Shown here one piece after another: positions 1-54,085 of a stretch of 54,085 bases of DNA (its first letter is position 1; every line of letters starts with the position of its first letter). Location of the stretch: the IMG/VR virus record IMGVR_UViG_3300039037_000056, positions 1 to 54,085 of that record; one strand, given 5' to 3'. The notes beneath the pieces are model-generated. The model was not told the DNA's origin and did no database searches. It worked only from the letters and a program-made list of their open reading frames with translations. Both the position numbers and the translations under genes were made by a program. This DNA comes from a virus.

Positions 1-205
1 TTTGATTTGATCGGGATCCATTGATAAACTCCGTGAGAAGGGACTTGATTTCATCTATATCTTTCCGCATTTCATCAAGTTCTTGTTTTTGACGATCGCG
101 GTTAGATCTCATCTTAACATACTCATTATAACCAGTTGTATCAGTATTGACAATTGCACCCGTATCTGTGCGATACAGGTGCTTATGATCTTTTACTTTC
201 TTCAT
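1..205 (-). CDS. Conserved small virion-region protein, truncated by the window edge
   Basis: The ATG at 205-203 overlaps the stop of the upstream DUF4815 gene in a TGATG arrangement, so the two are probably translationally coupled. The visible 68 residues start MKKVKDHKHLYRTDTGAIV and turn into a charged, probably coiled-coil stretch (RSNRDRQKQELDEMRKDIDE). The reading frame stays open to position 1, so the C-terminus is missing. I recall similar short proteins after the large baseplate gene in cyanophages but know no function for them. Confidence 0.8.
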   Translation of the reverse strand, partial: MKKVKDHKHLYRTDTGAIVNTDTTGYNEYVKMRSNRDRQKQELDEMRKDIDEIKSLLTEFINGSRSNQ

Positions 206-3200
206 CAGGCAAGAGCGATAACTCTAAAGTCTCTAAACCTTGGTGCTCTCGCTTCGTTTGTTCCACTCATAACAATTTTGATTCTAAATCCATTAAACTG
301 GGCAAGATTATCAGCACTGAACTGATAATCTATATATTCACCATCTGCACTCGCACGAGTGAAAGCATCTGGTTTACCATTATTGAGAATAGAATCAACC
401 ACCTCATCACCAAATCCATCACCATTCGTGTCTGTAAGATTGTCAAATCCAGGGAACAATTCAAACGCCTGCTCAATACCATTAGAATCAACTCTGAAGA
501 GTTCATAAAGAACTCTAAAGTCTGCTGAAGAATGACGATAAGAAGAGACAATGACCTTCAGAGAGGTTGCAGGTTGTGCAAGATCAGTTCTTCTGGAGAT
601 ATAATATCCGGTGTGTGGATCTTCAGTGATAGAATTAACTCTACCATCATTTGCGTAATCTGAAATTGGATTGTTGAGTCTATTCCTTCCAAATCTGAAA
701 TTGGATCCTTGAAGATCAATCGTTGGGGAAAGATTTGAGTCTGATGTGTTCATGCTGACTGCGAGAGTCAGAGATTTACTATTTGGAAGACTTGAAAGTC
801 TAGTCGTCTCATTAACTCTAGAAGCAACAATCCTTGGAGTTGCCAATGGATTTGAATTGTTTAGAGATACATTTTCATATCCTTGATCAATGAACGAAAC
901 TTCAGAACCACCAGCACTAGTTCCAGATACTGTTCTGATTTGAGAAGTAGCGTTCGTGCTTGTAGATGGTGTGAACAGATTGATTCTTGGTGTAATTTCG
1001 TCAAACTGAATATTGTTAGATGAGAATACTACCGAACCACCAACACTATTTTCATCAGTGAAACTGAGTTGATTATCTCCAGTTGTTCTTGATCCACGAT
1101 CAATCTGCAGATGATATGTATCAAAGTCTCTAGCATTCTTCAAAGTAGAATCACTTGGCATATTATGTTGCTTATTGATTCTATGGAGAGAAATACCATT
1201 CAATTCATAAGTAAAGATTTGATCATTAAGATCATGAGATCTCTTAAGGGAACCATCAATTCCTCTTGTTCCAATTCCAAGTGTTCCGGCACCACCAGCT
1301 CCGGCAGTGATGGAGTTATAGTAAATAATTTCGTTATTTACTTTGGCATAACCAGTAGAAGTAGAAATACCTTCAAACGTTGCGAAGAGTGATGTATTAG
1401 CAACGGAAATCGTTGTATCACTTAGTCCGAGTGCAGCGTTAAGTGTAGTTGGTAATGTATTTGGTTCAATGTCTGCAAGAGTAACGACATTGTTGTCAGC
1501 GTGAAGACCGTGATTACTCTGCTCCACTTCAAGAACTCTTCCGTCATACAGATTACTGATAACACTAGAGTTTCTAATAGTTGTGTTTGCGTAAGATACC
1601 GCAACATCAGAGGAACTGTAAACAACGAGTGCTTGACCTGATGTAAACTCTTCACCCTGAACATCAGTCAGATACAGAGTGTCTTTTCCTGTGATGTTTT
1701 TAACTGAGAATTGTGCTCCACGTCCTCTAGCAACATCGGATGTTGTGATTCCGAGAACATCACCAACAACATATCCATTACCAGCAGTTGTTACGTGTGG
1801 ATTTCCATCAAGTGTATTGCTAGAGATTGTAACAATACCAATAGCACCAGATCCAGATCCAGTGATAGAGTAGAAATTAACTCCTGTGTAGGTTCCGTTA
1901 CTATATCCAGCACCCACCAAGTTGCTTGTTGTATTGGCAATATTACCACCAACCTGCTCAATGTTACCACTGATAGCAGCAGAGGAGGTATTATCACTAA
2001 CTTTCTTACCAATGGTAAGAATACTATCCATTGCAGAAGTAGTTGTAATACCAACTTTCAGTTTTCTTGGAAGAGTTCTAACTGGATTATTTGGAAGTCT
2101 CGCACTCAAATCACTTCCATTTTCAAGTGATGGGTTGAAGAAGTATGCAATTCCAGGATCCTTAACAAAGTCTGCTTTATACAGATCAAACTTTATGTCT
2201 TCAAATTGACTTGCTGTCCAAATCGTTCCATTCTGGGACTTGAATAAACTTCCTCCAACATACTGTTTTGTAACAATAACACTCTCAGCATCTGGAAGCG
2301 TAGCAGCATTAACAGTTCTTTCACCCATTCTCGCTATCCAAACTTCATAATCAACTGAAGATGGAGCAAGAAGAACGAAACAATACTCACGATCTGGTTC
2401 TAAGTAAACTGGTGATGGGAAAGTAATTGTAGTCGCAACAGATGCATCTGCAGAAGTTTGAATGTCTTTTGGTTCAAGAGTAACCTGAGAATACTCAGTT
2501 ACAAGTTCAGCAGTTGGTGTTCCCAACTCAACAGTTCTAAGTTCACATCTAATTTTTTCATTTTCATCCTTAGAAGCAAAATAGACATCAAGTTTAGTTA
2601 AGAATGCACCCGTTTCATCAACAGTAAATGATTGTGCCAGAGGATCGTAGAATTCAACGATATTAGTTTGTCTACGGAATGTTTCAACAATTCCACTGGT
2701 AGTATATGAACCTTCACCACTACTAATTCTCAAACTACCAGGTAATGGTTCTGCATTAGTAGAACTAGAGGTAAGTTTGAATGTTTTTCTACCTGTTGTA
2801 AATCTGACAGCAGGTGGTGGAGATGCAAGTGGATTTCTGAAGAAGAATGAACCAAGTACGTCACCGAATGTATCTGTAATCAGTCTTATGTCAGATACTT
2901 TTGCTTGTGCTCCACTGGTTTCGCCAAGAAGAACCATATCTTTTACGATACGTCCATTGAACTTGCCGAGTACATCCTCCATCAAGGAATTGATATCAAT
3001 GTTTAATACTGTTGAGGATGCAGAATATACTGATGGGAGAGTGACACTTCTATTGTATGGATTCAGACTAAAAGTATCCGTTGGATTGGTAATAGGACCT
3101 CTCTTATGATTTGGTTGACAAATTCTTACAGAGAAGAGTTGTCTAGATCCAACAAATCCTTTAACTGTTTCTCCATTACTAAACACACCAGAAGTCATTG

Positions 3201-6200
3201 ATACTTCAATTAGTTTTGGAATAATATCCAAATCACTACTACTATCAAAGAAATGATAGTGTCTAGCAAGTGGTCTCAAACCATTACCAACAAATGCCAC
3301 ATTTCTAGATCTAATATGCGTATCTGCTTCTGAAGATGTCTGAGTGATAGATTCATTTCTTACAACTTGGCCGCGGCGACGAGCACTAGCAACTCTTCTT
3401 CTAGTTGTTCCACCTTCAATAACAATCGTTCTAGTCCAACTATCTTGGGAAGGAGAGATTACAACTCTACCTCTAAATTCGACCATATTGAATGGGTTTA
3501 CATTCTCAACTCTAGAAGCTAGAGGTTGTCTAATCCAAGATTTGTCGCTATATTTAAGTGTGATGAGATCGCCTGTTTTTTGAACATTTGGATCAAGGAG
3601 ATCAAAATCCAAGTCGAACTGATCATCAACAGTATTTGCTGCTGCAACCTCTGGTTTTAAGGAGAAGTAATCAACAGGAGTTTTCAATTCGTTATCTTCA
3701 ATGCCTGCTTCAGAATCAGACCCCATTCTTTGATTATCTGCAAAATCATCCACAAAGAAACCTGACTTAAATCTATCAAGTCCATCAGCATCTCTAACCT
3801 GCAGAGTTCTAGTATCAAGTTCAAGAAGAGAGAGTGAGGTAAGTGTTTCTAAATTTTCAACTCTATCTTCAATCTTTCCAATATCCCTCATCGTATATCT
3901 TCTGTTGTCAACTAATGTCAACACTGCATCAGAAGGATTGTAAAGATATGCTGGTAGTTCAATAGTACCAATTTCCATCATGTCTGAGGAAATTTGTGGT
4001 TCTTTAGGATCTTCAGCACTAGTTCCTTTGATTACTGAGATATCACCTTGTGCACTGAAAACAACTTTATCAATTCTTGGAAGATAATAACTATATCCAA
4101 CTAAAGAACTTTCATCTGGTGCAACCAATAAAGTAGGATTAGTCCCTGTTGTAGCAAAAGTTCTTGCTGTATAGTCAAAAGGTGAAAGTGATGTAGAGGT
4201 AAAATCGGATACTCTAGGTCTAAAATCCAAAGTATCAGAAGATCTCAACAAATCTGCAGGTGGAATATCATCTTTGAATCTTGCCGCGTCATAAGAATTG
4301 ACAGTATAAACATCACCAGTATCATTAGATGGCACTGTATAATGATTGTAGATAATCAGAAGTTTTCTTGAAGGAACGTAATTACTCTTTTCCTTACGAA
4401 CAATTCTAGAGTAATCATAGAACTGTGGTTTTACTCCTTTATCAAGAGTATAATTATTAGTTACATCAGAGTAATTTCCAAGACCAATAACTTGTAATGG
4501 TGCAATTATTCCAGATTCTTCAAAAGTAACGTTTTCCCCAACTGTGAACTTATTGTCAGTCAAATATACAATTTCAACTTTAGTTGCTGAAGATCGCGTA
4601 ACAACCTGTGCAATTGCTTTACTTGTTCCACCAACAACTCTCTCACCAAGAATGGAAGACGTGTTTAGAGCAAGACCTGAGGGGAACTCAAGAGAATCCA
4701 GAGTTGGAATTGATGTTCCTAATGATTCATATACGGCAACAACTTCAACGACATCTGGAACATTAAGAGAAATTTCTTTGTCCTGGATTCTAGTCCCGTA
4801 AAAATCACTTTGTGTTGTTGCTGATATAGAAGTAGATACACCTGCTACAGACTTATCGACTTCAACTTTAGTGCTTCTTGTAAATACTTTATCCTTATTA
4901 GTAATACCAATTTTCTTAACGGTGGTGTTTACCGTTACGTTACTGGATTGAGATGCAGTAAGTCCTGTAAAGGTAATAACTTGACCTGCAGAACTGAGAG
5001 TTACTTGATCGCCAGTCAAAGTTTCAATTGTACCATCATTATAGTGAATACTATATCTCTCCTGATCAAAAGATTCAAAGAGACAACTGCTAATACCAGT
5101 TGCAGTTACATTAATAGCTAGAGTTCCAGCAACACTTGTAGATTGCTCTCTTATCTGACTAGAAACTAAAAGGTTGGAAGATCCTAAATCAACGGAAGAA
5201 ATATTTTGCTCTTCAAGAGGTGCGAACAAACCGCCACGCTCTCTAACAACAGGCACACCTAATGTAAATGTTCCTGTGAAAGTAGAACCTGGGAGACTAC
5301 CATCACAAACATTAGTTCTATCCTGCTCAGCAACCAAGGTAACTTGTGTTTTGGCAGCATTGATTGCAGAAACTCTGTTGAAAGTTTCATCACTAGTTCC
5401 AGCGATTTGATATCTAACAATATCTCCAACTTTGATGTTATTGAAGAACTTGCCTGGGCAAGTCATAGCACCAGCAGTGCTAATTCGAACAGTGTCTGCT
5501 ATACCAAATCCAGTGGGAAGTTTTCTTTCAAGAATAGTATCAGCAATAAAATCTCTCTTGAGTTCAGAATTCAGTGCTGTAGAATCTTGATAAATTGACT
5601 TGACATCTTCAATAGTATGAGTTGTAAGACTCGTAATTGAACGAGAAATTTCTTTACTCTCATTAATCAAAAGTTGCTCACCAACCATAAAAGTTCCTGA
5701 TGTCTGCATCAGGGTAATACTAGTTGTTCCACCAGGAGCACTCTGAATATATCCAGAAGCACCACTACTAACACCTCTAATATAAGAACTGACAGGCATG
5801 TCAGCAGTCAGAGTGTTTTCGTTCAAACTGATAGTGGTGTATGTCTGAACATCAAAAAGATATAAATCCCAGGAAGTAGAAAGATCTACTTGAGCAGAAT
5901 CTGTAAGACTAAAGTTATATACTCTTGCCTGACCAATTTCAGTTCCAGTGGCAGCAGTTGTAGAAGTTCCTCTTCTTTGACCCTGAAGTCTTACAATATT
6001 ACTATTGTTATTGACGCCAAACAGTGGGGTTCCCTGAACATTATTAACACGAATTAATGTTCCCATTTCAAATGGAACTAATGCATCCGTTACCGTTTTA
6101 GTTTCTCTAGGTTTTTCAACGTCAATAATTTTAGTAGCAGTATTTTCAACATCATAACCTTTTACATATGCCTTACCTGCGGAAACAGATACTGCCATAA

Positions 6201-7245
6201 GGTCTTCAGAAGGAGTATTTCCTTCATCAGTAGATTGTCCAGAAAAATATACACCTTCAGTTCCAAGTCTGTCGTTCAGACTGTCTTTTACTTCAACATC
6301 AAAACTATCAATGGCATAATTACCAGATTCTTCGTAAGTTCTCTCTGCAAAGTAATCTCTAATGAGATTGTAATTAGACTTATTCTGAAGTTTCTTTACT
6401 TCTCCATTATCTACTCTGAGAAGTTCTACAAAAGTTTTATCATCATTATCAGTTAAAAGTTTCTTAGATAACGTAAGTTTAATTCTTAATCTATCTGCAC
6501 CAGGAGCAGCAAAGTTAGAAAATCCTTTTGCATTATCATATAAAGATTTATCATCTTTTGCTGTGATGATTTCTTCAGTTATGGTTAGACCAACTCTATA
6601 AGATGGTGTATTAGAGTATGGATCTAAAAATATCTTATCAGAAGAAACATCTACAAATGTTCCTCGGATGAAATACACACCAGGAGCAATAGATACAGCA
6701 CTTCCAACTCCAGTCGCATCCTCAGATATCAAAGAAGCAATAGTCTCACCAGCGTTTATAGCAGTGTTTCCATAAGTGAAGGAGTCTTCGGTGATTAAAA
6801 CTTCCCCATCTTGGAAAGGTTCAATTTCGTTATTATCACCTGATTGAGTATATTTTACAAAAATAGTTGGGTTTGTGATACCATTCAAATCAGATACATT
6901 TTCATATCTGTCAACTTTAGCAACTATACCTGATGTCTGTCCTCTTAATCTCTTCCCTACAAGATTTTTACCATATACAGAAATATCAATCCCCAAGTGA
7001 TCTGCGTTTAACTTAACTGCAGGGTACTCGGGGTCAAAGGCGATATTTCCAGGGATCACCATTGATCCCTCTTTAAACATATGACTTCCAAACGATTCTA
7101 TTTGATTCTGCAGAATTGTCTGCAGAGTCGTCAGTTCTCTAGCCTGAACTGGAAATCCTGGTTTGAATAAAACCTTGTAAAAATTATCATCCTTACTGAA
7201 ATCATCAAAATAAGGATTGATATTGAGATTAGTTTTCTGTGGCAT
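205..7245 (-). CDS. DUF4815-containing giant baseplate/tail structural protein (2346 aa)
   Basis: The N-terminus (about residues 10-60, NPYFDDFSKDDNFYKVLF, then PVQARELTTLQTILQNQIE) is characteristic of the DUF4815 family of phage tail proteins. The rest is long and low in Cys and Trp, rich in Ser, Thr, Gly and Asn, with beta-rich modules. These include GAGYSNGTY / GNGY repeats and a K-V-N-N-E-I-I-Y-Y...RG module also found in the gp7-position protein and the large fibre. It starts 4 nt after the gp8 stop. I infer a virion role at the baseplate periphery, in the place of T4 gp9/gp10. A possible internal late promoter lies about 99 nt upstream, at 7344-7350. Confidence 0.88.
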   Translation of the reverse strand: MPQKTNLNINPYFDDFSKDDNFYKVLFKPGFPVQARELTTLQTILQNQIESFGSHMFKEGSMVIPGNIAFDPEYPAVKLNADHLGIDISVYGKNLVGKRLRGQTSGIVAKVDRYENVSDLNGITNPTIFVKYTQSGDNNEIEPFQDGEVLITEDSFTYGNTAINAGETIASLISEDATGVGSAVSIAPGVYFIRGTFVDVSSDKIFLDPYSNTPSYRVGLTITEEIITAKDDKSLYDNAKGFSNFAAPGADRLRIKLTLSKKLLTDNDDKTFVELLRVDNGEVKKLQNKSNYNLIRDYFAERTYEESGNYAIDSFDVEVKDSLNDRLGTEGVYFSGQSTDEGNTPSEDLMAVSVSAGKAYVKGYDVENTATKIIDVEKPRETKTVTDALVPFEMGTLIRVNNVQGTPLFGVNNNSNIVRLQGQRRGTSTTAATGTEIGQARVYNFSLTDSAQVDLSTSWDLYLFDVQTYTTISLNENTLTADMPVSSYIRGVSSGASGYIQSAPGGTTSITLMQTSGTFMVGEQLLINESKEISRSITSLTTHTIEDVKSIYQDSTALNSELKRDFIADTILERKLPTGFGIADTVRISTAGAMTCPGKFFNNIKVGDIVRYQIAGTSDETFNRVSAINAAKTQVTLVAEQDRTNVCDGSLPGSTFTGTFTLGVPVVRERGGLFAPLEEQNISSVDLGSSNLLVSSQIREQSTSVAGTLAINVTATGISSCLFESFDQERYSIHYNDGTIETLTGDQVTLSSAGQVITFTGLTASQSSNVTVNTTVKKIGITNKDKVFTRSTKVEVDKSVAGVSTSISATTQSDFYGTRIQDKEISLNVPDVVEVVAVYESLGTSIPTLDSLEFPSGLALNTSSILGERVVGGTSKAIAQVVTRSSATKVEIVYLTDNKFTVGENVTFEESGIIAPLQVIGLGNYSDVTNNYTLDKGVKPQFYDYSRIVRKEKSNYVPSRKLLIIYNHYTVPSNDTGDVYTVNSYDAARFKDDIPPADLLRSSDTLDFRPRVSDFTSTSLSPFDYTARTFATTGTNPTLLVAPDESSLVGYSYYLPRIDKVVFSAQGDISVIKGTSAEDPKEPQISSDMMEIGTIELPAYLYNPSDAVLTLVDNRRYTMRDIGKIEDRVENLETLTSLSLLELDTRTLQVRDADGLDRFKSGFFVDDFADNQRMGSDSEAGIEDNELKTPVDYFSLKPEVAAANTVDDQFDLDFDLLDPNVQKTGDLITLKYSDKSWIRQPLASRVENVNPFNMVEFRGRVVISPSQDSWTRTIVIEGGTTRRRVASARRRGQVVRNESITQTSSEADTHIRSRNVAFVGNGLRPLARHYHFFDSSSDLDIIPKLIEVSMTSGVFSNGETVKGFVGSRQLFSVRICQPNHKRGPITNPTDTFSLNPYNRSVTLPSVYSASSTVLNIDINSLMEDVLGKFNGRIVKDMVLLGETSGAQAKVSDIRLITDTFGDVLGSFFFRNPLASPPPAVRFTTGRKTFKLTSSSTNAEPLPGSLRISSGEGSYTTSGIVETFRRQTNIVEFYDPLAQSFTVDETGAFLTKLDVYFASKDENEKIRCELRTVELGTPTAELVTEYSQVTLEPKDIQTSADASVATTITFPSPVYLEPDREYCFVLLAPSSVDYEVWIARMGERTVNAATLPDAESVIVTKQYVGGSLFKSQNGTIWTASQFEDIKFDLYKADFVKDPGIAYFFNPSLENGSDLSARLPNNPVRTLPRKLKVGITTTSAMDSILTIGKKVSDNTSSAAISGNIEQVGGNIANTTSNLVGAGYSNGTYTGVNFYSITGSGSGAIGIVTISSNTLDGNPHVTTAGNGYVVGDVLGITTSDVARGRGAQFSVKNITGKDTLYLTDVQGEEFTSGQALVVYSSSDVAVSYANTTIRNSSVISNLYDGRVLEVEQSNHGLHADNNVVTLADIEPNTLPTTLNAALGLSDTTISVANTSLFATFEGISTSTGYAKVNNEIIYYNSITAGAGGAGTLGIGTRGIDGSLKRSHDLNDQIFTYELNGISLHRINKQHNMPSDSTLKNARDFDTYHLQIDRGSRTTGDNQLSFTDENSVGGSVVFSSNNIQFDEITPRINLFTPSTSTNATSQIRTVSGTSAGGSEVSFIDQGYENVSLNNSNPLATPRIVASRVNETTRLSSLPNSKSLTLAVSMNTSDSNLSPTIDLQGSNFRFGRNRLNNPISDYANDGRVNSITEDPHTGYYISRRTDLAQPATSLKVIVSSYRHSSADFRVLYELFRVDSNGIEQAFELFPGFDNLTDTNGDGFGDEVVDSILNNGKPDAFTRASADGEYIDYQFSADNLAQFNGFRIKIVMSGTNEARAPRFRDFRVIALA

Positions 7246-7248
7246 CGT

Positions 7249-8796
7249 TTAGAATTCCAGGATGATTTTAACGTCTTCTTTTTGTCTTGAGTTTCTGGAG
7301 ATTGCTGGACGATTGTCAATATAGACAATATCTCCCGACCCTTTATTTATCTCAGGATTGGCAATCCCGTTTGTAATTTGGGTGCCAATTGAAATAAGTT
7401 TTGTTCCTGTTGGGTTTGTAGTAATACCAGTAAATCCAGTATCAATAGAACCCGAGAAACCTCCAGTGGTGGTGACTGCGTTTGAATTTGAAGCAAACTC
7501 ATACAGTTTACCGTTAGTAGAAACACCAACATAATCTGTCTGATCAAATGTAGTTTGATTCAAGAAAGCATTCCTATCTTGGAAATACTTCAATACTTTA
7601 GTTTCATTATCAAATGAAGCAACAAAACCAACTGCTGTTCCGCCCGTAACACTTTGACTAATTTTATCACCAACAGATACTGTTCCAGTAACTGAGGTAA
7701 ATTTCAATGCTCCTAATGAAGAGAATTGATTTTCATCAAATACTGTTGTAGATCCAATAGAAGTTGGATTTTTAACAATACCGATTTGTGCGAAAGTTAC
7801 ATCAGTTGGAAAATCTCTTGTAGAATCATCAAATCTTGCATAAACAAGAACCTTATCCGCACCAAGTTCCTTATAAAGATCATGACCATGACCTTTTGAT
7901 GGTGGAATAATTGGAATCAGTTTTGCTTTAGTACTGGAGTTAGAATTAATTGATCCAAGATCAACAATTCCATAACTATAATTTTTTCCACCAGAGGAAA
8001 CTACAGTATTTGTAATTTTACCGTTGACATCTACATCAACGATAACTTTACCACCAGTGCCATCACCTAAAATATTAACTTCATGAGAACCTTGAGAATA
8101 TCCTAATCCCTGTTGGTCAATATATACTTTCTTAATCTGATTCTCATTAGTATCAGAATCACCATTATTTCTAACAGCAACTATCTGAGCATCTGTTGAT
8201 GTAGACCAATTGTTAGGAAGTGAAATATATTCAGTAGAATCAAACTTGATAATATCACTTGGAGATACTGTGAAAAGATATTTCCAGACATATCCATCAC
8301 CACTTACACCTGCTTTTGATGGTTCAAGGTCAGTAAAAGTTGGTTCATCAAGAGAAGCATTTCCTGTTGTACTAATTCCAGAAGAACCATTATCAATAAC
8401 AGTATACACTTTGAACTCACTATTCATTACATAGTAGTTCGCATCATAAAGTCTTGCAGACTTTGTGGTGGGTGAGAGATTCTTGAGACTGTAATCGTGA
8501 CGATACATCTCATACTTTGTCCCTCTAGTCCAATCAACTCTCCTTATCAGTCTTCTGACATTAGCAGAGGAGACTTTTTTACCAAAGGACATATTGTCGC
8601 CAATAAAATTGGCATAATCAATATTGTCAGTGGGACTAGGAGTATTTGTGTCCCAGTCTGTAGTTCTTCCAAATCCAACTATGGAAGGATTGGATAGACC
8701 AACAAAAACATAGTAAGAGTTTGCAGAACTAGTGACGGAATCTACAAAGTTTCCCGCATTTAATATTCTAAACTGATCGGTTACAATTGCCGCCAT
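7249..8796 (-). CDS. gp8: Baseplate wedge subunit gp8
   Basis: The product is 515 aa starting MAAIVTDQFRILNAGNFVDS. Similarity to T4 gp8 shows in order: AIVT..FR at the start, a YVFVG...W.. region, PTDN, a RRVDW motif near residue 80, and GYVWKYLFTVSP, matching T4 YVWEYLFEIPP. gp8 is a dimeric component of the baseplate wedge. An ATG at 8853 lies in the same frame but would place the late promoter (8816-8823) inside the gene. I therefore take the ATG at 8796, 20 nt after that promoter box. It sits between the gp7-position giant and DUF4815, the usual cyanomyovirus order. Confidence 0.88.
   Translation of the reverse strand: MAAIVTDQFRILNAGNFVDSVTSSANSYYVFVGLSNPSIVGFGRTTDWDTNTPSPTDNIDYANFIGDNMSFGKKVSSANVRRLIRRVDWTRGTKYEMYRHDYSLKNLSPTTKSARLYDANYYVMNSEFKVYTVIDNGSSGISTTGNASLDEPTFTDLEPSKAGVSGDGYVWKYLFTVSPSDIIKFDSTEYISLPNNWSTSTDAQIVAVRNNGDSDTNENQIKKVYIDQQGLGYSQGSHEVNILGDGTGGKVIVDVDVNGKITNTVVSSGGKNYSYGIVDLGSINSNSSTKAKLIPIIPPSKGHGHDLYKELGADKVLVYARFDDSTRDFPTDVTFAQIGIVKNPTSIGSTTVFDENQFSSLGALKFTSVTGTVSVGDKISQSVTGGTAVGFVASFDNETKVLKYFQDRNAFLNQTTFDQTDYVGVSTNGKLYEFASNSNAVTTTGGFSGSIDTGFTGITTNPTGTKLISIGTQITNGIANPEINKGSGDIVYIDNRPAISRNSRQKEDVKIILEF
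7344..7350 (-). promoter_or_regulatory. Possible internal late promoter for DUF4815
   Basis: GAGATAAATA within the 3' end of gp8, 99 nt upstream of ATG 7245. Confidence 0.4.
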
Positions 8797-8815
8797 TGTT
8801 GCTAGCTTTTTTCTA

Positions 8816-8823
8816 TATTTATA
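8816..8823 (-). promoter_or_regulatory. Consensus T4 late promoter TATAAATA for gp8
   Basis: Exact T4 late -10 on the minus strand directly after the gp7-position gene stop, 20 nt upstream of ATG 8796. It decides the gp8 start. Confidence 0.8.
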
Positions 8824-8824
8824 A

Positions 8825-11800
8825 CTATCCCAGGTCCTTTCTGAGAGATCCATTGTCTCTCAAACCGAATCCCCGTCTTTGGATAGTGGGGAATGTTGAC
8901 AATCCAGCATCAACTCTCAAACCTGTAACGCCAATAGCGATTGGTGAAGATGCTCTGGTAAATCCAGAAAGTCTACCCCAAGAAAGTGTTCCTTGTGGAA
9001 CGGTCAGACTACCTGTTGTGGTAAGACCCGCGTGCGTGGTAGTAGAAAGAATATTGCAAGTGGCAACTCCAGTTGTTGCAGTTAAGTGGAGATCATTGAT
9101 AATGTAAACATTATCCAGGAATGTTGTTCCGATAGCAACGATTGAATTATCAGAACCATTGATGGATCTTACACCATTACCAACACTGGTGTTCTTAACA
9201 AAGATTGGATAACCTTCCTGAAGTCCTGTAGTGCTAGATGCTGTGAAACTAAACGCAAGTGCAAGAGCGTTTCCACCAGTTCCAACTGCTGTAGAAATAC
9301 CGGTGATTGTTGCGGCAAAACCAGCGACAGCGGTAATTCCAGTCAAAGTTTCAACAGAAAGTGCTGGAGCAGAAACCAGAACCTGTGGAGGTGCTGTGCG
9401 CGTGTATCCAAAACCGGCATTTGTTACGGATGCAGAATTGATAAAGTCATTGACAATAGCGACTGTGCCAGTGGCAGTTGTGCCAACACCAACACCCACT
9501 GCCTTCGGTGCAGCAATCTTAAGTGTTGCTGAACCAGAATAACCAGCACCTTCCTCAGTGACATCCAAGGAACTAATGGTTCCTGTGGCAGAAACTACAG
9601 CAGTAACAGCAGCAGATACATGTTCTGTTGATGTATTTACGAGTAATCCATTAACACTGGTAATATTAATAGAAGATTCATTTTCTTCGTAATTAAAGAA
9701 TTGTGCGTCGTCAACAAATATTTCAGTTGCAGATGCAGAAATGTCTCCAATAACTCTTGCGGTAGGATAAACTTGACCTTCAATAGAATCTCTAGACTTA
9801 TCAACAAGTTCTCCACCAAGTCTTTGATCTACTTTCTTCTTAATCCAACTAAGTGGTTTGAAGTTAGTATCATCAATACCAAGACCCGCATAGATGTTTG
9901 TTTCTACTTTATCAGAATTATTAATGTTGTAAATTGTTCTAGGATCTTGTGCCAGACTATTATCTGTCTTCTGCATCTGCAGAATATCTCCACTTTCAAC
10001 TGAGGTGTTAACGTTAACGCTTACACTATCAGTTCCTCTTGTTCCTCTATAGAAGAAGATATCAATATTATCGTTAGCAGTTGGTGCAGTTGTAAAGACA
10101 ATTGATGTACCACCAACAAATTGATAGTGAACATTAGGTTGTTGAATTACACCATTTACATAGATTAGAAGAACTGCCTCAAGATCAATCACCGAAGAAT
10201 CTGGATTATTCTTGTCAACTTCAAAACTAAGTAGTTCGCCCTTATAATTCAGTGGGAATCTGACACGAGAACCATCGATAAGATCGGAAATGGAGTCAAT
10301 ATAATCAAGTTCGCCAAATTGCCAAGCAGCAAATTTATCATTAAAGATATCCAGAACTTCAAATTCTGGTTCATTTACCATGGCAGGAAGACCTTTGGCA
10401 GTTACAAGACCAACTGCTTTGAACTTATCACCAATTCTAAATCCATATCCATTTCTTGCAATCTTGAAGTTCTTAACCTCAAAGAGGGTGGATCCAATTC
10501 CAACTGCAGTGATTGCAGCTCCAACTTCAACATTAAGAAGTAGACCACTTCCAGTATCAGTTGTTGCACCCTGACCAAGACGAGAAACTCCAGTGATTTC
10601 AAGATTTTCGTAAGAAGGTGAAGGAATATTGATAGTTGGATTAAAACTATATCCAGTGCCTCCGTTTGTGACATTGAATGCAAGAGATCCACCAGCGCCA
10701 ACTGTAACTGTGACAGCAGCAGCGTTACCAGTGTGATTTGGATCAGTGATACCGATGGCAACAGATCCACGGTATCCAGAACCAAGAATGTCAGTAGCAC
10801 CAGCTCCAATAGACTGAATTACACCACCAGAAACAAATGCTGTTACAGAAGCACCAACAAGAGGAGCAATTCCAAGACCCTGAGTGGATCCAAGGGAAAC
10901 AATCATTCCACCTCTTGGAAGTTGATTTTTATTTACATCAGTTTCAGAAATTACAAGGTCATCATTAGAATCCTTTACCCCAGTGAAGACTATATTAGAA
11001 ACACCACCACTTTCAGTGAAACTATAGTTTCCTCCGGTGTTGTTGTCAGTGGTTGGAGTTTGGAACATATTGTTGATGAATACCAAACCGCTACCAGTTT
11101 CAATACCCGTTGTATTAGCACCACCAACAGTCAGACGATAAGTCGCACCAATGCCGGTGAACTGTCTAGTAATATCATCATAAACCTGGTTAGTTGCATA
11201 ATCATTTCTCAGGTATACTCTACCATTGAAAGTAGACTTATGAAATGGAATATTGCTATTGTCAACTAATTCCTGAGTATTGCCTCTAGGCGCTTCAGTA
11301 AAGTGGATCTTACTTCTAGTCATGTTGTAAGAACCACGGAACAATCTAACGACAGATCCGTCAGTATGTGTGGTTGCTAATGTTCCAACATATCCTCTCT
11401 CAGTCTTAACAACATTGAAAGAACCTGATCCTGTAATAGGTCCAATGGTTGTAGTTCCAAGACCAACAGCATTAACTTTGACAAACTCATTATCAACCTT
11501 CAGAACATCTCCTGGTAAAATAGAAGAAATTCCAGAAATACCAAAGTAGGTTGCACCAATAGCAATAGAACCACCATTGTTGCTGAGAGTGTAATTAATT
11601 GGAGTGAATGCCAGAGGAGATCTTGAGACACCATCAATCGTTATCAAAGATTTTTCAAGTTTCTTCTCCATTTCAAGAGTGTGACCATTTCCACTTCCAG
11701 CAGAGTTGAATGTAACTGCTGCACCAGTTTTGCTTGTGGCAAGTTTAAATTCATCATTATTAACCTTAATAGCATAAACCGTGGAAGGAAGAACACTTCC

Positions 11801-14800
11801 ATTAGACATGACCATAGAGGTATGAGCACCACCAATGAAAGTAGATCTTGGAGTGTAGGTTAGTTTCTCACGATCACTGAAGAAGTGATCAGAAATTGTG
11901 AATACGCCTGTTCCAAGATTGACTACGGTAGAAATACCAGGATTGAATTGCTTTTCAAATACTGGGACACCGTTGTGCCTAACGTCAAAGTCAACCTTAT
12001 TAGTTCTATCACCATTAATAGAGTCAAACTGAGCAGTTTTTAGTTGTTCGTTTGCAGATCCGTAAGTCAATGTTGCAGGAACATTATTCAAATCTTTCTC
12101 AGTTTGAATGATTTCACTATAAATTTGAACGGTAATATCATCACTAATGTTGGAATCTGGATGGAATATCAGAACGAAATTATTGCCGTTGATATCAGCA
12201 CCAAATGTACCAATACCCATTGTGCTGCCGATAGACAGATGTGGATATTGAACTGTAAAGGCATTTGTGTCATTATGGTTGAATAAGACTTGATGTAATG
12301 CAGAGGTGTTGCCGTAAGACACCTTCGCCGTAGATTTAACTGTAGTTACATCTGACTTATCATAAGTCAGTACTGTAGAAATTCCAGTTCCTGAGAATGT
12401 GGAGAATTTCGTTTCAAGGCGACCCTCTCTAACAGAACTGTCTGGTTGACCACTTGCTTTGAAGGTATGAGTGCCAATTCCAGCACCAACTGTATTAAAT
12501 CCAACAATCCTAGAGCGAACAAGAACGTTGTTGGACTCAGTGTTTTCAAAATTCAACTTAAGAACACCAGATGCAATGTTGCTGGTAAAGGTTCCAATAA
12601 ATTTGGGAGAGTATCCTAAAGTGCTGTTATCAAAGAAGAAGTCTGATCTATAAGTATCAGTTCCATCATGATCAACAAACATATCGACAACCGTCTTGTC
12701 TTTAGTAACAGTGTTAACAAGTTCAATATTTGCAAATAAAGATTCAGTTCCACTTGAGGAACCTTCAAAAACTAATCCTGTAGAACCAACACCAACAGAA
12801 ACATTATTTCCAATCAGATTAACAAATCCGACAGATTGTGTACCAATACCAGCAAGAGTTGTGTTAAAGTTATTCTTTATGAACTTAACATCTAGATCAT
12901 CATTATAAGGATCATCTGGAGTAAGTCTCAGTGAAACATTGTCAAAAGCATCCTTAAATGCTTCAATATTAGCAAGGTCATTTTTTGTATTATGAATAGA
13001 TGCTTTCTCAACAGTGATTAAATCATCATCTTTTGTATTAACAACAATCAATTCAGTTGCCTGAAGATCTTTGCTGTTAGGTTTGATCATCTGAACCAAA
13101 TATCTACTGTACCCATCATTTGAAATAAACTTGTCAATGTCACGATACAGTGTCGTATTAGCATTCTCTTGGTTAGAGAATTGACTATTAAAGTTATCAA
13201 TAGTTAGAACTCTATTAGTCTTACACTCAATATAATCAGAAAGTCTCTTATTTTGGAATTTGATAAACTTAGACTTATTGTTTGAAGTATCAACATCAAT
13301 ACCAAAATCAAAGAAGTTGACCGCATCAACTCTCATCGTAGATCCGTTAGCACTGAGATTGATAATATCAATCAGAGCAGTGCTAGTTGCGGATGTGCTT
13401 GTTGCTGCAGAGACTTTTCCTTCTGATGTAATTCCAGTATCAGCAAAGTTTTTCAATCCAGAGGAATGAAGCATTCTGTTGACAGGGTTTACCCAATTTT
13501 CAAATTCTATTGGACTCTTTATACTGTATGAAAGATTCTGATAATAATCATTGTCTGGTACTACTTGGAAATCTTCATTTAATTTACCAGTATCATTTGA
13601 CCATCCATTATCAGTTTCGAGAGAATAATCAACTTCAAAAATACCTGTGTTTTCATCAATTTTGTTGATAGTCGCTATGGTTCCAGAATTTCTTCCAACA
13701 ATTACATCATTTTTAGACAGTTCGTAGGTTCCATAAACCTTAATTGCATCATTTAGATTATTGGTAACTACCAGGTCTATTTCAGTATAAGTATTTCCAG
13801 ACTTGATGAAGAGTGACTCACCAACAATAAACTCTAGAGGAGTTTGTACAACAGTGAAGGTTGGATAGTTGTTCCTATTAACAAGAGTAGCAAAGGTACT
13901 TTGTCCATCTGTTTGAGCAACACCAGCATTAGTTGCATAAGGAGAAATATCAAATTCAACTTCTGCAGGATTAGTGTTCCTGTATGCAGTTACTTTGAAG
14001 AAATTATAAGAATAGTCTTGAGAATTAAATCCAGTTCCTGTAGTAGATGCTAAAGAAATATTCTCGGCATATACAAAATCATTTACAGCAAATGGAGCTG
14101 TTGCAGTTGTAAATCCGAGTGTTGGAGTTGCAAGAACACAAGTTACTACGCCAGCAGGCGAAGAGAAAACACTATTAACACCAACACCATTACTATTATT
14201 AACTGAAAATACCTTAGACTCCGTATCAGAAAGACCTTTGGGAACATCAAGTGTTTCAACTTCATTGATAGACGAACCCTGTATCTTAGCAATGAGAGTT
14301 CCATTATCATAGGCAGATCCTGTATCAGGGTTGACTAGAACCAGTTCTGGAGGAGAGGTAAATCCAGAACCACCGGAAGTAATTGTTATACCAGAAATAG
14401 TATTTCTATTGATAACTGTAATATTAGGTGAAATATAAACTTCTGGATTGAGTGTCTTATCCGCAGAAAAATCAAATCCAGCATCTTGAATGGTAACTTG
14501 ATTAATTCTACCAAGAGTTGTTGATGTTGGGATAATGTCTGCGTTAATACCTGCAGTAGATGCTATACTTACAAACTTGGGTAATTTCTTGTAACTGGCA
14601 CCACCAAAGGTGATTTCCATTTTGTCAACACCACCAAGAGCTCTTGGTGATGAAGTAGAATACTTGAGTACACTAGTAGAATCTTGATTGTAATCAAGGT
14701 CTTCTGGAACACTCTTAAGAGAAACAGTAAATACGGTCTCACCAACTCCAGTAACACTGTATGTTCCAGAATAAGTGCTATCAATGAAATTAATTTCAGA

Positions 14801-17800
14801 ATAGTTTGTAACTTCAGTATCAGCGGTGCTAATATACCCTGCCTTATCCAGTTGATAGTAAACTTTAGATGGAAGGTTCTTATTGAAATTAAGAGTTACT
14901 GTTGATGCAGTTACTGTATTGGCAATACCAACAGTTCCAACACCAACTGTGCTGAATGTTGTAGAAGATCCAATAGAAACTAATTCATTCTTGAAATCGC
15001 GATCATAATACAGTCTGAAGTTATAACCACTCAATGATGCATCATTTACATTGAATACTAGATTGTTATCTCTAACAACATTCAATCTTGGGTTGATAGG
15101 AGACAATTCGTGACTGGATCCACCGATAGATCCGAAACTAACCACGGTTGGTGGATTAGATAACGCATCAAACTTAGTATTAGTAAGATTGATAGTGTTG
15201 TCATCAATTCTGTAAACAAAGTAAGATCCGGTAGAAAGACCAGATATAATAAGATCAGAGTCATAAAATACCTTGTCACCTGTGCTGAGACCATGCTCAG
15301 TGAGTGTCAATCTATTTGTAGAGGTGGTTACCGCAGCTGAAGTAAATCCGATTGGATTAACAAGTAACTTATCGTTTGCAGAGTTATACTTGAGGTATAC
15401 AGAAACTGATGTTCCAATTCCGACTGATTGTTCTGAGTTTACACTCAGATTTACAACATCACCATTAATAAGACCGTGTGCTGTAGAAACGGCAACTTTT
15501 GCTCTAATTTTTTCTACTTTGGCAGTTACTTGAGTTTTATTTGAGGTAAGAGAATATCTGTAATCTCTACTGTCGGCGTTGGACGTTATATTTCTGAAGA
15601 ACAACCCTTCAGTATTTGTGGTAAGACCAACTTGAGTACAAAGACCAATTATATCATCAGTCTTTTTAACTACAAATAAAGTTTCAGTATTTCCACTTTG
15701 TGGAATACTATAAGTTGCACTAGTATTGCTATTAGAAACAGTAAATCCTTGTGAACCAGCAAATCTTTCAAACGTAACTTGTTCACCAGTCTTGAAAGGA
15801 TGATTTGGTAAATAAATTCCTTGAGTTGGAACAGAAATAGTATAATGACGACTTCCGGTAAAATATCCCTTTGAAGAGGATGCTCCGATAGTAGTACCAA
15901 TACCTACAGATTGAATACTATTAAAGAATACCTTGTCATTTACGGCAGAATCAAAGTAAGGGACATTTACAGGTAAAGTAAACTTACTTGGAGATACAAA
16001 TACATCACTGTTTGCAGTGTGTGCGGCACCTACAATGCCCCTCAATACTCTAATTACCTTTTTGTCTGGGTAAGTACCCAAAACAGATAAAGTCTCTGTG
16101 CCAATGCCTAGAGTGCTACCTACGGAGATAGAGTCAACTACTCTATTAACAAATATATCAGTAACAAAACCAACTGTAGAGTTCGCTGCAGCTTCAACAG
16201 AAAGACGAGTTCTCTCTGACGAAACTCCAATTTTGTGAGACTTTGTTAATCCAGAAATGAACGTGGATAGTCCAGAAACTGCAATTTGATCGTTGTCAAA
16301 ATATTCATGGGATGGATCTACATTGACAGATACTGCTCCACTCTTTTGCCAAACAAGAACTGCATTTTGATGACTTTGAATTGTGGTAGTTACATCAACG
16401 ATAGACTTTCCAGTAACTCTACCGATGTATGCAGAAAGTCCACCACCATTAGTATCAGTATTGTCAAAAGTTGCACTCTCACCAACTCTATAGTTTGTAC
16501 CAGAATTGTTAATAGTGAAACCTTCTACAGATCCCCGTGTAATAGAATCAATAAGGGCACTTTGAGTTAGAACTTCATTTGGTTCAGAAACAAAGTCATT
16601 AGTAGCAAATTTATCTCCAGCAACATATGGAAGAGTATTTCTTCGTAAATCAGAAGAATTGAAGTCAAAGTTCTGATTGATATTTTGAGTTACTGGAACA
16701 GAAGAATAAGAACTACCAATAAAGAATGGGAATTTGCTATTCTTACCATCACTGGTTATTGTGGCATGATAAGCATAAACTCCATTAGGATATTCTGGGG
16801 TTTTGGAATATCTTCCATTATGCTCATCAAGATCACCAGAATCTGTAAACTTGTAATCTTCTACAAAGAATCCAGCATCAAATCCAGATGGTCTATCAGA
16901 AACTTCTGCTGTTGCTAATTCATAACTACTTGACAGAATTTTTATACCAGAGTTGATGTCTGCAGGATCTGTATATGCATAACCTCCATATATCGGATTA
17001 CCATCGTATGCCCAACCAATAATTGGAGAGTGTTCTCCTCCATTATCATTAAATGCATCTGCACCAATAGCAGTTGAATATCCCACCAATCCATATCCAA
17101 GTTTTTCGTTATTGTCAACTAAAACTTCATCACCAAATCTATCATGAGTATTGCAGACTAAATCTCTTACTTCTACATCAACAACGCCGTTAGAACCGGC
17201 AGAAGTTATGATTACTGAAGTAGTATTTTGAACATATCCTGCACCACCAGTAAGAACTACAACGTTAGTAATTTTTCCACCACTAACAATAGCTCTGAGT
17301 TTTGCTCCAACACCATCACCCTCAACTTCAAGATCGGGGGCAGATGAATATTCACTTCCAGTATTAGTAACTTGAACAGAGACAACTTTACCGCCAGAGA
17401 TTAATGGTTTTAACTCTGCGTTCTTACCATTTTTAATCTTAATGTCTGGTTTTTTGTGGAAGTTCAGGATTGTTGATCCATAACCTGTACCAGTCTCATA
17501 CAAGTAAAGATCAACAATCTCACCTCTTACAGATGGAGTTGCTGTGATAACTCCAGATACACCATCAAACTCTGCATTAACTGTGATTGTTACTGGAGGA
17601 TAGGCAAAGTTTTGAATTCCAGTACCCACACCAGTGATGTTAACATGCTGTCTCTTAGTGTAATCAGTTGTATTTGTTCCACCAACTCCAGCATTTGCAA
17701 GTCTGAAAGAATGATCGTCAATCTTCAATACTTGATACTGAACGTTGGTGTTTAATCCAGTTACGGCAGTATTGTCAGTTGTGTAGAGAATTTTATCTCC

Positions 17801-20698
17801 ATCTGAGAATCCATGATTATTGAAAGTAACTGAATTACTGACAGAAGAAATATTTTCAGACTTGACTTTTAATTTTCTGTTCTCATACCCACTTCCAGGG
17901 TTTATTACTTTAATTTCACTAATATTTTTCTTGCCATCAAATAATCTAAATTTATGAATGCCTTGAGAAAACGTGGTGAATCCTACTGTGCTAATACCAC
18001 TTGAGTAATTCTCAAAGGTTTCATACAATTTAATTGTTGTTGTGTTGACAACTTGAGCAAAGTATACAGACCCACTCGCCAACGCTTTGTCTTGGTGAGT
18101 GTTTGAACCACCAAAGGTTCCAATACCAATCGCATTATTACCATTTCTGCTATAGACAATAGCATCACCACTTCTCAGATTGTGTGGTTTATCAAAAGTA
18201 ATAGTATCATCACTATTATTAACACTACCTCCACCAGAGGTTGAACGAGCATCAAACTCAATCTCACGATACCTGGTTTCTAAAATTGGTTGCAGAACTG
18301 CACCAGATCCATTGCCACCATCAATAGTGATAGAAGTAACATCTACCAAATCAAAATCTTGTGGGTCAATTTGTACTTCAGTTACACTACCACGAACTAC
18401 AGGTCTTACAAGAGCAGTGGTATAGGCAGCTCCAGGAGAACCGATTTCAATGGTTGGTGGATTGATTACATCGTAATTTTTACCACCATTGTAAAGTCTT
18501 ACATTTTTAATTGGACCAAAGTAAATCTTATCATTTGACTTATAGTTTACAACTTCAGTGCCATTAATTAACATTCCTGTGGATCCAGGAATAGTTGGTG
18601 TTCCTTTACCGTCCTTGATATTTCTATCTATTGGGAATTTTTTCAATAATTGTTGAGGATAAATTGCCTCACTCTTTTGACTTGCAAGAACAAATTTGTG
18701 TGTGCCTGCTCCAGCAGACGTAAACTCTAAAGAAGATCCTCCCTCAATTAAAGACCTAGAAGCAAAGAGTTTAATTTGATTGGATGCGGACAGCACCTTA
18801 ACGAAGTAAACGCCCTCAGAGAGTCCTACAAGCGTGTCTGAGGATGCTTTATAGAAGACTTCATCACCAGTTACGAAGGGAACTGGTGATGCAAAAGAGA
18901 TAATGCTATATTTTTGTGTTGACGCACTAAATCCTTGAAGAGCACTGCCAGCAGCAGACGCAAGAGTTGCACTCAGAGCAGTCTCACTTATGTCATATGA
19001 AGGTAAGGAGTTTGAAGCAACGTATGCATGAGTATCATCTGTATATACATTCTGAACATCAGTCGTGACGGTGTTATCGCCATAGAACAATGGAGTACCG
19101 CTACTGGTAGCGGTTTCAACTTTTCTCCTAATTGTGTAGATTGTTGTGGAATTAGCAGTAAATCCTACAAGGTTGTTGAGGGTGATTTGCTTGTTTACAG
19201 CACTAACTGTAGCGACTACAGCGTTCGCATGGAGAACAGTTTCCGTAGATCCACTTAGAATATCTACAGTATCTCCGACTTTAAGGCTAGATTCATCAAT
19301 TTCACTCTTCAATTGAACTGTGGCACCATTGATGCTTTCTACATCAAATCTACAACTTGTGTTGTAAATCCAACTATTAGCAAATATTTGCTTATCGGTT
19401 TTATTGAGTTCTGGATTTTTGATTCTTTCACCAATATTTTTAACGAATATCTTTTGTCCTTCGTTAGACAATAAGATATCATTCGTCGCTTTAAATTTAG
19501 AAAGAACACCACCAATACGAACTTCTACTTTCTTGGAAATATCACCATCTTCATAACCAATGTAGACTTCATCAGTTCTAAGTTCTGTTGATGGGGTAAT
19601 AGCAGTTCCAATACCACTGCATCCAAGAAACTGGTTTACAGTTTTATCTGTATATTCAATCGTATTTCTTCCAGAAATAATCTTTCCAGTCTGAGCAAAC
19701 CCAACAGTAGAATCAACAGTAACTACAGAGGCACCGACACTGACTGTATTTACTACTCTTGTAGCAGGTTGAACCTTAAAGGTCCCCTCAATAAGATCTC
19801 TATCATCAAAACCTACAAATAGTCCAAGTTTATAATATGTGCTAATTCCAGAGCGTGTGAAAATTTCTACCTCAGATACTGAAGCTTGAGTAGCACTGTC
19901 AGTAGATTTTCTAATTGTTTGTCCGACTAACTTATTCGGATCACCAGAAACTCTCTCAACAACAACCTCTTCTCTTCTTCCAAACTTTGCTGCTGAGGGT
20001 TTTACTAGATAATCTTCTAAATCAATTACTTTAGGATCGACACCATAAAGAACTTTGAAGAGAATCTTGAAAGAATCCTCTGTTCCTTTTGATTCGTATA
20101 AACTTCTTATCTCCTTGACAAAGTTATTAACATCTAAATCATCTACAAAATCAACATCTTCAAGACCAGGAGCAAAAGAATACTTTAACTTTCTATAAAA
20201 TTCCTTGAGAAAAAGAGCACTGAGGTTCTGTACTATAGAACCATTAGCATGAACTCCCTCTGAAGTGTCGCTGAATACTAATTCTTCTGGATCAAGAGAA
20301 GAACGATATGAAGAAATGCCACTAAAACCTCTAATACATCCAGTAAAAGAAGTTGCAGTTTTTCCAGTATATGTTATAATTTCATCATCAATCTTAAACA
20401 GACCATATTCATCAGGAAATCCTTTGGTTGTAGAAACCTGAACTGTATCGGCAGTAGAAGAAATTCCAGCAGTCAAACTGGTATATCCAGTGACAACCTC
20501 TGGTGTAAGGTTATCAAATTTAAGATACTGGTCTAAGTTCTCAACAATATCAGTAGCACCGCCCTGATGTTCTTGAGAAATATAATATTGCTTCAGAAAG
20601 TCAATAGATTTTGGACTTTCGGATCTAAGAAATTCGGGTAACTGACTTTCAATTACTTGCTGAACCTTTACCCTTCTTTCAAAGCCTGTTTGTATCAT
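8825..20698 (-). CDS. Giant gp7-position baseplate wedge-like protein with YHYH domain (3957 aa)
   Basis: One uninterrupted frame of 11.9 kb. The N-terminus (MIQTGFERRVKVQQVIESQL, then an acidic and aromatic helical segment to about residue 250) resembles the cyanophage protein that occupies the T4 gene 7 position. At about residues 1220-1310 is a YHYH domain: GWAYDGNPIYGG, then LDEHNGR and YPNGVYAYH. Much of the remainder is a string of beta modules with recurring G-x-GY signatures (GGKNY, GSGY, GTGY, GGAGY, GGSGF, GGTGY, GAGY, GFGY), plus D-x-E-I-x-x-Y-T...RG modules. T4 gp7 is only about 1030 aa, so this version is greatly expanded. It starts after AGAGGATAAGA, 3 nt from the gp6 stop. Confidence 0.8.
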   Translation of the reverse strand: MIQTGFERRVKVQQVIESQLPEFLRSESPKSIDFLKQYYISQEHQGGATDIVENLDQYLKFDNLTPEVVTGYTSLTAGISSTADTVQVSTTKGFPDEYGLFKIDDEIITYTGKTATSFTGCIRGFSGISSYRSSLDPEELVFSDTSEGVHANGSIVQNLSALFLKEFYRKLKYSFAPGLEDVDFVDDLDVNNFVKEIRSLYESKGTEDSFKILFKVLYGVDPKVIDLEDYLVKPSAAKFGRREEVVVERVSGDPNKLVGQTIRKSTDSATQASVSEVEIFTRSGISTYYKLGLFVGFDDRDLIEGTFKVQPATRVVNTVSVGASVVTVDSTVGFAQTGKIISGRNTIEYTDKTVNQFLGCSGIGTAITPSTELRTDEVYIGYEDGDISKKVEVRIGGVLSKFKATNDILLSNEGQKIFVKNIGERIKNPELNKTDKQIFANSWIYNTSCRFDVESINGATVQLKSEIDESSLKVGDTVDILSGSTETVLHANAVVATVSAVNKQITLNNLVGFTANSTTIYTIRRKVETATSSGTPLFYGDNTVTTDVQNVYTDDTHAYVASNSLPSYDISETALSATLASAAGSALQGFSASTQKYSIISFASPVPFVTGDEVFYKASSDTLVGLSEGVYFVKVLSASNQIKLFASRSLIEGGSSLEFTSAGAGTHKFVLASQKSEAIYPQQLLKKFPIDRNIKDGKGTPTIPGSTGMLINGTEVVNYKSNDKIYFGPIKNVRLYNGGKNYDVINPPTIEIGSPGAAYTTALVRPVVRGSVTEVQIDPQDFDLVDVTSITIDGGNGSGAVLQPILETRYREIEFDARSTSGGGSVNNSDDTITFDKPHNLRSGDAIVYSRNGNNAIGIGTFGGSNTHQDKALASGSVYFAQVVNTTTIKLYETFENYSSGISTVGFTTFSQGIHKFRLFDGKKNISEIKVINPGSGYENRKLKVKSENISSVSNSVTFNNHGFSDGDKILYTTDNTAVTGLNTNVQYQVLKIDDHSFRLANAGVGGTNTTDYTKRQHVNITGVGTGIQNFAYPPVTITVNAEFDGVSGVITATPSVRGEIVDLYLYETGTGYGSTILNFHKKPDIKIKNGKNAELKPLISGGKVVSVQVTNTGSEYSSAPDLEVEGDGVGAKLRAIVSGGKITNVVVLTGGAGYVQNTTSVIITSAGSNGVVDVEVRDLVCNTHDRFGDEVLVDNNEKLGYGLVGYSTAIGADAFNDNGGEHSPIIGWAYDGNPIYGGYAYTDPADINSGIKILSSSYELATAEVSDRPSGFDAGFFVEDYKFTDSGDLDEHNGRYSKTPEYPNGVYAYHATITSDGKNSKFPFFIGSSYSSVPVTQNINQNFDFNSSDLRRNTLPYVAGDKFATNDFVSEPNEVLTQSALIDSITRGSVEGFTINNSGTNYRVGESATFDNTDTNGGGLSAYIGRVTGKSIVDVTTTIQSHQNAVLVWQKSGAVSVNVDPSHEYFDNDQIAVSGLSTFISGLTKSHKIGVSSERTRLSVEAAANSTVGFVTDIFVNRVVDSISVGSTLGIGTETLSVLGTYPDKKVIRVLRGIVGAAHTANSDVFVSPSKFTLPVNVPYFDSAVNDKVFFNSIQSVGIGTTIGASSSKGYFTGSRHYTISVPTQGIYLPNHPFKTGEQVTFERFAGSQGFTVSNSNTSATYSIPQSGNTETLFVVKKTDDIIGLCTQVGLTTNTEGLFFRNITSNADSRDYRYSLTSNKTQVTAKVEKIRAKVAVSTAHGLINGDVVNLSVNSEQSVGIGTSVSVYLKYNSANDKLLVNPIGFTSAAVTTSTNRLTLTEHGLSTGDKVFYDSDLIISGLSTGSYFVYRIDDNTINLTNTKFDALSNPPTVVSFGSIGGSSHELSPINPRLNVVRDNNLVFNVNDASLSGYNFRLYYDRDFKNELVSIGSSTTFSTVGVGTVGIANTVTASTVTLNFNKNLPSKVYYQLDKAGYISTADTEVTNYSEINFIDSTYSGTYSVTGVGETVFTVSLKSVPEDLDYNQDSTSVLKYSTSSPRALGGVDKMEITFGGASYKKLPKFVSIASTAGINADIIPTSTTLGRINQVTIQDAGFDFSADKTLNPEVYISPNITVINRNTISGITITSGGSGFTSPPELVLVNPDTGSAYDNGTLIAKIQGSSINEVETLDVPKGLSDTESKVFSVNNSNGVGVNSVFSSPAGVVTCVLATPTLGFTTATAPFAVNDFVYAENISLASTTGTGFNSQDYSYNFFKVTAYRNTNPAEVEFDISPYATNAGVAQTDGQSTFATLVNRNNYPTFTVVQTPLEFIVGESLFIKSGNTYTEIDLVVTNNLNDAIKVYGTYELSKNDVIVGRNSGTIATINKIDENTGIFEVDYSLETDNGWSNDTGKLNEDFQVVPDNDYYQNLSYSIKSPIEFENWVNPVNRMLHSSGLKNFADTGITSEGKVSAATSTSATSTALIDIINLSANGSTMRVDAVNFFDFGIDVDTSNNKSKFIKFQNKRLSDYIECKTNRVLTIDNFNSQFSNQENANTTLYRDIDKFISNDGYSRYLVQMIKPNSKDLQATELIVVNTKDDDLITVEKASIHNTKNDLANIEAFKDAFDNVSLRLTPDDPYNDDLDVKFIKNNFNTTLAGIGTQSVGFVNLIGNNVSVGVGSTGLVFEGSSSGTESLFANIELVNTVTKDKTVVDMFVDHDGTDTYRSDFFFDNSTLGYSPKFIGTFTSNIASGVLKLNFENTESNNVLVRSRIVGFNTVGAGIGTHTFKASGQPDSSVREGRLETKFSTFSGTGISTVLTYDKSDVTTVKSTAKVSYGNTSALHQVLFNHNDTNAFTVQYPHLSIGSTMGIGTFGADINGNNFVLIFHPDSNISDDITVQIYSEIIQTEKDLNNVPATLTYGSANEQLKTAQFDSINGDRTNKVDFDVRHNGVPVFEKQFNPGISTVVNLGTGVFTISDHFFSDREKLTYTPRSTFIGGAHTSMVMSNGSVLPSTVYAIKVNNDEFKLATSKTGAAVTFNSAGSGNGHTLEMEKKLEKSLITIDGVSRSPLAFTPINYTLSNNGGSIAIGATYFGISGISSILPGDVLKVDNEFVKVNAVGLGTTTIGPITGSGSFNVVKTERGYVGTLATTHTDGSVVRLFRGSYNMTRSKIHFTEAPRGNTQELVDNSNIPFHKSTFNGRVYLRNDYATNQVYDDITRQFTGIGATYRLTVGGANTTGIETGSGLVFINNMFQTPTTDNNTGGNYSFTESGGVSNIVFTGVKDSNDDLVISETDVNKNQLPRGGMIVSLGSTQGLGIAPLVGASVTAFVSGGVIQSIGAGATDILGSGYRGSVAIGITDPNHTGNAAAVTVTVGAGGSLAFNVTNGGTGYSFNPTINIPSPSYENLEITGVSRLGQGATTDTGSGLLLNVEVGAAITAVGIGSTLFEVKNFKIARNGYGFRIGDKFKAVGLVTAKGLPAMVNEPEFEVLDIFNDKFAAWQFGELDYIDSISDLIDGSRVRFPLNYKGELLSFEVDKNNPDSSVIDLEAVLLIYVNGVIQQPNVHYQFVGGTSIVFTTAPTANDNIDIFFYRGTRGTDSVSVNVNTSVESGDILQMQKTDNSLAQDPRTIYNINNSDKVETNIYAGLGIDDTNFKPLSWIKKKVDQRLGGELVDKSRDSIEGQVYPTARVIGDISASATEIFVDDAQFFNYEENESSINITSVNGLLVNTSTEHVSAAVTAVVSATGTISSLDVTEEGAGYSGSATLKIAAPKAVGVGVGTTATGTVAIVNDFINSASVTNAGFGYTRTAPPQVLVSAPALSVETLTGITAVAGFAATITGISTAVGTGGNALALAFSFTASSTTGLQEGYPIFVKNTSVGNGVRSINGSDNSIVAIGTTFLDNVYIINDLHLTATTGVATCNILSTTTHAGLTTTGSLTVPQGTLSWGRLSGFTRASSPIAIGVTGLRVDAGLSTFPTIQRRGFGLRDNGSLRKDLG

Positions 20699-20700
20699 TC

Positions 20701-22581
20701 TTATCCTCTCTTAAGTTCTCCGTTTAGGTAACTTGAAGTAACTTTATAACCGACGCCAGAGATCTGTTCGCCAGATGTAATAGTATCTTTAATCATATTT
20801 ATCTCACTATCGGCAACCGAGAAAGATAGGTAAAGGTCCTTCAAACCGATAACATCATTAGAATCAGGGACTGCCTGAATCTCAATAATATTATTTTCCT
20901 TGACTGTAGATGAGAATGTTATTGTATTCAGTATAATTTCTCCTTTGATGTAATCAACCGTTCCTGCCGACTTGATTACAACTTCATATTCACCATTTTC
21001 ATTCCTTTCTTTAACTACAGAAATAACTCCTTTACCATTTTCTCCTGGAGTATCGGTAAAATAGAATATTCCACTCCTTCCAGAGAGTCCAAATCCTGTG
21101 CTCTTAATATTGAACCCATTTTTATCCATACGGAATTTATTTCCGTAGCAAAGTTCATACTGTGCGGAGGTATTAATCAATGTTTTCAGATTTCTTCTGA
21201 TTCTGACTCTTGTGATATTGGAGGTAATAGCATTATCAGTGCTATCAATGGTTTGACACAATTTACTGTATTTGAAGCGTCCACCAAACTGATTAATGTT
21301 AGCTGTGGCAAAAGTATTCAGTGTTGAGGAAACTTTTGACTTCAAATCATTGACATTTGAGACTTTTGCGTTATTGTAGTAGACTGCAGAGTCAATTTCG
21401 ACAAAAAGTACCTTAAGATCAACAATTTTTTGATTTATACCCGATAAAGAGTAATTTTTGAGTTTTGTGGCGATGGATTGTTTGTCAAAATCGGAAACAA
21501 AGTCGCCATTTTTGGGTTTGATGCTAATAATGACGTTTCCAAACTCAGGTGGGTCCAATTCTTCGCCACCAACAACTGAAACTGACTCAGTATTTGGGTA
21601 AATTGACTGAATTATCGCCTCATAGTCGCGAGCAGTGACTGCACGATACTGTGAAGAGTAAATTCTTGGTGCAAAATACTTAATTGAGTCAATACTCTCA
21701 ATTTCTCCACCATTTGATGCAGAAATATTTGTTGTGACGGTAATTGAATCTGATATAGTGATTATATTTCCATTATTATCAGTGACTCTTCCAGAATATG
21801 AAAAACTTTTCGCTCCATTTCCATCAATACCGTCTGTAGTGATGTAAGAAACAGTGATTATCGCGCCATTTTCTAATTTTTTACCAAAATATCCGTCACC
21901 AAAGAGAAGTTCATACTTTTCATCTTGAACTTCTTGTAAAAGGTAGATTTCAGAGTTTTTATTGAGGTTTAAAATGTTCTGAGCTAGTTCATATTCTCTT
22001 CCTTCACCAGAATCTGATGCTCCTTTAACTTTTACTACGATTGTAGAAGTATCAATGAAAGAATTTTGTAAAATAAATCGTTGATCTAAGGAACCATCAA
22101 CGACAAATTGCTTTTTAAGGTATGTTCCTTGAATAATATCAATTTCTTTAAATGATGCCGTCCCAGAATTGATTGTTGTCGTGATATCTTCAGGTATTGA
22201 GAAGATAAATTGACTTTCATTTGCTCTCCCTACGCACACTAGACCCGCCTCTAAGGTCATTGTAGGTGATGTGCTGGTAGTTTGTACGTTAAAACTTACG
22301 TTCGCCTTAGCGGCGCTTCTGGAGCGAGGTACATAACCAATATTTCTTGCCAAAGAAACAACATTTTCTCTCAAAGTTGCCGAATCCAAGAAGGATTCGT
22401 TTACAATCATGTTTGAGTTATAGGCAGTAATGTAAGTATTATATGCTAACGTGTCAATTAATACAGAAAAATTAGATCCCTCAAAATCAAAGTCCGTAAA
22501 CGCAGAGTTTGCACGGAGATAGTCTTTGATTTGGGACCTAATTTGGTCAAAATCTAGGTTTGTAAATTTAGTAAAAGGCAT
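20701..22581 (-). CDS. gp6: Baseplate wedge subunit gp6
   Basis: This 626-aa protein begins MPFTKFTNLDFDQIRSQIKD and contains the gp6 family landmarks: SFLDSATLRENVVSLARNIG around residues 80-100, YVPRSR just after, and an RAVTARDYEAII..IYP segment near the middle. gp6 forms the dimeric inter-wedge ring of the T4 baseplate. Length is close to T4 gp6 (660 aa). The ATG follows the gp25 stop by one base, consistent with a gp25-gp6 translational unit. Confidence 0.92.
   Translation of the reverse strand: MPFTKFTNLDFDQIRSQIKDYLRANSAFTDFDFEGSNFSVLIDTLAYNTYITAYNSNMIVNESFLDSATLRENVVSLARNIGYVPRSRSAAKANVSFNVQTTSTSPTMTLEAGLVCVGRANESQFIFSIPEDITTTINSGTASFKEIDIIQGTYLKKQFVVDGSLDQRFILQNSFIDTSTIVVKVKGASDSGEGREYELAQNILNLNKNSEIYLLQEVQDEKYELLFGDGYFGKKLENGAIITVSYITTDGIDGNGAKSFSYSGRVTDNNGNIITISDSITVTTNISASNGGEIESIDSIKYFAPRIYSSQYRAVTARDYEAIIQSIYPNTESVSVVGGEELDPPEFGNVIISIKPKNGDFVSDFDKQSIATKLKNYSLSGINQKIVDLKVLFVEIDSAVYYNNAKVSNVNDLKSKVSSTLNTFATANINQFGGRFKYSKLCQTIDSTDNAITSNITRVRIRRNLKTLINTSAQYELCYGNKFRMDKNGFNIKSTGFGLSGRSGIFYFTDTPGENGKGVISVVKERNENGEYEVVIKSAGTVDYIKGEIILNTITFSSTVKENNIIEIQAVPDSNDVIGLKDLYLSFSVADSEINMIKDTITSGEQISGVGYKVTSSYLNGELKRG
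20796..20802 (-). promoter_or_regulatory. Possible internal late promoter for the giant baseplate gene
   Basis: GAGATAAATA on the minus strand within the 3' end of gp6, 98 nt upstream of ATG 20698. Same context and distance as the box upstream of DUF4815. Confidence 0.4.
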
Positions 22582-22582
22582 A

Positions 22583-22984
22583 TTACCTTGTTGCCTCTAG
22601 CAAAAATGAAAATTCTTGAGTAGGAAAGTCCTGACCAACAATATCATAAAAGATAGTAATATTGAATGTGTTATTATCTGGTTGAGGATTTACATCAACT
22701 TGCACATTTGCAACTCTAGGTTCAAAATTATCAATTGTGGTGATGATTTGCTCTTCAATTACACCCGCAGTGGCAAAATCAACAAAATCAAAAAGACTTG
22801 CCCGTACATCAGACCCTAAAATTGGTTGAAAAAACCTTTCTGTAGGGATCGTCTGCACTAAATTTTGAACTGAACGTGTGATTGCTCTTGCGTTCTTCAA
22901 AATTGGCAAGTCTTTTGTCACAGGATGTGGGTCAAAAGACAGACTTATGTCTCTAAATGCTCTTGATTCCCGTGAAATTGCCAT
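22583..22984 (-). CDS. gp25: Baseplate wedge subunit gp25 (lysozyme-like fold)
   Basis: The 133-aa product matches the gp25/GPW family: RAFRDISLSFDPHPVTKDL at the N-terminus, then AITRSVQNLV, TERFFQP..GS, and a C-terminal V.V.P..NTF.I...Y beta segment. gp25 links wedge subunits to the hub and sheath start. A T4-type late promoter box (23007-23013) lies 23 nt upstream of the ATG, inside the 3' end of the previous gene, whose coding overlaps gp25 by 40 nt. Confidence 0.93.
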   Translation of the reverse strand: MAISRESRAFRDISLSFDPHPVTKDLPILKNARAITRSVQNLVQTIPTERFFQPILGSDVRASLFDFVDFATAGVIEEQIITTIDNFEPRVANVQVDVNPQPDNNTFNITIFYDIVGQDFPTQEFSFLLEATR

Positions 22985-23196
22985 TGGTCAGTAGTTTTCT
23001 TGACTTTATTTATGGCAGCAGGGTCACCATAAACTTCTTGGATCAATCTTTCCTCTGGATCTTCGGTTTTATGTGGCTTGGACCAGTATTCGTGCATGTA
23101 ATTATTAGGCATTGACCAGTAATCCGTAATTAAGTTTGTTGTTCCCCACATTTTATACATGTGGTTTTTGTCCCTATCAACGGGTGAATTGCCCAT
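22945..23196 (-). CDS. Conserved hypothetical protein, 83 aa
   Basis: The ATG directly follows the TAA of the 226-aa gene and the C-terminus overlaps gp25 by 40 nt. The product is rich in Trp, Tyr, His and Asn (NYMHEYWSKPHK). The segment EERLIQEVYGDPAAINKV faintly recalls the Y-G-P region of T4 gp53, which sits upstream of gp25 in T4. That resemblance is too weak to name it. Confidence 0.75.
   Translation of the reverse strand: MGNSPVDRDKNHMYKMWGTTNLITDYWSMPNNYMHEYWSKPHKTEDPEERLIQEVYGDPAAINKVKKTTDQWQFHGNQEHLET
23007..23013 (-). promoter_or_regulatory. T4-type late promoter box for gp25
   Basis: ATAAATA inside the 83-aa gene, 23 nt upstream of gp25. Confidence 0.65.
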
Positions 23197-23877
23197 TTAG
23201 TCCTCTTTGGGTGATTCAGTGTATTTATTTTCGCGTTCGTCTGCCGTTTTCCAGAAGTATTCATCTTCACGACCCATACCGAGACGCTTGTAACCATTTT
23301 CAACTTGATAATACTGTGTAGAAACCTTAAAATCAGGCATTTTGGGTTCTACAGGAGTCAGACTATTATCAAAGATACGTAATCTATTGTTTGGATAGAG
23401 TGCATACTGTCCGTTTTCAAGTTCAATTAGGTTATGAGACTTGTGTTCGGCAGGATTTTCACTCGTCGCCCAGTCAACATAGTCTGGATCATGATGATAG
23501 TTGTCAATCGTACAGACATAAGTTCCCTTCACAATACCATGATCGCGAGTGTAGCACTCATAATCCATTGAACCAATGAACTTCTTATCTACACTAACGA
23601 CACCATAGTCCATACAGTTCCAAAACTGTAGGTTGGGGAGGTCCATATCAGGCGTAGGAGTTTCTGGATCCGAGACAAACGCACTAATCGGCAACTTATC
23701 ATACATTGCCGCATATTCTGGTAAGTAAGTTTCAAAATAAAAAGCGCGTCCAGGTATGGATTTAACCGATACCCAAACGCCCTTTACAAACTCACCGTGT
23801 CCAGATTGATGATCCGTCAGATATTCTTTACGGACCCATACTTCCTGAGAAGGAAGATTAGCAATCAAGCAAGCCAT
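23197..23877 (-). CDS. Conserved cyanophage hypothetical protein, 226 aa
   Basis: A soluble protein starting MACLIANLPSQEVWVRKEYL, rich in aromatic and acidic residues, with no signal peptide or membrane segment. I see a beta-rich N-terminal half (VWVSVKSIPGRAFYFETYL) and a Tyr/Asp/His-rich middle (NYHHDPDYVDW). No catalytic motif is recognisable. Position directly upstream of gp25 suggests a virion or assembly role, but that is inference from context. Confidence 0.8.
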   Translation of the reverse strand: MACLIANLPSQEVWVRKEYLTDHQSGHGEFVKGVWVSVKSIPGRAFYFETYLPEYAAMYDKLPISAFVSDPETPTPDMDLPNLQFWNCMDYGVVSVDKKFIGSMDYECYTRDHGIVKGTYVCTIDNYHHDPDYVDWATSENPAEHKSHNLIELENGQYALYPNNRLRIFDNSLTPVEPKMPDFKVSTQYYQVENGYKRLGMGREDEYFWKTADERENKYTESPKED

Positions 23878-23904
23878 GTAGTCTTTACAAATCTAAACTA
23901 TGTA

Positions 23905-24054
23905 TTATCGTCCTTGACCGCGATATGCTTTCTTCTTGTTATTACGAGAAGTAGCGGCGTACTTCGTGTTTTTTCCCGATCCTTGACGAGACTTCTTCGG
24001 TTTTCCGGGCATAAACCCGTCTTTGACGACACCGACTTTAGAACGCATTGCCAT
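23905..24054 (-). CDS. Small very basic protein, 49 aa
   Basis: ATG at 24054 to TAA at 23905. The start overlaps the stop of the next gene upstream as TAATG. The product opens MAMRSKVGVVKDGFMPGKPK and continues with a Lys/Arg/Gly/Asn-rich tail ending AYRGQGR. It has no acidic cluster and is probably nucleic-acid binding or disordered. I recall similar mini proteins in other cyanomyoviruses but no function. Confidence 0.8.
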   Translation of the reverse strand: MAMRSKVGVVKDGFMPGKPKKSRQGSGKNTKYAATSRNNKKKAYRGQGR

Positions 24055-24218
24055 TAAGAATAATCTCCAAATACTTTAGTTTCAATGTCCGAGGGACGCG
24101 GACGACCTGTCTGATAGTATTCTACCGCCAGGTCATCCATAATATCAAAATACTCTTCCTCTGTCAAGTTCTTGAACTTAGTCTCTCCCTTAATGAGGAT
24201 TGTGTACCTGTCAGCCAT
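24054..24218 (-). CDS. Small acidic protein, 54 aa
   Basis: ATG at 24218, two bases after the stop of the glycosyltransferase-like gene. The stop TAA shares bases with the ATG of the 49-aa basic protein. The product begins MADRYTILIKGETKFKNLTE and has an acidic helix (EEEYFDIMDDLAVEYYQTG). Tight coupling on both sides supports it being a real gene. Function is unknown. Confidence 0.75.
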   Translation of the reverse strand: MADRYTILIKGETKFKNLTEEEYFDIMDDLAVEYYQTGRPRPSDIETKVFGDYS

Positions 24219-24220
24219 AA

Positions 24221-24985
24221 TCAGATAATACGAGACTTCTCGTGACCGACTCTGATGTTAGGATCACACCAAATCTCATATCCTGCTTCGATAGCATCTA
24301 GACAGAATGACACATCTTCTCCACACATATCTTGAACTTCACCACTCTCAAAGACTTGCATCTTCGGAGCGAACCATGGATATTTGATCTTTTCGTCTTC
24401 GAAAACACCATGTTTGATGAGCAACCATCCGAAACCTGCATAATCAACGGTGAATGGTTTCTTACGCTTACTGATGGTCTCCAAGGTTTCGTGATTCATT
24501 ACTCCACCATTACTACGGAAATCATCTTCATCCATCCAGTGTGCTACAGAGGTTGTCTGTCCGTCTTCAGTGCAATACCAACCAGATGCAATGTCCTTAT
24601 CCATCAGAACCAACTGAAGGAACTTCTCTGTGTTGAAGACAATATCACTGTCAATCCACAGTTGCCAGTCATACTTCAGTTTTCCATCCCAGGGAATCTG
24701 ATCGGGTCCACGCAGTACGTTTGCTCCAAGACACTTACAACGTGCAAAGTTCACCATGGAACTGTAGTCTTGAGAGATCTGAATACTACCTCCCATTTGT
24801 ACGATGTCAAAACAAAGTTGTACGAAGTTCTTCAGATATGTGTATGATACTCCTCGTCCAGGAAGACAGAATACTACTGACTTGCCTCGTACCATCTCCT
24901 TTGCTTTGTCGTAATCATACTGAGGAGCAGGTCCTTTCTCACCCTTAGCGGGCGATTTTGCTTTTACTGTAAATCCTTTTGCCAT
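24221..24985 (-). CDS. GT-A-like glycosyltransferase domain protein, 254 aa
   Basis: The core has the layout of a GT-A fold: a nucleotide-binding-like strand near residue 37 (SVVFCLPGRGVSY), then WQLWIDSDIVF with the DSD metal-binding triad at 112-114, DIASGWYC, a GFGWLLIKHGVF segment, and a final CGEDVSFCLDAIEAGYEIW..P..RVGHEK. The last is typical of family-2-like transferases (ED...H). I infer sugar transfer to an unknown acceptor. The ATG at 24985 is preferred over that at 25018, because the promoter at 25024-25052 would start transcription near 25018. Confidence 0.75.
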   Translation of the reverse strand: MAKGFTVKAKSPAKGEKGPAPQYDYDKAKEMVRGKSVVFCLPGRGVSYTYLKNFVQLCFDIVQMGGSIQISQDYSSMVNFARCKCLGANVLRGPDQIPWDGKLKYDWQLWIDSDIVFNTEKFLQLVLMDKDIASGWYCTEDGQTTSVAHWMDEDDFRSNGGVMNHETLETISKRKKPFTVDYAGFGWLLIKHGVFEDEKIKYPWFAPKMQVFESGEVQDMCGEDVSFCLDAIEAGYEIWCDPNIRVGHEKSRII

Positions 24986-25023
24986 AATTTGGTCAACTTG
25001 AAATGTGAATGCATTCAAAGGTA

Positions 25024-25052
25024 ATTATACTATGAGAACCAGTGAATGTCTA
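25024..25052 (-). promoter_or_regulatory. Sigma70-like promoter for the glycosyltransferase cluster
   Basis: On the minus strand a TAGACA -35 (25047-25052) is followed by exactly 17 bp and a TATAAT -10 (25024-25029). Predicted initiation is near 25018, about 30 nt upstream of the ATG at 24985. This is a host-polymerase-type promoter, so the cluster may be expressed early as well as late. Confidence 0.65.
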
Positions 25053-25054
25053 GG

Positions 25055-25243
25055 TCAAAGTTCGGTTACTACGATAGCGTCTCCATCAACCTCCATGTTT
25101 ATCTCTGTGCCCTCATACCACCCAAACTCAGATATAATCCACTCAGGAACCTTGATGACATACTCCCCAGTTACTGTATCGACTTCTACAGACGAAAAAT
25201 TTTCTCCGCGATTTTTTTTCATACAAGGTATTTCAGTTTTCAT
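25055..25243 (-). CDS. AbrB/MazE-like swapped-hairpin DNA-binding protein, 62 aa
   Basis: The C-terminal half (TGEYVIKVPEWIISEFGWYE, then GTEINMEVDGDAIVV) has the SpoVT/AbrB pattern: a beta strand, P..I....W.EG..I.....G..I.V. The N-terminus MKTEIPCMKKNRGENFSSV is basic. Such proteins are DNA-binding transcription factors or antitoxins. No adjacent toxin gene is visible, so a regulator role is more likely. It ends just before the promoter at 25024-25052. Confidence 0.72.
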   Translation of the reverse strand: MKTEIPCMKKNRGENFSSVEVDTVTGEYVIKVPEWIISEFGWYEGTEINMEVDGDAIVVTEL

Positions 25244-25386
25244 TTTTGTTTTATATAGAAAAACTTTGAGTTATATAAAGACCTCGCGAAAGCAAGACTT
25301 TATAGCTTAGAGGGACCCATGCCTTTTTAAACCGCCGGGGGGCGGCGGCGCGGCGGGGCACTGTGCCACCGCCACGACTGGCACAA

Positions 25387-25401
25387 GGGGTCAGCGACCC
25401 C
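25387..25401 (-). terminator. Short GC hairpin at the stop of the wHTH-like gene
   Basis: GGGGTC-AGC-GACCCC overlaps the stop codon at 25391-25393. The minus-strand sequence after it is CTTGTG, with no clear T-run. The following 25330-25375 is extremely GC-rich with further self-complementarity (CCGCC...GGCGG, then TTT). It probably marks the left border and 3' end of the GC-rich gene island; terminator activity is uncertain. Confidence 0.35.
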
Positions 25402-25693
25402 AGAGGAACCGTGCTACCCGCTCCCGCTTACGCAGTGGCATCAGGCGGGTGTATTCCACCCAACGGGGACCAAGTTCGTGGCGCTTGATCAGACCCTTGC
25501 TTGCCATTGCCTTCAGGTACTTGGAAAGACCGGTGCGGGCGTCGTTAGGCATGCCCAGGGCGGCGTTGATATCAGTCGGACGGAGACCGTCTTGCGTGAT
25601 GCCATCGTCGCCGTTGTCCATAGGAAGGACAGACAGGATTGCCCAGGTGTAGGTAGCGCCGAAGGACTTGCGATTGGTGATGGAGGTGAACAT
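25391..25693 (-). CDS. Putative winged-helix DNA-binding protein, 100 aa
   Basis: The middle (residues about 33-75: TDINAALGMPNDARTGLSKY, LKAMASKGLIKRHELG) reads as helix-turn-helix plus wing: alanine-rich recognition helix, KYL..M..KGLI, then a basic wing R..L..RW..Y. The C-terminus is very basic (LRKRERVARFLWGR). The ATG at 25693 follows the conserved leader; an upstream in-frame ATG (25717) would lie between the -10 and the leader. It is the last gene of the GC-rich cassette island and could be its regulator, but that is inference. Confidence 0.65.
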   Translation of the reverse strand: MFTSITNRKSFGATYTWAILSVLPMDNGDDGITQDGLRPTDINAALGMPNDARTGLSKYLKAMASKGLIKRHELGPRWVEYTRLMPLRKRERVARFLWGR

Positions 25694-25751
25694 GGTGGGT
25701 TCGTTTGAACTGATCAAATAATAACATGGAAGGGACCGCTGTGCGATCCCT
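25694..25751 (-). promoter_or_regulatory. Cassette promoter/leader 1 with upstream hairpin
   Basis: Reading minus: hairpin AGGGATCGC-ACA-GCGGTCCCT (25731-25751), then -10 TATTAT (25718-25723), then the conserved leader TCAGTTCAAACGAACCCACC directly before ATG 25693. The -10 lies 25 nt from the ATG, within the 22-26 nt range shared by all cassettes. No Shine-Dalgarno is present. Confidence 0.6.
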
Positions 25752-25762
25752 TTAGAATCTTT

Positions 25763-26041
25763 TCAGATTCCATCATGCCAAGGTGTCCCGAACGATCCCA
25801 TCATCTGATCATCAGTCGGTTCCCATGTCTGCGACTCCTCTTCCCATACCTGCTCAATCTCCCCGTATTGTTCTTCGGGTACGGTGCGACCGGTGATCTG
25901 CTCATGCCAGTCGCAAGCGTCCTCCCATGAGCATCCGGCGTGCTCCTGGACATATTCACGGAGCGCGGGCAGGTCCAGGGGTTCGATCCGGTTGATCCGG
26001 GTTTCGTAGGAATCCAGGGAAGAGGTGTGAAAGTCGGTCAT
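25763..26041 (-). CDS. Hypothetical acidic island protein, 92 aa
   Basis: Begins MTDFHTSSLDSYETRINRIE and is rich in Glu, Asp and Trp (EEQYGEIEQVWEEESQTWEP). It contains EHAGCSWEDACDWHEQITGR, a possible helical segment. The start at 26041 is chosen because it directly follows the conserved leader. I do not recognise the family. GC-rich codon use like its island neighbours. Confidence 0.65.
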   Translation of the reverse strand: MTDFHTSSLDSYETRINRIEPLDLPALREYVQEHAGCSWEDACDWHEQITGRTVPEEQYGEIEQVWEEESQTWEPTDDQMMGSFGTPWHDGI

Positions 26042-26098
26042 GTTCGGTGGGTGTGAACTGAACAAATAATACCACGGATCCGGCGGATGCAACCGCCG
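26042..26098 (-). promoter_or_regulatory. Cassette promoter/leader 2 with upstream hairpin
   Basis: Hairpin CGGCGG-N6-CCGCCG at 26081-26098, -10 TATTAT at 26066-26071, leader TTCAGTTCACACCCACCGAAC before ATG 26041 (-10 to ATG 25 nt). The hairpin follows the stop of the 74-aa gene and may also act in 3'-end formation. Confidence 0.6.
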
Positions 26099-26112
26099 AA
26101 CCCTTAAAAGAA

Positions 26113-26337
26113 TCAGAACTTAGATCCCTGCAGGGATCGTGCCCACACGATGCAGTCGGTGCCGATGATTTCCGGAACCTCAGACCGTGCACTCTCACGA
26201 GCGGCAATTGACCAGGCGGGAGCGCCGCAGGAGGGCGGTGTCTGACTGCTAATGACCATTTCAGCGTCGTGGTCAGGAAGGCGTCCGACCCATACGCGGG
26301 TCCGGTCGTCAATAGATGAGGCGGGAGAGTAGATCAT
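26113..26337 (-). CDS. Hypothetical island protein, 74 aa
   Basis: Begins MIYSPASSIDDRTRVWVGRL and continues with DHDAEMVISSQTPPSCGAP and a C-terminal GTDCIVWARSLQGSKF. The beta-rich pattern and the VWVGR..D.D motif are visible, but I do not recognise the family. It is preceded by a cassette promoter/leader and followed by a hairpin. Confidence 0.65.
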   Translation of the reverse strand: MIYSPASSIDDRTRVWVGRLPDHDAEMVISSQTPPSCGAPAWSIAARESARSEVPEIIGTDCIVWARSLQGSKF

Positions 26338-26393
26338 CGGTGTGGGTTGAAACTACAGAAATCATACCATGGGACGGGGTGGATGCCCACCCC
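26338..26393 (-). promoter_or_regulatory. Cassette promoter/leader 3 with upstream hairpin
   Basis: Stem GGGGTGG / CCACCCC (26376-26393), -10 TATGAT (26361-26366), leader TGTAGTTTCAACCCACACCG before ATG 26337 (24 nt). This leader and leader 6 are a TAGTTTCAACCC variant of the TTCAGTTCAAACCC type. Confidence 0.6.
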
Positions 26394-26405
26394 TTAAGGT
26401 TCTTT

Positions 26406-26579
26406 TCAGATCCACTCCCAACCTTCGGCGGCGAAGTGCCGCCAGTGCTCCCGCGCTTCTTCTGTAGTCAGGACCATATGCTCGCCCGCTTGGTCAAGGA
26501 CCATGACCATACCAGGGCGGCGCTTCATGGGAGTGTAGTCCCAGTTGAAACGACCGTCAGGGGAGACTTGAATGTGCAT
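26406..26579 (-). CDS. Hypothetical island protein, 57 aa
   Basis: ATG at 26579 directly after the leader. Begins MHIQVSPDGRFNWDYTPMKR and contains GMVMVLDQAGEHMVLTTEEA followed by EHWRHFAAEGWEWI, a Trp-rich C-terminal helix. A longer upstream frame exists but would run through the promoter and the preceding hairpin. Unknown function. Confidence 0.6.
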   Translation of the reverse strand: MHIQVSPDGRFNWDYTPMKRRPGMVMVLDQAGEHMVLTTEEAREHWRHFAAEGWEWI

Positions 26580-26633
26580 TGGTTGGTTGCGACTGACCAA
26601 ATAATACCATAGAAAGGGGCGCAGGTGCGCCCC
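26580..26633 (-). promoter_or_regulatory. Cassette promoter/leader 4 with terminator-like hairpin
   Basis: Stem GGGGCGC / GCGCCCC (26616-26633) followed on the minus strand by TTTCT, then -10 TATTAT (26601-26606), leader GGTCAGTCGCAACCAACCA and ATG 26579 (22 nt). Stem plus short T-run could end the transcript of the 118-aa gene immediately before the next promoter. Confidence 0.6.
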
Positions 26634-26640
26634 GTGACCC

Positions 26641-26997
26641 TTAGGCAAATTTGAAGATGTAACCCGTTGTCCAATCATCGGCATTGAACACCTTACCGGT
26701 AACCGGGGATTGTCCGACCAACTTGTGCACATACCATTGAAAATCCTTCTGAAAAATACCCTCTCCAGGGACACCGAATTCCTGGCAGATAGCATTAAGG
26801 CGGGATTTTGTGGTCACTGTCTGATACCCGGAATCGAACAGTTCGGCATCATTTTCATAAACAATGGCGATCAAATTTCCGTGCAAATAAACAGTGGAAG
26901 ACTTGTAGTCTTCGTTGTAGTGAACAGAAGTGTTGCCGGATGCCCAGTTCCGCTTGCCTTTGATGGCGGAGAGCATTTCTGATTCGATCTTGCGCAT
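26641..26997 (-). CDS. Conserved phage hypothetical protein, 118 aa
   Basis: Begins MRKIESEMLSAIKGKRNWAS, followed by GNTSVHY and VYLHGNLIAIVYEND, then a helical QTVTTKSRLNAICQEFGV and a W.V.K..G beta tail. I recall a widespread phage and bacterial family with this R.IE..M..AI....NW...NT.V......HGN.IA pattern, with no known function. ATG 26997 directly follows the conserved leader. Confidence 0.7.
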   Translation of the reverse strand: MRKIESEMLSAIKGKRNWASGNTSVHYNEDYKSSTVYLHGNLIAIVYENDAELFDSGYQTVTTKSRLNAICQEFGVPGEGIFQKDFQWYVHKLVGQSPVTGKVFNADDWTTGYIFKFA

Positions 26998-27054
26998 GGT
27001 GGTGTGGGTTGCGACTGAACAAATAATACCATAGAAAGGGGCGGATGCCGCCCC
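26998..27054 (-). promoter_or_regulatory. Cassette promoter/leader 5 with terminator-like hairpin
   Basis: Stem GGGGCGG / CCGCCCC (27038-27054) then TTTCTATGG, -10 TATTAT (27023-27028), leader TTCAGTCGCAACCCACACC and ATG 26997 (26 nt). From the TTTCTATGGTATTATTTG run to CGCAACC it nearly matches cassette 4. Confidence 0.6.
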
Positions 27055-27062
27055 GTTAACAT

Positions 27063-27245
27063 TCAGTAACAAACCTCCATCCATGTCTGCTCATTGCACT
27101 CGATCACCATTGCCTTGCCGCCGCGCTCAATTGACCAGTCACACGCCACGTCAAGAGCGTGATGCTCGCTGGTGAAGTATTCCCGCTCATCCCGCTCACC
27201 CTTAGGGTGAACAGACCAGGATGTGAAACGATGAGTGGTGGTCAT
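27063..27245 (-). CDS. Hypothetical island protein, 60 aa
   Basis: Begins MTTTHRFTSWSVHPKGERDE and contains an EYFTSEHHALDVACDWSIER helix and GGKAMVIECNEQTW. The arrangement of one helix between beta strands suggests a small alpha/beta fold. No family recognised. Own promoter/leader upstream, hairpin downstream. Confidence 0.65.
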   Translation of the reverse strand: MTTTHRFTSWSVHPKGERDEREYFTSEHHALDVACDWSIERGGKAMVIECNEQTWMEVCY

Positions 27246-27306
27246 GGTGCCGGGTTGAAACTACAGAAATAATAGCACGGATCCGGCGGTGTCATCCACC
27301 GGATCC
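27246..27306 (-). promoter_or_regulatory. Cassette promoter/leader 6 with long hairpin
   Basis: Arms GGATCCGGTGG / CCGCCGGATCC (27279-27306) form an 11-bp stem with one mismatch. Then comes -10 TATTAT (27269-27274, preceded by TGC) and leader TGTAGTTTCAACCCGGCACC to ATG 27245 (24 nt). Confidence 0.6.
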
Positions 27307-27315
27307 TTAAAAGAA

Positions 27316-27567
27316 TCAGCAAGCGCAGACCATGGCAGAATTGAACAATTGTGGGATCATAGATTCGTCGGTTACTTGATAACCATAACCATGGGTGCGA
27401 GAATCGAATTCATATTGAAAATCGTTTTTGTTGATGTAACTTTTGGATTGTGTTTTACCTTGGAAAGTTACAACTTTGAGCATGAGTCGATTGTGAATCT
27501 TACCCGAAGCAAATTTCACGGGATAGAAATCAACGACCATGTTTCCGTCTTTTGAGGTGAGTTGCAT
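27316..27567 (-). CDS. Hypothetical island protein, 83 aa
   Basis: Begins MQLTSKDGNMVVDFYPVKFA and continues HNRLMLKVVTFQGKTQSKSY, with a C-terminal GYGYQVTDESMIPQLF. The DGNM..DF..VKF..GK..N..M.KV pattern suggests a small beta protein. Family not recognised. The ATG at 27567 follows the conserved leader; an upstream extension would pass through promoter 7. Confidence 0.65.
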   Translation of the reverse strand: MQLTSKDGNMVVDFYPVKFASGKIHNRLMLKVVTFQGKTQSKSYINKNDFQYEFDSRTHGYGYQVTDESMIPQLFNSAMVCAC

Positions 27568-27620
27568 TGATCGGTGGGTTTGAACTGAATCCATAATGCA
27601 CCAGATCCGGGCACTGTGCC
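27568..27620 (-). promoter_or_regulatory. Cassette promoter/leader 7 with GGCAC-T-GTGCC palindrome
   Basis: -10 CATTAT (27593-27598), leader TTCAGTTCAAACCCACCGATC and ATG 27567 (26 nt). Upstream is the perfect 11-bp palindrome GGCACTGTGCC (27610-27620), which also occurs at 25357-25367, at the left border of the island. Confidence 0.55.
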
Positions 27621-27693
27621 GCCAGAGTGGACACCTCAGAAACTGGCACAACAAATCCCCATAGCATCCGGATCCCTGGTATCTTATAGGAAA

Positions 27694-27810
27694 TCAAACG
27701 AGGCGAGGGGTATCGCTGCTGACGACAATACATCGACACTGATCCTGCCACAAAATAATATCAACGATTCGGCGTGTGCCAGTTGCCAAACTGTCTACTA
27801 CTGCCCCCAT
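27694..27810 (-). CDS. Possible 38-aa ORF with a strong ribosome binding site
   Basis: The ATG at 27810 is preceded by GGGGGGAGATA, the strongest SD-like sequence in the region, where neighbouring cassettes have none. The product begins MGAVVDSLATGTRRIVDIIL and ends at a TGA at 27694. It lies between the terminator at 27870-27899 and cassette 7, in an otherwise gene-free stretch. No promoter is obvious, so this is tentative. Confidence 0.35.
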   Translation of the reverse strand: MGAVVDSLATGTRRIVDIILWQDQCRCIVVSSDTPRLV

Positions 27811-27869
27811 TATCTCCCCCCAGTGTGTTAGGATGGAGCTAGACGTTAGTGCCACCCTGTGTGCCACAT

Positions 27870-27899
27870 AAAAAAGCGGTCCCGCACCACCAGGACCGC
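27870..27899 (-). terminator. Rho-independent terminator
   Basis: Minus strand: GCGGTCC-N10-GGACCGC followed by a run of six T. The 7-bp GC-rich stem and T-run are canonical. It lies about 115 nt downstream of the promoter at 27993-28001, with no ORF in between. Confidence 0.8.
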
Positions 27900-27986
27900 C
27901 AGAAAACCCAACCAATATGCTAGAATTATGTGTTTCGTTACTCGCCGGGTGACTTTACGTTTCGTGAGAGGCGAACCCTTTCCTCT
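27870..27986 (-). ncRNA. Putative small noncoding RNA, about 117 nt
   Basis: A promoter with extended -10 (TGCTATAAT at 27993-28001) should initiate near 27986, and the transcript meets a canonical terminator at 27870-27899. No ATG-started frame of useful length exists in between. The 5' part can fold (TCGCC pairing with GGCGA around a loop containing TCACGAAACG). Nothing here matches an RNA family I know. It shares the string CGCCTCTC with the leader RNA at 37.9 kb. Confidence 0.5.
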
Positions 27987-28077
27987 CTAGTTATTATAGC
28001 ATCTAGTAATGCGTGTGTCTAGTTGTGTGTATCTAGTTGTAATATGCGCGATCTAGTTGACCGCGCACAATCTAGTC
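27986..28077 (-). repeat. Array of six ACTAGA elements over a promoter
   Basis: TCTAGT on the plus strand (ACTAGA on minus) starts at 27986, 28002, 28018, 28032, 28052 and 28071, spacings 16, 16, 14, 20 and 19. Four of the six extend to AACTAGA. The copy at 28002 abuts the extended -10 of the small-RNA promoter and four lie upstream, as for an activator or repressor binding array. The elements also begin at the 3' end of the KTSC-like gene (stop 28082). Confidence 0.65.
27993..28001 (-). promoter_or_regulatory. Extended -10 promoter of the putative small RNA
   Basis: Minus-strand TGCTATAAT, a perfect extended -10. Directly upstream is ACTAGA. The promoter of the 59-aa gene at 29366 has the same ACTAGATG...GCTATAAT arrangement. 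The -35 region has no TTGACA match and is occupied by the ACTAGA array, suggesting regulated use. Confidence 0.6.
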
Positions 28078-28081
28078 GAGA

Positions 28082-28303
28082 TCAGGCAGAGACTTTCTGA
28101 AGGGTCTCGTTCTTGATAGACTTGTTCACAAAGCGACCAACAGACTGCTCAGGTGCCATGGCGGCAGTCAGGGCAGTGGTGAAGGCAGTCACGTCGTTGA
28201 CGGTGTAGTCATAGGAGCGACCACCAGTGAAGGTCACGGTCACGGTTTGATCCTCGATGCTGATGTTCTCAACGGCGGAGGAGTTGGAGATAGCGAATTG
28301 CAT
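28082..28303 (-). CDS. KTSC-like small protein, 73 aa
   Basis: Begins MQFAISNSSAVENISIEDQT, then VTVTFTGGRSYDYTVNDVTA and SVGRFVNKSIKN. The order S-x-V..I......VTVTF..G..Y.Y.V.....F, followed by GRF.N..I, fits the KTSC domain, whose function is not established. A separate promoter (28369-28397) and a 65-nt leader lie upstream. The leader contains GCGGG...CCCGC. Confidence 0.6.
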   Translation of the reverse strand: MQFAISNSSAVENISIEDQTVTVTFTGGRSYDYTVNDVTAFTTALTAAMAPEQSVGRFVNKSIKNETLQKVSA

Positions 28304-28368
28304 GATAAAAAAGCGATTGAATGTTGATGTGTTTTGAGCGGGATGCATCACCCCCGCTTGTTGTTCTT

Positions 28369-28397
28369 AGTATAGGATGGGGTTGATGCTGTGTCAA
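28369..28397 (-). promoter_or_regulatory. Consensus sigma70-like promoter for the KTSC-like gene
   Basis: Minus strand: TTGACA (28392-28397), 17-bp spacer, TATACT (28369-28374). This is the best consensus promoter in the window. The transcript would have a leader of about 60 nt containing a GCGGG/CCCGC hairpin (28334-28357 region) before ATG 28303, so it is unlike the short-leader cassettes. Confidence 0.75.
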
Positions 28398-28412
28398 CCC
28401 CCTTGTGCCAGT

Positions 28413-28652
28413 TCAGAGATCGTCCATCATCTCTGTGACTTCACCCGCGTCGATTGCAGGATCATTCCACTTTACACCATCAGGCGTTTCAGTGCTGCCG
28501 CAAGCATAGAGGAATTCTACCAGATCCTGGTACATTTTGCCAAACTTAGCAAGACGTTTCGCCTCATTGTAGAGACCTTCGTCGTTGCCGATCCAGAGGG
28601 AGACATTCCACGTTTCGTAGTTTGCCCATCCTTGGTAAGTGGTGTCGGTCAT
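28413..28652 (-). CDS. Conserved small phage/bacterial protein, 79 aa
   Basis: Begins MTDTTYQGWANYETWNVSLW, followed by IGNDEGLYNEAKRLAKFG, a signature of a widespread family of small phage and bacterial proteins (Y.GW.NYETWNV.LWI.NDEGLY). No function is established to my knowledge. ATG 28652 follows a conserved cassette leader (TTCAGTTCAAACAAACC); -10 TATAGT lies at 28674-28679. Confidence 0.75.
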   Translation of the reverse strand: MTDTTYQGWANYETWNVSLWIGNDEGLYNEAKRLAKFGKMYQDLVEFLYACGSTETPDGVKWNDPAIDAGEVTEMMDDL

Positions 28653-28679
28653 TGGTTTGTTTGAACTGAAGTTACTATA
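28653..28679 (-). promoter_or_regulatory. Cassette-type promoter/leader 8
   Basis: -10 TATAGT (28674-28679) and leader TTCAGTTCAAACAAACCA, ATG 28652 (22 nt). No hairpin immediately upstream here. Confidence 0.55.
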
Positions 28680-28686
28680 GGGCAGA

Positions 28687-28884
28687 TCAACCGAAGAACC
28701 ATGGGCGTTGGTCCAGTTCGTGAACTGGTCCCAGTTCGTCCACAGTGTGAACCTCGGTATCAGACCACAGGGATGCAGCAGTGAACAGTTGCACTGCTTC
28801 AAACCTGCTGTAGCAGTCCCAGGTTGCCGTGTGGGGTTTGCCGTCGCTGGTGGCGTGGATGACGTAGCGGTTGATGGTTTGCAT
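28687..28884 (-). CDS. Hypothetical protein, 65 aa
   Basis: Begins MQTINRYVIHATSDGKPHTA, then TWDCYSRFEAVQLFTAASLW and ends DQRPWFFG. Strand-helix-strand layout. The start at 28884 directly follows a conserved leader. Family not recognised. Confidence 0.6.
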   Translation of the reverse strand: MQTINRYVIHATSDGKPHTATWDCYSRFEAVQLFTAASLWSDTEVHTVDELGPVHELDQRPWFFG

Positions 28885-28913
28885 CGGTGTGGGTTTGAAC
28901 TGAGTCAAACATA
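28885..28913 (-). promoter_or_regulatory. Cassette-type promoter/leader 9
   Basis: -10 TATGTT (28908-28913) and leader CTCAGTTCAAACCCACACCG to ATG 28884 (24 nt). Confidence 0.55.
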
Positions 28914-28950
28914 AGGCAGAAACCCGGTCAGGTCAATACCCAATAGACAC

Positions 28951-29124
28951 TTACCAAACTGGCACATCGTTGCCATAATCCCGGACATTTACCTCTACAG
29001 ATTCATCACCCTGTAAGTCCAGGAGATCCGTCCAGTTCAGGTCTTCTAGTGGCAGGTCATCGTAACACATAATATCCAGCGTCACGGTCACAAGACGCTT
29101 CTGTGTGATAGTGTGTGCGGACAT
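28951..29124 (-). CDS. Conserved cyanophage small protein, 57 aa
   Basis: Begins MSAHTITQKRLVTVTLDIMC and continues with an acidic, Leu-rich helix (DDLPLEDLNWTDLLDLQ) and GDESVEVNVRDYGNDVPVW. The final codons contain the recurring GTGCCAGTT string. Own promoter at 29149-29177. Looks like a small acidic alpha/beta protein; function unknown. Confidence 0.75.
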   Translation of the reverse strand: MSAHTITQKRLVTVTLDIMCYDDLPLEDLNWTDLLDLQGDESVEVNVRDYGNDVPVW

Positions 29125-29148
29125 GGCGGGTGCGTGCGTGGTGTACCT

Positions 29149-29177
29149 ATTATATCATGCGTAATGACGATATGCAA
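29149..29177 (-). promoter_or_regulatory. Sigma70-like promoter for the 57-aa gene
   Basis: TTGCAT (29172-29177), 17 bp, TATAAT (29149-29154). It overlaps the stop region of the 59-aa gene and lies 25 nt from ATG 29124. Confidence 0.65.
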
Positions 29178-29334
29178 GCGCATCATAATCCTGTGTGTCA
29201 CGCTCGTATTCGTCATCACAGTCTAGTTCATCATCCTGTGAGAATGATTGAATGTAAGACTCATAGATCTCGTCGAGATCATAAGACTCATAGTTAGGTG
29301 TGTATGTATAGTCGAGATCCCAGTCGTCGTACAT
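29155..29334 (-). CDS. Asp/Tyr-rich acidic mini protein, 59 aa
   Basis: Begins MYDDWDLDYTYTPNYESYDL and contains DEIYESYIQSFSQDDELDCD and DDEYERDTQDYDAL. Overall strongly acidic with about ten Tyr and one Cys. Such composition resembles DNA-mimic inhibitors, but composition alone cannot show that. The promoter at 29366-29371 shares its upstream element with the small-RNA promoter. Confidence 0.65.
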   Translation of the reverse strand: MYDDWDLDYTYTPNYESYDLDEIYESYIQSFSQDDELDCDDEYERDTQDYDALAYRHYA

Positions 29335-29365
29335 AATCCTCGTCGAGATGTCTGAACGCTTGTGT

Positions 29366-29400
29366 ATTATAGCACATCTAGTCCGCAGAGCTAGACTAGA
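29366..29400 (-). promoter_or_regulatory. Extended -10 promoter with ACTAGA elements
   Basis: TATAAT at 29366-29371 is preceded by TGTGC. An ACTAGA (29377-29382) sits directly upstream and an oppositely oriented ACTAGA (29395-29400) lies in the -35 region. Same arrangement as the promoter at 27993. Predicted start about 25 nt before ATG 29334. Confidence 0.6.
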
Positions 29401-29630
29401 TTCTCATAAGAATATGTATAAGACTTTGCGATTTTATGTGTGGGTTTGTGAATTTTCTCCGCCCTGTGGGTTGACAAACGAGGCGCTGTGTGCTTGCACG
29501 CCAAACCCACAAGACCACAGCACATTTCATAGCATAATAACTGCTAAGTAACTCCCCAGTATCCTCTGAGTAACTACAAGGTATCTTAGCAATAAAAAAA
29601 CAGTTTTATATTTATTATCATATTAAAATG
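29401..29630. other. Intergenic stretch with a large inverted repeat
   Basis: No gene seen. TGTGGGTT (29465-29472) and AACCCACA (29504-29511) are perfect 8-bp arms around a 31-nt loop with further GGCG/CGCC pairing. The right part (29590-29640) is AT-rich with A- and T-runs and an ATAAATA on the minus strand (about 29611-29617), which could be a distant late promoter for the 59-aa gene. Confidence 0.45.
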
Positions 29631-29837
29631 CTATTTTTTAATTACTTCTGTATCAACGGATACACATCTGTTAGCATCCCAATGCCTAATAACCCCTGCA
29701 ACAATGAAGGAGTTAGTTACCATATAAGAGACAAAGATAACTGTCCTTACTAACGCAATCCAGTTATCATATTTCTCTGTTTTACTATCACTGAAACTAC
29801 CCAGAGAGTATTTCCACACTAATAAAATTTCTTTCAT
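29631..29837 (-). CDS. Small membrane protein, 68 aa
   Basis: Begins MKEILLVWKYSLGSFSDSKT. The segment WIALVRTVIFVSYMVTNSFI (about residues 26-48) is a plausible single transmembrane helix, followed by GVIRHWDANRCVSVD. AT-rich. Starts 7 nt after the stop of the basic 439-aa gene, so probably cotranscribed. Function unknown. Confidence 0.65.
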   Translation of the reverse strand: MKEILLVWKYSLGSFSDSKTEKYDNWIALVRTVIFVSYMVTNSFIVAGVIRHWDANRCVSVDTEVIKK

Positions 29838-29844
29838 TTATTCC

Positions 29845-31164
29845 TTATGCTTTACCATCCTTAGGTACTGAGTTTAACTTATCATATAATTTCTGATACT
29901 TAGTGTTTAGATCATCTAATCCTTTCTTCATAGCATCATTGATACCCTTCTCAGTCTTTGGTGGTATTGCTGCTATCATAGGGTTAATAATTCTCTTTCT
30001 CTTATCACTTGGTACTGGTAACATTCCTTCTGGAATATCCTGCTTTCTATTCCTACGTTGTTGTGCTTCATAAGATCTTCTATCTCTTACTCTCTGTGGT
30101 GATGCTCCTGTTCTCTTTGGTAGAGTATCAGTTGGTTTAGGTACTTCCTGTCCTACCTTTACTCTTACCTTTGCTCTTGAAGGAACAATAGGATCAGATG
30201 TTACGTCTCTCAGTTCATCTCTAAAGTCTTTCAAGTTCTTATCAATCTCTGCTCTCTTCTTTGTTCCTGGTTTTGCTTTACTCTGTCCCATCTGTTGTCT
30301 GGTAGCATCAATAGTTTTTCTATTCTCTGCCTTCTCCTGTCTGTACTGTTCTTGTGATCTTGTATCACCTTTCTCTGCTCTTTTCTTTGCTTCTGTATCC
30401 TTCTTCAACAGTCTTCCTAACTTAGCACGATCACCTGGTTTTGTGATGTCTAAGTTATTATCTTTTGCCAACTGTCTTCTTCTTTCTTTATCTGCTTTTG
30501 ATGCTTGAAGCATAGTACCAACAGCACCAATACCTGTCATAATCTTAGGCACTAAGTTACTACCTGCTTTGATTGCCATTGAGGCAGCACCTTCATTTAC
30601 TTTCCCAAACTTATTAACTAAACGTTCCCGACGTTGTATGCTACTAAGTACCTCTCTTCCTCTTCTGTTAATAATAGGTGCAATGTTTTGATCGTATCCC
30701 TGCGCCATTCTTTGTGCAGTGCTAGGTGCTGACGCTGCTGGTTTAGGTGCTACTGTGCCTGCGTTAGCAGGTGCTTTTGTTCGCGCAGTATCAACCTTTT
30801 GCATGAAGTCTTTGAACGTTGTTTGAGTTCCAGTCTTCAAACCTTTTTCCCCTGCTTCATACCTTTGCTTTGCAGTTGGAGCGGGTTGCGTAGCAGATGC
30901 TTTAGGTTGTACGGTAGGTTTAGGAGTTGCTACTCTTTTTGCCTGTGAGTCTACAAATCCTTTATTCCTTAATTCACTCTGAAAGTTACGAATAGCACGG
31001 AAGTCTGATGAAGTTTTAGGGGCGCTGATCTGATGTCCCAGACTATCTCTGAACTTCAGATGCTTTCCCTTGCTTGTTACTAACTTCGCACCGTATCTCT
31101 TCGCCATGTTGATGAATACCATCATGGCCTTTGTGTACCCTTCGTTTATATTATGCTCTTTCAC
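29845..31164 (-). CDS. Very basic 439-aa protein with HicA-like N-terminus
   Basis: Residues about 13-71 (AMMVFINMAKRYGAKLVTSK, GKHLKFRDSLGHQISAPK, RAIRNFQSELRNKGF) follow the HicA/YcfA layout: helix, K-G-x-H-x-K-F, G..I..P, and a final basic helix. The rest is Lys/Arg/Ala/Gln/Pro-rich and probably extended, with one hydrophobic stretch (LVPKIMTGIGAVGTMLQ) near residue 210. The annotated start is GTG; ATGs at 31125 and 31122 are alternatives. It follows the late-type ADP-ribosyltransferase gene by 34 nt, so it may be a DNA-binding internal virion or effector protein. That role is inference. Confidence 0.7.
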   Translation of the reverse strand: MKEHNINEGYTKAMMVFINMAKRYGAKLVTSKGKHLKFRDSLGHQISAPKTSSDFRAIRNFQSELRNKGFVDSQAKRVATPKPTVQPKASATQPAPTAKQRYEAGEKGLKTGTQTTFKDFMQKVDTARTKAPANAGTVAPKPAASAPSTAQRMAQGYDQNIAPIINRRGREVLSSIQRRERLVNKFGKVNEGAASMAIKAGSNLVPKIMTGIGAVGTMLQASKADKERRRQLAKDNNLDITKPGDRAKLGRLLKKDTEAKKRAEKGDTRSQEQYRQEKAENRKTIDATRQQMGQSKAKPGTKKRAEIDKNLKDFRDELRDVTSDPIVPSRAKVRVKVGQEVPKPTDTLPKRTGASPQRVRDRRSYEAQQRRNRKQDIPEGMLPVPSDKRKRIINPMIAAIPPKTEKGINDAMKKGLDDLNTKYQKLYDKLNSVPKDGKA

Positions 31165-31198
31165 GGCGCGACTCGTCTCGGAAAAACCTCGGAACTAT

Positions 31199-31696
31199 TT
31201 AGAATCTAAACTTTAAGTCATCCTTCGTAGGTCTGATCTTTCCTCTATTTTGTTTGGTTACATCATACTTAGTCGCTTCATGATCTGGTATTGCTCTTAC
31301 TCTCAGTCTGGTGTTTTTACCAACAGTTGTTTGCATCAAGTTCTTTCCATCATACTTTGTATTGTATGTTGGTGTCGGTACTTCTAATTGTCTGACGACT
31401 GGGAGATCTGCATTTCTTTGTGCTCTACGATTGGCATAAAACCTTGCACCACTTCTATCAGGTGTTGTAAATGTCGCAACCGTATTATACCCATCCTTAT
31501 CAATCGCTTTGCTTGCTTTTGCATTAGTGCCATGATACAGTCTGGTGCGCTGTATCCTCTGTGGAGCATTAGGCGTCCGACTGAACAGTCCCCTGACAAA
31601 TGCTGCGACCTTTTTATTCTGTGCTGCCTTCTTTACAAATGGGACAATATACCTTGCACCATACACTTCAGTGACAAACTCTTTGTATGTTTTCAT
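31199..31696 (-). CDS. Putative ADP-ribosyltransferase with T4-like capsid-targeting N-terminus, 165 aa
   Basis: The N-terminus MKTYKEFVTEVYG closely resembles the capsid-targeting sequence of T4 internal head proteins (MKTYQEFIAEA), including a V-T-E where the head protease could cut. After a basic linker comes an ART-like core: LYHGTNAKASKAI (YHGT, 54-57), TFTTPDRSGARFYANRRAQR (S/T-rich strand and Tyr87), and a C-terminal beta region. A Y-H-G-T first strand and a downstream Tyr are typical of ADP-ribosyltransferase folds. I cannot place the catalytic Glu with confidence. A late promoter (31718-31724) lies 22 nt upstream of the ATG, as expected for a virion protein. Confidence 0.65.
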   Translation of the reverse strand: MKTYKEFVTEVYGARYIVPFVKKAAQNKKVAAFVRGLFSRTPNAPQRIQRTRLYHGTNAKASKAIDKDGYNTVATFTTPDRSGARFYANRRAQRNADLPVVRQLEVPTPTYNTKYDGKNLMQTTVGKNTRLRVRAIPDHEATKYDVTKQNRGKIRPTKDDLKFRF

Positions 31697-31717
31697 TGTC
31701 CCTTGAGAATGTATCAG

Positions 31718-31724
31718 TATTTAT
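31718..31724 (-). promoter_or_regulatory. T4-type late promoter box
   Basis: ATAAATA on the minus strand, 22 nt upstream of ATG 31696, with a CAAGGGACA ribosome-binding region in between. Confidence 0.7.
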
Positions 31725-31996
31725 TGAACATCAAGGTATCTACCAGTCTGTGACTTATACTCTGAGAAGTGATCTTCTCTACGGTTTTTCACATACTCTA
31801 ATTCATCCCAGAACCATGTCTGACATACTACCAGACAATGAATCTTTTTGTGCTTTTCATTCTTTGTGTACTCACACTTTGGTTTATCCTTGACGCCAAC
31901 CTCAATCGTGATATATTCATTCCCTTTGTAATACACCCATCCTTCAACATTCTTCCACTTGACATAATCATCAACGACGGGTGTATATTCAGACAT
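31721..31996 (-). CDS. Conserved hypothetical protein, 91 aa
   Basis: Begins MSEYTPVVDDYVKWKNVEGW with strands VYYKGNEYITIEVGV and an E-Y-T-K...H.K.HCLVVC segment, then a helical WDELEYVKNRREDHF. Two-strand plus helix layout, one Cys-x4-Cys. Its stop lies over the late promoter of the next gene. The start overlaps the upstream 60-aa gene by 8 nt. Confidence 0.75.
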   Translation of the reverse strand: MSEYTPVVDDYVKWKNVEGWVYYKGNEYITIEVGVKDKPKCEYTKNEKHKKIHCLVVCQTWFWDELEYVKNRREDHFSEYKSQTGRYLDVQ

Positions 31997-32171
31997 TCAA
32001 CTCCTTACCCATAGGAAATGCCTTCAGACGATTGGGGTTGTATCCTTCACCCAGGTAATCTTCCATGCGTTGTGCTGCATCAGCACGACTCAGATTCACA
32101 TCCTTTTCTGTTACTGGTGCCCAACCATTCGTGCCGAACTCACACACTTGATACTTGATTTCTTTTTCCAT
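31989..32171 (-). CDS. Hypothetical protein, 60 aa
   Basis: Begins MEKEIKYQVCEFGTNGWAPV, followed by an acidic helix SRADAAQRMEDYLGEGYNP. Overlaps neighbours on both sides (8 and 32 nt). Unknown function. Confidence 0.7.
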   Translation of the reverse strand: MEKEIKYQVCEFGTNGWAPVTEKDVNLSRADAAQRMEDYLGEGYNPNRLKAFPMGKELNV

Positions 32172-32313
32172 GATTGTTAATTTGACGCTCCAATTCGTAG
32201 TAAACTTTAGTAAGACTCAAATTCATATATGGGAAATACTCATTACCCTTCAACAGTTCTTGTAGATTATCTACCTGTATCCGGGCAATGAGTAGTTTTT
32301 CAATCTCTGTCAC
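32140..32313 (-). CDS. Hypothetical helical protein, 57 aa (GTG start)
   Basis: GTG at 32313 overlaps the stop of the preceding gene (GTGTGA). Begins MTEIEKLLIARIQVDNLQEL and continues LTKVYYELERQINNHGK, a leucine-rich, probably coiled-coil helix. The stop falls inside the next gene. Coupling and coiled-coil pattern support it. Confidence 0.6.
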   Translation of the reverse strand: MTEIEKLLIARIQVDNLQELLKGNEYFPYMNLSLTKVYYELERQINNHGKRNQVSSV

Positions 32314-32480
32314 ACAAACTCCTGCATGTAATAATCAACGGTCACTTCATGCTCTGCTGCCTTACGTTCGTAAAACAACCTTGCCTCTTCACGATGCTTG
32401 TGCTCTTCAATCGCAGTTTCAGACTGCTGCATAAAATCGTCAAATGCTTTCATAAACATTTCAATGTCTTGTTCGTTCAT
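32310..32480 (-). CDS. Hypothetical acidic helical protein, 56 aa
   Basis: ATG at 32480, 7 nt after the previous stop. An in-frame ATG at 32510 inside the neighbour is less likely. Begins MNEQDIEMFMKAFDDFMQQS and continues IEEHKHREEARLFYERKAAE. Almost entirely helical and charged. Confidence 0.65.
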   Translation of the reverse strand: MNEQDIEMFMKAFDDFMQQSETAIEEHKHREEARLFYERKAAEHEVTVDYYMQEFV

Positions 32481-32487
32481 GATAATG

Positions 32488-32700
32488 TCAAAAAGAGGGT
32501 TCACAGTCATAACTTAAACAAACGGTCGATTTATCCATGTTATCATAAAATACCTTGAGTCGGTCGTGCAATGCTCTTGAACTTCCGAACTCTCTGGCAA
32601 TTTGATTCTCATCTCCATGATCTAAACTCTGTAGGGCAGATAGAATGACTCCTAATTCATGAACGTTAAGTGAAACACTTTTTTCATGGGTCGTTGTCAT
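32488..32700 (-). CDS. Hypothetical protein, 70 aa
   Basis: Begins MTTTHEKSVSLNVHELGVIL, then SALQSLDHGDENQIAREFGS and SSRALHDRLKVFYDNMDKS. Helical in the middle, Cys-x3-Cys near the C-terminus. A TATAAT on the minus strand at 32727-32732, 27 nt upstream, may be its promoter. Confidence 0.65.
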   Translation of the reverse strand: MTTTHEKSVSLNVHELGVILSALQSLDHGDENQIAREFGSSRALHDRLKVFYDNMDKSTVCLSYDCEPSF

Positions 32701-32726
32701 AATCTTTCCAGCAAACTACATGAGTA

Positions 32727-32732
32727 ATTATA
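32727..32732 (-). promoter_or_regulatory. Likely -10 box for the 32.7-31.7 kb gene chain
   Basis: TATAAT preceded by ATGA, 27 nt from ATG 32700. No -35 at normal spacing, so moderate confidence. Confidence 0.45.
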
Positions 32733-32933
32733 TCATGAAAGAACGTAGCAATAATCAATCGTTTTGATACACCAACCTGTAATAGAAGTAATCTCCTCTA
32801 CAAGGTCATCAGCATCATCTGCCTCCCAGGTTGTTGCCAGGACTTCATCAATCACATCCTGCTTCTCCATATCCGGAAGTTCACCGATGCTGTCATCAAA
32901 ATCCAGGTCGATCTCAGTGATACGATACTTCAC
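32733..32933 (-). CDS. Acidic hypothetical protein, 66 aa
   Basis: Begins MKYRITEIDLDFDDSIGELP, continues with VIDEVLATTWEADDADDLVE and ends with EITSITGWCIKTIDYCYVLS. The strand-helix-strand acidic layout recalls a small phage family; function unknown. ATGA overlap with the upstream 73-aa gene. Confidence 0.75.
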   Translation of the reverse strand: MKYRITEIDLDFDDSIGELPDMEKQDVIDEVLATTWEADDADDLVEEITSITGWCIKTIDYCYVLS

Positions 32934-33151
32934 TTGCCGACTCCATAATCATCAGCAGTTGCTTCCAGTTCGCTGATAGTAGGTTCCAAAAGTTCAGGGT
33001 AGTAGTCTTTTACTTCTGTCACCAACTCTTCGTCACTGTATGTTTCAAGATTCTGCTCCATCGTATCATAAACAAACTGATACATGCTCTTGTGATCCAT
33101 ACCATCGATGATGCTTTCGATGTAGTCGTTTTGAAGTTGATCGCGGTTCAT
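32930..33151 (-). CDS. Acidic hypothetical protein, 73 aa
   Basis: Begins MNRDQLQNDYIESIIDGMDH with helix KSMYQFVYDTMEQNLETYSD and DEELVTEVKDYYPELLE. Predominantly helical, strongly acidic. Its last 4 nt overlap the 66-aa gene (ATGA). Confidence 0.75.
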   Translation of the reverse strand: MNRDQLQNDYIESIIDGMDHKSMYQFVYDTMEQNLETYSDEELVTEVKDYYPELLEPTISELEATADDYGVGK

Positions 33152-33183
33152 GATTCTGGAAAATAGGGTGTTCTGCGAAGCAA

Positions 33184-33309
33184 TCAGAAATCGTAGTCGG
33201 AGTTGATGTATTCTTCTACATCAAACTTTTCGTCTTGCATCTCCGGAATGTCATAGATTTCATCAGAGGTCTCCATGAGGTCGCGGAGGATCAGGTCTTC
33301 GTGGTTCAT
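33184..33309 (-). CDS. Acidic mini protein, 41 aa
   Basis: ATG 33309 is directly preceded by the cassette leader TTCAGTTCAATCAAACCA and a TATACT -10 at 33331-33336, as in the 25-29 kb island. Begins MNHEDLILRDLMETSDEIYD and ends DVEEYINSDYDF. Very acidic; function unknown. Confidence 0.6.
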   Translation of the reverse strand: MNHEDLILRDLMETSDEIYDIPEMQDEKFDVEEYINSDYDF

Positions 33310-33336
33310 TGGTTTGATTGAACTGAACTTAGTATA
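33310..33336 (-). promoter_or_regulatory. Cassette-type promoter/leader 10
   Basis: TATACT (33331-33336) and leader TTCAGTTCAATCAAACCA before ATG 33309 (22 nt). A copy of the island leader located about 4.4 kb away from the main array. Confidence 0.55.
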
Positions 33337-33340
33337 AGGG

Positions 33341-33508
33341 TCAGGCATGACCGATGTGGAGCATACGGTGCAGTTCTTCAACTGTCACACCCAGCTCCTG
33401 GGATGCTTCTTCATCCCACCTACGATTGTTCGCTTCACACTGCTGGATAAACATGGGATCTTCGCACATGCCTTCCACCAGTTCTTCAAAGGTCAGAGAA
33501 TCATTCAT
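33341..33508 (-). CDS. Hypothetical acidic protein, 55 aa
   Basis: ATG 33508 overlaps the stop of the 93-aa gene (TGATG). Begins MNDSLTFEELVEGMCEDPMF and continues IQQCEANNRRWDEEASQELG, VTVEELHRML. Helical, acidic, two Cys. Likely translationally coupled. Confidence 0.65.
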   Translation of the reverse strand: MNDSLTFEELVEGMCEDPMFIQQCEANNRRWDEEASQELGVTVEELHRMLHIGHA

Positions 33509-33789
33509 CAGACTAGCTCCTGCTGTTGTTGCATAAGTTGTTCTTCCGTGACTTCATCCACACACTCTTGAATCAGAGTGTAGATGTAGTCAATGTTACC
33601 AACCTCATCAAAGATGCGTTCAATGACTTCAGGGTCTTCAACATTGTTTTCATAATCAATCTCACCATCTTCATCCTTCAAATGACAATCGTGCTTGGTG
33701 TAAATCCATGCACCACAGTGTGCATCTTCACCCTGTTCTTCAATCAAACGATTGACACGTTGCTGAAGTTCTTTGAGTGTGTAGTTCAT
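33508..33789 (-). CDS. Hypothetical acidic protein, 93 aa
   Basis: Begins MNYTLKELQQRVNRLIEEQG, then EDAHCGAWIYTKHDCHLKDE and DYENNVEDPEVIERIFDEVG. N-terminal helix, a small Cys/His-containing strand region, acidic helices and a Gln-rich tail (EEQLMQQQQELV). The pattern L..LQ..V..LI...GEDA..GAWI looks like a conserved phage family, function unknown. Confidence 0.72.
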   Translation of the reverse strand: MNYTLKELQQRVNRLIEEQGEDAHCGAWIYTKHDCHLKDEDGEIDYENNVEDPEVIERIFDEVGNIDYIYTLIQECVDEVTEEQLMQQQQELV

Positions 33790-33986
33790 TTGGAAACCTC
33801 AAATGTGGGAATGACGTTGATCTCAATCCAGTTAGGATACTTTTCCATCGCCCACTTCTCCAATTTGGTGTTGTGGGATTTGATGCCCTTCTGGGTTTTG
33901 GGTCTGGTAGGCATGGTCCGGAAGACTGACAGGGTTCCCTCGTCAGTCCTCACAGATACCAGATACTCGGCGGTGGTGGTGTTCAT
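33786..33986 (-). CDS. Hypothetical protein, 66 aa
   Basis: Begins MNTTTAEYLVSVRTDEGTLS with VFRTMPTRPKTQKGIKSHNT and W.EINVIPTFEVSK at the C-terminus. Beta-rich ends with a basic middle. Overlaps both neighbours (ATGA and TGATG). Confidence 0.7.
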   Translation of the reverse strand: MNTTTAEYLVSVRTDEGTLSVFRTMPTRPKTQKGIKSHNTKLEKWAMEKYPNWIEINVIPTFEVSK

Positions 33987-34153
33987 CAGAAGATGTTGGT
34001 CCAGCGTTCGTGTTGGATGGCGCTGATGCGTCCTTCCTTCAATAGGTTATCACAGACTTCGCAGAAGACTGCAAACTTTTCGGTGCGGGTGAGTTCGTAT
34101 TCTTGGGCGGCTTCGCAAGAACCGATGATTTTGAGAACGTTTGCTTTAAGCAT
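33986..34153 (-). CDS. Hypothetical protein, 55 aa, first gene of the 34.2 kb operon
   Basis: ATG 34153, preceded by AACCAACCCCC and a palindrome/-10 element (34171-34187). Begins MLKANVLKIIGSCEAAQEYE and continues LTRTEKFAVFCEVCDNLLKE, GRISAIQHERWTNIF. Helical with three Cys. Being first after the duplicated operator makes it a candidate control gene, by context only. Confidence 0.68.
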   Translation of the reverse strand: MLKANVLKIIGSCEAAQEYELTRTEKFAVFCEVCDNLLKEGRISAIQHERWTNIF

Positions 34154-34170
34154 GGGGGTTGGTTCCCTTG

Positions 34171-34187
34171 ATTACTCTGTAATCATA
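34171..34187 (-). promoter_or_regulatory. Palindromic operator/promoter, copy B
   Basis: The palindrome ATTAC-TCT-GTAAT (34171-34183) overlaps -10 TATGAT (34182-34187), 29 nt before ATG 34153. The string CTTGATTACTCTGTAAT followed by C/T-ATA is shared with the restriction gene promoter at 35875-35891. It overlaps the last codon of the methyltransferase. Confidence 0.65.
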
Positions 34188-35256
34188 CAGTCTCCAGGGC
34201 AACCTCCAATGGGTTGTGTGCCAGTTCTTTGACTGTCACAGGCAAATTTTCCCAAATAATCTTTTCTATAAGATCAAAGCGAAGATTGAGTGCTCCATTG
34301 GTAGACTTGAATGAAGATTCCTCCCAATCAATACTCTTCATCACAGAATCCATGACTTTCTTGTCAATCAGTGAGACGATTCCATATCCACGGCGATGTG
34401 GAAGTTCCTCAAAGTCATACTTGACTTCCATCTCACTGAAACATGTGGACGGAAGATAATAATCACACGAATTTAGGTGTTTCTTGTTGCGTGTGCTGCC
34501 TGGTGTGCCTCCGTCGCTCAGACTATAGATTTTGATGATCTTAGACAGATCAATGGCATCTTCCTCTACTTTGTGATTCTTAGACCACACTTGAAAGACA
34601 CAATTAACTTCAACATCTTTGCCACCTGGGTAGTAAAATGCAGAGTCAACAACCTCACTATGAATGAGATTCATGCCCTTCACACGTCCTTTACAACTAC
34701 CTTTGCCATTACTATCAAACAACTGTGGCAGCACAAAGCATACAAAGTCAGAAAACTCTGCTGCATGATTGATAAACTTAAGTGCAAGATGTCCTCGCAA
34801 TCCAAACGGTGGATTACCCACAATGATGCTCTTCTCAACATCAGGTTGCCACTGCAAAAAGTCTGCCTGTGTGACACCTTCGCATTGTGGTTCAATATCA
34901 ACACCGATAGAACCTTCAGGCATCAGGTGATAGAAACTACCGTCACCTGCTGATGGTTCAATGAAAGTATATCCATCCAGACTCTCATACTGTGAGATTA
35001 CTTCCAATGCTTTCTGATAACAATACTCAGCAGTCTTCTTGTTAGTGAAGAACTGATCTTTCTCTTTATCACTATACTTACTATAATCAACTTCAATCTC
35101 TGCAATACGGCAAAGATCAAAGTAATACTGATGCGGAACCTCTTTCTTTTCCAACCACCGTTTCACTGTGCCTCGGTGCAGATACAATCCATCACAAATA
35201 GTTTTCATACCATACTTCTGATAGATTGGATAAAAGAAGTCGTAGATGTTATTCAT
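34183..35256 (-). CDS. N6-adenine-type DNA methyltransferase with N-terminal HTH, 357 aa
   Basis: Residues about 17-55 (MKTICDGLYLHRGTVKRWLE, then PHQYYFDLCRIAEIE) read as a helix-turn-helix. Motif I is FIEPSAGDGSF (98-108); motif IV is NPPFG (148-152), diagnostic of adenine-N6 methyltransferases. These are followed by FVCFVLPQLF and a C-terminal recognition-like region. It overlaps the upstream nuclease gene by ATGA. An HTH fused to a methyltransferase is known from regulators of their own R-M promoters such as M.SsoII and M.EcoRII (cytosine enzymes), so autoregulation is plausible here. Confidence 0.78.
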   Translation of the reverse strand: MNNIYDFFYPIYQKYGMKTICDGLYLHRGTVKRWLEKKEVPHQYYFDLCRIAEIEVDYSKYSDKEKDQFFTNKKTAEYCYQKALEVISQYESLDGYTFIEPSAGDGSFYHLMPEGSIGVDIEPQCEGVTQADFLQWQPDVEKSIIVGNPPFGLRGHLALKFINHAAEFSDFVCFVLPQLFDSNGKGSCKGRVKGMNLIHSEVVDSAFYYPGGKDVEVNCVFQVWSKNHKVEEDAIDLSKIIKIYSLSDGGTPGSTRNKKHLNSCDYYLPSTCFSEMEVKYDFEELPHRRGYGIVSLIDKKVMDSVMKSIDWEESSFKSTNGALNLRFDLIEKIIWENLPVTVKELAHNPLEVALETV

Positions 35257-35861
35257 GACAGTTTTTTCAGGAGGAAGAGTGCCAGTTCTTCTGGATGGGT
35301 AGAATTAAAATCATACTCGAAAGTGACTCCTGCGTCAATACCCTTGCGGATAGACTTCATGCTAAAATCCACCTTTGCCTTCCCCTCTTCATTCTTGCGC
35401 TGGTGTGCCTTCTTACCGAAAATAGAAAGGTCCATGGTATTGTCCTTCACCACCATGTCATAATCGACAACGGTGATAAACATCACATCATTGCGATCAT
35501 AATCAAGGAAGACCAACTTATCCCACTTGTTGTCTGAGAAATATACATTTTCATGCTGCCATCCAATCGGTCTGCCGTTAGAAACCGTGCGCCCAGAGGT
35601 CTTTACTTCAACGCGAACTTTCTTACCGTTGTGGAGATACCAGAACAGATCATAGACACCATCATCATTAGAGGTGTTAGAATCTTCATCCCATTGAACT
35701 GGAATATCAGTGTAATCCTTGACGAACTTGTAGAGAAGTTCTTCACCATACTTACCCTTGTAATCAGTAGAGAAGTTTGTTACCTTCTCAAACAAAGAAC
35801 CAGACCAGTATGATGCCTGTTCTTGGTAACTCTCCATCAGTTCGATGGCGATGCCCCTCAT
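35253..35861 (-). CDS. Putative type II restriction endonuclease (PD-(D/E)xK), 202 aa
   Basis: ATG 35861 is chosen because it follows the promoter at 35886-35891; the longer frame to 35948 runs through the promoter. Begins MRGIAIELMESYQEQASYWS. The segment DGVYDLFWYLHNGKKVRVEV, then KTSGRT, matches the D...ExK core, with Asp71, Glu85 and Lys87 and a possible upstream Glu (E40/E41). Translational overlap with an adenine methyltransferase strongly supports a restriction-modification role. A phage Holliday or repair nuclease is the alternative. Confidence 0.7.
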   Translation of the reverse strand: MRGIAIELMESYQEQASYWSGSLFEKVTNFSTDYKGKYGEELLYKFVKDYTDIPVQWDEDSNTSNDDGVYDLFWYLHNGKKVRVEVKTSGRTVSNGRPIGWQHENVYFSDNKWDKLVFLDYDRNDVMFITVVDYDMVVKDNTMDLSIFGKKAHQRKNEEGKAKVDFSMKSIRKGIDAGVTFEYDFNSTHPEELALFLLKKLS

Positions 35862-35874
35862 TGGAAACCTCTTG

Positions 35875-35891
35875 ATTACTCTGTAATTATA
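35875..35891 (-). promoter_or_regulatory. Palindromic operator/promoter of the R-M pair, copy A
   Basis: ATTAC-TCT-GTAAT (35875-35887) overlaps -10 TATAAT (35886-35891), 25 nt before ATG 35861. A binding protein here would block polymerase. Sequence and position match copy B at 34171-34187. Confidence 0.68.
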
Positions 35892-36369
35892 GGGAACCGC
35901 AGAGACGATTCGGGAACCCAGTGGACGGTTCTTCAACTGGCACACCAAATGTGTCAGTCAACCACCAGTTGTATAGTCTCTCTTCTTCTTCCCGTGCCTC
36001 AACCTCATGTGGTTGATACCAATAGTCCCAATTTTCTACTGGTGTTTTACAATAACACAATTTTCCATAACGATGGCGCAGAGAACCACGGATCCACTGC
36101 GCCATGTGCGTCAGTTCATGCAAAAGAGTCTGAATATACAACTCCTTTGTCATGTAGGTGTCAAGTTCAATCAAAAAGTCACGGGGGCGATAAGGATCTG
36201 CCCATGATGCAACATCACAATATCCACGAACAAGTTCTTCTTTCAAATCACGGTGCTCAATTTGCACTTCAATTTTGTGACGTGGAAAGAAGTTATTCAG
36301 AAACCAGGAGGTAACATCCTCACAGAGTTCTTGAGAATAACCGTATCCAGAATGAGTGATGAAAGACAT
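35887..36369 (-). CDS. SprT-like zinc metallopeptidase, 160 aa
   Basis: Begins MSFITHSGYGYSQELCEDVT. The helix YIQTLLHELTHMAQWIRG carries HExxH at 84-88, and a third ligand is plausible in YQPHEVEAREEE (His121/Glu125). This is the SprT-like layout; relatives of the family act on DNA-protein crosslinks, though the phage substrate is unknown. The stop lies in the R-M promoter. An alternative overlapping 44-aa ORF covers its first 24 codons. Confidence 0.75.
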   Translation of the reverse strand: MSFITHSGYGYSQELCEDVTSWFLNNFFPRHKIEVQIEHRDLKEELVRGYCDVASWADPYRPRDFLIELDTYMTKELYIQTLLHELTHMAQWIRGSLRHRYGKLCYCKTPVENWDYWYQPHEVEAREEEERLYNWWLTDTFGVPVEEPSTGFPNRLCGSL

Positions 36370-36431
36370 GTGCCCCAGTGCATTAACCAGACGAATGAAC
36401 CAACAAAGATGAGTTTTTCCTTAGGTGTCAT
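36297..36431 (-). CDS. Possible mini membrane protein, 44 aa
   Basis: ATG 36431 overlaps the stop of the 31-aa ORF (TGATG). Begins MTPKEKLIFVGSFVWLMHWG and continues with a hydrophobic CLSSLILDTVIL. The 3' half overlaps the start of the SprT-like gene in another frame. Coupling and hydrophobicity support it but the overlap makes it uncertain. Confidence 0.4.
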   Translation of the reverse strand: MTPKEKLIFVGSFVWLMHWGTCLSSLILDTVILKNSVRMLPPGF

Positions 36432-36526
36432 CAACCTCCAGCAGCAAAAGTCCAAAGAATAAGAACAGACATCAACATTGCTGGCATCAAAAGTAATACC
36501 AGCATTTGAAGATCAGGAATTGTCAT
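36431..36526 (-). CDS. Mini membrane peptide, 31 aa
   Basis: ATG 36526 overlaps the stop of the 58-aa gene (ATGA). Nearly the whole product is one transmembrane helix (MTIPDLQMLVLLLMPAMLMS, then VLILWTF). Translational coupling on both sides supports it. Confidence 0.5.
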   Translation of the reverse strand: MTIPDLQMLVLLLMPAMLMSVLILWTFAAGG

Positions 36527-36699
36527 CGGAAATAGTAAACAAACCCAGGGAAAGTCATCAATCCAAGTAGAGCACCAAAAGCAATCGGTGCTGGTGCCAT
36601 TGACACCATGTAAATAACTCCTGCAAAGAATGGAACTACAAGTCCTACGGCAAGAGAATACTTTGCCGCTTTCAGAAGTTGTCGTTTTGTGAAAGTCAT
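36523..36699 (-). CDS. Small two-helix membrane protein, 58 aa
   Basis: ATG 36699 follows the upstream stop by 2 nt. After a basic start (MTFTKRQLLKAAK) there are two hydrophobic segments, SLAVGLVVPFFAGVIYMVSM and PIAFGALLGLMTFPGFVYYF, joined by a short Pro/Ala turn. Typical of phage inner-membrane mini proteins; a holin-like role is possible but not shown. Confidence 0.65.
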   Translation of the reverse strand: MTFTKRQLLKAAKYSLAVGLVVPFFAGVIYMVSMAPAPIAFGALLGLMTFPGFVYYFR

Positions 36700-36701
36700 A
36701 A

Positions 36702-37079
36702 TCAGCGAAGATAGAGATAACCACCTGCCCAGTCAGCACGGGAGAAGCACTCCTCGCGACTGGAGATGATGTTCAGATTATACCGTGCAATCTTGGCAGG
36801 TGCCTTGTAAGATGCGGGTTTGAAGACTTCACCAGTCTTCTTGTTGATGAAGGCATGGCAGGATCGTGAACCGTTGTCGCCATACACTTCCCAGATCTTG
36901 TGGTACTTCCGACCGGAAGAATCCACTTCAAACTCCATGTTGCTGGAGCTGTTAGGGTGACGACGCTGAAAGTCCTCTAGCAAGTGATCGCAGAGTTCCC
37001 AGCAATACTTGGTGATGTTCAGTTCAATGGTGTTCCGTGCATCCTGCTGGGCGACGAAATCAGCGAACTCGGTAGTCAT
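36702..37079 (-). CDS. Conserved cyanophage hypothetical protein, 125 aa
   Basis: Begins MTTEFADFVAQQDARNTIEL with a helical N-terminal half, then EVDSSGRKYHKIWEVYGDNG and SCHAFINKKTGEVFKPASYK. The G-R-K-Y.KI...G..S..AFI..KTG.V.K.ASW/Y-K-APAK.ARYN pattern is a recurrent T4-like phage family of unknown function. Promoter/hairpin upstream at 37080-37126. Confidence 0.8.
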   Translation of the reverse strand: MTTEFADFVAQQDARNTIELNITKYCWELCDHLLEDFQRRHPNSSSNMEFEVDSSGRKYHKIWEVYGDNGSRSCHAFINKKTGEVFKPASYKAPAKIARYNLNIISSREECFSRADWAGGYLYLR

Positions 37080-37126
37080 GGTGTCAACCTGTGAATGAAC
37101 TTATTGTAGAGGCACACAGGTGCCTC
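37080..37126 (-). promoter_or_regulatory. Hairpin plus promoter, cassette-like
   Basis: Stem GAGGCAC/GTGCCTC (37109-37126) directly precedes -10 TACAAT (37103-37108), 24 nt from ATG 37079. Architecture matches the 25-27 kb cassettes although the leader sequence itself differs (GTTCATTCACAGGTTGACACC). Confidence 0.5.
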
Positions 37127-37146
37127 TCAGAGGGTCTGTGTGCCAG

Positions 37147-37419
37147 TTATGCAACTGTCCTAACAGTGCTTGACCATTTGGAAGCATTGGGTTCAAGATT
37201 AGGCATCAGATACCCAATCTCAGTTCCATACTTCTCTTCCCATGCAGTACATGCACTCCTAATGAAACTAGCATGTGCCTGCCCAAAAGTATGATTAGGG
37301 AACAAATGATGAATTAGATCTTTGTATCCATGAGGCATGTTTCTATACCCAAGTTCCCACCAAATAGAGAGAACATTTAGGACTTGATCAAAAACAATTT
37401 GACGATTGAGTTTTTTCAT
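37147..37419 (-). CDS. Hypothetical protein, 90 aa
   Basis: ATG 37419 lies directly after the previous stop (TGACATG). Begins MKKLNRQIVFDQVLNVLSIW, then WELGYRNMPHGYKDLIHHLF and IRSACTAWEEKYGTEIGYLM. Helical, aromatic. The stop TAA is inside the GTTGCATAACTGGCACAC motif found at several gene ends. Confidence 0.68.
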   Translation of the reverse strand: MKKLNRQIVFDQVLNVLSIWWELGYRNMPHGYKDLIHHLFPNHTFGQAHASFIRSACTAWEEKYGTEIGYLMPNLEPNASKWSSTVRTVA

Positions 37420-37420
37420 G

Positions 37421-37846
37421 TCAGTCCATGAAGATGTCATCAGTTACAGAACCCTTAGGAATTTCCTCACCATACACTTCGTCATCCATCATGCGAGTGT
37501 TGTAGCACTTCCATCCAGCATCTGTGAAGATGTAAGCAAACTCCTCACAGTCATCCAGAAAATCAATGAAACTATCATCAACACGCGGTTTATTCCGCTC
37601 AAGGGATTCTCCACGGGAAGTGTAGTACAAAGGACCAACTTCGGGCAGAGTTTCATTCTTCCAACCACAGTTAGTGTGGAGAGCGGAGATGTTACCACCA
37701 TCAATCAGGTCAGCAACCTTTTCGGCGGTGTTGTAGTGATCGCGCAGCACGCGACCATTGAAGGCAGGATAACCATCGTAGTGGCAGTAGACTGACAGGA
37801 TGCTGTTGTCTTTGAGTTGGATGCCGATGCGAGAGCGAGTTGCCAT
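37421..37846 (-). CDS. Conserved phage protein of the MATRSRIGI family, 141 aa
   Basis: Begins MATRSRIGIQLKDNSILSVY, followed by CHYDGYPAFNGRVLRDHYNT and KVADLIDGGNISALHTNCGW. This R.RIG......SIYCH.DGYP..G..L..HY...KV..LI..G..S pattern is widespread in phages, function unknown. The ATG lacks a Shine-Dalgarno sequence and sits 12 nt after a terminator-like structure (37858-37902), so expression may depend on read-through. Confidence 0.85.
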   Translation of the reverse strand: MATRSRIGIQLKDNSILSVYCHYDGYPAFNGRVLRDHYNTAEKVADLIDGGNISALHTNCGWKNETLPEVGPLYYTSRGESLERNKPRVDDSFIDFLDDCEEFAYIFTDAGWKCYNTRMMDDEVYGEEIPKGSVTDDIFMD

Positions 37847-37857
37847 GATGAAGAAAG

Positions 37858-37902
37858 AAAAAAAAATACTGGGACTTACCGATGCAAGCTAACGTGCCCA
37901 GT
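37858..37902 (-). terminator. Terminator or attenuator just before the 141-aa gene
   Basis: Minus strand ACTGGG-N23-CCCAGT then AT and a nine-T run. The loop has an additional TTA/TAA pairing. It ends 12 nt before the ATG at 37846. Confidence 0.5.
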
Positions 37903-37985
37903 TTATGTGAGAGAGGCGGAGAGCAGTTTGTCGCTCCCTCTTACTGTTTGCCTCTCAGTGTGTTGTCTCGGGTCTCCCCTTGACT
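37858..37985 (-). ncRNA. Structured leader or small RNA, about 125 nt
   Basis: From a weak promoter (TTGACG 38014-38019, GATATT 37991-37996) the transcript contains a hairpin closed by GAGAGGC/GCCTCTC (37911-37917 with 37950-37956) and then a terminator-like ACTGGG/CCCAGT stem (37868-37873 with 37897-37902) followed by nine T. No ORF is inside. It is either an independent sRNA or an attenuator leader for the 141-aa gene. Confidence 0.45.
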
Positions 37986-38000
37986 CTTTTAATATCGCAT

Positions 38001-38026
38001 AAAAAAAGCACCCCGTCAAGGGTGCT
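38001..38026 (-). terminator. Rho-independent terminator after the 51-aa gene
   Basis: AGCACCC-TTGACG-GGGTGCT followed by seven T on the minus strand, a canonical terminator. Directly upstream is the palindrome ACAGTTGAATAACTGT, which contains the stop of the 51-aa gene. Confidence 0.85.
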
Positions 38027-38037
38027 GTGACAGTTAT

Positions 38038-38193
38038 TCAACTGTCCCTGTTTCGGTAGTAAGTGCTCTCACACTTGTAGTAGATTCTTAATTGGATAAA
38101 CTTTGGATCTTTGTATTCGGTTTGTTTTGGTTTACAGTATTGTCTGTTAGGATTGCGATGGATTAAGATGTGATCGTATTTGGATGGACTCAT
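38038..38193 (-). CDS. Basic hypothetical protein, 51 aa
   Basis: ATG 38193 preceded by CAGGTAATTT. Begins MSPSKYDHILIHRNPNRQYC and continues KPKQTEYKDPKFIQLRIYYK. Basic and Tyr-rich with two Cys. A TATAAATT late-type box (38209-38216) lies 16 nt upstream, and a strong terminator follows. Confidence 0.65.
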   Translation of the reverse strand: MSPSKYDHILIHRNPNRQYCKPKQTEYKDPKFIQLRIYYKCESTYYRNRDS

Positions 38194-38208
38194 AAATTAC
38201 CTGAAGGC

Positions 38209-38216
38209 AATTTATA
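38209..38216 (-). promoter_or_regulatory. Late-type promoter box
   Basis: TATAAATT on the minus strand, 16 nt upstream of ATG 38193; one base off the T4 late consensus. Confidence 0.5.
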
Positions 38217-38221
38217 TAGCA

Positions 38222-38455
38222 TCAATCATCGTAAATTAGACACTCAGGTTCGGAAGGATTTTGATCACAGAACAGTTCAAGATACGATGGATCGTGATGA
38301 TCTCCTGCTTCTATTTCCTTCTTATGATTTTCAGCATATTCCTCTAAATCATGCAACTCACCTTCAATATGACGACGCATTTGAGGGGATACTGTAGGAT
38401 CGTGAAGGATCTCTTTATCCTTCGCGATATGTTGTTCTATGCTATCCATTAGCAT
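38222..38455 (-). CDS. cp12: CP12-like Calvin-cycle regulator, 77 aa
   Basis: Starts MLMDSIEQHIAKDKEILHDP (ATG at 38449 is an alternative). The C-terminal segment YLELFCDQNPSEPECLIYDD matches the CP12 GAPDH-binding tail: L-E-x-(F/Y)-C-x8-C-x-x-Y-D-D, with Cys63 and Cys72. The N-terminal Cys pair of plant and cyanobacterial CP12 is absent, as in the cyanophage versions I recall. CP12 binds GAPDH and phosphoribulokinase under oxidising conditions and shuts down the Calvin cycle. In cyanophages this is thought to divert NADPH to nucleotide synthesis. A late-type box lies at 38475-38481. Confidence 0.82.
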   Translation of the reverse strand: MLMDSIEQHIAKDKEILHDPTVSPQMRRHIEGELHDLEEYAENHKKEIEAGDHHDPSYLELFCDQNPSEPECLIYDD

Positions 38456-38474
38456 TTTTGTAATGTGATGTACC

Positions 38475-38481
38475 TATTTAT
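38475..38481 (-). promoter_or_regulatory. T4-type late promoter box upstream of cp12
   Basis: ATAAATA on minus, 20 nt upstream of ATG 38455. Confidence 0.65.
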
Positions 38482-38486
38482 TGTAA

Positions 38487-38672
38487 TCAGTCATCCATAG
38501 GATTGCAAGTGCGCCAATGTTTACCAGCACCCTTAAGTCTTGAAACCAACTCATCCGCGAACGCTTCCATCTTATCGGGGTGAATTTGCTGGATTCCTGC
38601 CTCTTTTACAGCATTTTCAATACTATCAACCTCGTTTTGGTCAAGTTTTCTACCGTTTGATGGAAGTGTCAT
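38487..38672 (-). CDS. Hypothetical protein, 61 aa
   Basis: Begins MTLPSNGRKLDQNEVDSIEN and continues AVKEAGIQQIHPDKMEAFAD, ELVSRLKGAGKHW. Helical. I recall similar short proteins next to cp12 in cyanophages, with no function known. Confidence 0.65.
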   Translation of the reverse strand: MTLPSNGRKLDQNEVDSIENAVKEAGIQQIHPDKMEAFADELVSRLKGAGKHWRTCNPMDD

Positions 38673-38729
38673 AGGGTTTCTGCCTGTACTGATGTATTTT
38701 AGCGTTTCCGCATAAAACTAATTAGATAC

Positions 38730-38900
38730 TTAATCTTTTCTTTGGGATTGGTTTACAGGACTTAATGGTTCAATAGAATCCATTTCATTCCAAATACGTT
38801 CAAATTCAGATGAATCCCATGTCCCATAAGCTTCTGGACTGTACCAGAAGTCTTCCCAATCTCTCGGTGAGTTTGTAACATCTTCAATGTTCTTCTGCAT
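38730..38900 (-). CDS. Hypothetical acidic protein, 56 aa
   Basis: ATG 38900 inside the 3' end of the upstream gene (17-nt overlap). Begins MQKNIEDVTNSPRDWEDFWY and continues SPEAYGTWDSSEFERIWNEM. Trp- and Asp-rich. Unknown. Confidence 0.6.
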   Translation of the reverse strand: MQKNIEDVTNSPRDWEDFWYSPEAYGTWDSSEFERIWNEMDSIEPLSPVNQSQRKD

Positions 38901-39051
38901 TTAGTCCCTCCTTTACTGCTGCCTCAACAAAAGTCTGAATCTCCTTAGATGTCATCCCATTCAAGAAACTCCATGTAGGATCTTCTTTGTCCCATTCAAG
39001 GGTGAATGTACCATCTTCATTTTGATTGACTTTTAGACTATCAGCATCCAT
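38884..39051 (-). CDS. Hypothetical acidic protein, 55 aa
   Basis: Begins MDADSLKVNQNEDGTFTLEW, then DKEDPTWSFLNGMTSKEIQT and FVEAAVKEGL. Strand hairpin followed by a helix. Overlaps both neighbours, and the pattern L.V..N.DGTF.L.WD..DP..SFLN resembles short cyanophage proteins. Confidence 0.65.
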   Translation of the reverse strand: MDADSLKVNQNEDGTFTLEWDKEDPTWSFLNGMTSKEIQTFVEAAVKEGLNAEEH

Positions 39052-39220
39052 CTTTATTGAATTGTTTACGACATTTTTTCACTTCTTTCATCTCATCTTT
39101 AATCATCTGATAAGCATCCTCAGCAGAGATACGTTGAGACAATTCCATGGCGCAGATAACTTCAACACGAGTGCCGAAATGTTTCAGTGCTTCTTCAAAA
39201 CAATTAAGTTCTTCATACAT
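39041..39220 (-). CDS. Hypothetical helical protein, 59 aa
   Basis: ATG 39220 overlaps the stop of the 97-aa gene. Begins MYEELNCFEEALKHFGTRVE and continues VICAMELSQRISAEDAYQMI, KDEMKEVKKC. All-helical; function unknown. Confidence 0.68.
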   Translation of the reverse strand: MYEELNCFEEALKHFGTRVEVICAMELSQRISAEDAYQMIKDEMKEVKKCRKQFNKDGC

Positions 39221-39513
39221 CAGAGTTTGCCACCGACAACACCACTATTTACTACTCTGGTGTATTCTTCAAGGGAACCATCTTGAAGACACATTAGATG
39301 CCACCTAGTCATTTTAAGAACATCTTCATAGTGCATCCCAGTGATAAAGTGAGCACCATAAGGTTCTTTCAAGATAGAAGTATGAAGACCGAATCTTGTC
39401 TTTTTAATATAAAAAGCATCATCAATCCAAACAACATCTTCAGGGATGTCTTTTTCTATCGTGCCACCAAGAGAAGTGGAAAGTTTAGGTTTATTCGTCG
39501 CCGTCTGAATCAT
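39220..39513 (-). CDS. Conserved hypothetical protein, 97 aa
   Basis: Begins MIQTATNKPKLSTSLGGTIE, then WIDDAFYIKKTRFGLHTSIL and GMHYEDVLKMTRWHLMCLQD. Strand-rich N-terminal half, helical C-terminal half. Overlaps the coiled-coil gene upstream by 23 nt. Unknown function. Confidence 0.72.
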   Translation of the reverse strand: MIQTATNKPKLSTSLGGTIEKDIPEDVVWIDDAFYIKKTRFGLHTSILKEPYGAHFITGMHYEDVLKMTRWHLMCLQDGSLEEYTRVVNSGVVGGKL

Positions 39514-39670
39514 CAGTTACCTCAGGTTCTGGAAGTGTGACACCAGTTTGTGTCAGATATTCAATAGCACCAGTTACTTTGTAAAGTGTTTCTCTAGTGC
39601 GTTCCAAAGAGAGAGCAAGTTCTTCTCTTTGCTTGAGAAGATTTTCAAGGTGTTTTTGTTGTTCAGTCAT
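39491..39670 (-). CDS. Coiled-coil protein, 59 aa
   Basis: ATG 39670 (or the adjacent 39673) overlaps the upstream stop. Begins MTEQQKHLENLLKQREELAL, then a heptad helix to GAIEYLTQTGVTLPEPE and an acidic tail. A conserved cyanophage coiled coil; partner unknown. Confidence 0.75.
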   Translation of the reverse strand: MTEQQKHLENLLKQREELALSLERTRETLYKVTGAIEYLTQTGVTLPEPEVTDDSDGDE

Positions 39671-39872
39671 CATTCTCCTTTTGTTTGTTGAAACCAAATG
39701 GTCCTTCTTTGTCTTCTAAAGCAAGTTTAAGTGCAACACCGCCAACTGCTTCCATCACTCGCAGAATATCTTCTGCCTTGGCATCTTCACCAAGTTCTTT
39801 AGCGATGTACCAATACTTAGGCCAGAAAGTTTCACCTGCTTTTTGATAATCTTCAAGTGTAAGTAGTTTCAT
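39663..39872 (-). CDS. Conserved hypothetical protein, 69 aa
   Basis: Begins MKLLTLEDYQKAGETFWPKY, then WYIAKELGEDAKAEDILRVM and EAVGGVALKLALEDKEGPFG. Helical. The stop is shared with the coiled-coil gene; ATGA overlap upstream. Confidence 0.75.
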   Translation of the reverse strand: MKLLTLEDYQKAGETFWPKYWYIAKELGEDAKAEDILRVMEAVGGVALKLALEDKEGPFGFNKQKENDD

Positions 39873-40060
39873 TCTTCTGTAGAATCAGTTGTAGGTCTTT
39901 GGTTTGGTCGCTTCAACTCCGGATGTGGAGCATACAGTGGACCCTCGTAATTTCCTGCAAACTTAGGTCTATTAAGTTTTTCAAGTGCTGCAAGAACTTC
40001 TGGAGTTTCTTCCCACTCAAAAGTATCTCCACTTTTAGTAGTATGCTGTCTAGTAGTCAT
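39869..40060 (-). CDS. Hypothetical protein, 63 aa
   Basis: Begins MTTRQHTTKSGDTFEWEETP, then EVLAALEKLNRPKFAGNYEG and a Pro-rich C-terminus. Conserved-looking, unknown function. ATGA overlaps on both sides. Confidence 0.7.
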   Translation of the reverse strand: MTTRQHTTKSGDTFEWEETPEVLAALEKLNRPKFAGNYEGPLYAPHPELKRPNQRPTTDSTEE

Positions 40061-40203
40061 GAATAAAACTCCCTAGCGTTTTTAAGTGTGGTAAGCAAGT
40101 GCATGTTACCTTTGAAGTATCCTAGCACAATAAACCCTATTGTGGCAAGTATAACGAACACAAAAGATACTACACCTCCCCAAGGTTTTTTATCATCAAG
40201 CAT
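40057..40203 (-). CDS. Small membrane protein, 48 aa
   Basis: ATG 40203 lies within the end of the 65-aa gene. After MLDDKKPWGG comes the transmembrane helix VVSFVFVILATIGFIVLGYF, then a basic tail (KGNMHLLTTLKNAREFYS), suggesting a cytoplasmic C-terminus. Function unknown. Confidence 0.7.
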   Translation of the reverse strand: MLDDKKPWGGVVSFVFVILATIGFIVLGYFKGNMHLLTTLKNAREFYS

Positions 40204-40393
40204 CTTTGAGTTTGTCTCGGAGATCCATTACCTTGTTTACCTCATCCACAGCAGCAGACATCCTCACGGAAAGAATATCCATCAGGTCGCCGTGAATGAC
40301 TTCATTTTCAACATAGTCATCAAAATACTTATCCAACGCCTCTTTCAGGTATCTTTTACGATGCCACTCTGGCGAGTAGGGTTTGTAGTCCAT
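40196..40393 (-). CDS. Conserved hypothetical protein, 65 aa
   Basis: Begins MDYKPYSPEWHRKRYLKEAL and continues DKYFDDYVENEVIHGDLMDI, LSVRMSAAVDEVNKVM. Helical; the PYSPEWHRKRYL.EA segment looks strongly conserved among cyanophages. Unknown function. Confidence 0.75.
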   Translation of the reverse strand: MDYKPYSPEWHRKRYLKEALDKYFDDYVENEVIHGDLMDILSVRMSAAVDEVNKVMDLRDKLKDA

Positions 40394-40424
40394 GATGCAA
40401 GTTTATTATGAAGGTAGTATAGCA

Positions 40425-40574
40425 CTATCTATTCCGTGGGTCAAGTCCCATGTCCTTAAGATATTGTATCCACCAATCTGGGTCTTTGATTTGTCTCCAG
40501 TTTGGCACTGGTAGGTTGTTCTCTACAGTGTAATACTGATAGAGTGCGTCATCTATAGTCTGTGCGACTTCCAT
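40425..40574 (-). CDS. Hypothetical protein, 49 aa
   Basis: ATG 40574 with GAGGAAGAAGAAT ahead. Longer in-frame starts would overlap the neighbour fully. Begins MEVAQTIDDALYQYYTVENN and ends with WRQIKDPDWWIQYLKDMGLD. Aromatic and helical. Confidence 0.62.
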   Translation of the reverse strand: MEVAQTIDDALYQYYTVENNLPVPNWRQIKDPDWWIQYLKDMGLDPRNR

Positions 40575-40758
40575 ATTCTTCTTCCTCCTCATCAACGTCT
40601 GCATATGCGTCTGCCACATAAGGTCCGTGTGGTTTTTTGGATTCTGCTCTGACATAGTTTCGCTCGTCGTTTACTGCGGAAAACCAAACTGCTACCTTCA
40701 TTACAATCCAAATCGCCGCTAATGGTGTGAAACAAGCAATTAGGATAACGGGTTTCAT
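40549..40758 (-). CDS. Membrane-anchored acidic protein, 69 aa
   Basis: N-terminal hydrophobic helix (MKPVILIACFTPLAAIWIVM, then KVAVWF), followed by a soluble acidic tail (YADVDEEEEEYGSRTDYR). Probably inner-membrane anchored. ATGA overlap with the glutaredoxin gene. Confidence 0.68.
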   Translation of the reverse strand: MKPVILIACFTPLAAIWIVMKVAVWFSAVNDERNYVRAESKKPHGPYVADAYADVDEEEEEYGSRTDYR

Positions 40759-40991
40759 AGGAACATTCCCTTGTCGTTCATGTATTGAAGTGTTTCCTTT
40801 AACCCACCAATATGTCTGAAACCAACATTGACTTGTGGGTATTCTGCCTCTTCACCAAACTCCTCAACAAAACCTCTCTGAGAGAAGTGTTGATTTAATT
40901 TATATACATGAATCTGGAAGTTGAGTTTTTCCAAGAGTATTTTGGCACGTTCACACTCTTGGTTGCCGTTAGAATAGATTACTGCATCCAT
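40755..40991 (-). CDS. Glutaredoxin-like protein with NxxC active site, 78 aa
   Basis: Begins MDAVIYSNGNQECERAKILL: the glutaredoxin strand-loop-helix start with N10-Q-E-C13 where CxxC is usual, so only the second Cys is present. The cis-Pro strand EYPQVNVGFRHIGGLKETLQ and terminal helix complete the fold. Glutaredoxins support ribonucleotide reductase. Loss of the nucleophilic Cys suggests altered redox chemistry or a binding role. Confidence 0.72.
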   Translation of the reverse strand: MDAVIYSNGNQECERAKILLEKLNFQIHVYKLNQHFSQRGFVEEFGEEAEYPQVNVGFRHIGGLKETLQYMNDKGMFL

Positions 40992-41131
40992 TACTTTTTC
41001 TCCTCGTATTCGATAACGATTCTTTTGTAGTCTCTACCAGTATGATCTACACAGGTGATATGAACTAATTTACCACCTAATGCGTCTGCTATTTCATGTA
41101 ACTTGCTCCAAGGAATTTGCTTTTCAGTCAT
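40991..41131 (-). CDS. Hypothetical protein, 46 aa
   Basis: The stop TAA overlaps the glutaredoxin ATG (TAATG). Begins MTEKQIPWSKLHEIADALGG, then KLVHITCVDHTGRDYKRIVI. Helix followed by a beta hairpin. Function unknown. Confidence 0.65.
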   Translation of the reverse strand: MTEKQIPWSKLHEIADALGGKLVHITCVDHTGRDYKRIVIEYEEKK

Positions 41132-41255
41132 TGCTCTCCTCTATCCACTTATCTATTTGATCTTGAGTAGGAACAATGATTCGGAAAGCAAGACCTTCCT
41201 CCTCAAACTCCTCATTCATTTTTTCATAAGTTTCAGGTGTGATTTTTTCAAACAT
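41124..41255 (-). CDS. Acidic mini protein, 43 aa
   Basis: ATG 41255 overlaps the thioredoxin stop by 8 nt. Begins MFEKITPETYEKMNEEFEEE and continues GLAFRIIVPTQDQIDKWIEE. The upstream in-frame extension is inside thioredoxin. Unknown function. Confidence 0.62.
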   Translation of the reverse strand: MFEKITPETYEKMNEEFEEEGLAFRIIVPTQDQIDKWIEESND

Positions 41256-41541
41256 CGTACTTGGTCCACAACTTACGAATGTTTTGGGTGATAGGCATAC
41301 CACCAACATAAGTCTCTAAAAGTTCTCCATCAGCATCAGCAATAACAAGAACAGGAGTGGCAGTTACACCATACTTTTTAGCGAGTGCAAGATTTTCCTC
41401 AGGAATGGGTTGATTACTGAAGTCATCAAGATAAATCTCCTCAATAACACTGTCGCGTGTATCTTGAAGAGCAGTGATATATTTCTTGACCAGACCACAG
41501 GGTCCACAAGATTCTTTTGTAAACATCAAAAACTTAGTCAC
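41248..41541 (-). CDS. Thioredoxin-like protein, 97 aa (GTG start)
   Basis: Active site ESCGPCGLVKKYI (Cys12, Cys15) follows an N-terminal beta strand; then YGVTATPVLVIADADGELLE with the cis-Pro before the last strands. The GTG at 41541 has a perfect GGAGG at correct spacing, which decides it over the ATG at 41556. It overlaps the upstream stop by 8 nt. Likely reductant for phage enzymes such as ribonucleotide reductase. Confidence 0.8.
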   Translation of the reverse strand: MTKFLMFTKESCGPCGLVKKYITALQDTRDSVIEEIYLDDFSNQPIPEENLALAKKYGVTATPVLVIADADGELLETYVGGMPITQNIRKLWTKYDV

Positions 41542-41851
41542 GTTGCCTCCAATCATCAGGTTTATCACGTTGAAACCAATCAACAATTTCATCAGCACCA
41601 TCAAACCCCGTTTTATGATTGGATGGGTCGGGGTCTCCTAATCCCATCCTATTCATAAAATCGTCCATACTACCTTCCTGAATGTCAGGATTAGCAGCAG
41701 CGCGACGTGCTTTCTTTAACATCTCACGGGCAGAAGTGTTTGCTTTAGACAACTTCTCCGCCCAGATCATGTCGTCAAGTTTTACCTCTTCCCCGTTAGC
41801 AATACATTTGCAAATGAACTCCAACCGAAGTCGGTATTGCGTAGATAACAT
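41534..41851 (-). CDS. Conserved cyanophage hypothetical protein, 105 aa
   Basis: Begins MLSTQYRLRLEFICKCIANG, then EEVKLDDMIWAEKLSKANTS, DFMNRMGLGDPDPSNHKTGF. Helical N-terminal half, ordered acidic C-terminus. I recall this protein as common in T4-like cyanophages without function. A late-type box lies at 41873-41879. Confidence 0.85.
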   Translation of the reverse strand: MLSTQYRLRLEFICKCIANGEEVKLDDMIWAEKLSKANTSAREMLKKARRAAANPDIQEGSMDDFMNRMGLGDPDPSNHKTGFDGADEIVDWFQRDKPDDWRQRD

Positions 41852-41872
41852 AAATTTGACACAATCTGTAGA

Positions 41873-41879
41873 TATTTAT
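41873..41879 (-). promoter_or_regulatory. T4-type late promoter box
   Basis: ATAAATA on minus, 22 nt upstream of ATG 41851; overlaps the stop of the upstream gene. Confidence 0.65.
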
Positions 41880-42055
41880 CCGAACTCTTGATTTCTTCTA
41901 CCATCAAGGTATTCAATAATTTCAGAACGCCACTCCATCAACTCATGATAACATTCCTGATTATGAGCGCATTGGCGCAGTTGATGGTCTGGTTTCAGTA
42001 CACTTTCGTAGAACAGACCAAGAGCATCACGACGTTTTTCGCTTTTTTCGGACAT
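41876..42055 (-). CDS. Hypothetical protein, 59 aa
   Basis: ATG 42055 lies within the end of the 88-aa gene. Begins MSEKSEKRRDALGLFYESVL, then KPDHQLRQCAHNQECYHELM and EWRSEIIEYLDGRR. Helical with two Cys in CAHNQEC. Unknown function. Confidence 0.65.
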   Translation of the reverse strand: MSEKSEKRRDALGLFYESVLKPDHQLRQCAHNQECYHELMEWRSEIIEYLDGRRNQEFG

Positions 42056-42293
42056 TAGAACTCCTGGATTTACGTTTCTGGGTTTTGAGTTGATTGTTGA
42101 TGAAGTCAACTGCTTGTTTGTATGTATTAAGAGTTGTGACTTGACTTCCTTGATGTATGATAACATACTTTTTGGTATTGCCAAGTGGAACTGCCGCCCA
42201 CATACCATCATTTGTAACATAACCCAATGGATTCTTGGGTTTGGGATCAAGAACTGATGGATGTGGGATAAAGGGTTTAAGAAACTTACTCAA
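42027..42293 (-). CDS. Hypothetical protein, 88 aa (TTG start)
   Basis: TTG at 42293 overlaps the stop of the 46-aa gene. Begins MSKFLKPFIPHPSVLDPKPK, then NDGMWAAVPLGNTKKYVIIH and a very basic C-terminal tail (KTQKRKSRSSNVRKKRKTS). Small beta domain plus basic tail, possibly nucleic-acid binding. Confidence 0.68.
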   Translation of the reverse strand: MSKFLKPFIPHPSVLDPKPKNPLGYVTNDGMWAAVPLGNTKKYVIIHQGSQVTTLNTYKQAVDFINNQLKTQKRKSRSSNVRKKRKTS

Positions 42294-42430
42294 AATACTG
42301 CGGTCACACTGATAACAGAGGCACCAGGGTTCCGTGCCAGTGCTACTTGCCTGGCATCTTCATAGTCAGTTGCGATGACAATTTCATCAAAGACTTTGCC
42401 TGCTTTGAAGAGTTGAACTTTGACTTTCAT
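42290..42430 (-). CDS. Conserved small protein, 46 aa
   Basis: Begins MKVKVQLFKAGKVFDEIVIA, then TDYEDARQVALARNPGASVI. Beta-beta-helix-beta layout (a small ferredoxin-like half). Starts 3 nt after the helicase stop. Common in cyanophages, function unknown to me. Confidence 0.72.
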   Translation of the reverse strand: MKVKVQLFKAGKVFDEIVIATDYEDARQVALARNPGASVISVTAVF

Positions 42431-42432
42431 GA

Positions 42433-43596
42433 TTAGCGACGGATAGTAGAGATGGCGGGTTGACCCTGCTCGAATACAGTGTCTACGACCGCCTGGACGG
42501 ACCTGGCGGTGCCTACACCCACTTTATCATAGACAGGCACACAAACCAAGCCAAAGGTCTTGTGACGGTCTCCTAGGCGGATCACACGACCAATAGACTG
42601 TGAGATACCGATGCAGTCCATGTTACGCATGAAGAGCACTGCTTCCAGACCATTGACATTGATACCTTCAGACAGGATAGAATGGTGGATTACCACAAAA
42701 CGCTTCTCAGGATCCTTGCCCCAGGCATTGAGTGTCTTGAAGAACTCATCGCGATCAACCTTGACACCATCAATAAAGGCACCAGTTTTTGACGTGATGT
42801 AGAGACAAGAGTATCCACGCTCACGCAGTTGATGGTAGAAGTCTGACTCTGCCAGCAGTTTGACAATCTGACGTGTTGACCTAGCAGCAATCAGAATTTT
42901 ATTCAAAGAGTTGCCATCAATCGTATCCAGTAGGTTCTGACAGTCAGACTGTTTGAAGTCACCCTGAGGCAGTTCCGTGATGGAGACCTTAGGTGGGAGA
43001 ATGTAACCCTCCTCAACCAGTTTAGGTGCAGGCACATTACAAATTACCTGACCGTAGACTTCACCGTCATTCATCCCAGGTTTGAAGATGCTGACAGAGT
43101 GCTTAGGTGTTGCCGTAAAGAAATAGCAACGCTCAGCATCATTACTGAAATGTTCTGTAGCAGGAAAGAAGTTGCGCTTTACAGAGTTGTGTGCCTCATC
43201 AAAGTAGATAGTGTGAGCGTTGATACCAGACTCTTGAACCCTGTGAAGGGAATGATAAGTGGTAAAGATCAGTTGCTTACGATATGCCTGATCGCTCCAC
43301 CGTTTGATATAAGAAGACTTGGTGCTGCTAAAGTGCTCCGTCTCACCACTGTGAACGTGGAGAACAGCAGCATCTTCAATATGCTCCAAGAACTCAGAAC
43401 ACAACTGCTGTGCCAACAGGATACGAGGAGCAACTACAACAATGATGCCAGCGTCATGAATAGCAAAGTGATCCAGTGCATCCTGAATCATACACATGGT
43501 CTTACCACCACCTGTAGGGATGATAACTTGACCTTTGGTGTGCTTCAACATCGCATCACATGCTTGACGCTGATGGGGACGAAGGGTGATAGTCAT
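42433..43596 (-). CDS. SF2 DNA/RNA helicase, 387 aa
   Basis: Complete SF2 motif series: RPHQ (6-9), Walker A PTGGGKT (27-33), APRILLAQQL (motif Ia), DEAH (133-136), FTATPKHS (motif III), and a C-terminal domain with SEGINVNGLEAVLFMR and motif VI QSIGRVIRLGD. The layout resembles the ResIII/UvsW-like helicases used in phage recombination and repair. It is more compact than T4 UvsW (503 aa). An extended -10 promoter lies 22 nt upstream. Confidence 0.87.
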   Translation of the reverse strand: MTITLRPHQRQACDAMLKHTKGQVIIPTGGGKTMCMIQDALDHFAIHDAGIIVVVAPRILLAQQLCSEFLEHIEDAAVLHVHSGETEHFSSTKSSYIKRWSDQAYRKQLIFTTYHSLHRVQESGINAHTIYFDEAHNSVKRNFFPATEHFSNDAERCYFFTATPKHSVSIFKPGMNDGEVYGQVICNVPAPKLVEEGYILPPKVSITELPQGDFKQSDCQNLLDTIDGNSLNKILIAARSTRQIVKLLAESDFYHQLRERGYSCLYITSKTGAFIDGVKVDRDEFFKTLNAWGKDPEKRFVVIHHSILSEGINVNGLEAVLFMRNMDCIGISQSIGRVIRLGDRHKTFGLVCVPVYDKVGVGTARSVQAVVDTVFEQGQPAISTIRR

Positions 43597-43617
43597 TGGG
43601 TTTGGTGTCTTGCAGAT

Positions 43618-43626
43618 ATTATAGCA
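43618..43626 (-). promoter_or_regulatory. Extended -10 promoter of the helicase gene
   Basis: Minus strand TGCTATAAT, 22 nt upstream of ATG 43596; no clear -35. The remaining 43627-43717 is a gene-free spacer with a small GTCT/AGAC hairpin (43701-43712). Confidence 0.55.
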
Positions 43627-43717
43627 CGCCTCTACCGATGAACTCTATTGTGTTTTGAGCTCATGATGTTCCCATCAACCGCGACAAGGCAGAGTCTAAG
43701 GTCTTTTGAGACTTTTG

Positions 43718-44389
43718 TCAAGCTTTGTCCTGTTCAGACACATTACTGAAGAAAGTTGTGATAGAATATCTTCCGTACCCCTCATAGTAATCCGAATCCT
43801 TTATTGACACTTTATTAACACCATGCCTTACCCACCCAGGAAACACAATCAATGAGTTATTGTCACATCCATACTCATAATCATACTCAGGGAAGAACAA
43901 GTCTCCACCCTCATACTTTTTAGGTTCCTTATGGAAAAATGTAAATGCTAGGTATTGTGTTGACTTGTCGGTATGTGGGCGGTAGTATTCCTTATCGTGG
44001 TAGTATCTAACCTTAGTAGCATCAAAGTTTGCTTTCGGAGCAATAGAACAACATCCATGAATATCAGCAAAAGCATCTAGTACACCAGATGTGAATATCT
44101 TTCTATTCACTGTCAAGATGTTAGACATCGGTCTAAAGTTTGGATTACCATTGATCCCATAATGTTTACCTGTGGAATAATTTCTATACAGTTGATCTAG
44201 AATAATTGCACTAGAATTTGTATATCCAACAATGCCACCGAAATCCTCCGCTTTCATTAACTTGCCAGGTTTCGTATAAAAATCTAGTTCTTCCCAGATT
44301 AAATCTAGTTCATCTGGATTGTAGAAATTCTTGACTATAATATGTGGGAAAGGGTCTGGGTATTGAACCAACTTCAAAGTTTCTTTCAT
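43718..44389 (-). CDS. 2-oxoglutarate/Fe(II)-dependent oxygenase A, 223 aa
   Basis: The double-stranded beta-helix motif set is intact: His139-x-Asp141 (YRPHTDKS), FFPEYDYEYGCDNNSLIVFP, His189 (WVRHGV) and Arg207 for 2-oxoglutarate (GRYSITTFF). These enzymes hydroxylate protein, nucleic acid or small-molecule substrates. It overlaps oxygenase B by ATGA, and the pair directly follows the glycine-rich fibre gene. Substrate not predictable from sequence. Confidence 0.8.
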   Translation of the reverse strand: MKETLKLVQYPDPFPHIIVKNFYNPDELDLIWEELDFYTKPGKLMKAEDFGGIVGYTNSSAIILDQLYRNYSTGKHYGINGNPNFRPMSNILTVNRKIFTSGVLDAFADIHGCCSIAPKANFDATKVRYYHDKEYYRPHTDKSTQYLAFTFFHKEPKKYEGGDLFFPEYDYEYGCDNNSLIVFPGWVRHGVNKVSIKDSDYYEGYGRYSITTFFSNVSEQDKA

Positions 44390-44967
44390 TCTTGTCCTCC
44401 ATTATCTTGAACAACTGCCCATGTAGTTGCAATGTATTTTGTTCCACCAATAGGTGGATTACCTCTGTGAGTATGTGTAAACCCAGCAGGAAAGATAATC
44501 ACATCTCCAGTGACTGCTTCTTCCCGTAAGTTTTGATACAAAAATTCTGTTTCTCCACCATCAAATTCGTCATTAAGATATACTTGAATGACAAAAGATC
44601 TTGGTGCTGAAATATATGAACCATTCTCATAATGCCAAGAATGGAATCCACCACCGGGCGGAATCTTTTTTAACTTACAGTCATAAACAGCAAACTCGCT
44701 TGTCTGTAATAGACTGAACATGTTCACATATTCATCAATGCAAATCTTCATGTTGGGTAAGATTTGCTGTGATATTCTAGACGCAGCAGTTACGTCCAGA
44801 TTAAAACCATTGTTTACATTTATTGTTTTATTGTCAACCTGATGAAGTCTTTCTTTATCATAAAACAATAAATTATTGTTATCCAGATAGTCAATATATT
44901 GTACTAAATCAGCACACTCTTTGCGTGAAAACGCACCACGATAGCGCACAACAAAATTATCAGACAT
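44386..44967 (-). CDS. 2-oxoglutarate/Fe(II)-dependent oxygenase B (P4H-like), 193 aa
   Basis: Prolyl-4-hydroxylase-like core: GGFHSWHYENGSYISAPRSF with His112-x-Glu114 as probable metal ligands (Glu replaces the usual Asp), YLNDEFDGGETEFLYQ, then GDVIIFPAGFTHTHRG (His165/167) and Lys177 (GGTKYIATTW) for 2-oxoglutarate. Late-type box at 44985-44991, so expressed with structural genes. Confidence 0.8.
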   Translation of the reverse strand: MSDNFVVRYRGAFSRKECADLVQYIDYLDNNNLLFYDKERLHQVDNKTINVNNGFNLDVTAASRISQQILPNMKICIDEYVNMFSLLQTSEFAVYDCKLKKIPPGGGFHSWHYENGSYISAPRSFVIQVYLNDEFDGGETEFLYQNLREEAVTGDVIIFPAGFTHTHRGNPPIGGTKYIATTWAVVQDNGGQE

Positions 44968-44984
44968 AACAAAGTATTTTTAGA

Positions 44985-44991
44985 TATTTAT
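44985..44991 (-). promoter_or_regulatory. T4-type late promoter box for the oxygenase pair
   Basis: ATAAATA on minus, overlapping the stop of the glycine-rich gene, 18 nt upstream of ATG 44967. Confidence 0.68.
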
Positions 44992-46028
44992 GCTACACCT
45001 GTGGAACTCGTATCTCCTGTGAGATCTCCTGCATTTGTAATATCAACCACGATATTACCATTAGACCTACGAATAGCAGAACCATTAGCACCTGCTGTGC
45101 CAGCAGAACTACCATCACCGGGACTGCCGTTATTTCCACCTTGAGGACTTTCATCAGGGTCGCCGCCACGTCCTCCAGATCCACCAAAAGCTTCATCGGC
45201 ATTATTACCACCTGATCCACCTTCACCATTTTCTTCTAGTTGACCTGCACTACCAGGATTACCACTTGTAACCTCATCTTCATTACCACTTAATCTATTT
45301 CCTTTATCACCAGCATTGCCAGCAGGAAGACCAGCACCACCGCCACCGCCTCCACCACAGGCACTTCTATCAGCACCGCTGTCAACCTGACGAGCACCTG
45401 ATCCACCGCCACCGCCACCAAATCCACACCTTATTCTTCCACCACTCTGGATATTTACAGCAGTTTCTTCATGTTCAATACCTAACGCAGAGGTTCCATT
45501 TCCTCCACTACCTGCATTTTGACTACCAGCATCAGAAAAACTGTTTGAACCTTCTCCACCATCTCCACCAGCACCATATAATCTTCCACTGCTACCAACA
45601 TCAACACTCAAAACAACATCAGAATCCCATTGCCCTGTTCTTAAAGCAACATTGTTCTGACTACCTTTGGCGGAACCAATAGTTTTGTTTACATGAATAA
45701 GAATCTTTGAACCTGCTTCTTTCTTACCTCTAAAACCACCAATAACCGTTATATTATTTCCGTTATATCTATTCTTAGCATTAACCCTGCTTACTGTTCC
45801 ACCGGTATGAAAGTCAACAACAACATTCAATCTCTTGCCGTGGAAGTCACTGAATTTAATTTCGCCTGATGATGGAACACCACTATCAATACCGTTGAAT
45901 GATAATGAACCAACAGATTGTGTCAGTCTATAGCCACCCAATGACATTGAGTTACCGGTAGCGTTCCTACCAAACTCGTCAGAGATTTGATCAGCGGATA
46001 TTTGTTGCCCTGAAGCAGGTAATGCCAT
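44988..46028 (-). CDS. Glycine-rich adhesin-like tail protein, 346 aa
   Basis: Residues 1-75 form a tail-attachment-like region (MALPASGQQISADQISDEFG, ...SGEIKFSDFHGKRL); the QISADQISDEFG and I.FSDF.G elements recur in T4-like and cyanophage fibre proteins. From about residue 150 the chain is dominated by Gly runs (GFGGGGGGSGA, GGGGGGGAGLP) interspersed with Asn, Asp and Ser, resembling the polyglycine sandwich of T-even gp38 adhesins. It probably contacts the host surface. It follows the 613-aa fibre gene by 1 nt. Confidence 0.75.
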   Translation of the reverse strand: MALPASGQQISADQISDEFGRNATGNSMSLGGYRLTQSVGSLSFNGIDSGVPSSGEIKFSDFHGKRLNVVVDFHTGGTVSRVNAKNRYNGNNITVIGGFRGKKEAGSKILIHVNKTIGSAKGSQNNVALRTGQWDSDVVLSVDVGSSGRLYGAGGDGGEGSNSFSDAGSQNAGSGGNGTSALGIEHEETAVNIQSGGRIRCGFGGGGGGSGARQVDSGADRSACGGGGGGGAGLPAGNAGDKGNRLSGNEDEVTSGNPGSAGQLEENGEGGSGGNNADEAFGGSGGRGGDPDESPQGGNNGSPGDGSSAGTAGANGSAIRRSNGNIVVDITNAGDLTGDTSSTGVA

Positions 46029-46029
46029 A

Positions 46030-47871
46030 TTAGCTAGAAGTTACGGTTTCCCATCCAGATCCTGTATAGACCTGTATTTTATTGAGTGTGGTGTTGTAGA
46101 TTACAGCACCAGCAGTCAAGTTATTTAAGTTACCTCTATTGGTAGTGGTGACCTTTGGAAGAATCATAAACCTATCAGAGGAATATGATTCACCATCATC
46201 ATTAGCGGTTGCAGAACCCAAGTCAAGAGCACATGTTGGATTAGTTGTACCCGAACCAATACATCCTTTTTGAGTAACAACAACCCTTGCGGAACCACCC
46301 TGACTATGTGTTGGTGGGTTGATAGCAAACCTCAAGGCATTACTATCAGTTCTGTCTACACCTTGATCATCAGTAGATGAGAAAACAGCAGAAGCGTTAT
46401 TAGTTTGCTTTATGTTGAAAAATGTAGAGACCCCCGTAGTTACATGAGTGTTAACAAAAGATCTACCATTAGAACCATCACCACTACCATTATCAAATAC
46501 GGTGTTAGATCCATTGGGTGCGAGTATATCACCCTTAAAACTACCTGCCGTTAAGGCACCAGTGAGTGTAACTGCACCAGTTATACTCAAATCTCCAGTA
46601 ATAAAAGTGTTACCAGAGAAAGTTGATACACCAGATACACTTAACCTTTGAGTAGGTGCTGTGACACCCAGACCCAGATTACCAGTGTAAGATAAGGACA
46701 TCAAAGGACTTGTGCCCTTGAACCAGTGGAAACCACCAGTGTTGATACCTGTTCCACTGCCACCATGCAGAATGTAGTTCAGGTTTCCTAAATCATGATT
46801 GACAAGATCTAATGATCTGCTGTCACTGTAACTTAATGCACTGTCTCCACCAAAGCGAAGAGCACCTGATGTGGTCGTTGTTGGTGCGCCGCGGCCAAGT
46901 GTAAGTAAAGACGTGCTTCCAGTATTTCTAATATGTACGGAAGAAATACCAGATGCTGTTCTGATTTCCAAGTTAGCATCAGGACTTGCAGAACCAAATG
47001 CTGACTTATTTGTATCTAATACAGTGAATACTGTGCCACCTGTGCCGACATTTAATTCAGTCTTCGCAGTTACAATACCAGCAGTTGGGAGGTTTATAGA
47101 ACTTGCTGTAATTTCTGTAGCAGTAATGGTTCCAACTGTGATGTTAGGAGAACCGATTAAACCTCTGGCAGTTGTGGCAATACCAACAACATCACCAGTT
47201 ACAGTTCCAGTTACATTACCAACAAATGTTGTTGCCGTAATGACACCAAGAGTTGCGGTGATGTTGCTACCAACTTTGAGGTCAGTGAATGTAGAAACAC
47301 CTGTAGAGTTTATGTTTCCTGTAACAGCACCGGTAAATTTATCTCCGACAAACTGGGTAGCAGTGACAACACCAGTTGCTTTAATATGACCCAGAGAACT
47401 GATGCCAACACCACCAGGAAGTGTGCCGGAAAGTAACGGATTACCACCAACCTGAAGGTTCATTCTTGGATCGTTGGTAGATATACCAACATATCCTTTG
47501 TTGTAGATACTTGTAAATCCTAGACCAACATCAATATCTGTCCACTGTGATGTTGGAATGTTTGATAGTTTAGAACCATCACCATAATAAGTAACAACAC
47601 CAGATACAGCAGTGGCGATACCTGCCGCATTTACGTTCAGATTTCCTACAGAACCAGAAGTAATTGTAGTAACACCCGTTACTTCTAAGTTCTTGATGAT
47701 GCCACTAGAAGCAGTGACAAGACCAACAACTCTTGCTGTTCCTCTAACATCCAAAGACTCGGTTGGAACGGTCGTGCCAATACCAACCAAGCCATTAGCG
47801 TTTACAACTAAGTTATCATCATCAACTTGAACACCATTACGAAAATTAAACGATTTTCTATAATTCGCCAT
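46030..47871 (-). CDS. Tail fibre-like structural protein, 613 aa
   Basis: Begins MANYRKSFNFRNGVQVDDDN and is a long beta-repeat protein with many V-G-I-G-T-T and T-A-T-x-F-x-G strings (for example GVVTATQFVGDKF, LGVITATTFVGNVTG), typical of trimeric fibre shafts. The C-terminus (LPKVTTTNRGNLNNLTAGAV, YNTTLNKIQVYTGSGWETV) is a conserved fibre end module. Late box 20 nt upstream. Confidence 0.82.
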   Translation of the reverse strand: MANYRKSFNFRNGVQVDDDNLVVNANGLVGIGTTVPTESLDVRGTARVVGLVTASSGIIKNLEVTGVTTITSGSVGNLNVNAAGIATAVSGVVTYYGDGSKLSNIPTSQWTDIDVGLGFTSIYNKGYVGISTNDPRMNLQVGGNPLLSGTLPGGVGISSLGHIKATGVVTATQFVGDKFTGAVTGNINSTGVSTFTDLKVGSNITATLGVITATTFVGNVTGTVTGDVVGIATTARGLIGSPNITVGTITATEITASSINLPTAGIVTAKTELNVGTGGTVFTVLDTNKSAFGSASPDANLEIRTASGISSVHIRNTGSTSLLTLGRGAPTTTTSGALRFGGDSALSYSDSRSLDLVNHDLGNLNYILHGGSGTGINTGGFHWFKGTSPLMSLSYTGNLGLGVTAPTQRLSVSGVSTFSGNTFITGDLSITGAVTLTGALTAGSFKGDILAPNGSNTVFDNGSGDGSNGRSFVNTHVTTGVSTFFNIKQTNNASAVFSSTDDQGVDRTDSNALRFAINPPTHSQGGSARVVVTQKGCIGSGTTNPTCALDLGSATANDDGESYSSDRFMILPKVTTTNRGNLNNLTAGAVIYNTTLNKIQVYTGSGWETVTSS

Positions 47872-47889
47872 CTCTGGATGCTTTTCTAG

Positions 47890-50800
47890 TTATTTATGGT
47901 GCTCATCAACTTTCGCATTAAGTTGTTTGATTGCCTCAATGAGCAGAGGCACAAGTTTTTCATAACGAACTGCCATGTATCCATCCTCTCTAGTTGTATA
48001 GAGACCTGGTAAATCAAGACCTGCAACTTCCTGAGCGATAACACCGATGTCAAGTCCTTCTTTATCGGACTTATCATTCCATTCAAATGTGTTACCACTA
48101 AGACTCAATACCTTAGCGATAGCATCTTCAATAGGTTCAACATTATCCTTCAGTCTTTGATCGGAAGAGGAGAAGGCGATAAGATCACCTGTGAATGTAC
48201 CAGCACCAGTGACGGAAATAGGACCAGCAAATGTGTGAGTACCAGTTCCATTAACATCAAGATTATCATTGACAACTAATGTGCCACCAGCAGAGTCAAG
48301 AGTAAGATTACCAGTTGTGGTATCAATCGTGTTGTCTGTAGTATCAGCGATTTGGATATTGCCGAAGGTAGCACCAGTCGCTACAACTGTTCCAGTTACA
48401 TTAACACCAGTGGTGTTTGCCTGGATTCTTGTGGTTCCGTTAGCATCTACAAGTGATGTTTGGTCAATACCTGTCAGATTTGAACCATCACCAAAGAAAC
48501 TGGTGGCAGTGACATTACCGCCGACATGGAGGTTCTTGTCAATTCCAACACCACCATCTACAGTCAGAGCACCAGTTCCAACACTGGTAGACTGTGTAGT
48601 GTCAGTGATGTTGAAGACACCTCTAACTTTAACAGAAGCATCAACATCAATATCTTCATTGAACTTTGCCTCACCGTTGAAGGTAACAGGACCATCAAAC
48701 TGAGAAAGAACAGTACCAGAGTTACCACCCTCAACAATCAGTCTCTCTTTGACGATAACTTCATCAAAGACTACACTGTTGACGCTAGTATCTTCACCAG
48801 TTACAGTTGGGATAGGAATATCAAAGGTCTTCTCTTTACCGGTGGCAGAGTTAATCTTCTTGTTACCGATGTAGAAGTCACCATCGTTGTTCATACCAGT
48901 GTAAACAACGATACCACAATTCTTCTCTTGTGCTTGTGCCAGAGTCTCCTCTTCTTCGTTCAGAGATCTGACCTGAACTTGAGGAAGTGCGGTAGAATAG
49001 TTACCTGGACCATAACCAAGGTATTCAAATGTATGACCAGATGCTCTCAAATATGTTGGTCTGTGGAACTCAATCGCCTTGAGTTCAACTTTCTTGATGA
49101 GTGCTCCACCAGAATGATTCTCCTTAACTGTACCCATGGCACCACGGATAACAGTCATTTCATTACCACCAGAGCCACTTAAGACATTGCTGGTGACTCG
49201 CATAATCTCATTGTCAACCTGGAAGTAAGAACCAAGTTCAAATCTAGCAGCGGTGGCAACACCAACATTTGTCGTCTTGACGTGAATGGTGGTCTCATTA
49301 CTAATGTTGGACTGGAGAATAGCAGTCTCATTACCGAAGAACGACAGACCTCTAGAACCAAGGTTTTCACCATTCTTATCAGATGTCAGATCATTAGCAG
49401 AAAGTCCATGCTTCAGCAGGAACTTAGGTCCGTGGATTGTAACACCGACACCAACATTTGCTGTGACTGTAGTTGTGGTGACACCAGTTACATCATAGTG
49501 ACCAAGGTTAGCATCACTACTGTTCTTAATTGTCAGTCTGTTACCAACTACGAAACCATGTGGTTCAGTTGTTGTGAATGTAGTTATACCAGATGTGATT
49601 GTTGTGGTAGCAGTAGAAACTGTGATTTCAGGAGCGATATTGATAAGATACTGACCCTGAATTGGTCTTGCGTCAGAATTACTGATAGCAATCGCAACCT
49701 GGTTCTTAGCAGGAACACCAGTAATTCTGAAGTGTCCGCTGGTGTGAGTGCCAATACCAGTCAGTTGAATTGTATTACCAATAACAGTGGAGATTCCAGA
49801 GGTAGTAATAGTAACACCAGCACCAGTTCCACCACCAACTCTAGAAGTATCAAAGTCTAACTCTTCGTTGTTTGTGTATCCAGAACCACCAGAGGTAATA
49901 TCAACGTTGGATACTTTACCACCAGCAACAACAACTCTTGCCGTAGCACCATCCCATGTAGATGTGCCGTTGTTGAACAGTTTGACGTTATGATAGGTGC
50001 CATTAGTGTATCCAGAACCACCAGTCATGGCACTGAAAGTTACGATGCCGTTGAAGTTGTGGTTCTCATGGAATGTGAGTGTGGCAACACCAACTGTATT
50101 TGTTACGAAGGAAGTAGTAACACCAGAGATGGTAAGACCAATACCAAGTGTAGGAAGAAGACTGTCAATACTTTCTCTAGTAATACTCTTCTTCAAATCA
50201 CTTGTCGTAACATCACCAACTGGTGATCTTATAGCGAAGGACTGTGCAGACTCTGGATTGTCATCTACATTATCTTTATCCTGCTGTGGATAGAGATCAT
50301 CAACCTTCTGACTATAATAGTGAGAGGTATATTCTGTAGGAATGGCATTATTAGCGTTCAGAACATACAGATGGTAGATACCATCACTTACATTCTCAAC
50401 ATATGGTGTGATGACTTCGTTTCTGTAGATATAGAAGTTACCTTTCCAGTCAGTTCTCTCAAATCTAGGTAGAGCAATCGTTCTGGTGCTGGTATTGTTA
50501 GTGAAGCTTCCACCATTGTGGGTAATGCTATCAACGTCAGTTGTGGAGTGGGTGAATGTCTTTTCATTAGGAATAGAAAGGACAGTAAAGACACCGTTGT
50601 ATCCTTTGTTCTCTGTTCCAGCAGTGTTACCTGTGCTGGTAACATTCTTAATTGTAATCTTTTCACCAACTTTGATGTTGTGTGGGATCTCAGAGATGAC
50701 AGTTACAGTAGAACCTGAAGTAGAACAGGTGCTGATGAACCTTGGATTTCTGTTAAAGTCTGGATCAGAAGTTGTGATGCCAGTAGCAGTGAAATCAGAA

Positions 50801-53265
50801 TCAGATCTCAATGATGTGGTGCTGGATTCTTGGAGAACAAATCCTTCTTCTGGTTCCTTACAATTTGTGAGTTCCTTAGGAACAACAACTCTCAACTTAT
50901 ACAGTTTCTCGTCAAGACTTCTAGAATCTTCTTTTCTCTTGATGAAACTGGTTGTTGTTCTAGTTCCAAGAGTTCCGGTGCCTTGAGTATTAAAGGCATT
51001 GTAGATCGCATTGTCAGCAGAAGATTTAATAAACCAGTTGCCATTACCTGCATCAAACTGAATTGGAGAACCAATCTCACCGGCATTCTTTTCAGAAACT
51101 CTACTACGAACTCTTAAACTTGTGCCACCGTAGAGTGTGATTGCCTCATCATTCTCGGCATTTGTAAGAGATGCTGCAACCTTAATGGTGGTTGCACTTG
51201 CCTTGATAGCAAAATAAACCTTATGTGCTTCAATGTTCTCTGGAAGATCTCCAGTGTCACTATTGATGACAATCTTCTCACCAGTGATGAGTTTGTGAGA
51301 TCCAATAGTGAAGGTGCTGTTGTTTACTAACGTTACCTTATATTCTTTGACAGAACTGGTCTCGCCAAGGGCAGAAGTAATACCGGTGGTGCTGATCTCG
51401 TTATCAACCATGAGAACATCAGCAGTGTAGGTAGTTCCAGAACCTACAAAGGACAGTTTCTCGTTCAGTTTGGCACCAACACGATAACCTTGAATCTTGT
51501 GTGGAGGTTTGATATTCTTGTCATTGTATCCGAAGAGATACAGGTGACTGGAGATACCAACAGAAGTTGTCAGACCTACGTCAAGAGTTACCCAGTCAAT
51601 ATCCTCTTCTTTAGTTGTGACTGCTTTAGGAGTGATTACAGATGTAATGTATCCCTTATTATCCTTGTTAAACGCTGCTTTCTTAAATCCAACACCATTC
51701 AGAGAGATTTGTCCAAAGTTTGAGTTGGAGTTTGTGATACTGAAGTCAGCACCATTTCTACCATCAAAGTGATAGGCAAAACCAATAGCAAAGACAGATA
51801 CAACCTGAAGGAAGGAATCATTAGATGCCTTGATGTGAGAACTTTCCCATCCAATTCTGTACTGTGCCTCACTATCTAAGTGATAGACCTTAGTGGCATC
51901 AGTGGATGAAGAACCACTAGCGAGAGCGGCACCAGTCACCTTAGATACACTAATACCCTCGTAAACTCTAGAGGACTCATTATACTTAACGAACGCTCTA
52001 TCGTCCTTCTGAAGACCTACAGCAGTGAACTGAGCGACAACCATGGAGCGGAATCCAGTTGCCTTACTACCATCAGCGTGCATACCGTTCATGCCGAAGA
52101 CGGAACGCAGAGAGATGTTAAAAATGTATGGAGAAGCACCCTGGACTGTATCAGTCTCGATGGTGACAGTGGAACCAGAAGCACTAGGAGATGCAGTCAG
52201 GTTGTTTCTAACAAATGGGAGCAAGAACGTAAATGTTCTAGCATCAGTAACGTTCTGAACCGTAGTAGCGATATTATAATCTTCTACACTGACACCTTTA
52301 ATCTTGATGGGTGTTCCAGATGTCAGTTTATGGTCGGTGCTAGTTGTAACTGTGATGACACTGCTTGGTGTAGATCCATCACCAGAAATGACGCTGGAGA
52401 TATTGACAGGATCATCAGCAAACGCACCAACAATCTCAAATTCTGGACGCTTGGCAGCAAAACCAAGTGGGTCTGCTGGCCACTTCTGGTCAATGTTTCT
52501 ACCAGTCTCAGTGTTGTAAGCATTAGAGAGCTTACTATAATACATTGATAGGTCAGAAATAGTGTAACCAGTTGGAATGGTTACACCATCAGCGTATTCA
52601 AAAACAGTAAGTTTGTGGTGAGAGAATGTAGGTGTGGCAGTATTTGCAGAGGAGAAGTCTTGACTGTCAGTATAAACAGTTCCACTCTGATCACCGTCAA
52701 AGATAGAGAACTGCCAGAAGTAACAAGTACCAGTTACCCTGAATAAAGCCGTTCCAGATAAGTTAGTATCTGTTGGGTTTGGTACGTATTTTGGTCTAAG
52801 TTTGGTTTTTCTTAAGTCAAGACCAACAATAGAAGTACCACGAGGAACAATGACACCACCATTGATGCTATTGAACTTATAGAGGATATTATCTTCTTGG
52901 GTTAAATCAAATACAGAATCTGTAGTTAATGTAAGAGTTGTCTGTGCGTTTGATGTAGCACCAGATGGAGAAACAGCAGTCGCAGTTCCACTTACATCTT
53001 TGATAGCAAAACCGGGTCTATTATCAATAATGTGTTCTCCTGGATACAGAAGAATGGTTGTCTTCTCAATAATATCATTATCACTTCCCCTCAGATAGGA
53101 GAATCTCGCTGCCTCTAGCAGTGCTCTCTGGACAGTCTTGAATGGTTTCGTTAAAGAGTTTCCCTGATTCTCAATCGCGTCAGTAGCGTCAAGGTCACTT
53201 GGGTTTACATAAAGAATACGACCCTCAGTATTCTTTATAAAGTTTTCCAGCTTATTAAGAGGCAT
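47890..53265 (-). CDS. Large tail fibre with C-terminal S74 intramolecular chaperone, 1791 aa
   Basis: N-terminus MPLNKLENFIKNTEGRILYV with SDLDATDAIENQGNSLTKPF and TVQRALLEAARFSY, a pectate-lyase-like entry strand seen in cyanophage fibres. The middle holds beta modules, including GGSGYTNGTY and GGSGYTNNEELDF repeats and Q-V-D-N-E-I-M-R-V...RG. The last 93 residues are an S74 chaperone: SSSDQRLKDNVEPIEDAI, then GVIAQEV and MAVRYEKLVPLLIEAIKQL. The S/K dyad probably self-cleaves before the Ser after trimerisation. It probably determines host binding. Confidence 0.85.
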   Translation of the reverse strand: MPLNKLENFIKNTEGRILYVNPSDLDATDAIENQGNSLTKPFKTVQRALLEAARFSYLRGSDNDIIEKTTILLYPGEHIIDNRPGFAIKDVSGTATAVSPSGATSNAQTTLTLTTDSVFDLTQEDNILYKFNSINGGVIVPRGTSIVGLDLRKTKLRPKYVPNPTDTNLSGTALFRVTGTCYFWQFSIFDGDQSGTVYTDSQDFSSANTATPTFSHHKLTVFEYADGVTIPTGYTISDLSMYYSKLSNAYNTETGRNIDQKWPADPLGFAAKRPEFEIVGAFADDPVNISSVISGDGSTPSSVITVTTSTDHKLTSGTPIKIKGVSVEDYNIATTVQNVTDARTFTFLLPFVRNNLTASPSASGSTVTIETDTVQGASPYIFNISLRSVFGMNGMHADGSKATGFRSMVVAQFTAVGLQKDDRAFVKYNESSRVYEGISVSKVTGAALASGSSSTDATKVYHLDSEAQYRIGWESSHIKASNDSFLQVVSVFAIGFAYHFDGRNGADFSITNSNSNFGQISLNGVGFKKAAFNKDNKGYITSVITPKAVTTKEEDIDWVTLDVGLTTSVGISSHLYLFGYNDKNIKPPHKIQGYRVGAKLNEKLSFVGSGTTYTADVLMVDNEISTTGITSALGETSSVKEYKVTLVNNSTFTIGSHKLITGEKIVINSDTGDLPENIEAHKVYFAIKASATTIKVAASLTNAENDEAITLYGGTSLRVRSRVSEKNAGEIGSPIQFDAGNGNWFIKSSADNAIYNAFNTQGTGTLGTRTTTSFIKRKEDSRSLDEKLYKLRVVVPKELTNCKEPEEGFVLQESSTTSLRSDSDFTATGITTSDPDFNRNPRFISTCSTSGSTVTVISEIPHNIKVGEKITIKNVTSTGNTAGTENKGYNGVFTVLSIPNEKTFTHSTTDVDSITHNGGSFTNNTSTRTIALPRFERTDWKGNFYIYRNEVITPYVENVSDGIYHLYVLNANNAIPTEYTSHYYSQKVDDLYPQQDKDNVDDNPESAQSFAIRSPVGDVTTSDLKKSITRESIDSLLPTLGIGLTISGVTTSFVTNTVGVATLTFHENHNFNGIVTFSAMTGGSGYTNGTYHNVKLFNNGTSTWDGATARVVVAGGKVSNVDITSGGSGYTNNEELDFDTSRVGGGTGAGVTITTSGISTVIGNTIQLTGIGTHTSGHFRITGVPAKNQVAIAISNSDARPIQGQYLINIAPEITVSTATTTITSGITTFTTTEPHGFVVGNRLTIKNSSDANLGHYDVTGVTTTTVTANVGVGVTIHGPKFLLKHGLSANDLTSDKNGENLGSRGLSFFGNETAILQSNISNETTIHVKTTNVGVATAARFELGSYFQVDNEIMRVTSNVLSGSGGNEMTVIRGAMGTVKENHSGGALIKKVELKAIEFHRPTYLRASGHTFEYLGYGPGNYSTALPQVQVRSLNEEEETLAQAQEKNCGIVVYTGMNNDGDFYIGNKKINSATGKEKTFDIPIPTVTGEDTSVNSVVFDEVIVKERLIVEGGNSGTVLSQFDGPVTFNGEAKFNEDIDVDASVKVRGVFNITDTTQSTSVGTGALTVDGGVGIDKNLHVGGNVTATSFFGDGSNLTGIDQTSLVDANGTTRIQANTTGVNVTGTVVATGATFGNIQIADTTDNTIDTTTGNLTLDSAGGTLVVNDNLDVNGTGTHTFAGPISVTGAGTFTGDLIAFSSSDQRLKDNVEPIEDAIAKVLSLSGNTFEWNDKSDKEGLDIGVIAQEVAGLDLPGLYTTREDGYMAVRYEKLVPLLIEAIKQLNAKVDEHHK
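47891..47897 (-). promoter_or_regulatory. T4-type late promoter box
   Basis: ATAAATA on minus, overlapping the stop of the 1791-aa fibre gene, 20 nt upstream of ATG 47871. Confidence 0.7.
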
Positions 53266-53297
53266 CGGATTATGACGACCATTAGATTTCTATGTTC

Positions 53298-53304
53298 TAT
53301 TTAT
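53298..53304 (-). promoter_or_regulatory. T4-type late promoter box
   Basis: ATAAATA on minus, overlapping the stop of the 104-aa gene, 33 nt upstream of ATG 53265. Confidence 0.7.
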
Positions 53305-53615
53305 CCCCTCAAATCTTCCTCGTCAAAATATGGAATCAGGTCATCTGGAAGTTCATCCTTGTTCTCAATGTCAATCATATCAAAGCATGGGTGACATTTT
53401 TCAAGTATCAAATACTGTGATCCTGTATAGACATCAGTTATATCGTAGTCTTTTTCTTTATCTGCTTGCTCTACTATATCTTTATCGTAGAGATATCCTG
53501 GTTCTAGTTCATCAAAAGTAAATGGAATATGGTTCAAGAAATACATCCTTACGATTGTTGTCGCATTATTGAACCAATTGTAAGACTGAGTTACCTTGTA
53601 GGTAAAAGAAGACAT
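53301..53615 (-). CDS. Hypothetical protein, 104 aa
   Basis: ATG 53615; a GTG three codons upstream is less likely given the late box only 19 nt away. Begins MSSFTYKVTQSYNWFNNATT, then IVRMYFLNHIPFTFDELEPG and a strongly acidic C-terminus (ENKDELPDDLIPYFDEEDLRG). Aromatic and acidic; a small late virion-associated protein by position. Function unknown. Confidence 0.7.
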   Translation of the reverse strand: MSSFTYKVTQSYNWFNNATTIVRMYFLNHIPFTFDELEPGYLYDKDIVEQADKEKDYDITDVYTGSQYLILEKCHPCFDMIDIENKDELPDDLIPYFDEEDLRG

Positions 53616-53633
53616 AAGCACCACGCTTTGTCT

Positions 53634-53640
53634 TATTTAT
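53634..53640 (-). promoter_or_regulatory. T4-type late promoter box
   Basis: ATAAATA on minus, 19 nt upstream of ATG 53615, just downstream of the tRNA cluster. Confidence 0.7.
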
Positions 53641-53645
53641 TTTAG

Positions 53646-53730
53646 TGCGAGTAGGGAGACTTGAACTCCCACGACCGTGATGGTCAACAGATTTTAAGTC
53701 TGGTGTGTCTACCGATTTCACCATACTCGC
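53646..53730 (-). tRNA. tRNA-Leu (TAA)
   Basis: Class II tRNA: acceptor GCGAGTA/TACTCGC, anticodon loop CTTAAAA (TAA) on a CAGA/TCTG stem, long variable arm (GACC/GGTC), T-arm GGGAGTTCAAGTCTCCC, discriminator A. No CCA encoded. Confidence 0.92.
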
Positions 53731-53883
53731 AGGACATTACACTTATCCGAATGCTTGCTATGGGGCAATTAAACCCAACATTCTGACAGTTTGTAATGGA
53801 GTAAGACACAATTTCCGTTGTGAATATCCCAAGGGGGTTTATCCCATTGCTGGCACCTTGGTTGGAACGTCTCAAGTTCCTAA
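53731..53883. other. Spacer between tRNAs without assigned gene
   Basis: About 150 nt between two tRNAs. Plus-strand frame 53733-53893 stays open but lacks a start outside the tRNA and ends in the next tRNA, so it is not called. No tRNA-like fold was recognised in it. Confidence 0.4.
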
Positions 53884-53956
53884 TGCTTCCTGAGAGGATC
53901 GAACTCTCCTTAGGCAAATTATGAGTTTGCTGCATTCACCAGATTGCTAAGGAAGC
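53884..53956 (-). tRNA. tRNA with CAT anticodon (Met or Ile2)
   Basis: Acceptor GCTTCCT/AGGAAGC, anticodon stem GCAAA/TTTGC with loop CTCATAA, T-arm GAGAGTTCGATCCTCTC, discriminator A. The anticodon CAT could be elongator Met or, if C34 is modified to lysidine, Ile for AUA; the sequence does not settle this. Confidence 0.88.
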
Positions 53957-53959
53957 AAA

Positions 53960-54031
53960 TAGGAATGCCGGGAATTGAACCCGATTCACTCCGTTATAAG
54001 CAGAGGGCTTTAACCAATAAGCAACATTCCC
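53960..54031 (-). tRNA. tRNA-Ile (TAT)
   Basis: Acceptor GGGAATG/CATTCCT (G1-U72 wobble), D-stem GCTT/AAGC, anticodon stem CTCTG/CGGAG with loop CTTATAA (TAT), T-arm TCGGGTTCAATTCCCGG, discriminator A. Reads AUA, a codon rare in GC-richer Synechococcus hosts but usable in the AT-rich phage genes. Confidence 0.87.
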
Positions 54032-54085
54032 GAATACATCAATCAGCGTCGTTGTTGTCGGTTGTGTGTATTCGCAGAAACTCTG

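Follow-up and report, generated by a model that had tools for sequence, protein, structure and literature searches.

Composite units in which a promoter is joined to a stem-loop (promoter-early stem-loops, PeSLs) have been described as mediators of shuffling in T4-like phages, where they lie between small ORFs, are dense in variable regions and give shared homology to unrelated genes; this outline follows PMC4503421 and PMC3950731, in which Arbiol et al. 2010 and Comeau et al. 2014 are cited as the primary sources. In the ORFanage of S-PM2, Puxty et al. considered PeSLs too sparse to explain gene gain (PMC4503421). Among archaeal viruses, a TATA box and an inverted repeat precede most left-arm ORFs of the myovirus HGTV-1 and were likened to PeSLs (PMC3950731), and intergenic repeats before the early-middle genes of halovirus HF2 were shown to be promoters (PMC8707807). 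Cyanomyoviruses lack motA and asiA, and the control of their early and middle transcription has been described as unclear (PMC2984593).

The DNA studied here, an IMG/VR virus record of 54,085 bases analysed over its whole length (the window), belongs to a T4-like cyanophage of the Kyanoviridae. T4-type baseplate wedge genes and a Kyanoviridae Gp96 gene were present, and the closest isolate by gp6 was Synechococcus phage S-SRM01 (63%). T4-like cyanophages abound in both marine and fresh waters, and their small genes include many ORFans; a swappable expression cassette would answer in outline how such genes enter and stay expressed. Seven consecutive small ORFs (A to G) occupy positions 25391-27567 of the minus strand, in a variable stretch adjoining gp25/gp6, and many small ORFs are likewise found beside gp25/gp6 in other cyanophages. 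The start codons of the seven (seen as CAT) lie at 25691, 26039, 26335, 26577, 26995, 27243 and 27565, and those of three further ORFs at 28650, 28882 and 33307. The features are the following, all on the minus strand.

25391..25693, minus strand: ORF A, 100 aa, by eye resembles a small winged-helix-type protein
25694..25765, minus strand: cassette 1; leader 25694-25717, -10 TATTAT 25718-25723, hairpin 25730-25752 (10 bp)
25763..26041, minus strand: ORF B, 92 aa
26042..26115, minus strand: cassette 2; leader 26042-26065, -10 TATTAT 26066-26071, hairpin ~26076-26103 (11 bp)
26113..26337, minus strand: ORF C, 74 aa, phrog_30762
26338..26408, minus strand: cassette 3; variant leader CTGTAGTTTCAACCCACACCG, -10 TATGAT 26361-26366, hairpin ~26376-26393 (7 bp)
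26406..26579, minus strand: ORF D, 57 aa
26580..26643, minus strand: cassette 4; leader 26580-26600, -10 TATTAT 26601-26606, hairpin 26616-26633, TTTCT tail
26641..26997, minus strand: ORF E, 118 aa, Kyanoviridae Gp96 family (PF23790)
26998..27065, minus strand: cassette 5; leader 26998-27022, -10 TATTAT 27023-27028, hairpin 27038-27054, TTTCT tail
27063..27245, minus strand: ORF F, 60 aa
27246..27318, minus strand: cassette 6; variant leader CTGTAGTTTCAACCCGGCACC, -10 TATTAT 27269-27274, hairpin ~27279-27306 (11 bp)
27316..27567, minus strand: ORF G, 83 aa, phrog_500
27568..27645, minus strand: cassette 7; leader 27568-27592, -10 CATTAT 27593-27598, degenerate dyad CAGTTTCTGAGGTGTCCAC 27627-27645
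28653..28727, minus strand: putative promoter of ORF 28413-28652 (DUF7249); leader 28653-28673, -10 TATAGT 28674-28679, dyad CAGTTCACGAACTG 28714-28727
28885..28961, minus strand: putative promoter of ORF 28687-28884; leader 28885-28907, -10 TATGTT 28908-28913, dyad CAGTTTGGTAAGTGTC 28946-28961
33310..33384, minus strand: putative promoter of ORF 33184-33309; leader 33310-33330, -10 TATACT 33331-33336, dyad CAGTTGAAGAACTG 33371-33384

The -10 hexamer of the seven cassettes was TATTAT in five, TATGAT in one and CATTAT in one; the three further sites, which a preliminary description of this DNA had listed as additional copies at 28653, 28885 and 33310, were confirmed in both -10 (TATAGT, TATGTT and TATACT) and leader. 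At all ten sites an A/C-rich leader of 21-25 nt separates the end of the hexamer from the ATG, in agreement with the near-constant distance noted before (given there as 22-26 nt), and a -10 of host sigma-70 type was thus found at a fixed distance from the start codon. The Shine-Dalgarno core, reported as missing, was indeed found before none of the ten genes versus 10 of the 40 other genes of the window. A single leader type had also been proposed; the leader is shared, but two cassettes (26335 and 27243) carry the variant CTGTAGTTTCAACCC. With up to three mismatches, the leader 19-mer occurred three times, against 0.03 expected in shuffled sequences.

A predicted promoter and a stem-loop were joined in one unit, as in PeSLs, in six of the seven tandem cassettes, where a GC-rich hairpin lies directly upstream of the -10 (stem 7-11 bp, MFE -15.5 to -22.5 kcal/mol, z -1.2 to -4.7); among random 45-mers drawn from this strand, only 1.2% had a 7-bp GC-rich stem. 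No significant hairpin was detected at 27565 (z +1.9) or at the three further copies, so the claim that all seven genes carry the same unit holds for -10 and leader and fails for the hairpin. The stems vary in sequence, and all 49 pair cells pair, with two-sided changes at six of seven pairs, counts that are biased because the arms were picked for pairing. Aligned with one another (n=6), the hairpin cassettes were alike along their whole 64-74 nt, from the upstream stop codon to the ATG, an extent greater than the one first drawn; over all sites the unit is about 64-78 nt long, counted from either the preceding gene's stop codon or the dyad up to the ATG that it serves. No Rfam match was obtained in the array region.

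In all six hairpin cassettes the -10 is extended, TGN standing directly before TATKAT, and a -35 hexamer is missing at 16-19 nt, apart from a weak candidate in one of them, TGGGCA at 26389. The corresponding TGN is lacking at the four sites without a hairpin. These carry instead a dyad of the form CAGTT-N4-AASTG, or nearly so, which lies 47-48 nt ahead of the -10 (degenerate at 27565; at 27565 and 28882 the distance was counted manually on the sequence) and was absent from the six hairpin cassettes. On this division, two predicted promoter subtypes share one leader. Neither the dyad nor the extended -10 appears in the preliminary description.

Termination at the hairpins of the window is uncertain from the sequence: a short T tract (TTTCT) follows only two of the six, in cassettes 4 and 5, and strong termination is therefore doubtful. 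Some modules of ACG-2014f have a GC stem followed by TTTTTT at the corresponding place, in the manner of textbook terminators, and there terminator and promoter overlap in one intergenic unit.

Units of this kind stand before unrelated ORFs, in many copies and in a variable region, again as PeSLs do. A scan of all loci fetched for -10, leader and ORF (at least 35 codons) gave 115 ORFs, which fall into 65 families and come from 49 contigs, versus three in reversed sequences, a handful of the 115 being chance matches in unrelated contigs. The question posed in the preliminary description, whether one leader precedes different ORFs in further cyanophages, is thus answered positively; the leader class was found in several genera, including the isolates S-PM2 and S-SRM01. 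In S-PM2 eight consecutive cassettes span 22.1-24.6 kb, and three of them have the identical leader CAGTTCAAACGAAACGACCC; the eight lie outside the ORFanage region that Puxty et al. looked at. Other phage lineages have other leaders, each again constant before unrelated ORFs, such as CATACCAAAGGGAACCACCC or close forms of it before about 20 ORFs of ACG-2014f. Leader similarity within a genome was 0.62 in the window, 0.66 in locus L022 and 0.65 in ACG-2014f, and between the window and ACG-2014f it was 0.48, near the shuffled baseline of 0.47; S-SRM01 leaders reached 0.50 among themselves, without a within-genome excess.

Simpler searches were of little use. A 15-mer leader scan of IMG/VR returned a handful of real contigs among 36, the rest being mostly chance, and was therefore replaced by the combined scans; matches to TATKAT...YAGTTCAAAC were mainly chance as well, and BLAST of one cassette against phages returned mainly Enterococcus phages through a 21-nt chance match. 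As the cause of the pattern itself, chance or composition was ruled out by the shuffled, reversed and dyad controls.

Exchange at these units is supported by four independent observations, which agree with the earlier suggestion of exchangeable cassettes. The first is the turnover of the array. Between genes g28082 and g25055 the order is G-F-E-D-C-B-A in the window and in a near-identical strain, and X-Y-G-C-B-A in locus L345, in which the genes adjoining the array are 97-100% identical to those of the window; L353 has B-E-new-C, L212 has C-A, and L222 has ORF A with other neighbours. Gain, loss or exchange of genes between close relatives thus coincides with the units. ORF D was found only in the window and the near-identical strain among the loci fetched.

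The second is the switching of leaders between orthologues. ORF G and its orthologue in L141 are 86% identical in DNA from the ATG on, with unrelated leaders, and the ORF G orthologue of ACG-2014f carries ACG-2014f's own leader. Orthologues of ORF A were found in L005 (81%), L345, L004, L372, L222, L212 and S-SRM01; the leader before it is of the window type in L005, different in L004 and that of S-SRM01 in S-SRM01. Before ORF A in L345 the hairpin is nearly that of the window, and -10, leader and ORF (59%) differ. The third concerns cassette 6 (27243), whose left half best matches cassette 2 (26039, 88%) and whose right half best matches cassette 3 (26335, 91%), and which by these matches reads as a mosaic of the two. 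The fourth comes from the near-identical strain: 81 columns differ over 20.5 kb, 62 of them concentrated in two short tracts, and the tract 26571-26776 replaces the leader of ORF D (26577), which is TCAGTCGCAACCAACCA in the window and TCAGTTCAAACCCACACCGAACC in the strain. Array turnover, leader switching, mosaic halves and strain tracts together support recombination within or at the units, which may or may not initiate it. We infer that the leader is spread by recombination and not by repeated selection.

As far as the letters go, a shared unit, unrelated ORFs behind it, leader exchange, mosaic units and array turnover beside near-identical flanks coexist at this locus. They are probably explained by composite intergenic cassettes of PeSL type, in a form specific to the Kyanoviridae, that let the phage swap ORFs. 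The stem-loop would form the 3' end of the preceding message or act as its terminator, and the next message would be opened by the -10 of host sigma-70 type, either an extended TGN-TATKAT or a plain hexamer with an upstream dyad; that the promoter fires at this -10 is predicted from consensus and conservation. The leader of 21-25 nt would make up nearly the whole 5' UTR, from which translation presumably begins without a Shine-Dalgarno. With its own -10 and leader, and in six cassettes a stem-loop, each small ORF would be an autonomous transcription unit; shared control of expression is plausible. Given a nearly identical unit before unrelated ORFs, homologous recombination between units could swap, add or remove an ORF and leave expression intact, and it would also homogenise the leaders inside a lineage.

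The cassette principle is already known from the PeSLs of T4-like phages, a connection that the preliminary description did not draw, and the cyanophage form has a leader and a dyad of its own. It differs from the PeSLs as summarised above in lying in cyanophage genomes, in an A/C-rich leader that lacks a Shine-Dalgarno and is conserved as far as the ATG, in the extended -10 and in sister modules whose dyad has its centre about 41 nt ahead of the -10. HGTV-1 differs in having an archaeal promoter of unrelated sequence, and the repeats of HF2, also archaeal, are conserved in position between relatives and not shuffled. Morons of lambdoid phages are single genes with their own promoter and terminator, variably present between relatives. 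They resemble the cassettes as gene-plus-promoter units that come and go, whereas here many stand in tandem and share their intergenic sequence.

An alternative, possible though rated somewhat under an even chance, reverses the order of causes: -10, leader and dyad would be a promoter class of the Kyanoviridae, with a phage-specific factor at the dyad and a shared initially transcribed sequence; selection for common control would keep its members similar, and recombination would be incidental. The distribution of the dyad argues for it. Among eleven cyanophages (404 kb), CAGT-N5-RRSTGNC occurred at 115 sites versus 4-5 in controls. The spacing between dyad and -10 has a sharp peak at 48-51 nt, and 44 sites fall at 47-51 nt versus none in controls; S-CRM01 has twenty dyad matches over two strands. 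The exact composite of dyad and -10 was found in at least 120 stretches of IMG/VR and in 14 stretches of 257 Gb of bacterial and archaeal genomes, three of which (L335, L336 and L344) clearly encode cyanophage genes. The near absence of the composite from those genomes speaks against a host regulon. No dyad modules were found in T4, KVP40 or Ma-LMM01, and a dyad with the correct spacing was not found in Syn9.

From 110 modules before 56 ORF families, the consensus was TGACAGTT-N4-AASTGGCACA followed by TATAMT. Downstream of the -10 in these modules, R is conserved at +7, T at +8 (84%) and A at +13 (80%), with CAA near +12 to +14, and a recognisable -35 (4 of 6) was present in only 41. The modules look like a virus promoter class in which the upstream dyad stands in for the -35, and a factor would bind the dyad. 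As an RNA hairpin the dyad is disfavoured, since in ACG-2014f its right half is often AAGTG, a form that disrupts pairing with CAGTT, even though the distance to the -10 is preserved. The T4 middle promoters offer a likeness, a phage-specific DNA box (MotA) that replaces the -35 of a sigma-70-type promoter. The MotA box lies at -30, whereas the cyanophage dyad lies at about -53, beginning 47-51 nt upstream of the -10, and does not take the position of a MotA box.

Selection for common control, taken alone, leaves the lineage-specific leaders, the mosaic halves and the leader replacement between strains unexplained, and six hairpin cassettes have no dyad. A reading that unites both processes is held tentatively, at just short of an even chance: the Kyanoviridae would have a promoter class of their own, with the dyad operator at a constant 48-51 nt ahead of TATAMT and a start-site sequence shared by its members, in which a putative phage-specific or phage-recruited activator replaces MotA; the leader-hairpin cassettes would be a dyad-independent offshoot, and recombination at the units would spread and homogenise the whole set. 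A virus-specific dyad promoter at fixed spacing makes the control of early and middle transcription without MotA/AsiA testable in isolates such as S-PM2 and ACG-2014f. No description of leader or dyad was found in the literature searched, which did not extend to the key transcriptome papers, including that on Syn9, and the novelty of the dyad is not certain.

It is unlikely that the leader is instead conserved up to the ATG as the target of an RNA-level regulator, such as a translational repressor of the phage RegA type or a small RNA. The lack of a Shine-Dalgarno and the extent of conservation would suit such a target, and regA is carried by cyanomyoviruses (PMC2984593); the leader, however, is wholly different between lineages that have regA in common, and the positions best conserved across lineages are +7/+8 and +13/+14 past the -10, close to the start site that would be expected. 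Duplication in tandem of a single intergenic piece, recent and with no exchange between phages, would account for the 84-95% likeness of cassettes 4 and 5, but it is very improbable and largely refuted by a leader class spread over 49 contigs and several genera and by gene content and order that vary between phages with 97-100% identical flanks. A single long polycistronic message, with -10 and leader alike through composition, fits close, co-directional genes and weak T tracts and is likewise highly improbable given the leader controls (115 vs 3 and 3 vs 0.03) and the extended -10 in every hairpin cassette. The leader also has a use in annotation, as it marks true start codons and exposes unannotated small genes.

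A candidate non-coding RNA was detected in the window, and homologues were present in the isolate S-SRM01 and in the compared loci L345, L353, L358, L378, L381 and L383, all of them sharing GAGAGGAAAGGGTTYGCCTCTC and AAAGTYACCC. The search of Rfam with the candidate at 27869–27988 gave no matches. The features concerned are:

27869–27988, (-) strand of the window: candidate non-coding RNA, roughly 120 nt in length; it has a promoter of its own, TAGACA-17-TATAAT (28021–27993), and a strong terminator (27900–27875)
28369–28409, (-) strand of the window: promoter of gene 28082–28303, perfect TTGACA-17-TATACT
Starts at 23503, 23789 and near 23263, isolate S-PM2 (NC_006820, L201): leader-preceded ORFs absent from the annotation

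The -35 of the second promoter is enclosed by an inverted repeat, and a CTGGCACA half-site is located upstream.

ORF A (25391–25693, (-) strand), the last of the seven-gene array, gave no matches in Pfam or PHROG; by eye, its sequence resembles that of a small DNA-binding protein of the winged-helix type, and ORF A could act as regulator of the array.

A second cluster of differences between the window and the near-identical strain, at 29838–29995, is within the 3′ part of ORF 29845–31164 and is consistent with replacement of the gene end.

The annotation of S-PM2 omits several leader-preceded ORFs at 23.2–24.2 kb, and the ORF annotated at 23768–23974 is antisense, at the start of a DUF7249-type gene. 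Three contigs filed under cellular MAGs labelled Flavobacteriales TMED113 and Euryarchaeota TMED129 (L335, L336 and L344) encode cyanophage genes and were probably misbinned.

Follow-up and report, generated by a model that had tools for sequence, protein, structure and literature searches.

Complete type II restriction-modification (R-M) systems are usually interpreted as bacterial defence. Viruses encode such systems as well. In chloroviruses, the genes for the restriction endonuclease and the methyltransferase are adjacent and the endonuclease is packaged; degradation of host DNA starts within 5 min, presumably through these enzymes (PMC7019647). In marseillevirus, the endonuclease gene is transcribed before the methyltransferase gene, the viral DNA is protected and the host DNA remains intact, and the authors favour a role in co-infection (PMC7253447). 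A similar attack role has been proposed for the Mom-nuclease fusions of jumbo phages (PMC7824862).

The pair described here lies in the uncultured virus record IMGVR_UViG_3300039037_000056, a 54-kb fragment whose whole length (54,085 bases) is hereafter called the window. Its source is, by sequence comparison, an uncultured T4-like cyanophage, since the 4 kb around the pair match solely Synechococcus, Prochlorococcus and cyanophage records, and T4-type baseplate wedge and tail genes are found elsewhere in the window, together with a phage ferredoxin and a DEAD/ResIII helicase. The cyanomyovirus origin proposed in a first-pass annotation, which was made from the DNA letters alone, agrees with these matches. 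Three ORFs together fill much of the window, at 205-7245 (2346 aa), 47890-53265 (1791 aa) and 8825-20698; the last, at 3957 aa, is unusually large and is flanked by two baseplate wedge genes. Type II R-M systems as such are already known; what is unusual in this case is the phage carrier and the spread of the pair among uncultured phages. No published report of it was found in the open-access literature, to which the search was confined, subscription papers being outside its scope.

The nuclease and methyltransferase genes

Both genes are encoded on the minus strand: R, of 202 aa, at 35253..35861 and M, of 357 aa, at 34183..35256. The stop codon of R and the start codon of M share a 4-nt ATGA overlap (35253..35256, minus strand), which makes translational coupling likely, and the junction is tight in close relatives (0 to -8 nt). 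The two frames, their overlap, and the residues D71, E85 and K87 of R and the IEPSAGDGSF and NPPF motifs of M are all located where the first-pass annotation had placed them. No helicase or specificity-subunit-like gene adjoins the pair, the nearest helicase found being 6.5 kb away (42433-43596); unlike type I and III systems, it would need no ATP-dependent translocase subunit.

Alignment of R with its viral relatives (identity down to 29%) and bacterial relatives (18-24%) leaves seven residues invariant from phages to Brachyspira, Campylobacter and a Mollicute: G36, G39, D71, E85, K87, Q102 and K163. Among them, D71, E85, K87 and Q102 constitute the PD-(D/E)xK catalytic set, which in R is arranged as the E40 helix, D71, E85-x-K87 and Q102. 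In a Foldseek search, the AlphaFold2 model of R (pLDDT 83.7) matched best the homing endonuclease I-Ssp6803I in the PDB, with a probability of 0.99 and a moderate E-value of 4e-3; weaker matches were restriction enzymes (3ndh, Eco15I, EcoRV, and PvuII). The sequence of R gave no significant match when searched directly against Pfam, NCBIfam, and the PDB, and its best family match was phrog_6927, of unknown function. Because R of the window reaches none of the PADLOC restriction endonuclease profiles, its link to restriction enzymes runs through its relatives. The bacterial ones match REase_II (Campylobacter 2.4e-42, Brachyspira 1.5e-13, and the Mollicute 3.5e-8), as do several viral ones weakly (best 2e-5 to 6e-5). 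R is identified, via these relatives and its predicted fold, as a separate PD-(D/E)xK endonuclease. The proposal of such a nuclease paired with a methyltransferase is thus borne out by the invariant residues, the Foldseek matches and the adjacency of the genes; neither of the contrary outcomes named in advance, the lack of this fold or homologues unlinked from methyltransferases, occurred.

The motifs of M are all conserved: an X-like DQFFT (residues 67-71), motif I IEPSAGDGSF (99-108), and motif IV NPPF (148-151). M matches M.TaqI both in a profile search (4.8e-5) and in fold, residues 62-334 match the PADLOC profile MTase_II (1.8e-59), and phage methyltransferase families are matched as well. 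M is, as judged from profile, fold, and motifs, a gamma-class, M.TaqI-like N6-adenine DNA methyltransferase with an N-terminal helix-turn-helix (HTH), its sequence specificity being predicted. The HTH (approximately residues 1-61; 35074..35256, minus strand) appears in the AlphaFold2 model as three helices (4-24, 28-37, and 42-52). Matches to HTH_23, HTH_17 and related Pfam families are weak (best 0.011) and restricted to some members, and the invariant residues of this part are T30, R33, W34, P41, D47, and L48. The expectation of an adenine methyltransferase with an N-terminal HTH accords with the M.TaqI matches and the modelled helices.

Proposed mechanism and role in infection

R and M are considered, with a probability of about 85%, to constitute a functional type II R-M pair of an uncultured T4-like cyanophage. 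M would methylate an adenine within a short, specific DNA motif and thereby mark the replicated and packaged phage DNA, while R would cut the same motif where it is unmethylated. The two genes might share one R-then-M transcript started at a promoter directly upstream of R, and the translation of M would be coupled to that of R through the ATGA overlap. The infecting genome would already be methylated, so that R could attack unmethylated DNA soon after entry: that of the host chromosome, with the host stopped and nucleotides released, or that of a competing phage. The first-pass annotation had cautioned that timing control would matter with the nuclease gene in first position. The gene order is as it described; the concern carries less weight than it seems to, since R precedes M in the transcription of marseillevirus, whose DNA is protected, and since the DNA of an incoming virion is expected to have been methylated in its previous host.

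Two roles could follow from a functional pair. It is a serious possibility, if below even odds, that R acts mainly in host takeover, cutting the cyanobacterial chromosome early in infection. The chlorovirus enzymes, adjacent in the genome, packaged, and associated with host DNA degradation within 5 min (PMC7019647), offer the model for such a function, and the proposed first position of R in the transcript is consistent with it; marseillevirus, however, leaves the DNA of its host undegraded (PMC7253447). Competition between phages, in which R destroys the DNA of co-infecting or superinfecting phages devoid of M, is possible though short of probable. This function was proposed for the marseillevirus system, related viruses without which have unmethylated, cleavable DNA (PMC7253447), and for the jumbo-phage fusions (PMC7824862), whereas the restriction enzymes of chloroviruses caused no mutual exclusion (PMC7019647).

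Unprotected competitors are probably common, since no isolate record matches R: a tblastn search of 50,697 phage records with R gave no match. Of two such searches of isolate phages with diverged relatives, one gave none and the other a single weak match (E 0.03), an "endonuclease" of Pseudomonas phage JD05. The pair is nevertheless maintained by purifying selection across many uncultured phages, some of them T4-like cyanophages, and its interest is ecological: it is common among uncultured phages, with no counterpart seen in isolates. If active, it would give marine cyanophages an epigenetic means of telling self from non-self, with possible effects on host takeover, co-infection, and phage recombination.

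Upstream elements and the helix-turn-helix domain

The region upstream of R contains two kinds of dyad element. Directly upstream of the gene (35871..35891, minus strand) lies the 21-nt element TATAATTACAGAGTAATCAAG, composed of a -10-like TATAAT and the dyad ATTACnnnGTAAT; a near-copy of it (34167..34187, minus strand) overlaps the stop codon of M and precedes the next gene. The second dyad, GTGnCAGTTnnnnAACTGnCAC, is located about 80 nt before R (35922..35943), with another copy at the 3' end of M (34218-34239). An ORF directly upstream of R (35887-36369) encodes a 160-aa SprT-like zinc metallopeptidase-like protein with a HELTH motif; its SprT-like match is weak (0.0015), and it matches phrog_10499 at 1.1e-42.

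With up to three mismatches, seven copies of GTGnCAGTTnnnnAACTGnCAC occur in the window against 0.38 expected (positions 27776, 28944, 33367, 34218, 35922, 37140, and 38027), several of them at gene 3' ends. About half of the 28 loci tested have a recognisable copy (up to five mismatches) at positions -75 to -82 relative to R, and most of the GTGnCAGTTnnnnAACTGnCAC-like copies before R in the tested loci score better than shuffles. The dyad recurs beside genes unrelated to the R-M pair and probably represents a regulatory or promoter/stem-loop cassette used throughout the phage. In several relatives, R is also preceded by a hairpin resembling a terminator and by a promoter-like TTGAC sequence. 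Promoter/stem-loop cassettes (PeSL) have been described for T4-type phages, as cited in PMC4503421, and, to the extent that this citation portrays them, the elements upstream of R look like such cassettes rather than an M-specific operator. It is tempting, though doubtful, to regard the pair as a mobile R-M module serving as a weapon in conflicts of cyanophages with each other or with their hosts. The cassettes would shuffle the module among T4-like cyanophages and the HTH would give phage-timed control; carriers would be methylated, and non-carriers, including all sequenced isolates, would be the targets.

Self-regulation of the pair, as suggested in the first-pass annotation, is unlikely. 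It would require the HTH of M to bind the dyad before R and to repress the operon until M accumulates. The HTH is indeed conserved both in the phage family and in homologues from phytoplasmas, and ATTACnnnGTAAT stands directly before R and again after M. However, ATTACnnnGTAAT is absent before R in the relatives, including those with similar HTHs, while GTGnCAGTTnnnnAACTGnCAC, the second of the upstream dyads, also occurs beside genes that have no relation to the pair. Relatives of M from Brachyspira and Campylobacter match it solely from residue 67 onwards and do not include the HTH part, which is therefore not essential to an R-M pair; the HTH might instead serve target binding or dimerisation. 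The weak Pfam matches of the HTH and the missing palindrome leave the self-regulating character unsupported. An HTH operator was likewise rejected as a feature of the family, as the ATTACnnnGTAAT dyad before R is not kept in relatives. An exact dyad search in viral contigs gave scattered hits among the matches listed, which do not bear on the question either way.

M.SsoII and M.EcoRII are HTH-methyltransferase fusions of the C5-cytosine class. The analogy drawn between them and M holds for the N-terminal HTH and the idea of such a fusion; it is loose because M is a gamma-class adenine methyltransferase, with neither a C5-cytosine domain nor the support of a conserved operator.

Linkage of the genes and comparison with known systems

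Four scans of viral contigs yielded 64 distinct contigs, found through R or M; some are near-identical, so they do not represent independent lineages. Both genes were detected by profile search in 58 of the 64, and one further contig has the pair, with the first 34 residues of M following R before the contig ends (L019/L040). Two contigs that end at the pair (L007 and L027) were excluded as uninformative, which leaves 62; the two genes lie side by side in 59 of these. The true exceptions number three: L050 and L059 encode R but have no M in the vicinity, and L081 has M alone. In L059, the R homologue (4980-5519), with no M in reach, is close to an Hsp20-like gene. The genes flanking the pair vary between contigs while the pair stays, and one contig (L089) has the reversed order, M-R. 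Together with the homologous M-R pairs of bacteria, this reversal argues that the linkage, which extends across lineages, is more than the common inheritance of a single locus.

Among the closest pairs, R has dN/dS values of 0.06-0.15 and M of 0.08-0.14. Such low values point to purifying selection on R and to the maintenance of both enzymes, and speak against the view that only M is of use. Comparison of independent contigs confirms that the pair is real and far beyond chance, since they keep the start codon, the frames, the tight junction, the catalytic residues, and the low dN/dS of R. In four contigs (L026, L028, L031, and L032), identity to the window is 37-44% for R and about 65-73% for M, which hints at replacement or fast divergence of R. 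A rival reading, in which M serves to evade defence in the manner of the orphan methyltransferases of coliphages and R is a recombination or repair nuclease adjacent by chance, is very improbable: methyltransferases of the same family do occur in rV5-like and KIL phages without an R neighbour, and some R genes lack M, but both genes are kept in those 59 contigs and in several bacterial loci, with gene order shifting around, and even within, the pair.

When bacteria were first scanned with the R profile, no relatives came up; a scan with M detected them. M-then-R pairs occur in five Brachyspira loci, in Campylobacter troglodytis and in a Mollicute. The pair of Brachyspira alvinipulli (L103:3036-4650) is located between portal and terminase genes, i.e., in a prophage. 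'Candidatus Phytoplasma australiense' encodes three HTH-bearing copies of M (L099, L101, and L108; 44% identity), with no R found nearby, which suggests exchange between phage and mollicute mobile elements; one copy (L099) is followed by a transposase-like ORF. In Mycoplasmopsis cynos (L093:2705-4379), an M homologue overlaps the ORF directly before it, which has a PD...ExK-like motif, goes unrecognised by the R profile, and possibly represents another R family beside the same kind of M.

The functional R-M pair proposed for the window resembles several known systems in different respects. M shares with M.TaqI the order of motifs, the NPPF/NPPY type of catalytic motif, and the Rossmann fold, and differs from it in the N-terminal HTH and in a C-terminal target-recognition part that is not detectably alike. 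The orphan methyltransferases of rV5-like and KIL phages belong to the same family, with 34-37% identity across the catalytic domain; unlike M, they have no HTH and no nuclease neighbour. Bacterial type II systems of Campylobacter and Brachyspira (MTase_II PDLC03280 with REase_II PDLC03498/PDLC03515) consist of homologous, adjacent M and R with the same catalytic residues. They differ in gene order and in the M match that starts at residue 67, and the identity of their R to that of the window is 18-19% (24% for the Mollicute). The chlorovirus systems, like the pair of the window, are adjacent genes encoded by a lytic virus; their host is eukaryotic, and the comparison made here concerns the arrangement of the genes (PMC7019647). 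The GATC-specific system of marseillevirus (mel_015/mel_016), from an amoebal host, is likewise similar in organisation, being a viral pair with methylated viral DNA and with R before M (PMC7253447).
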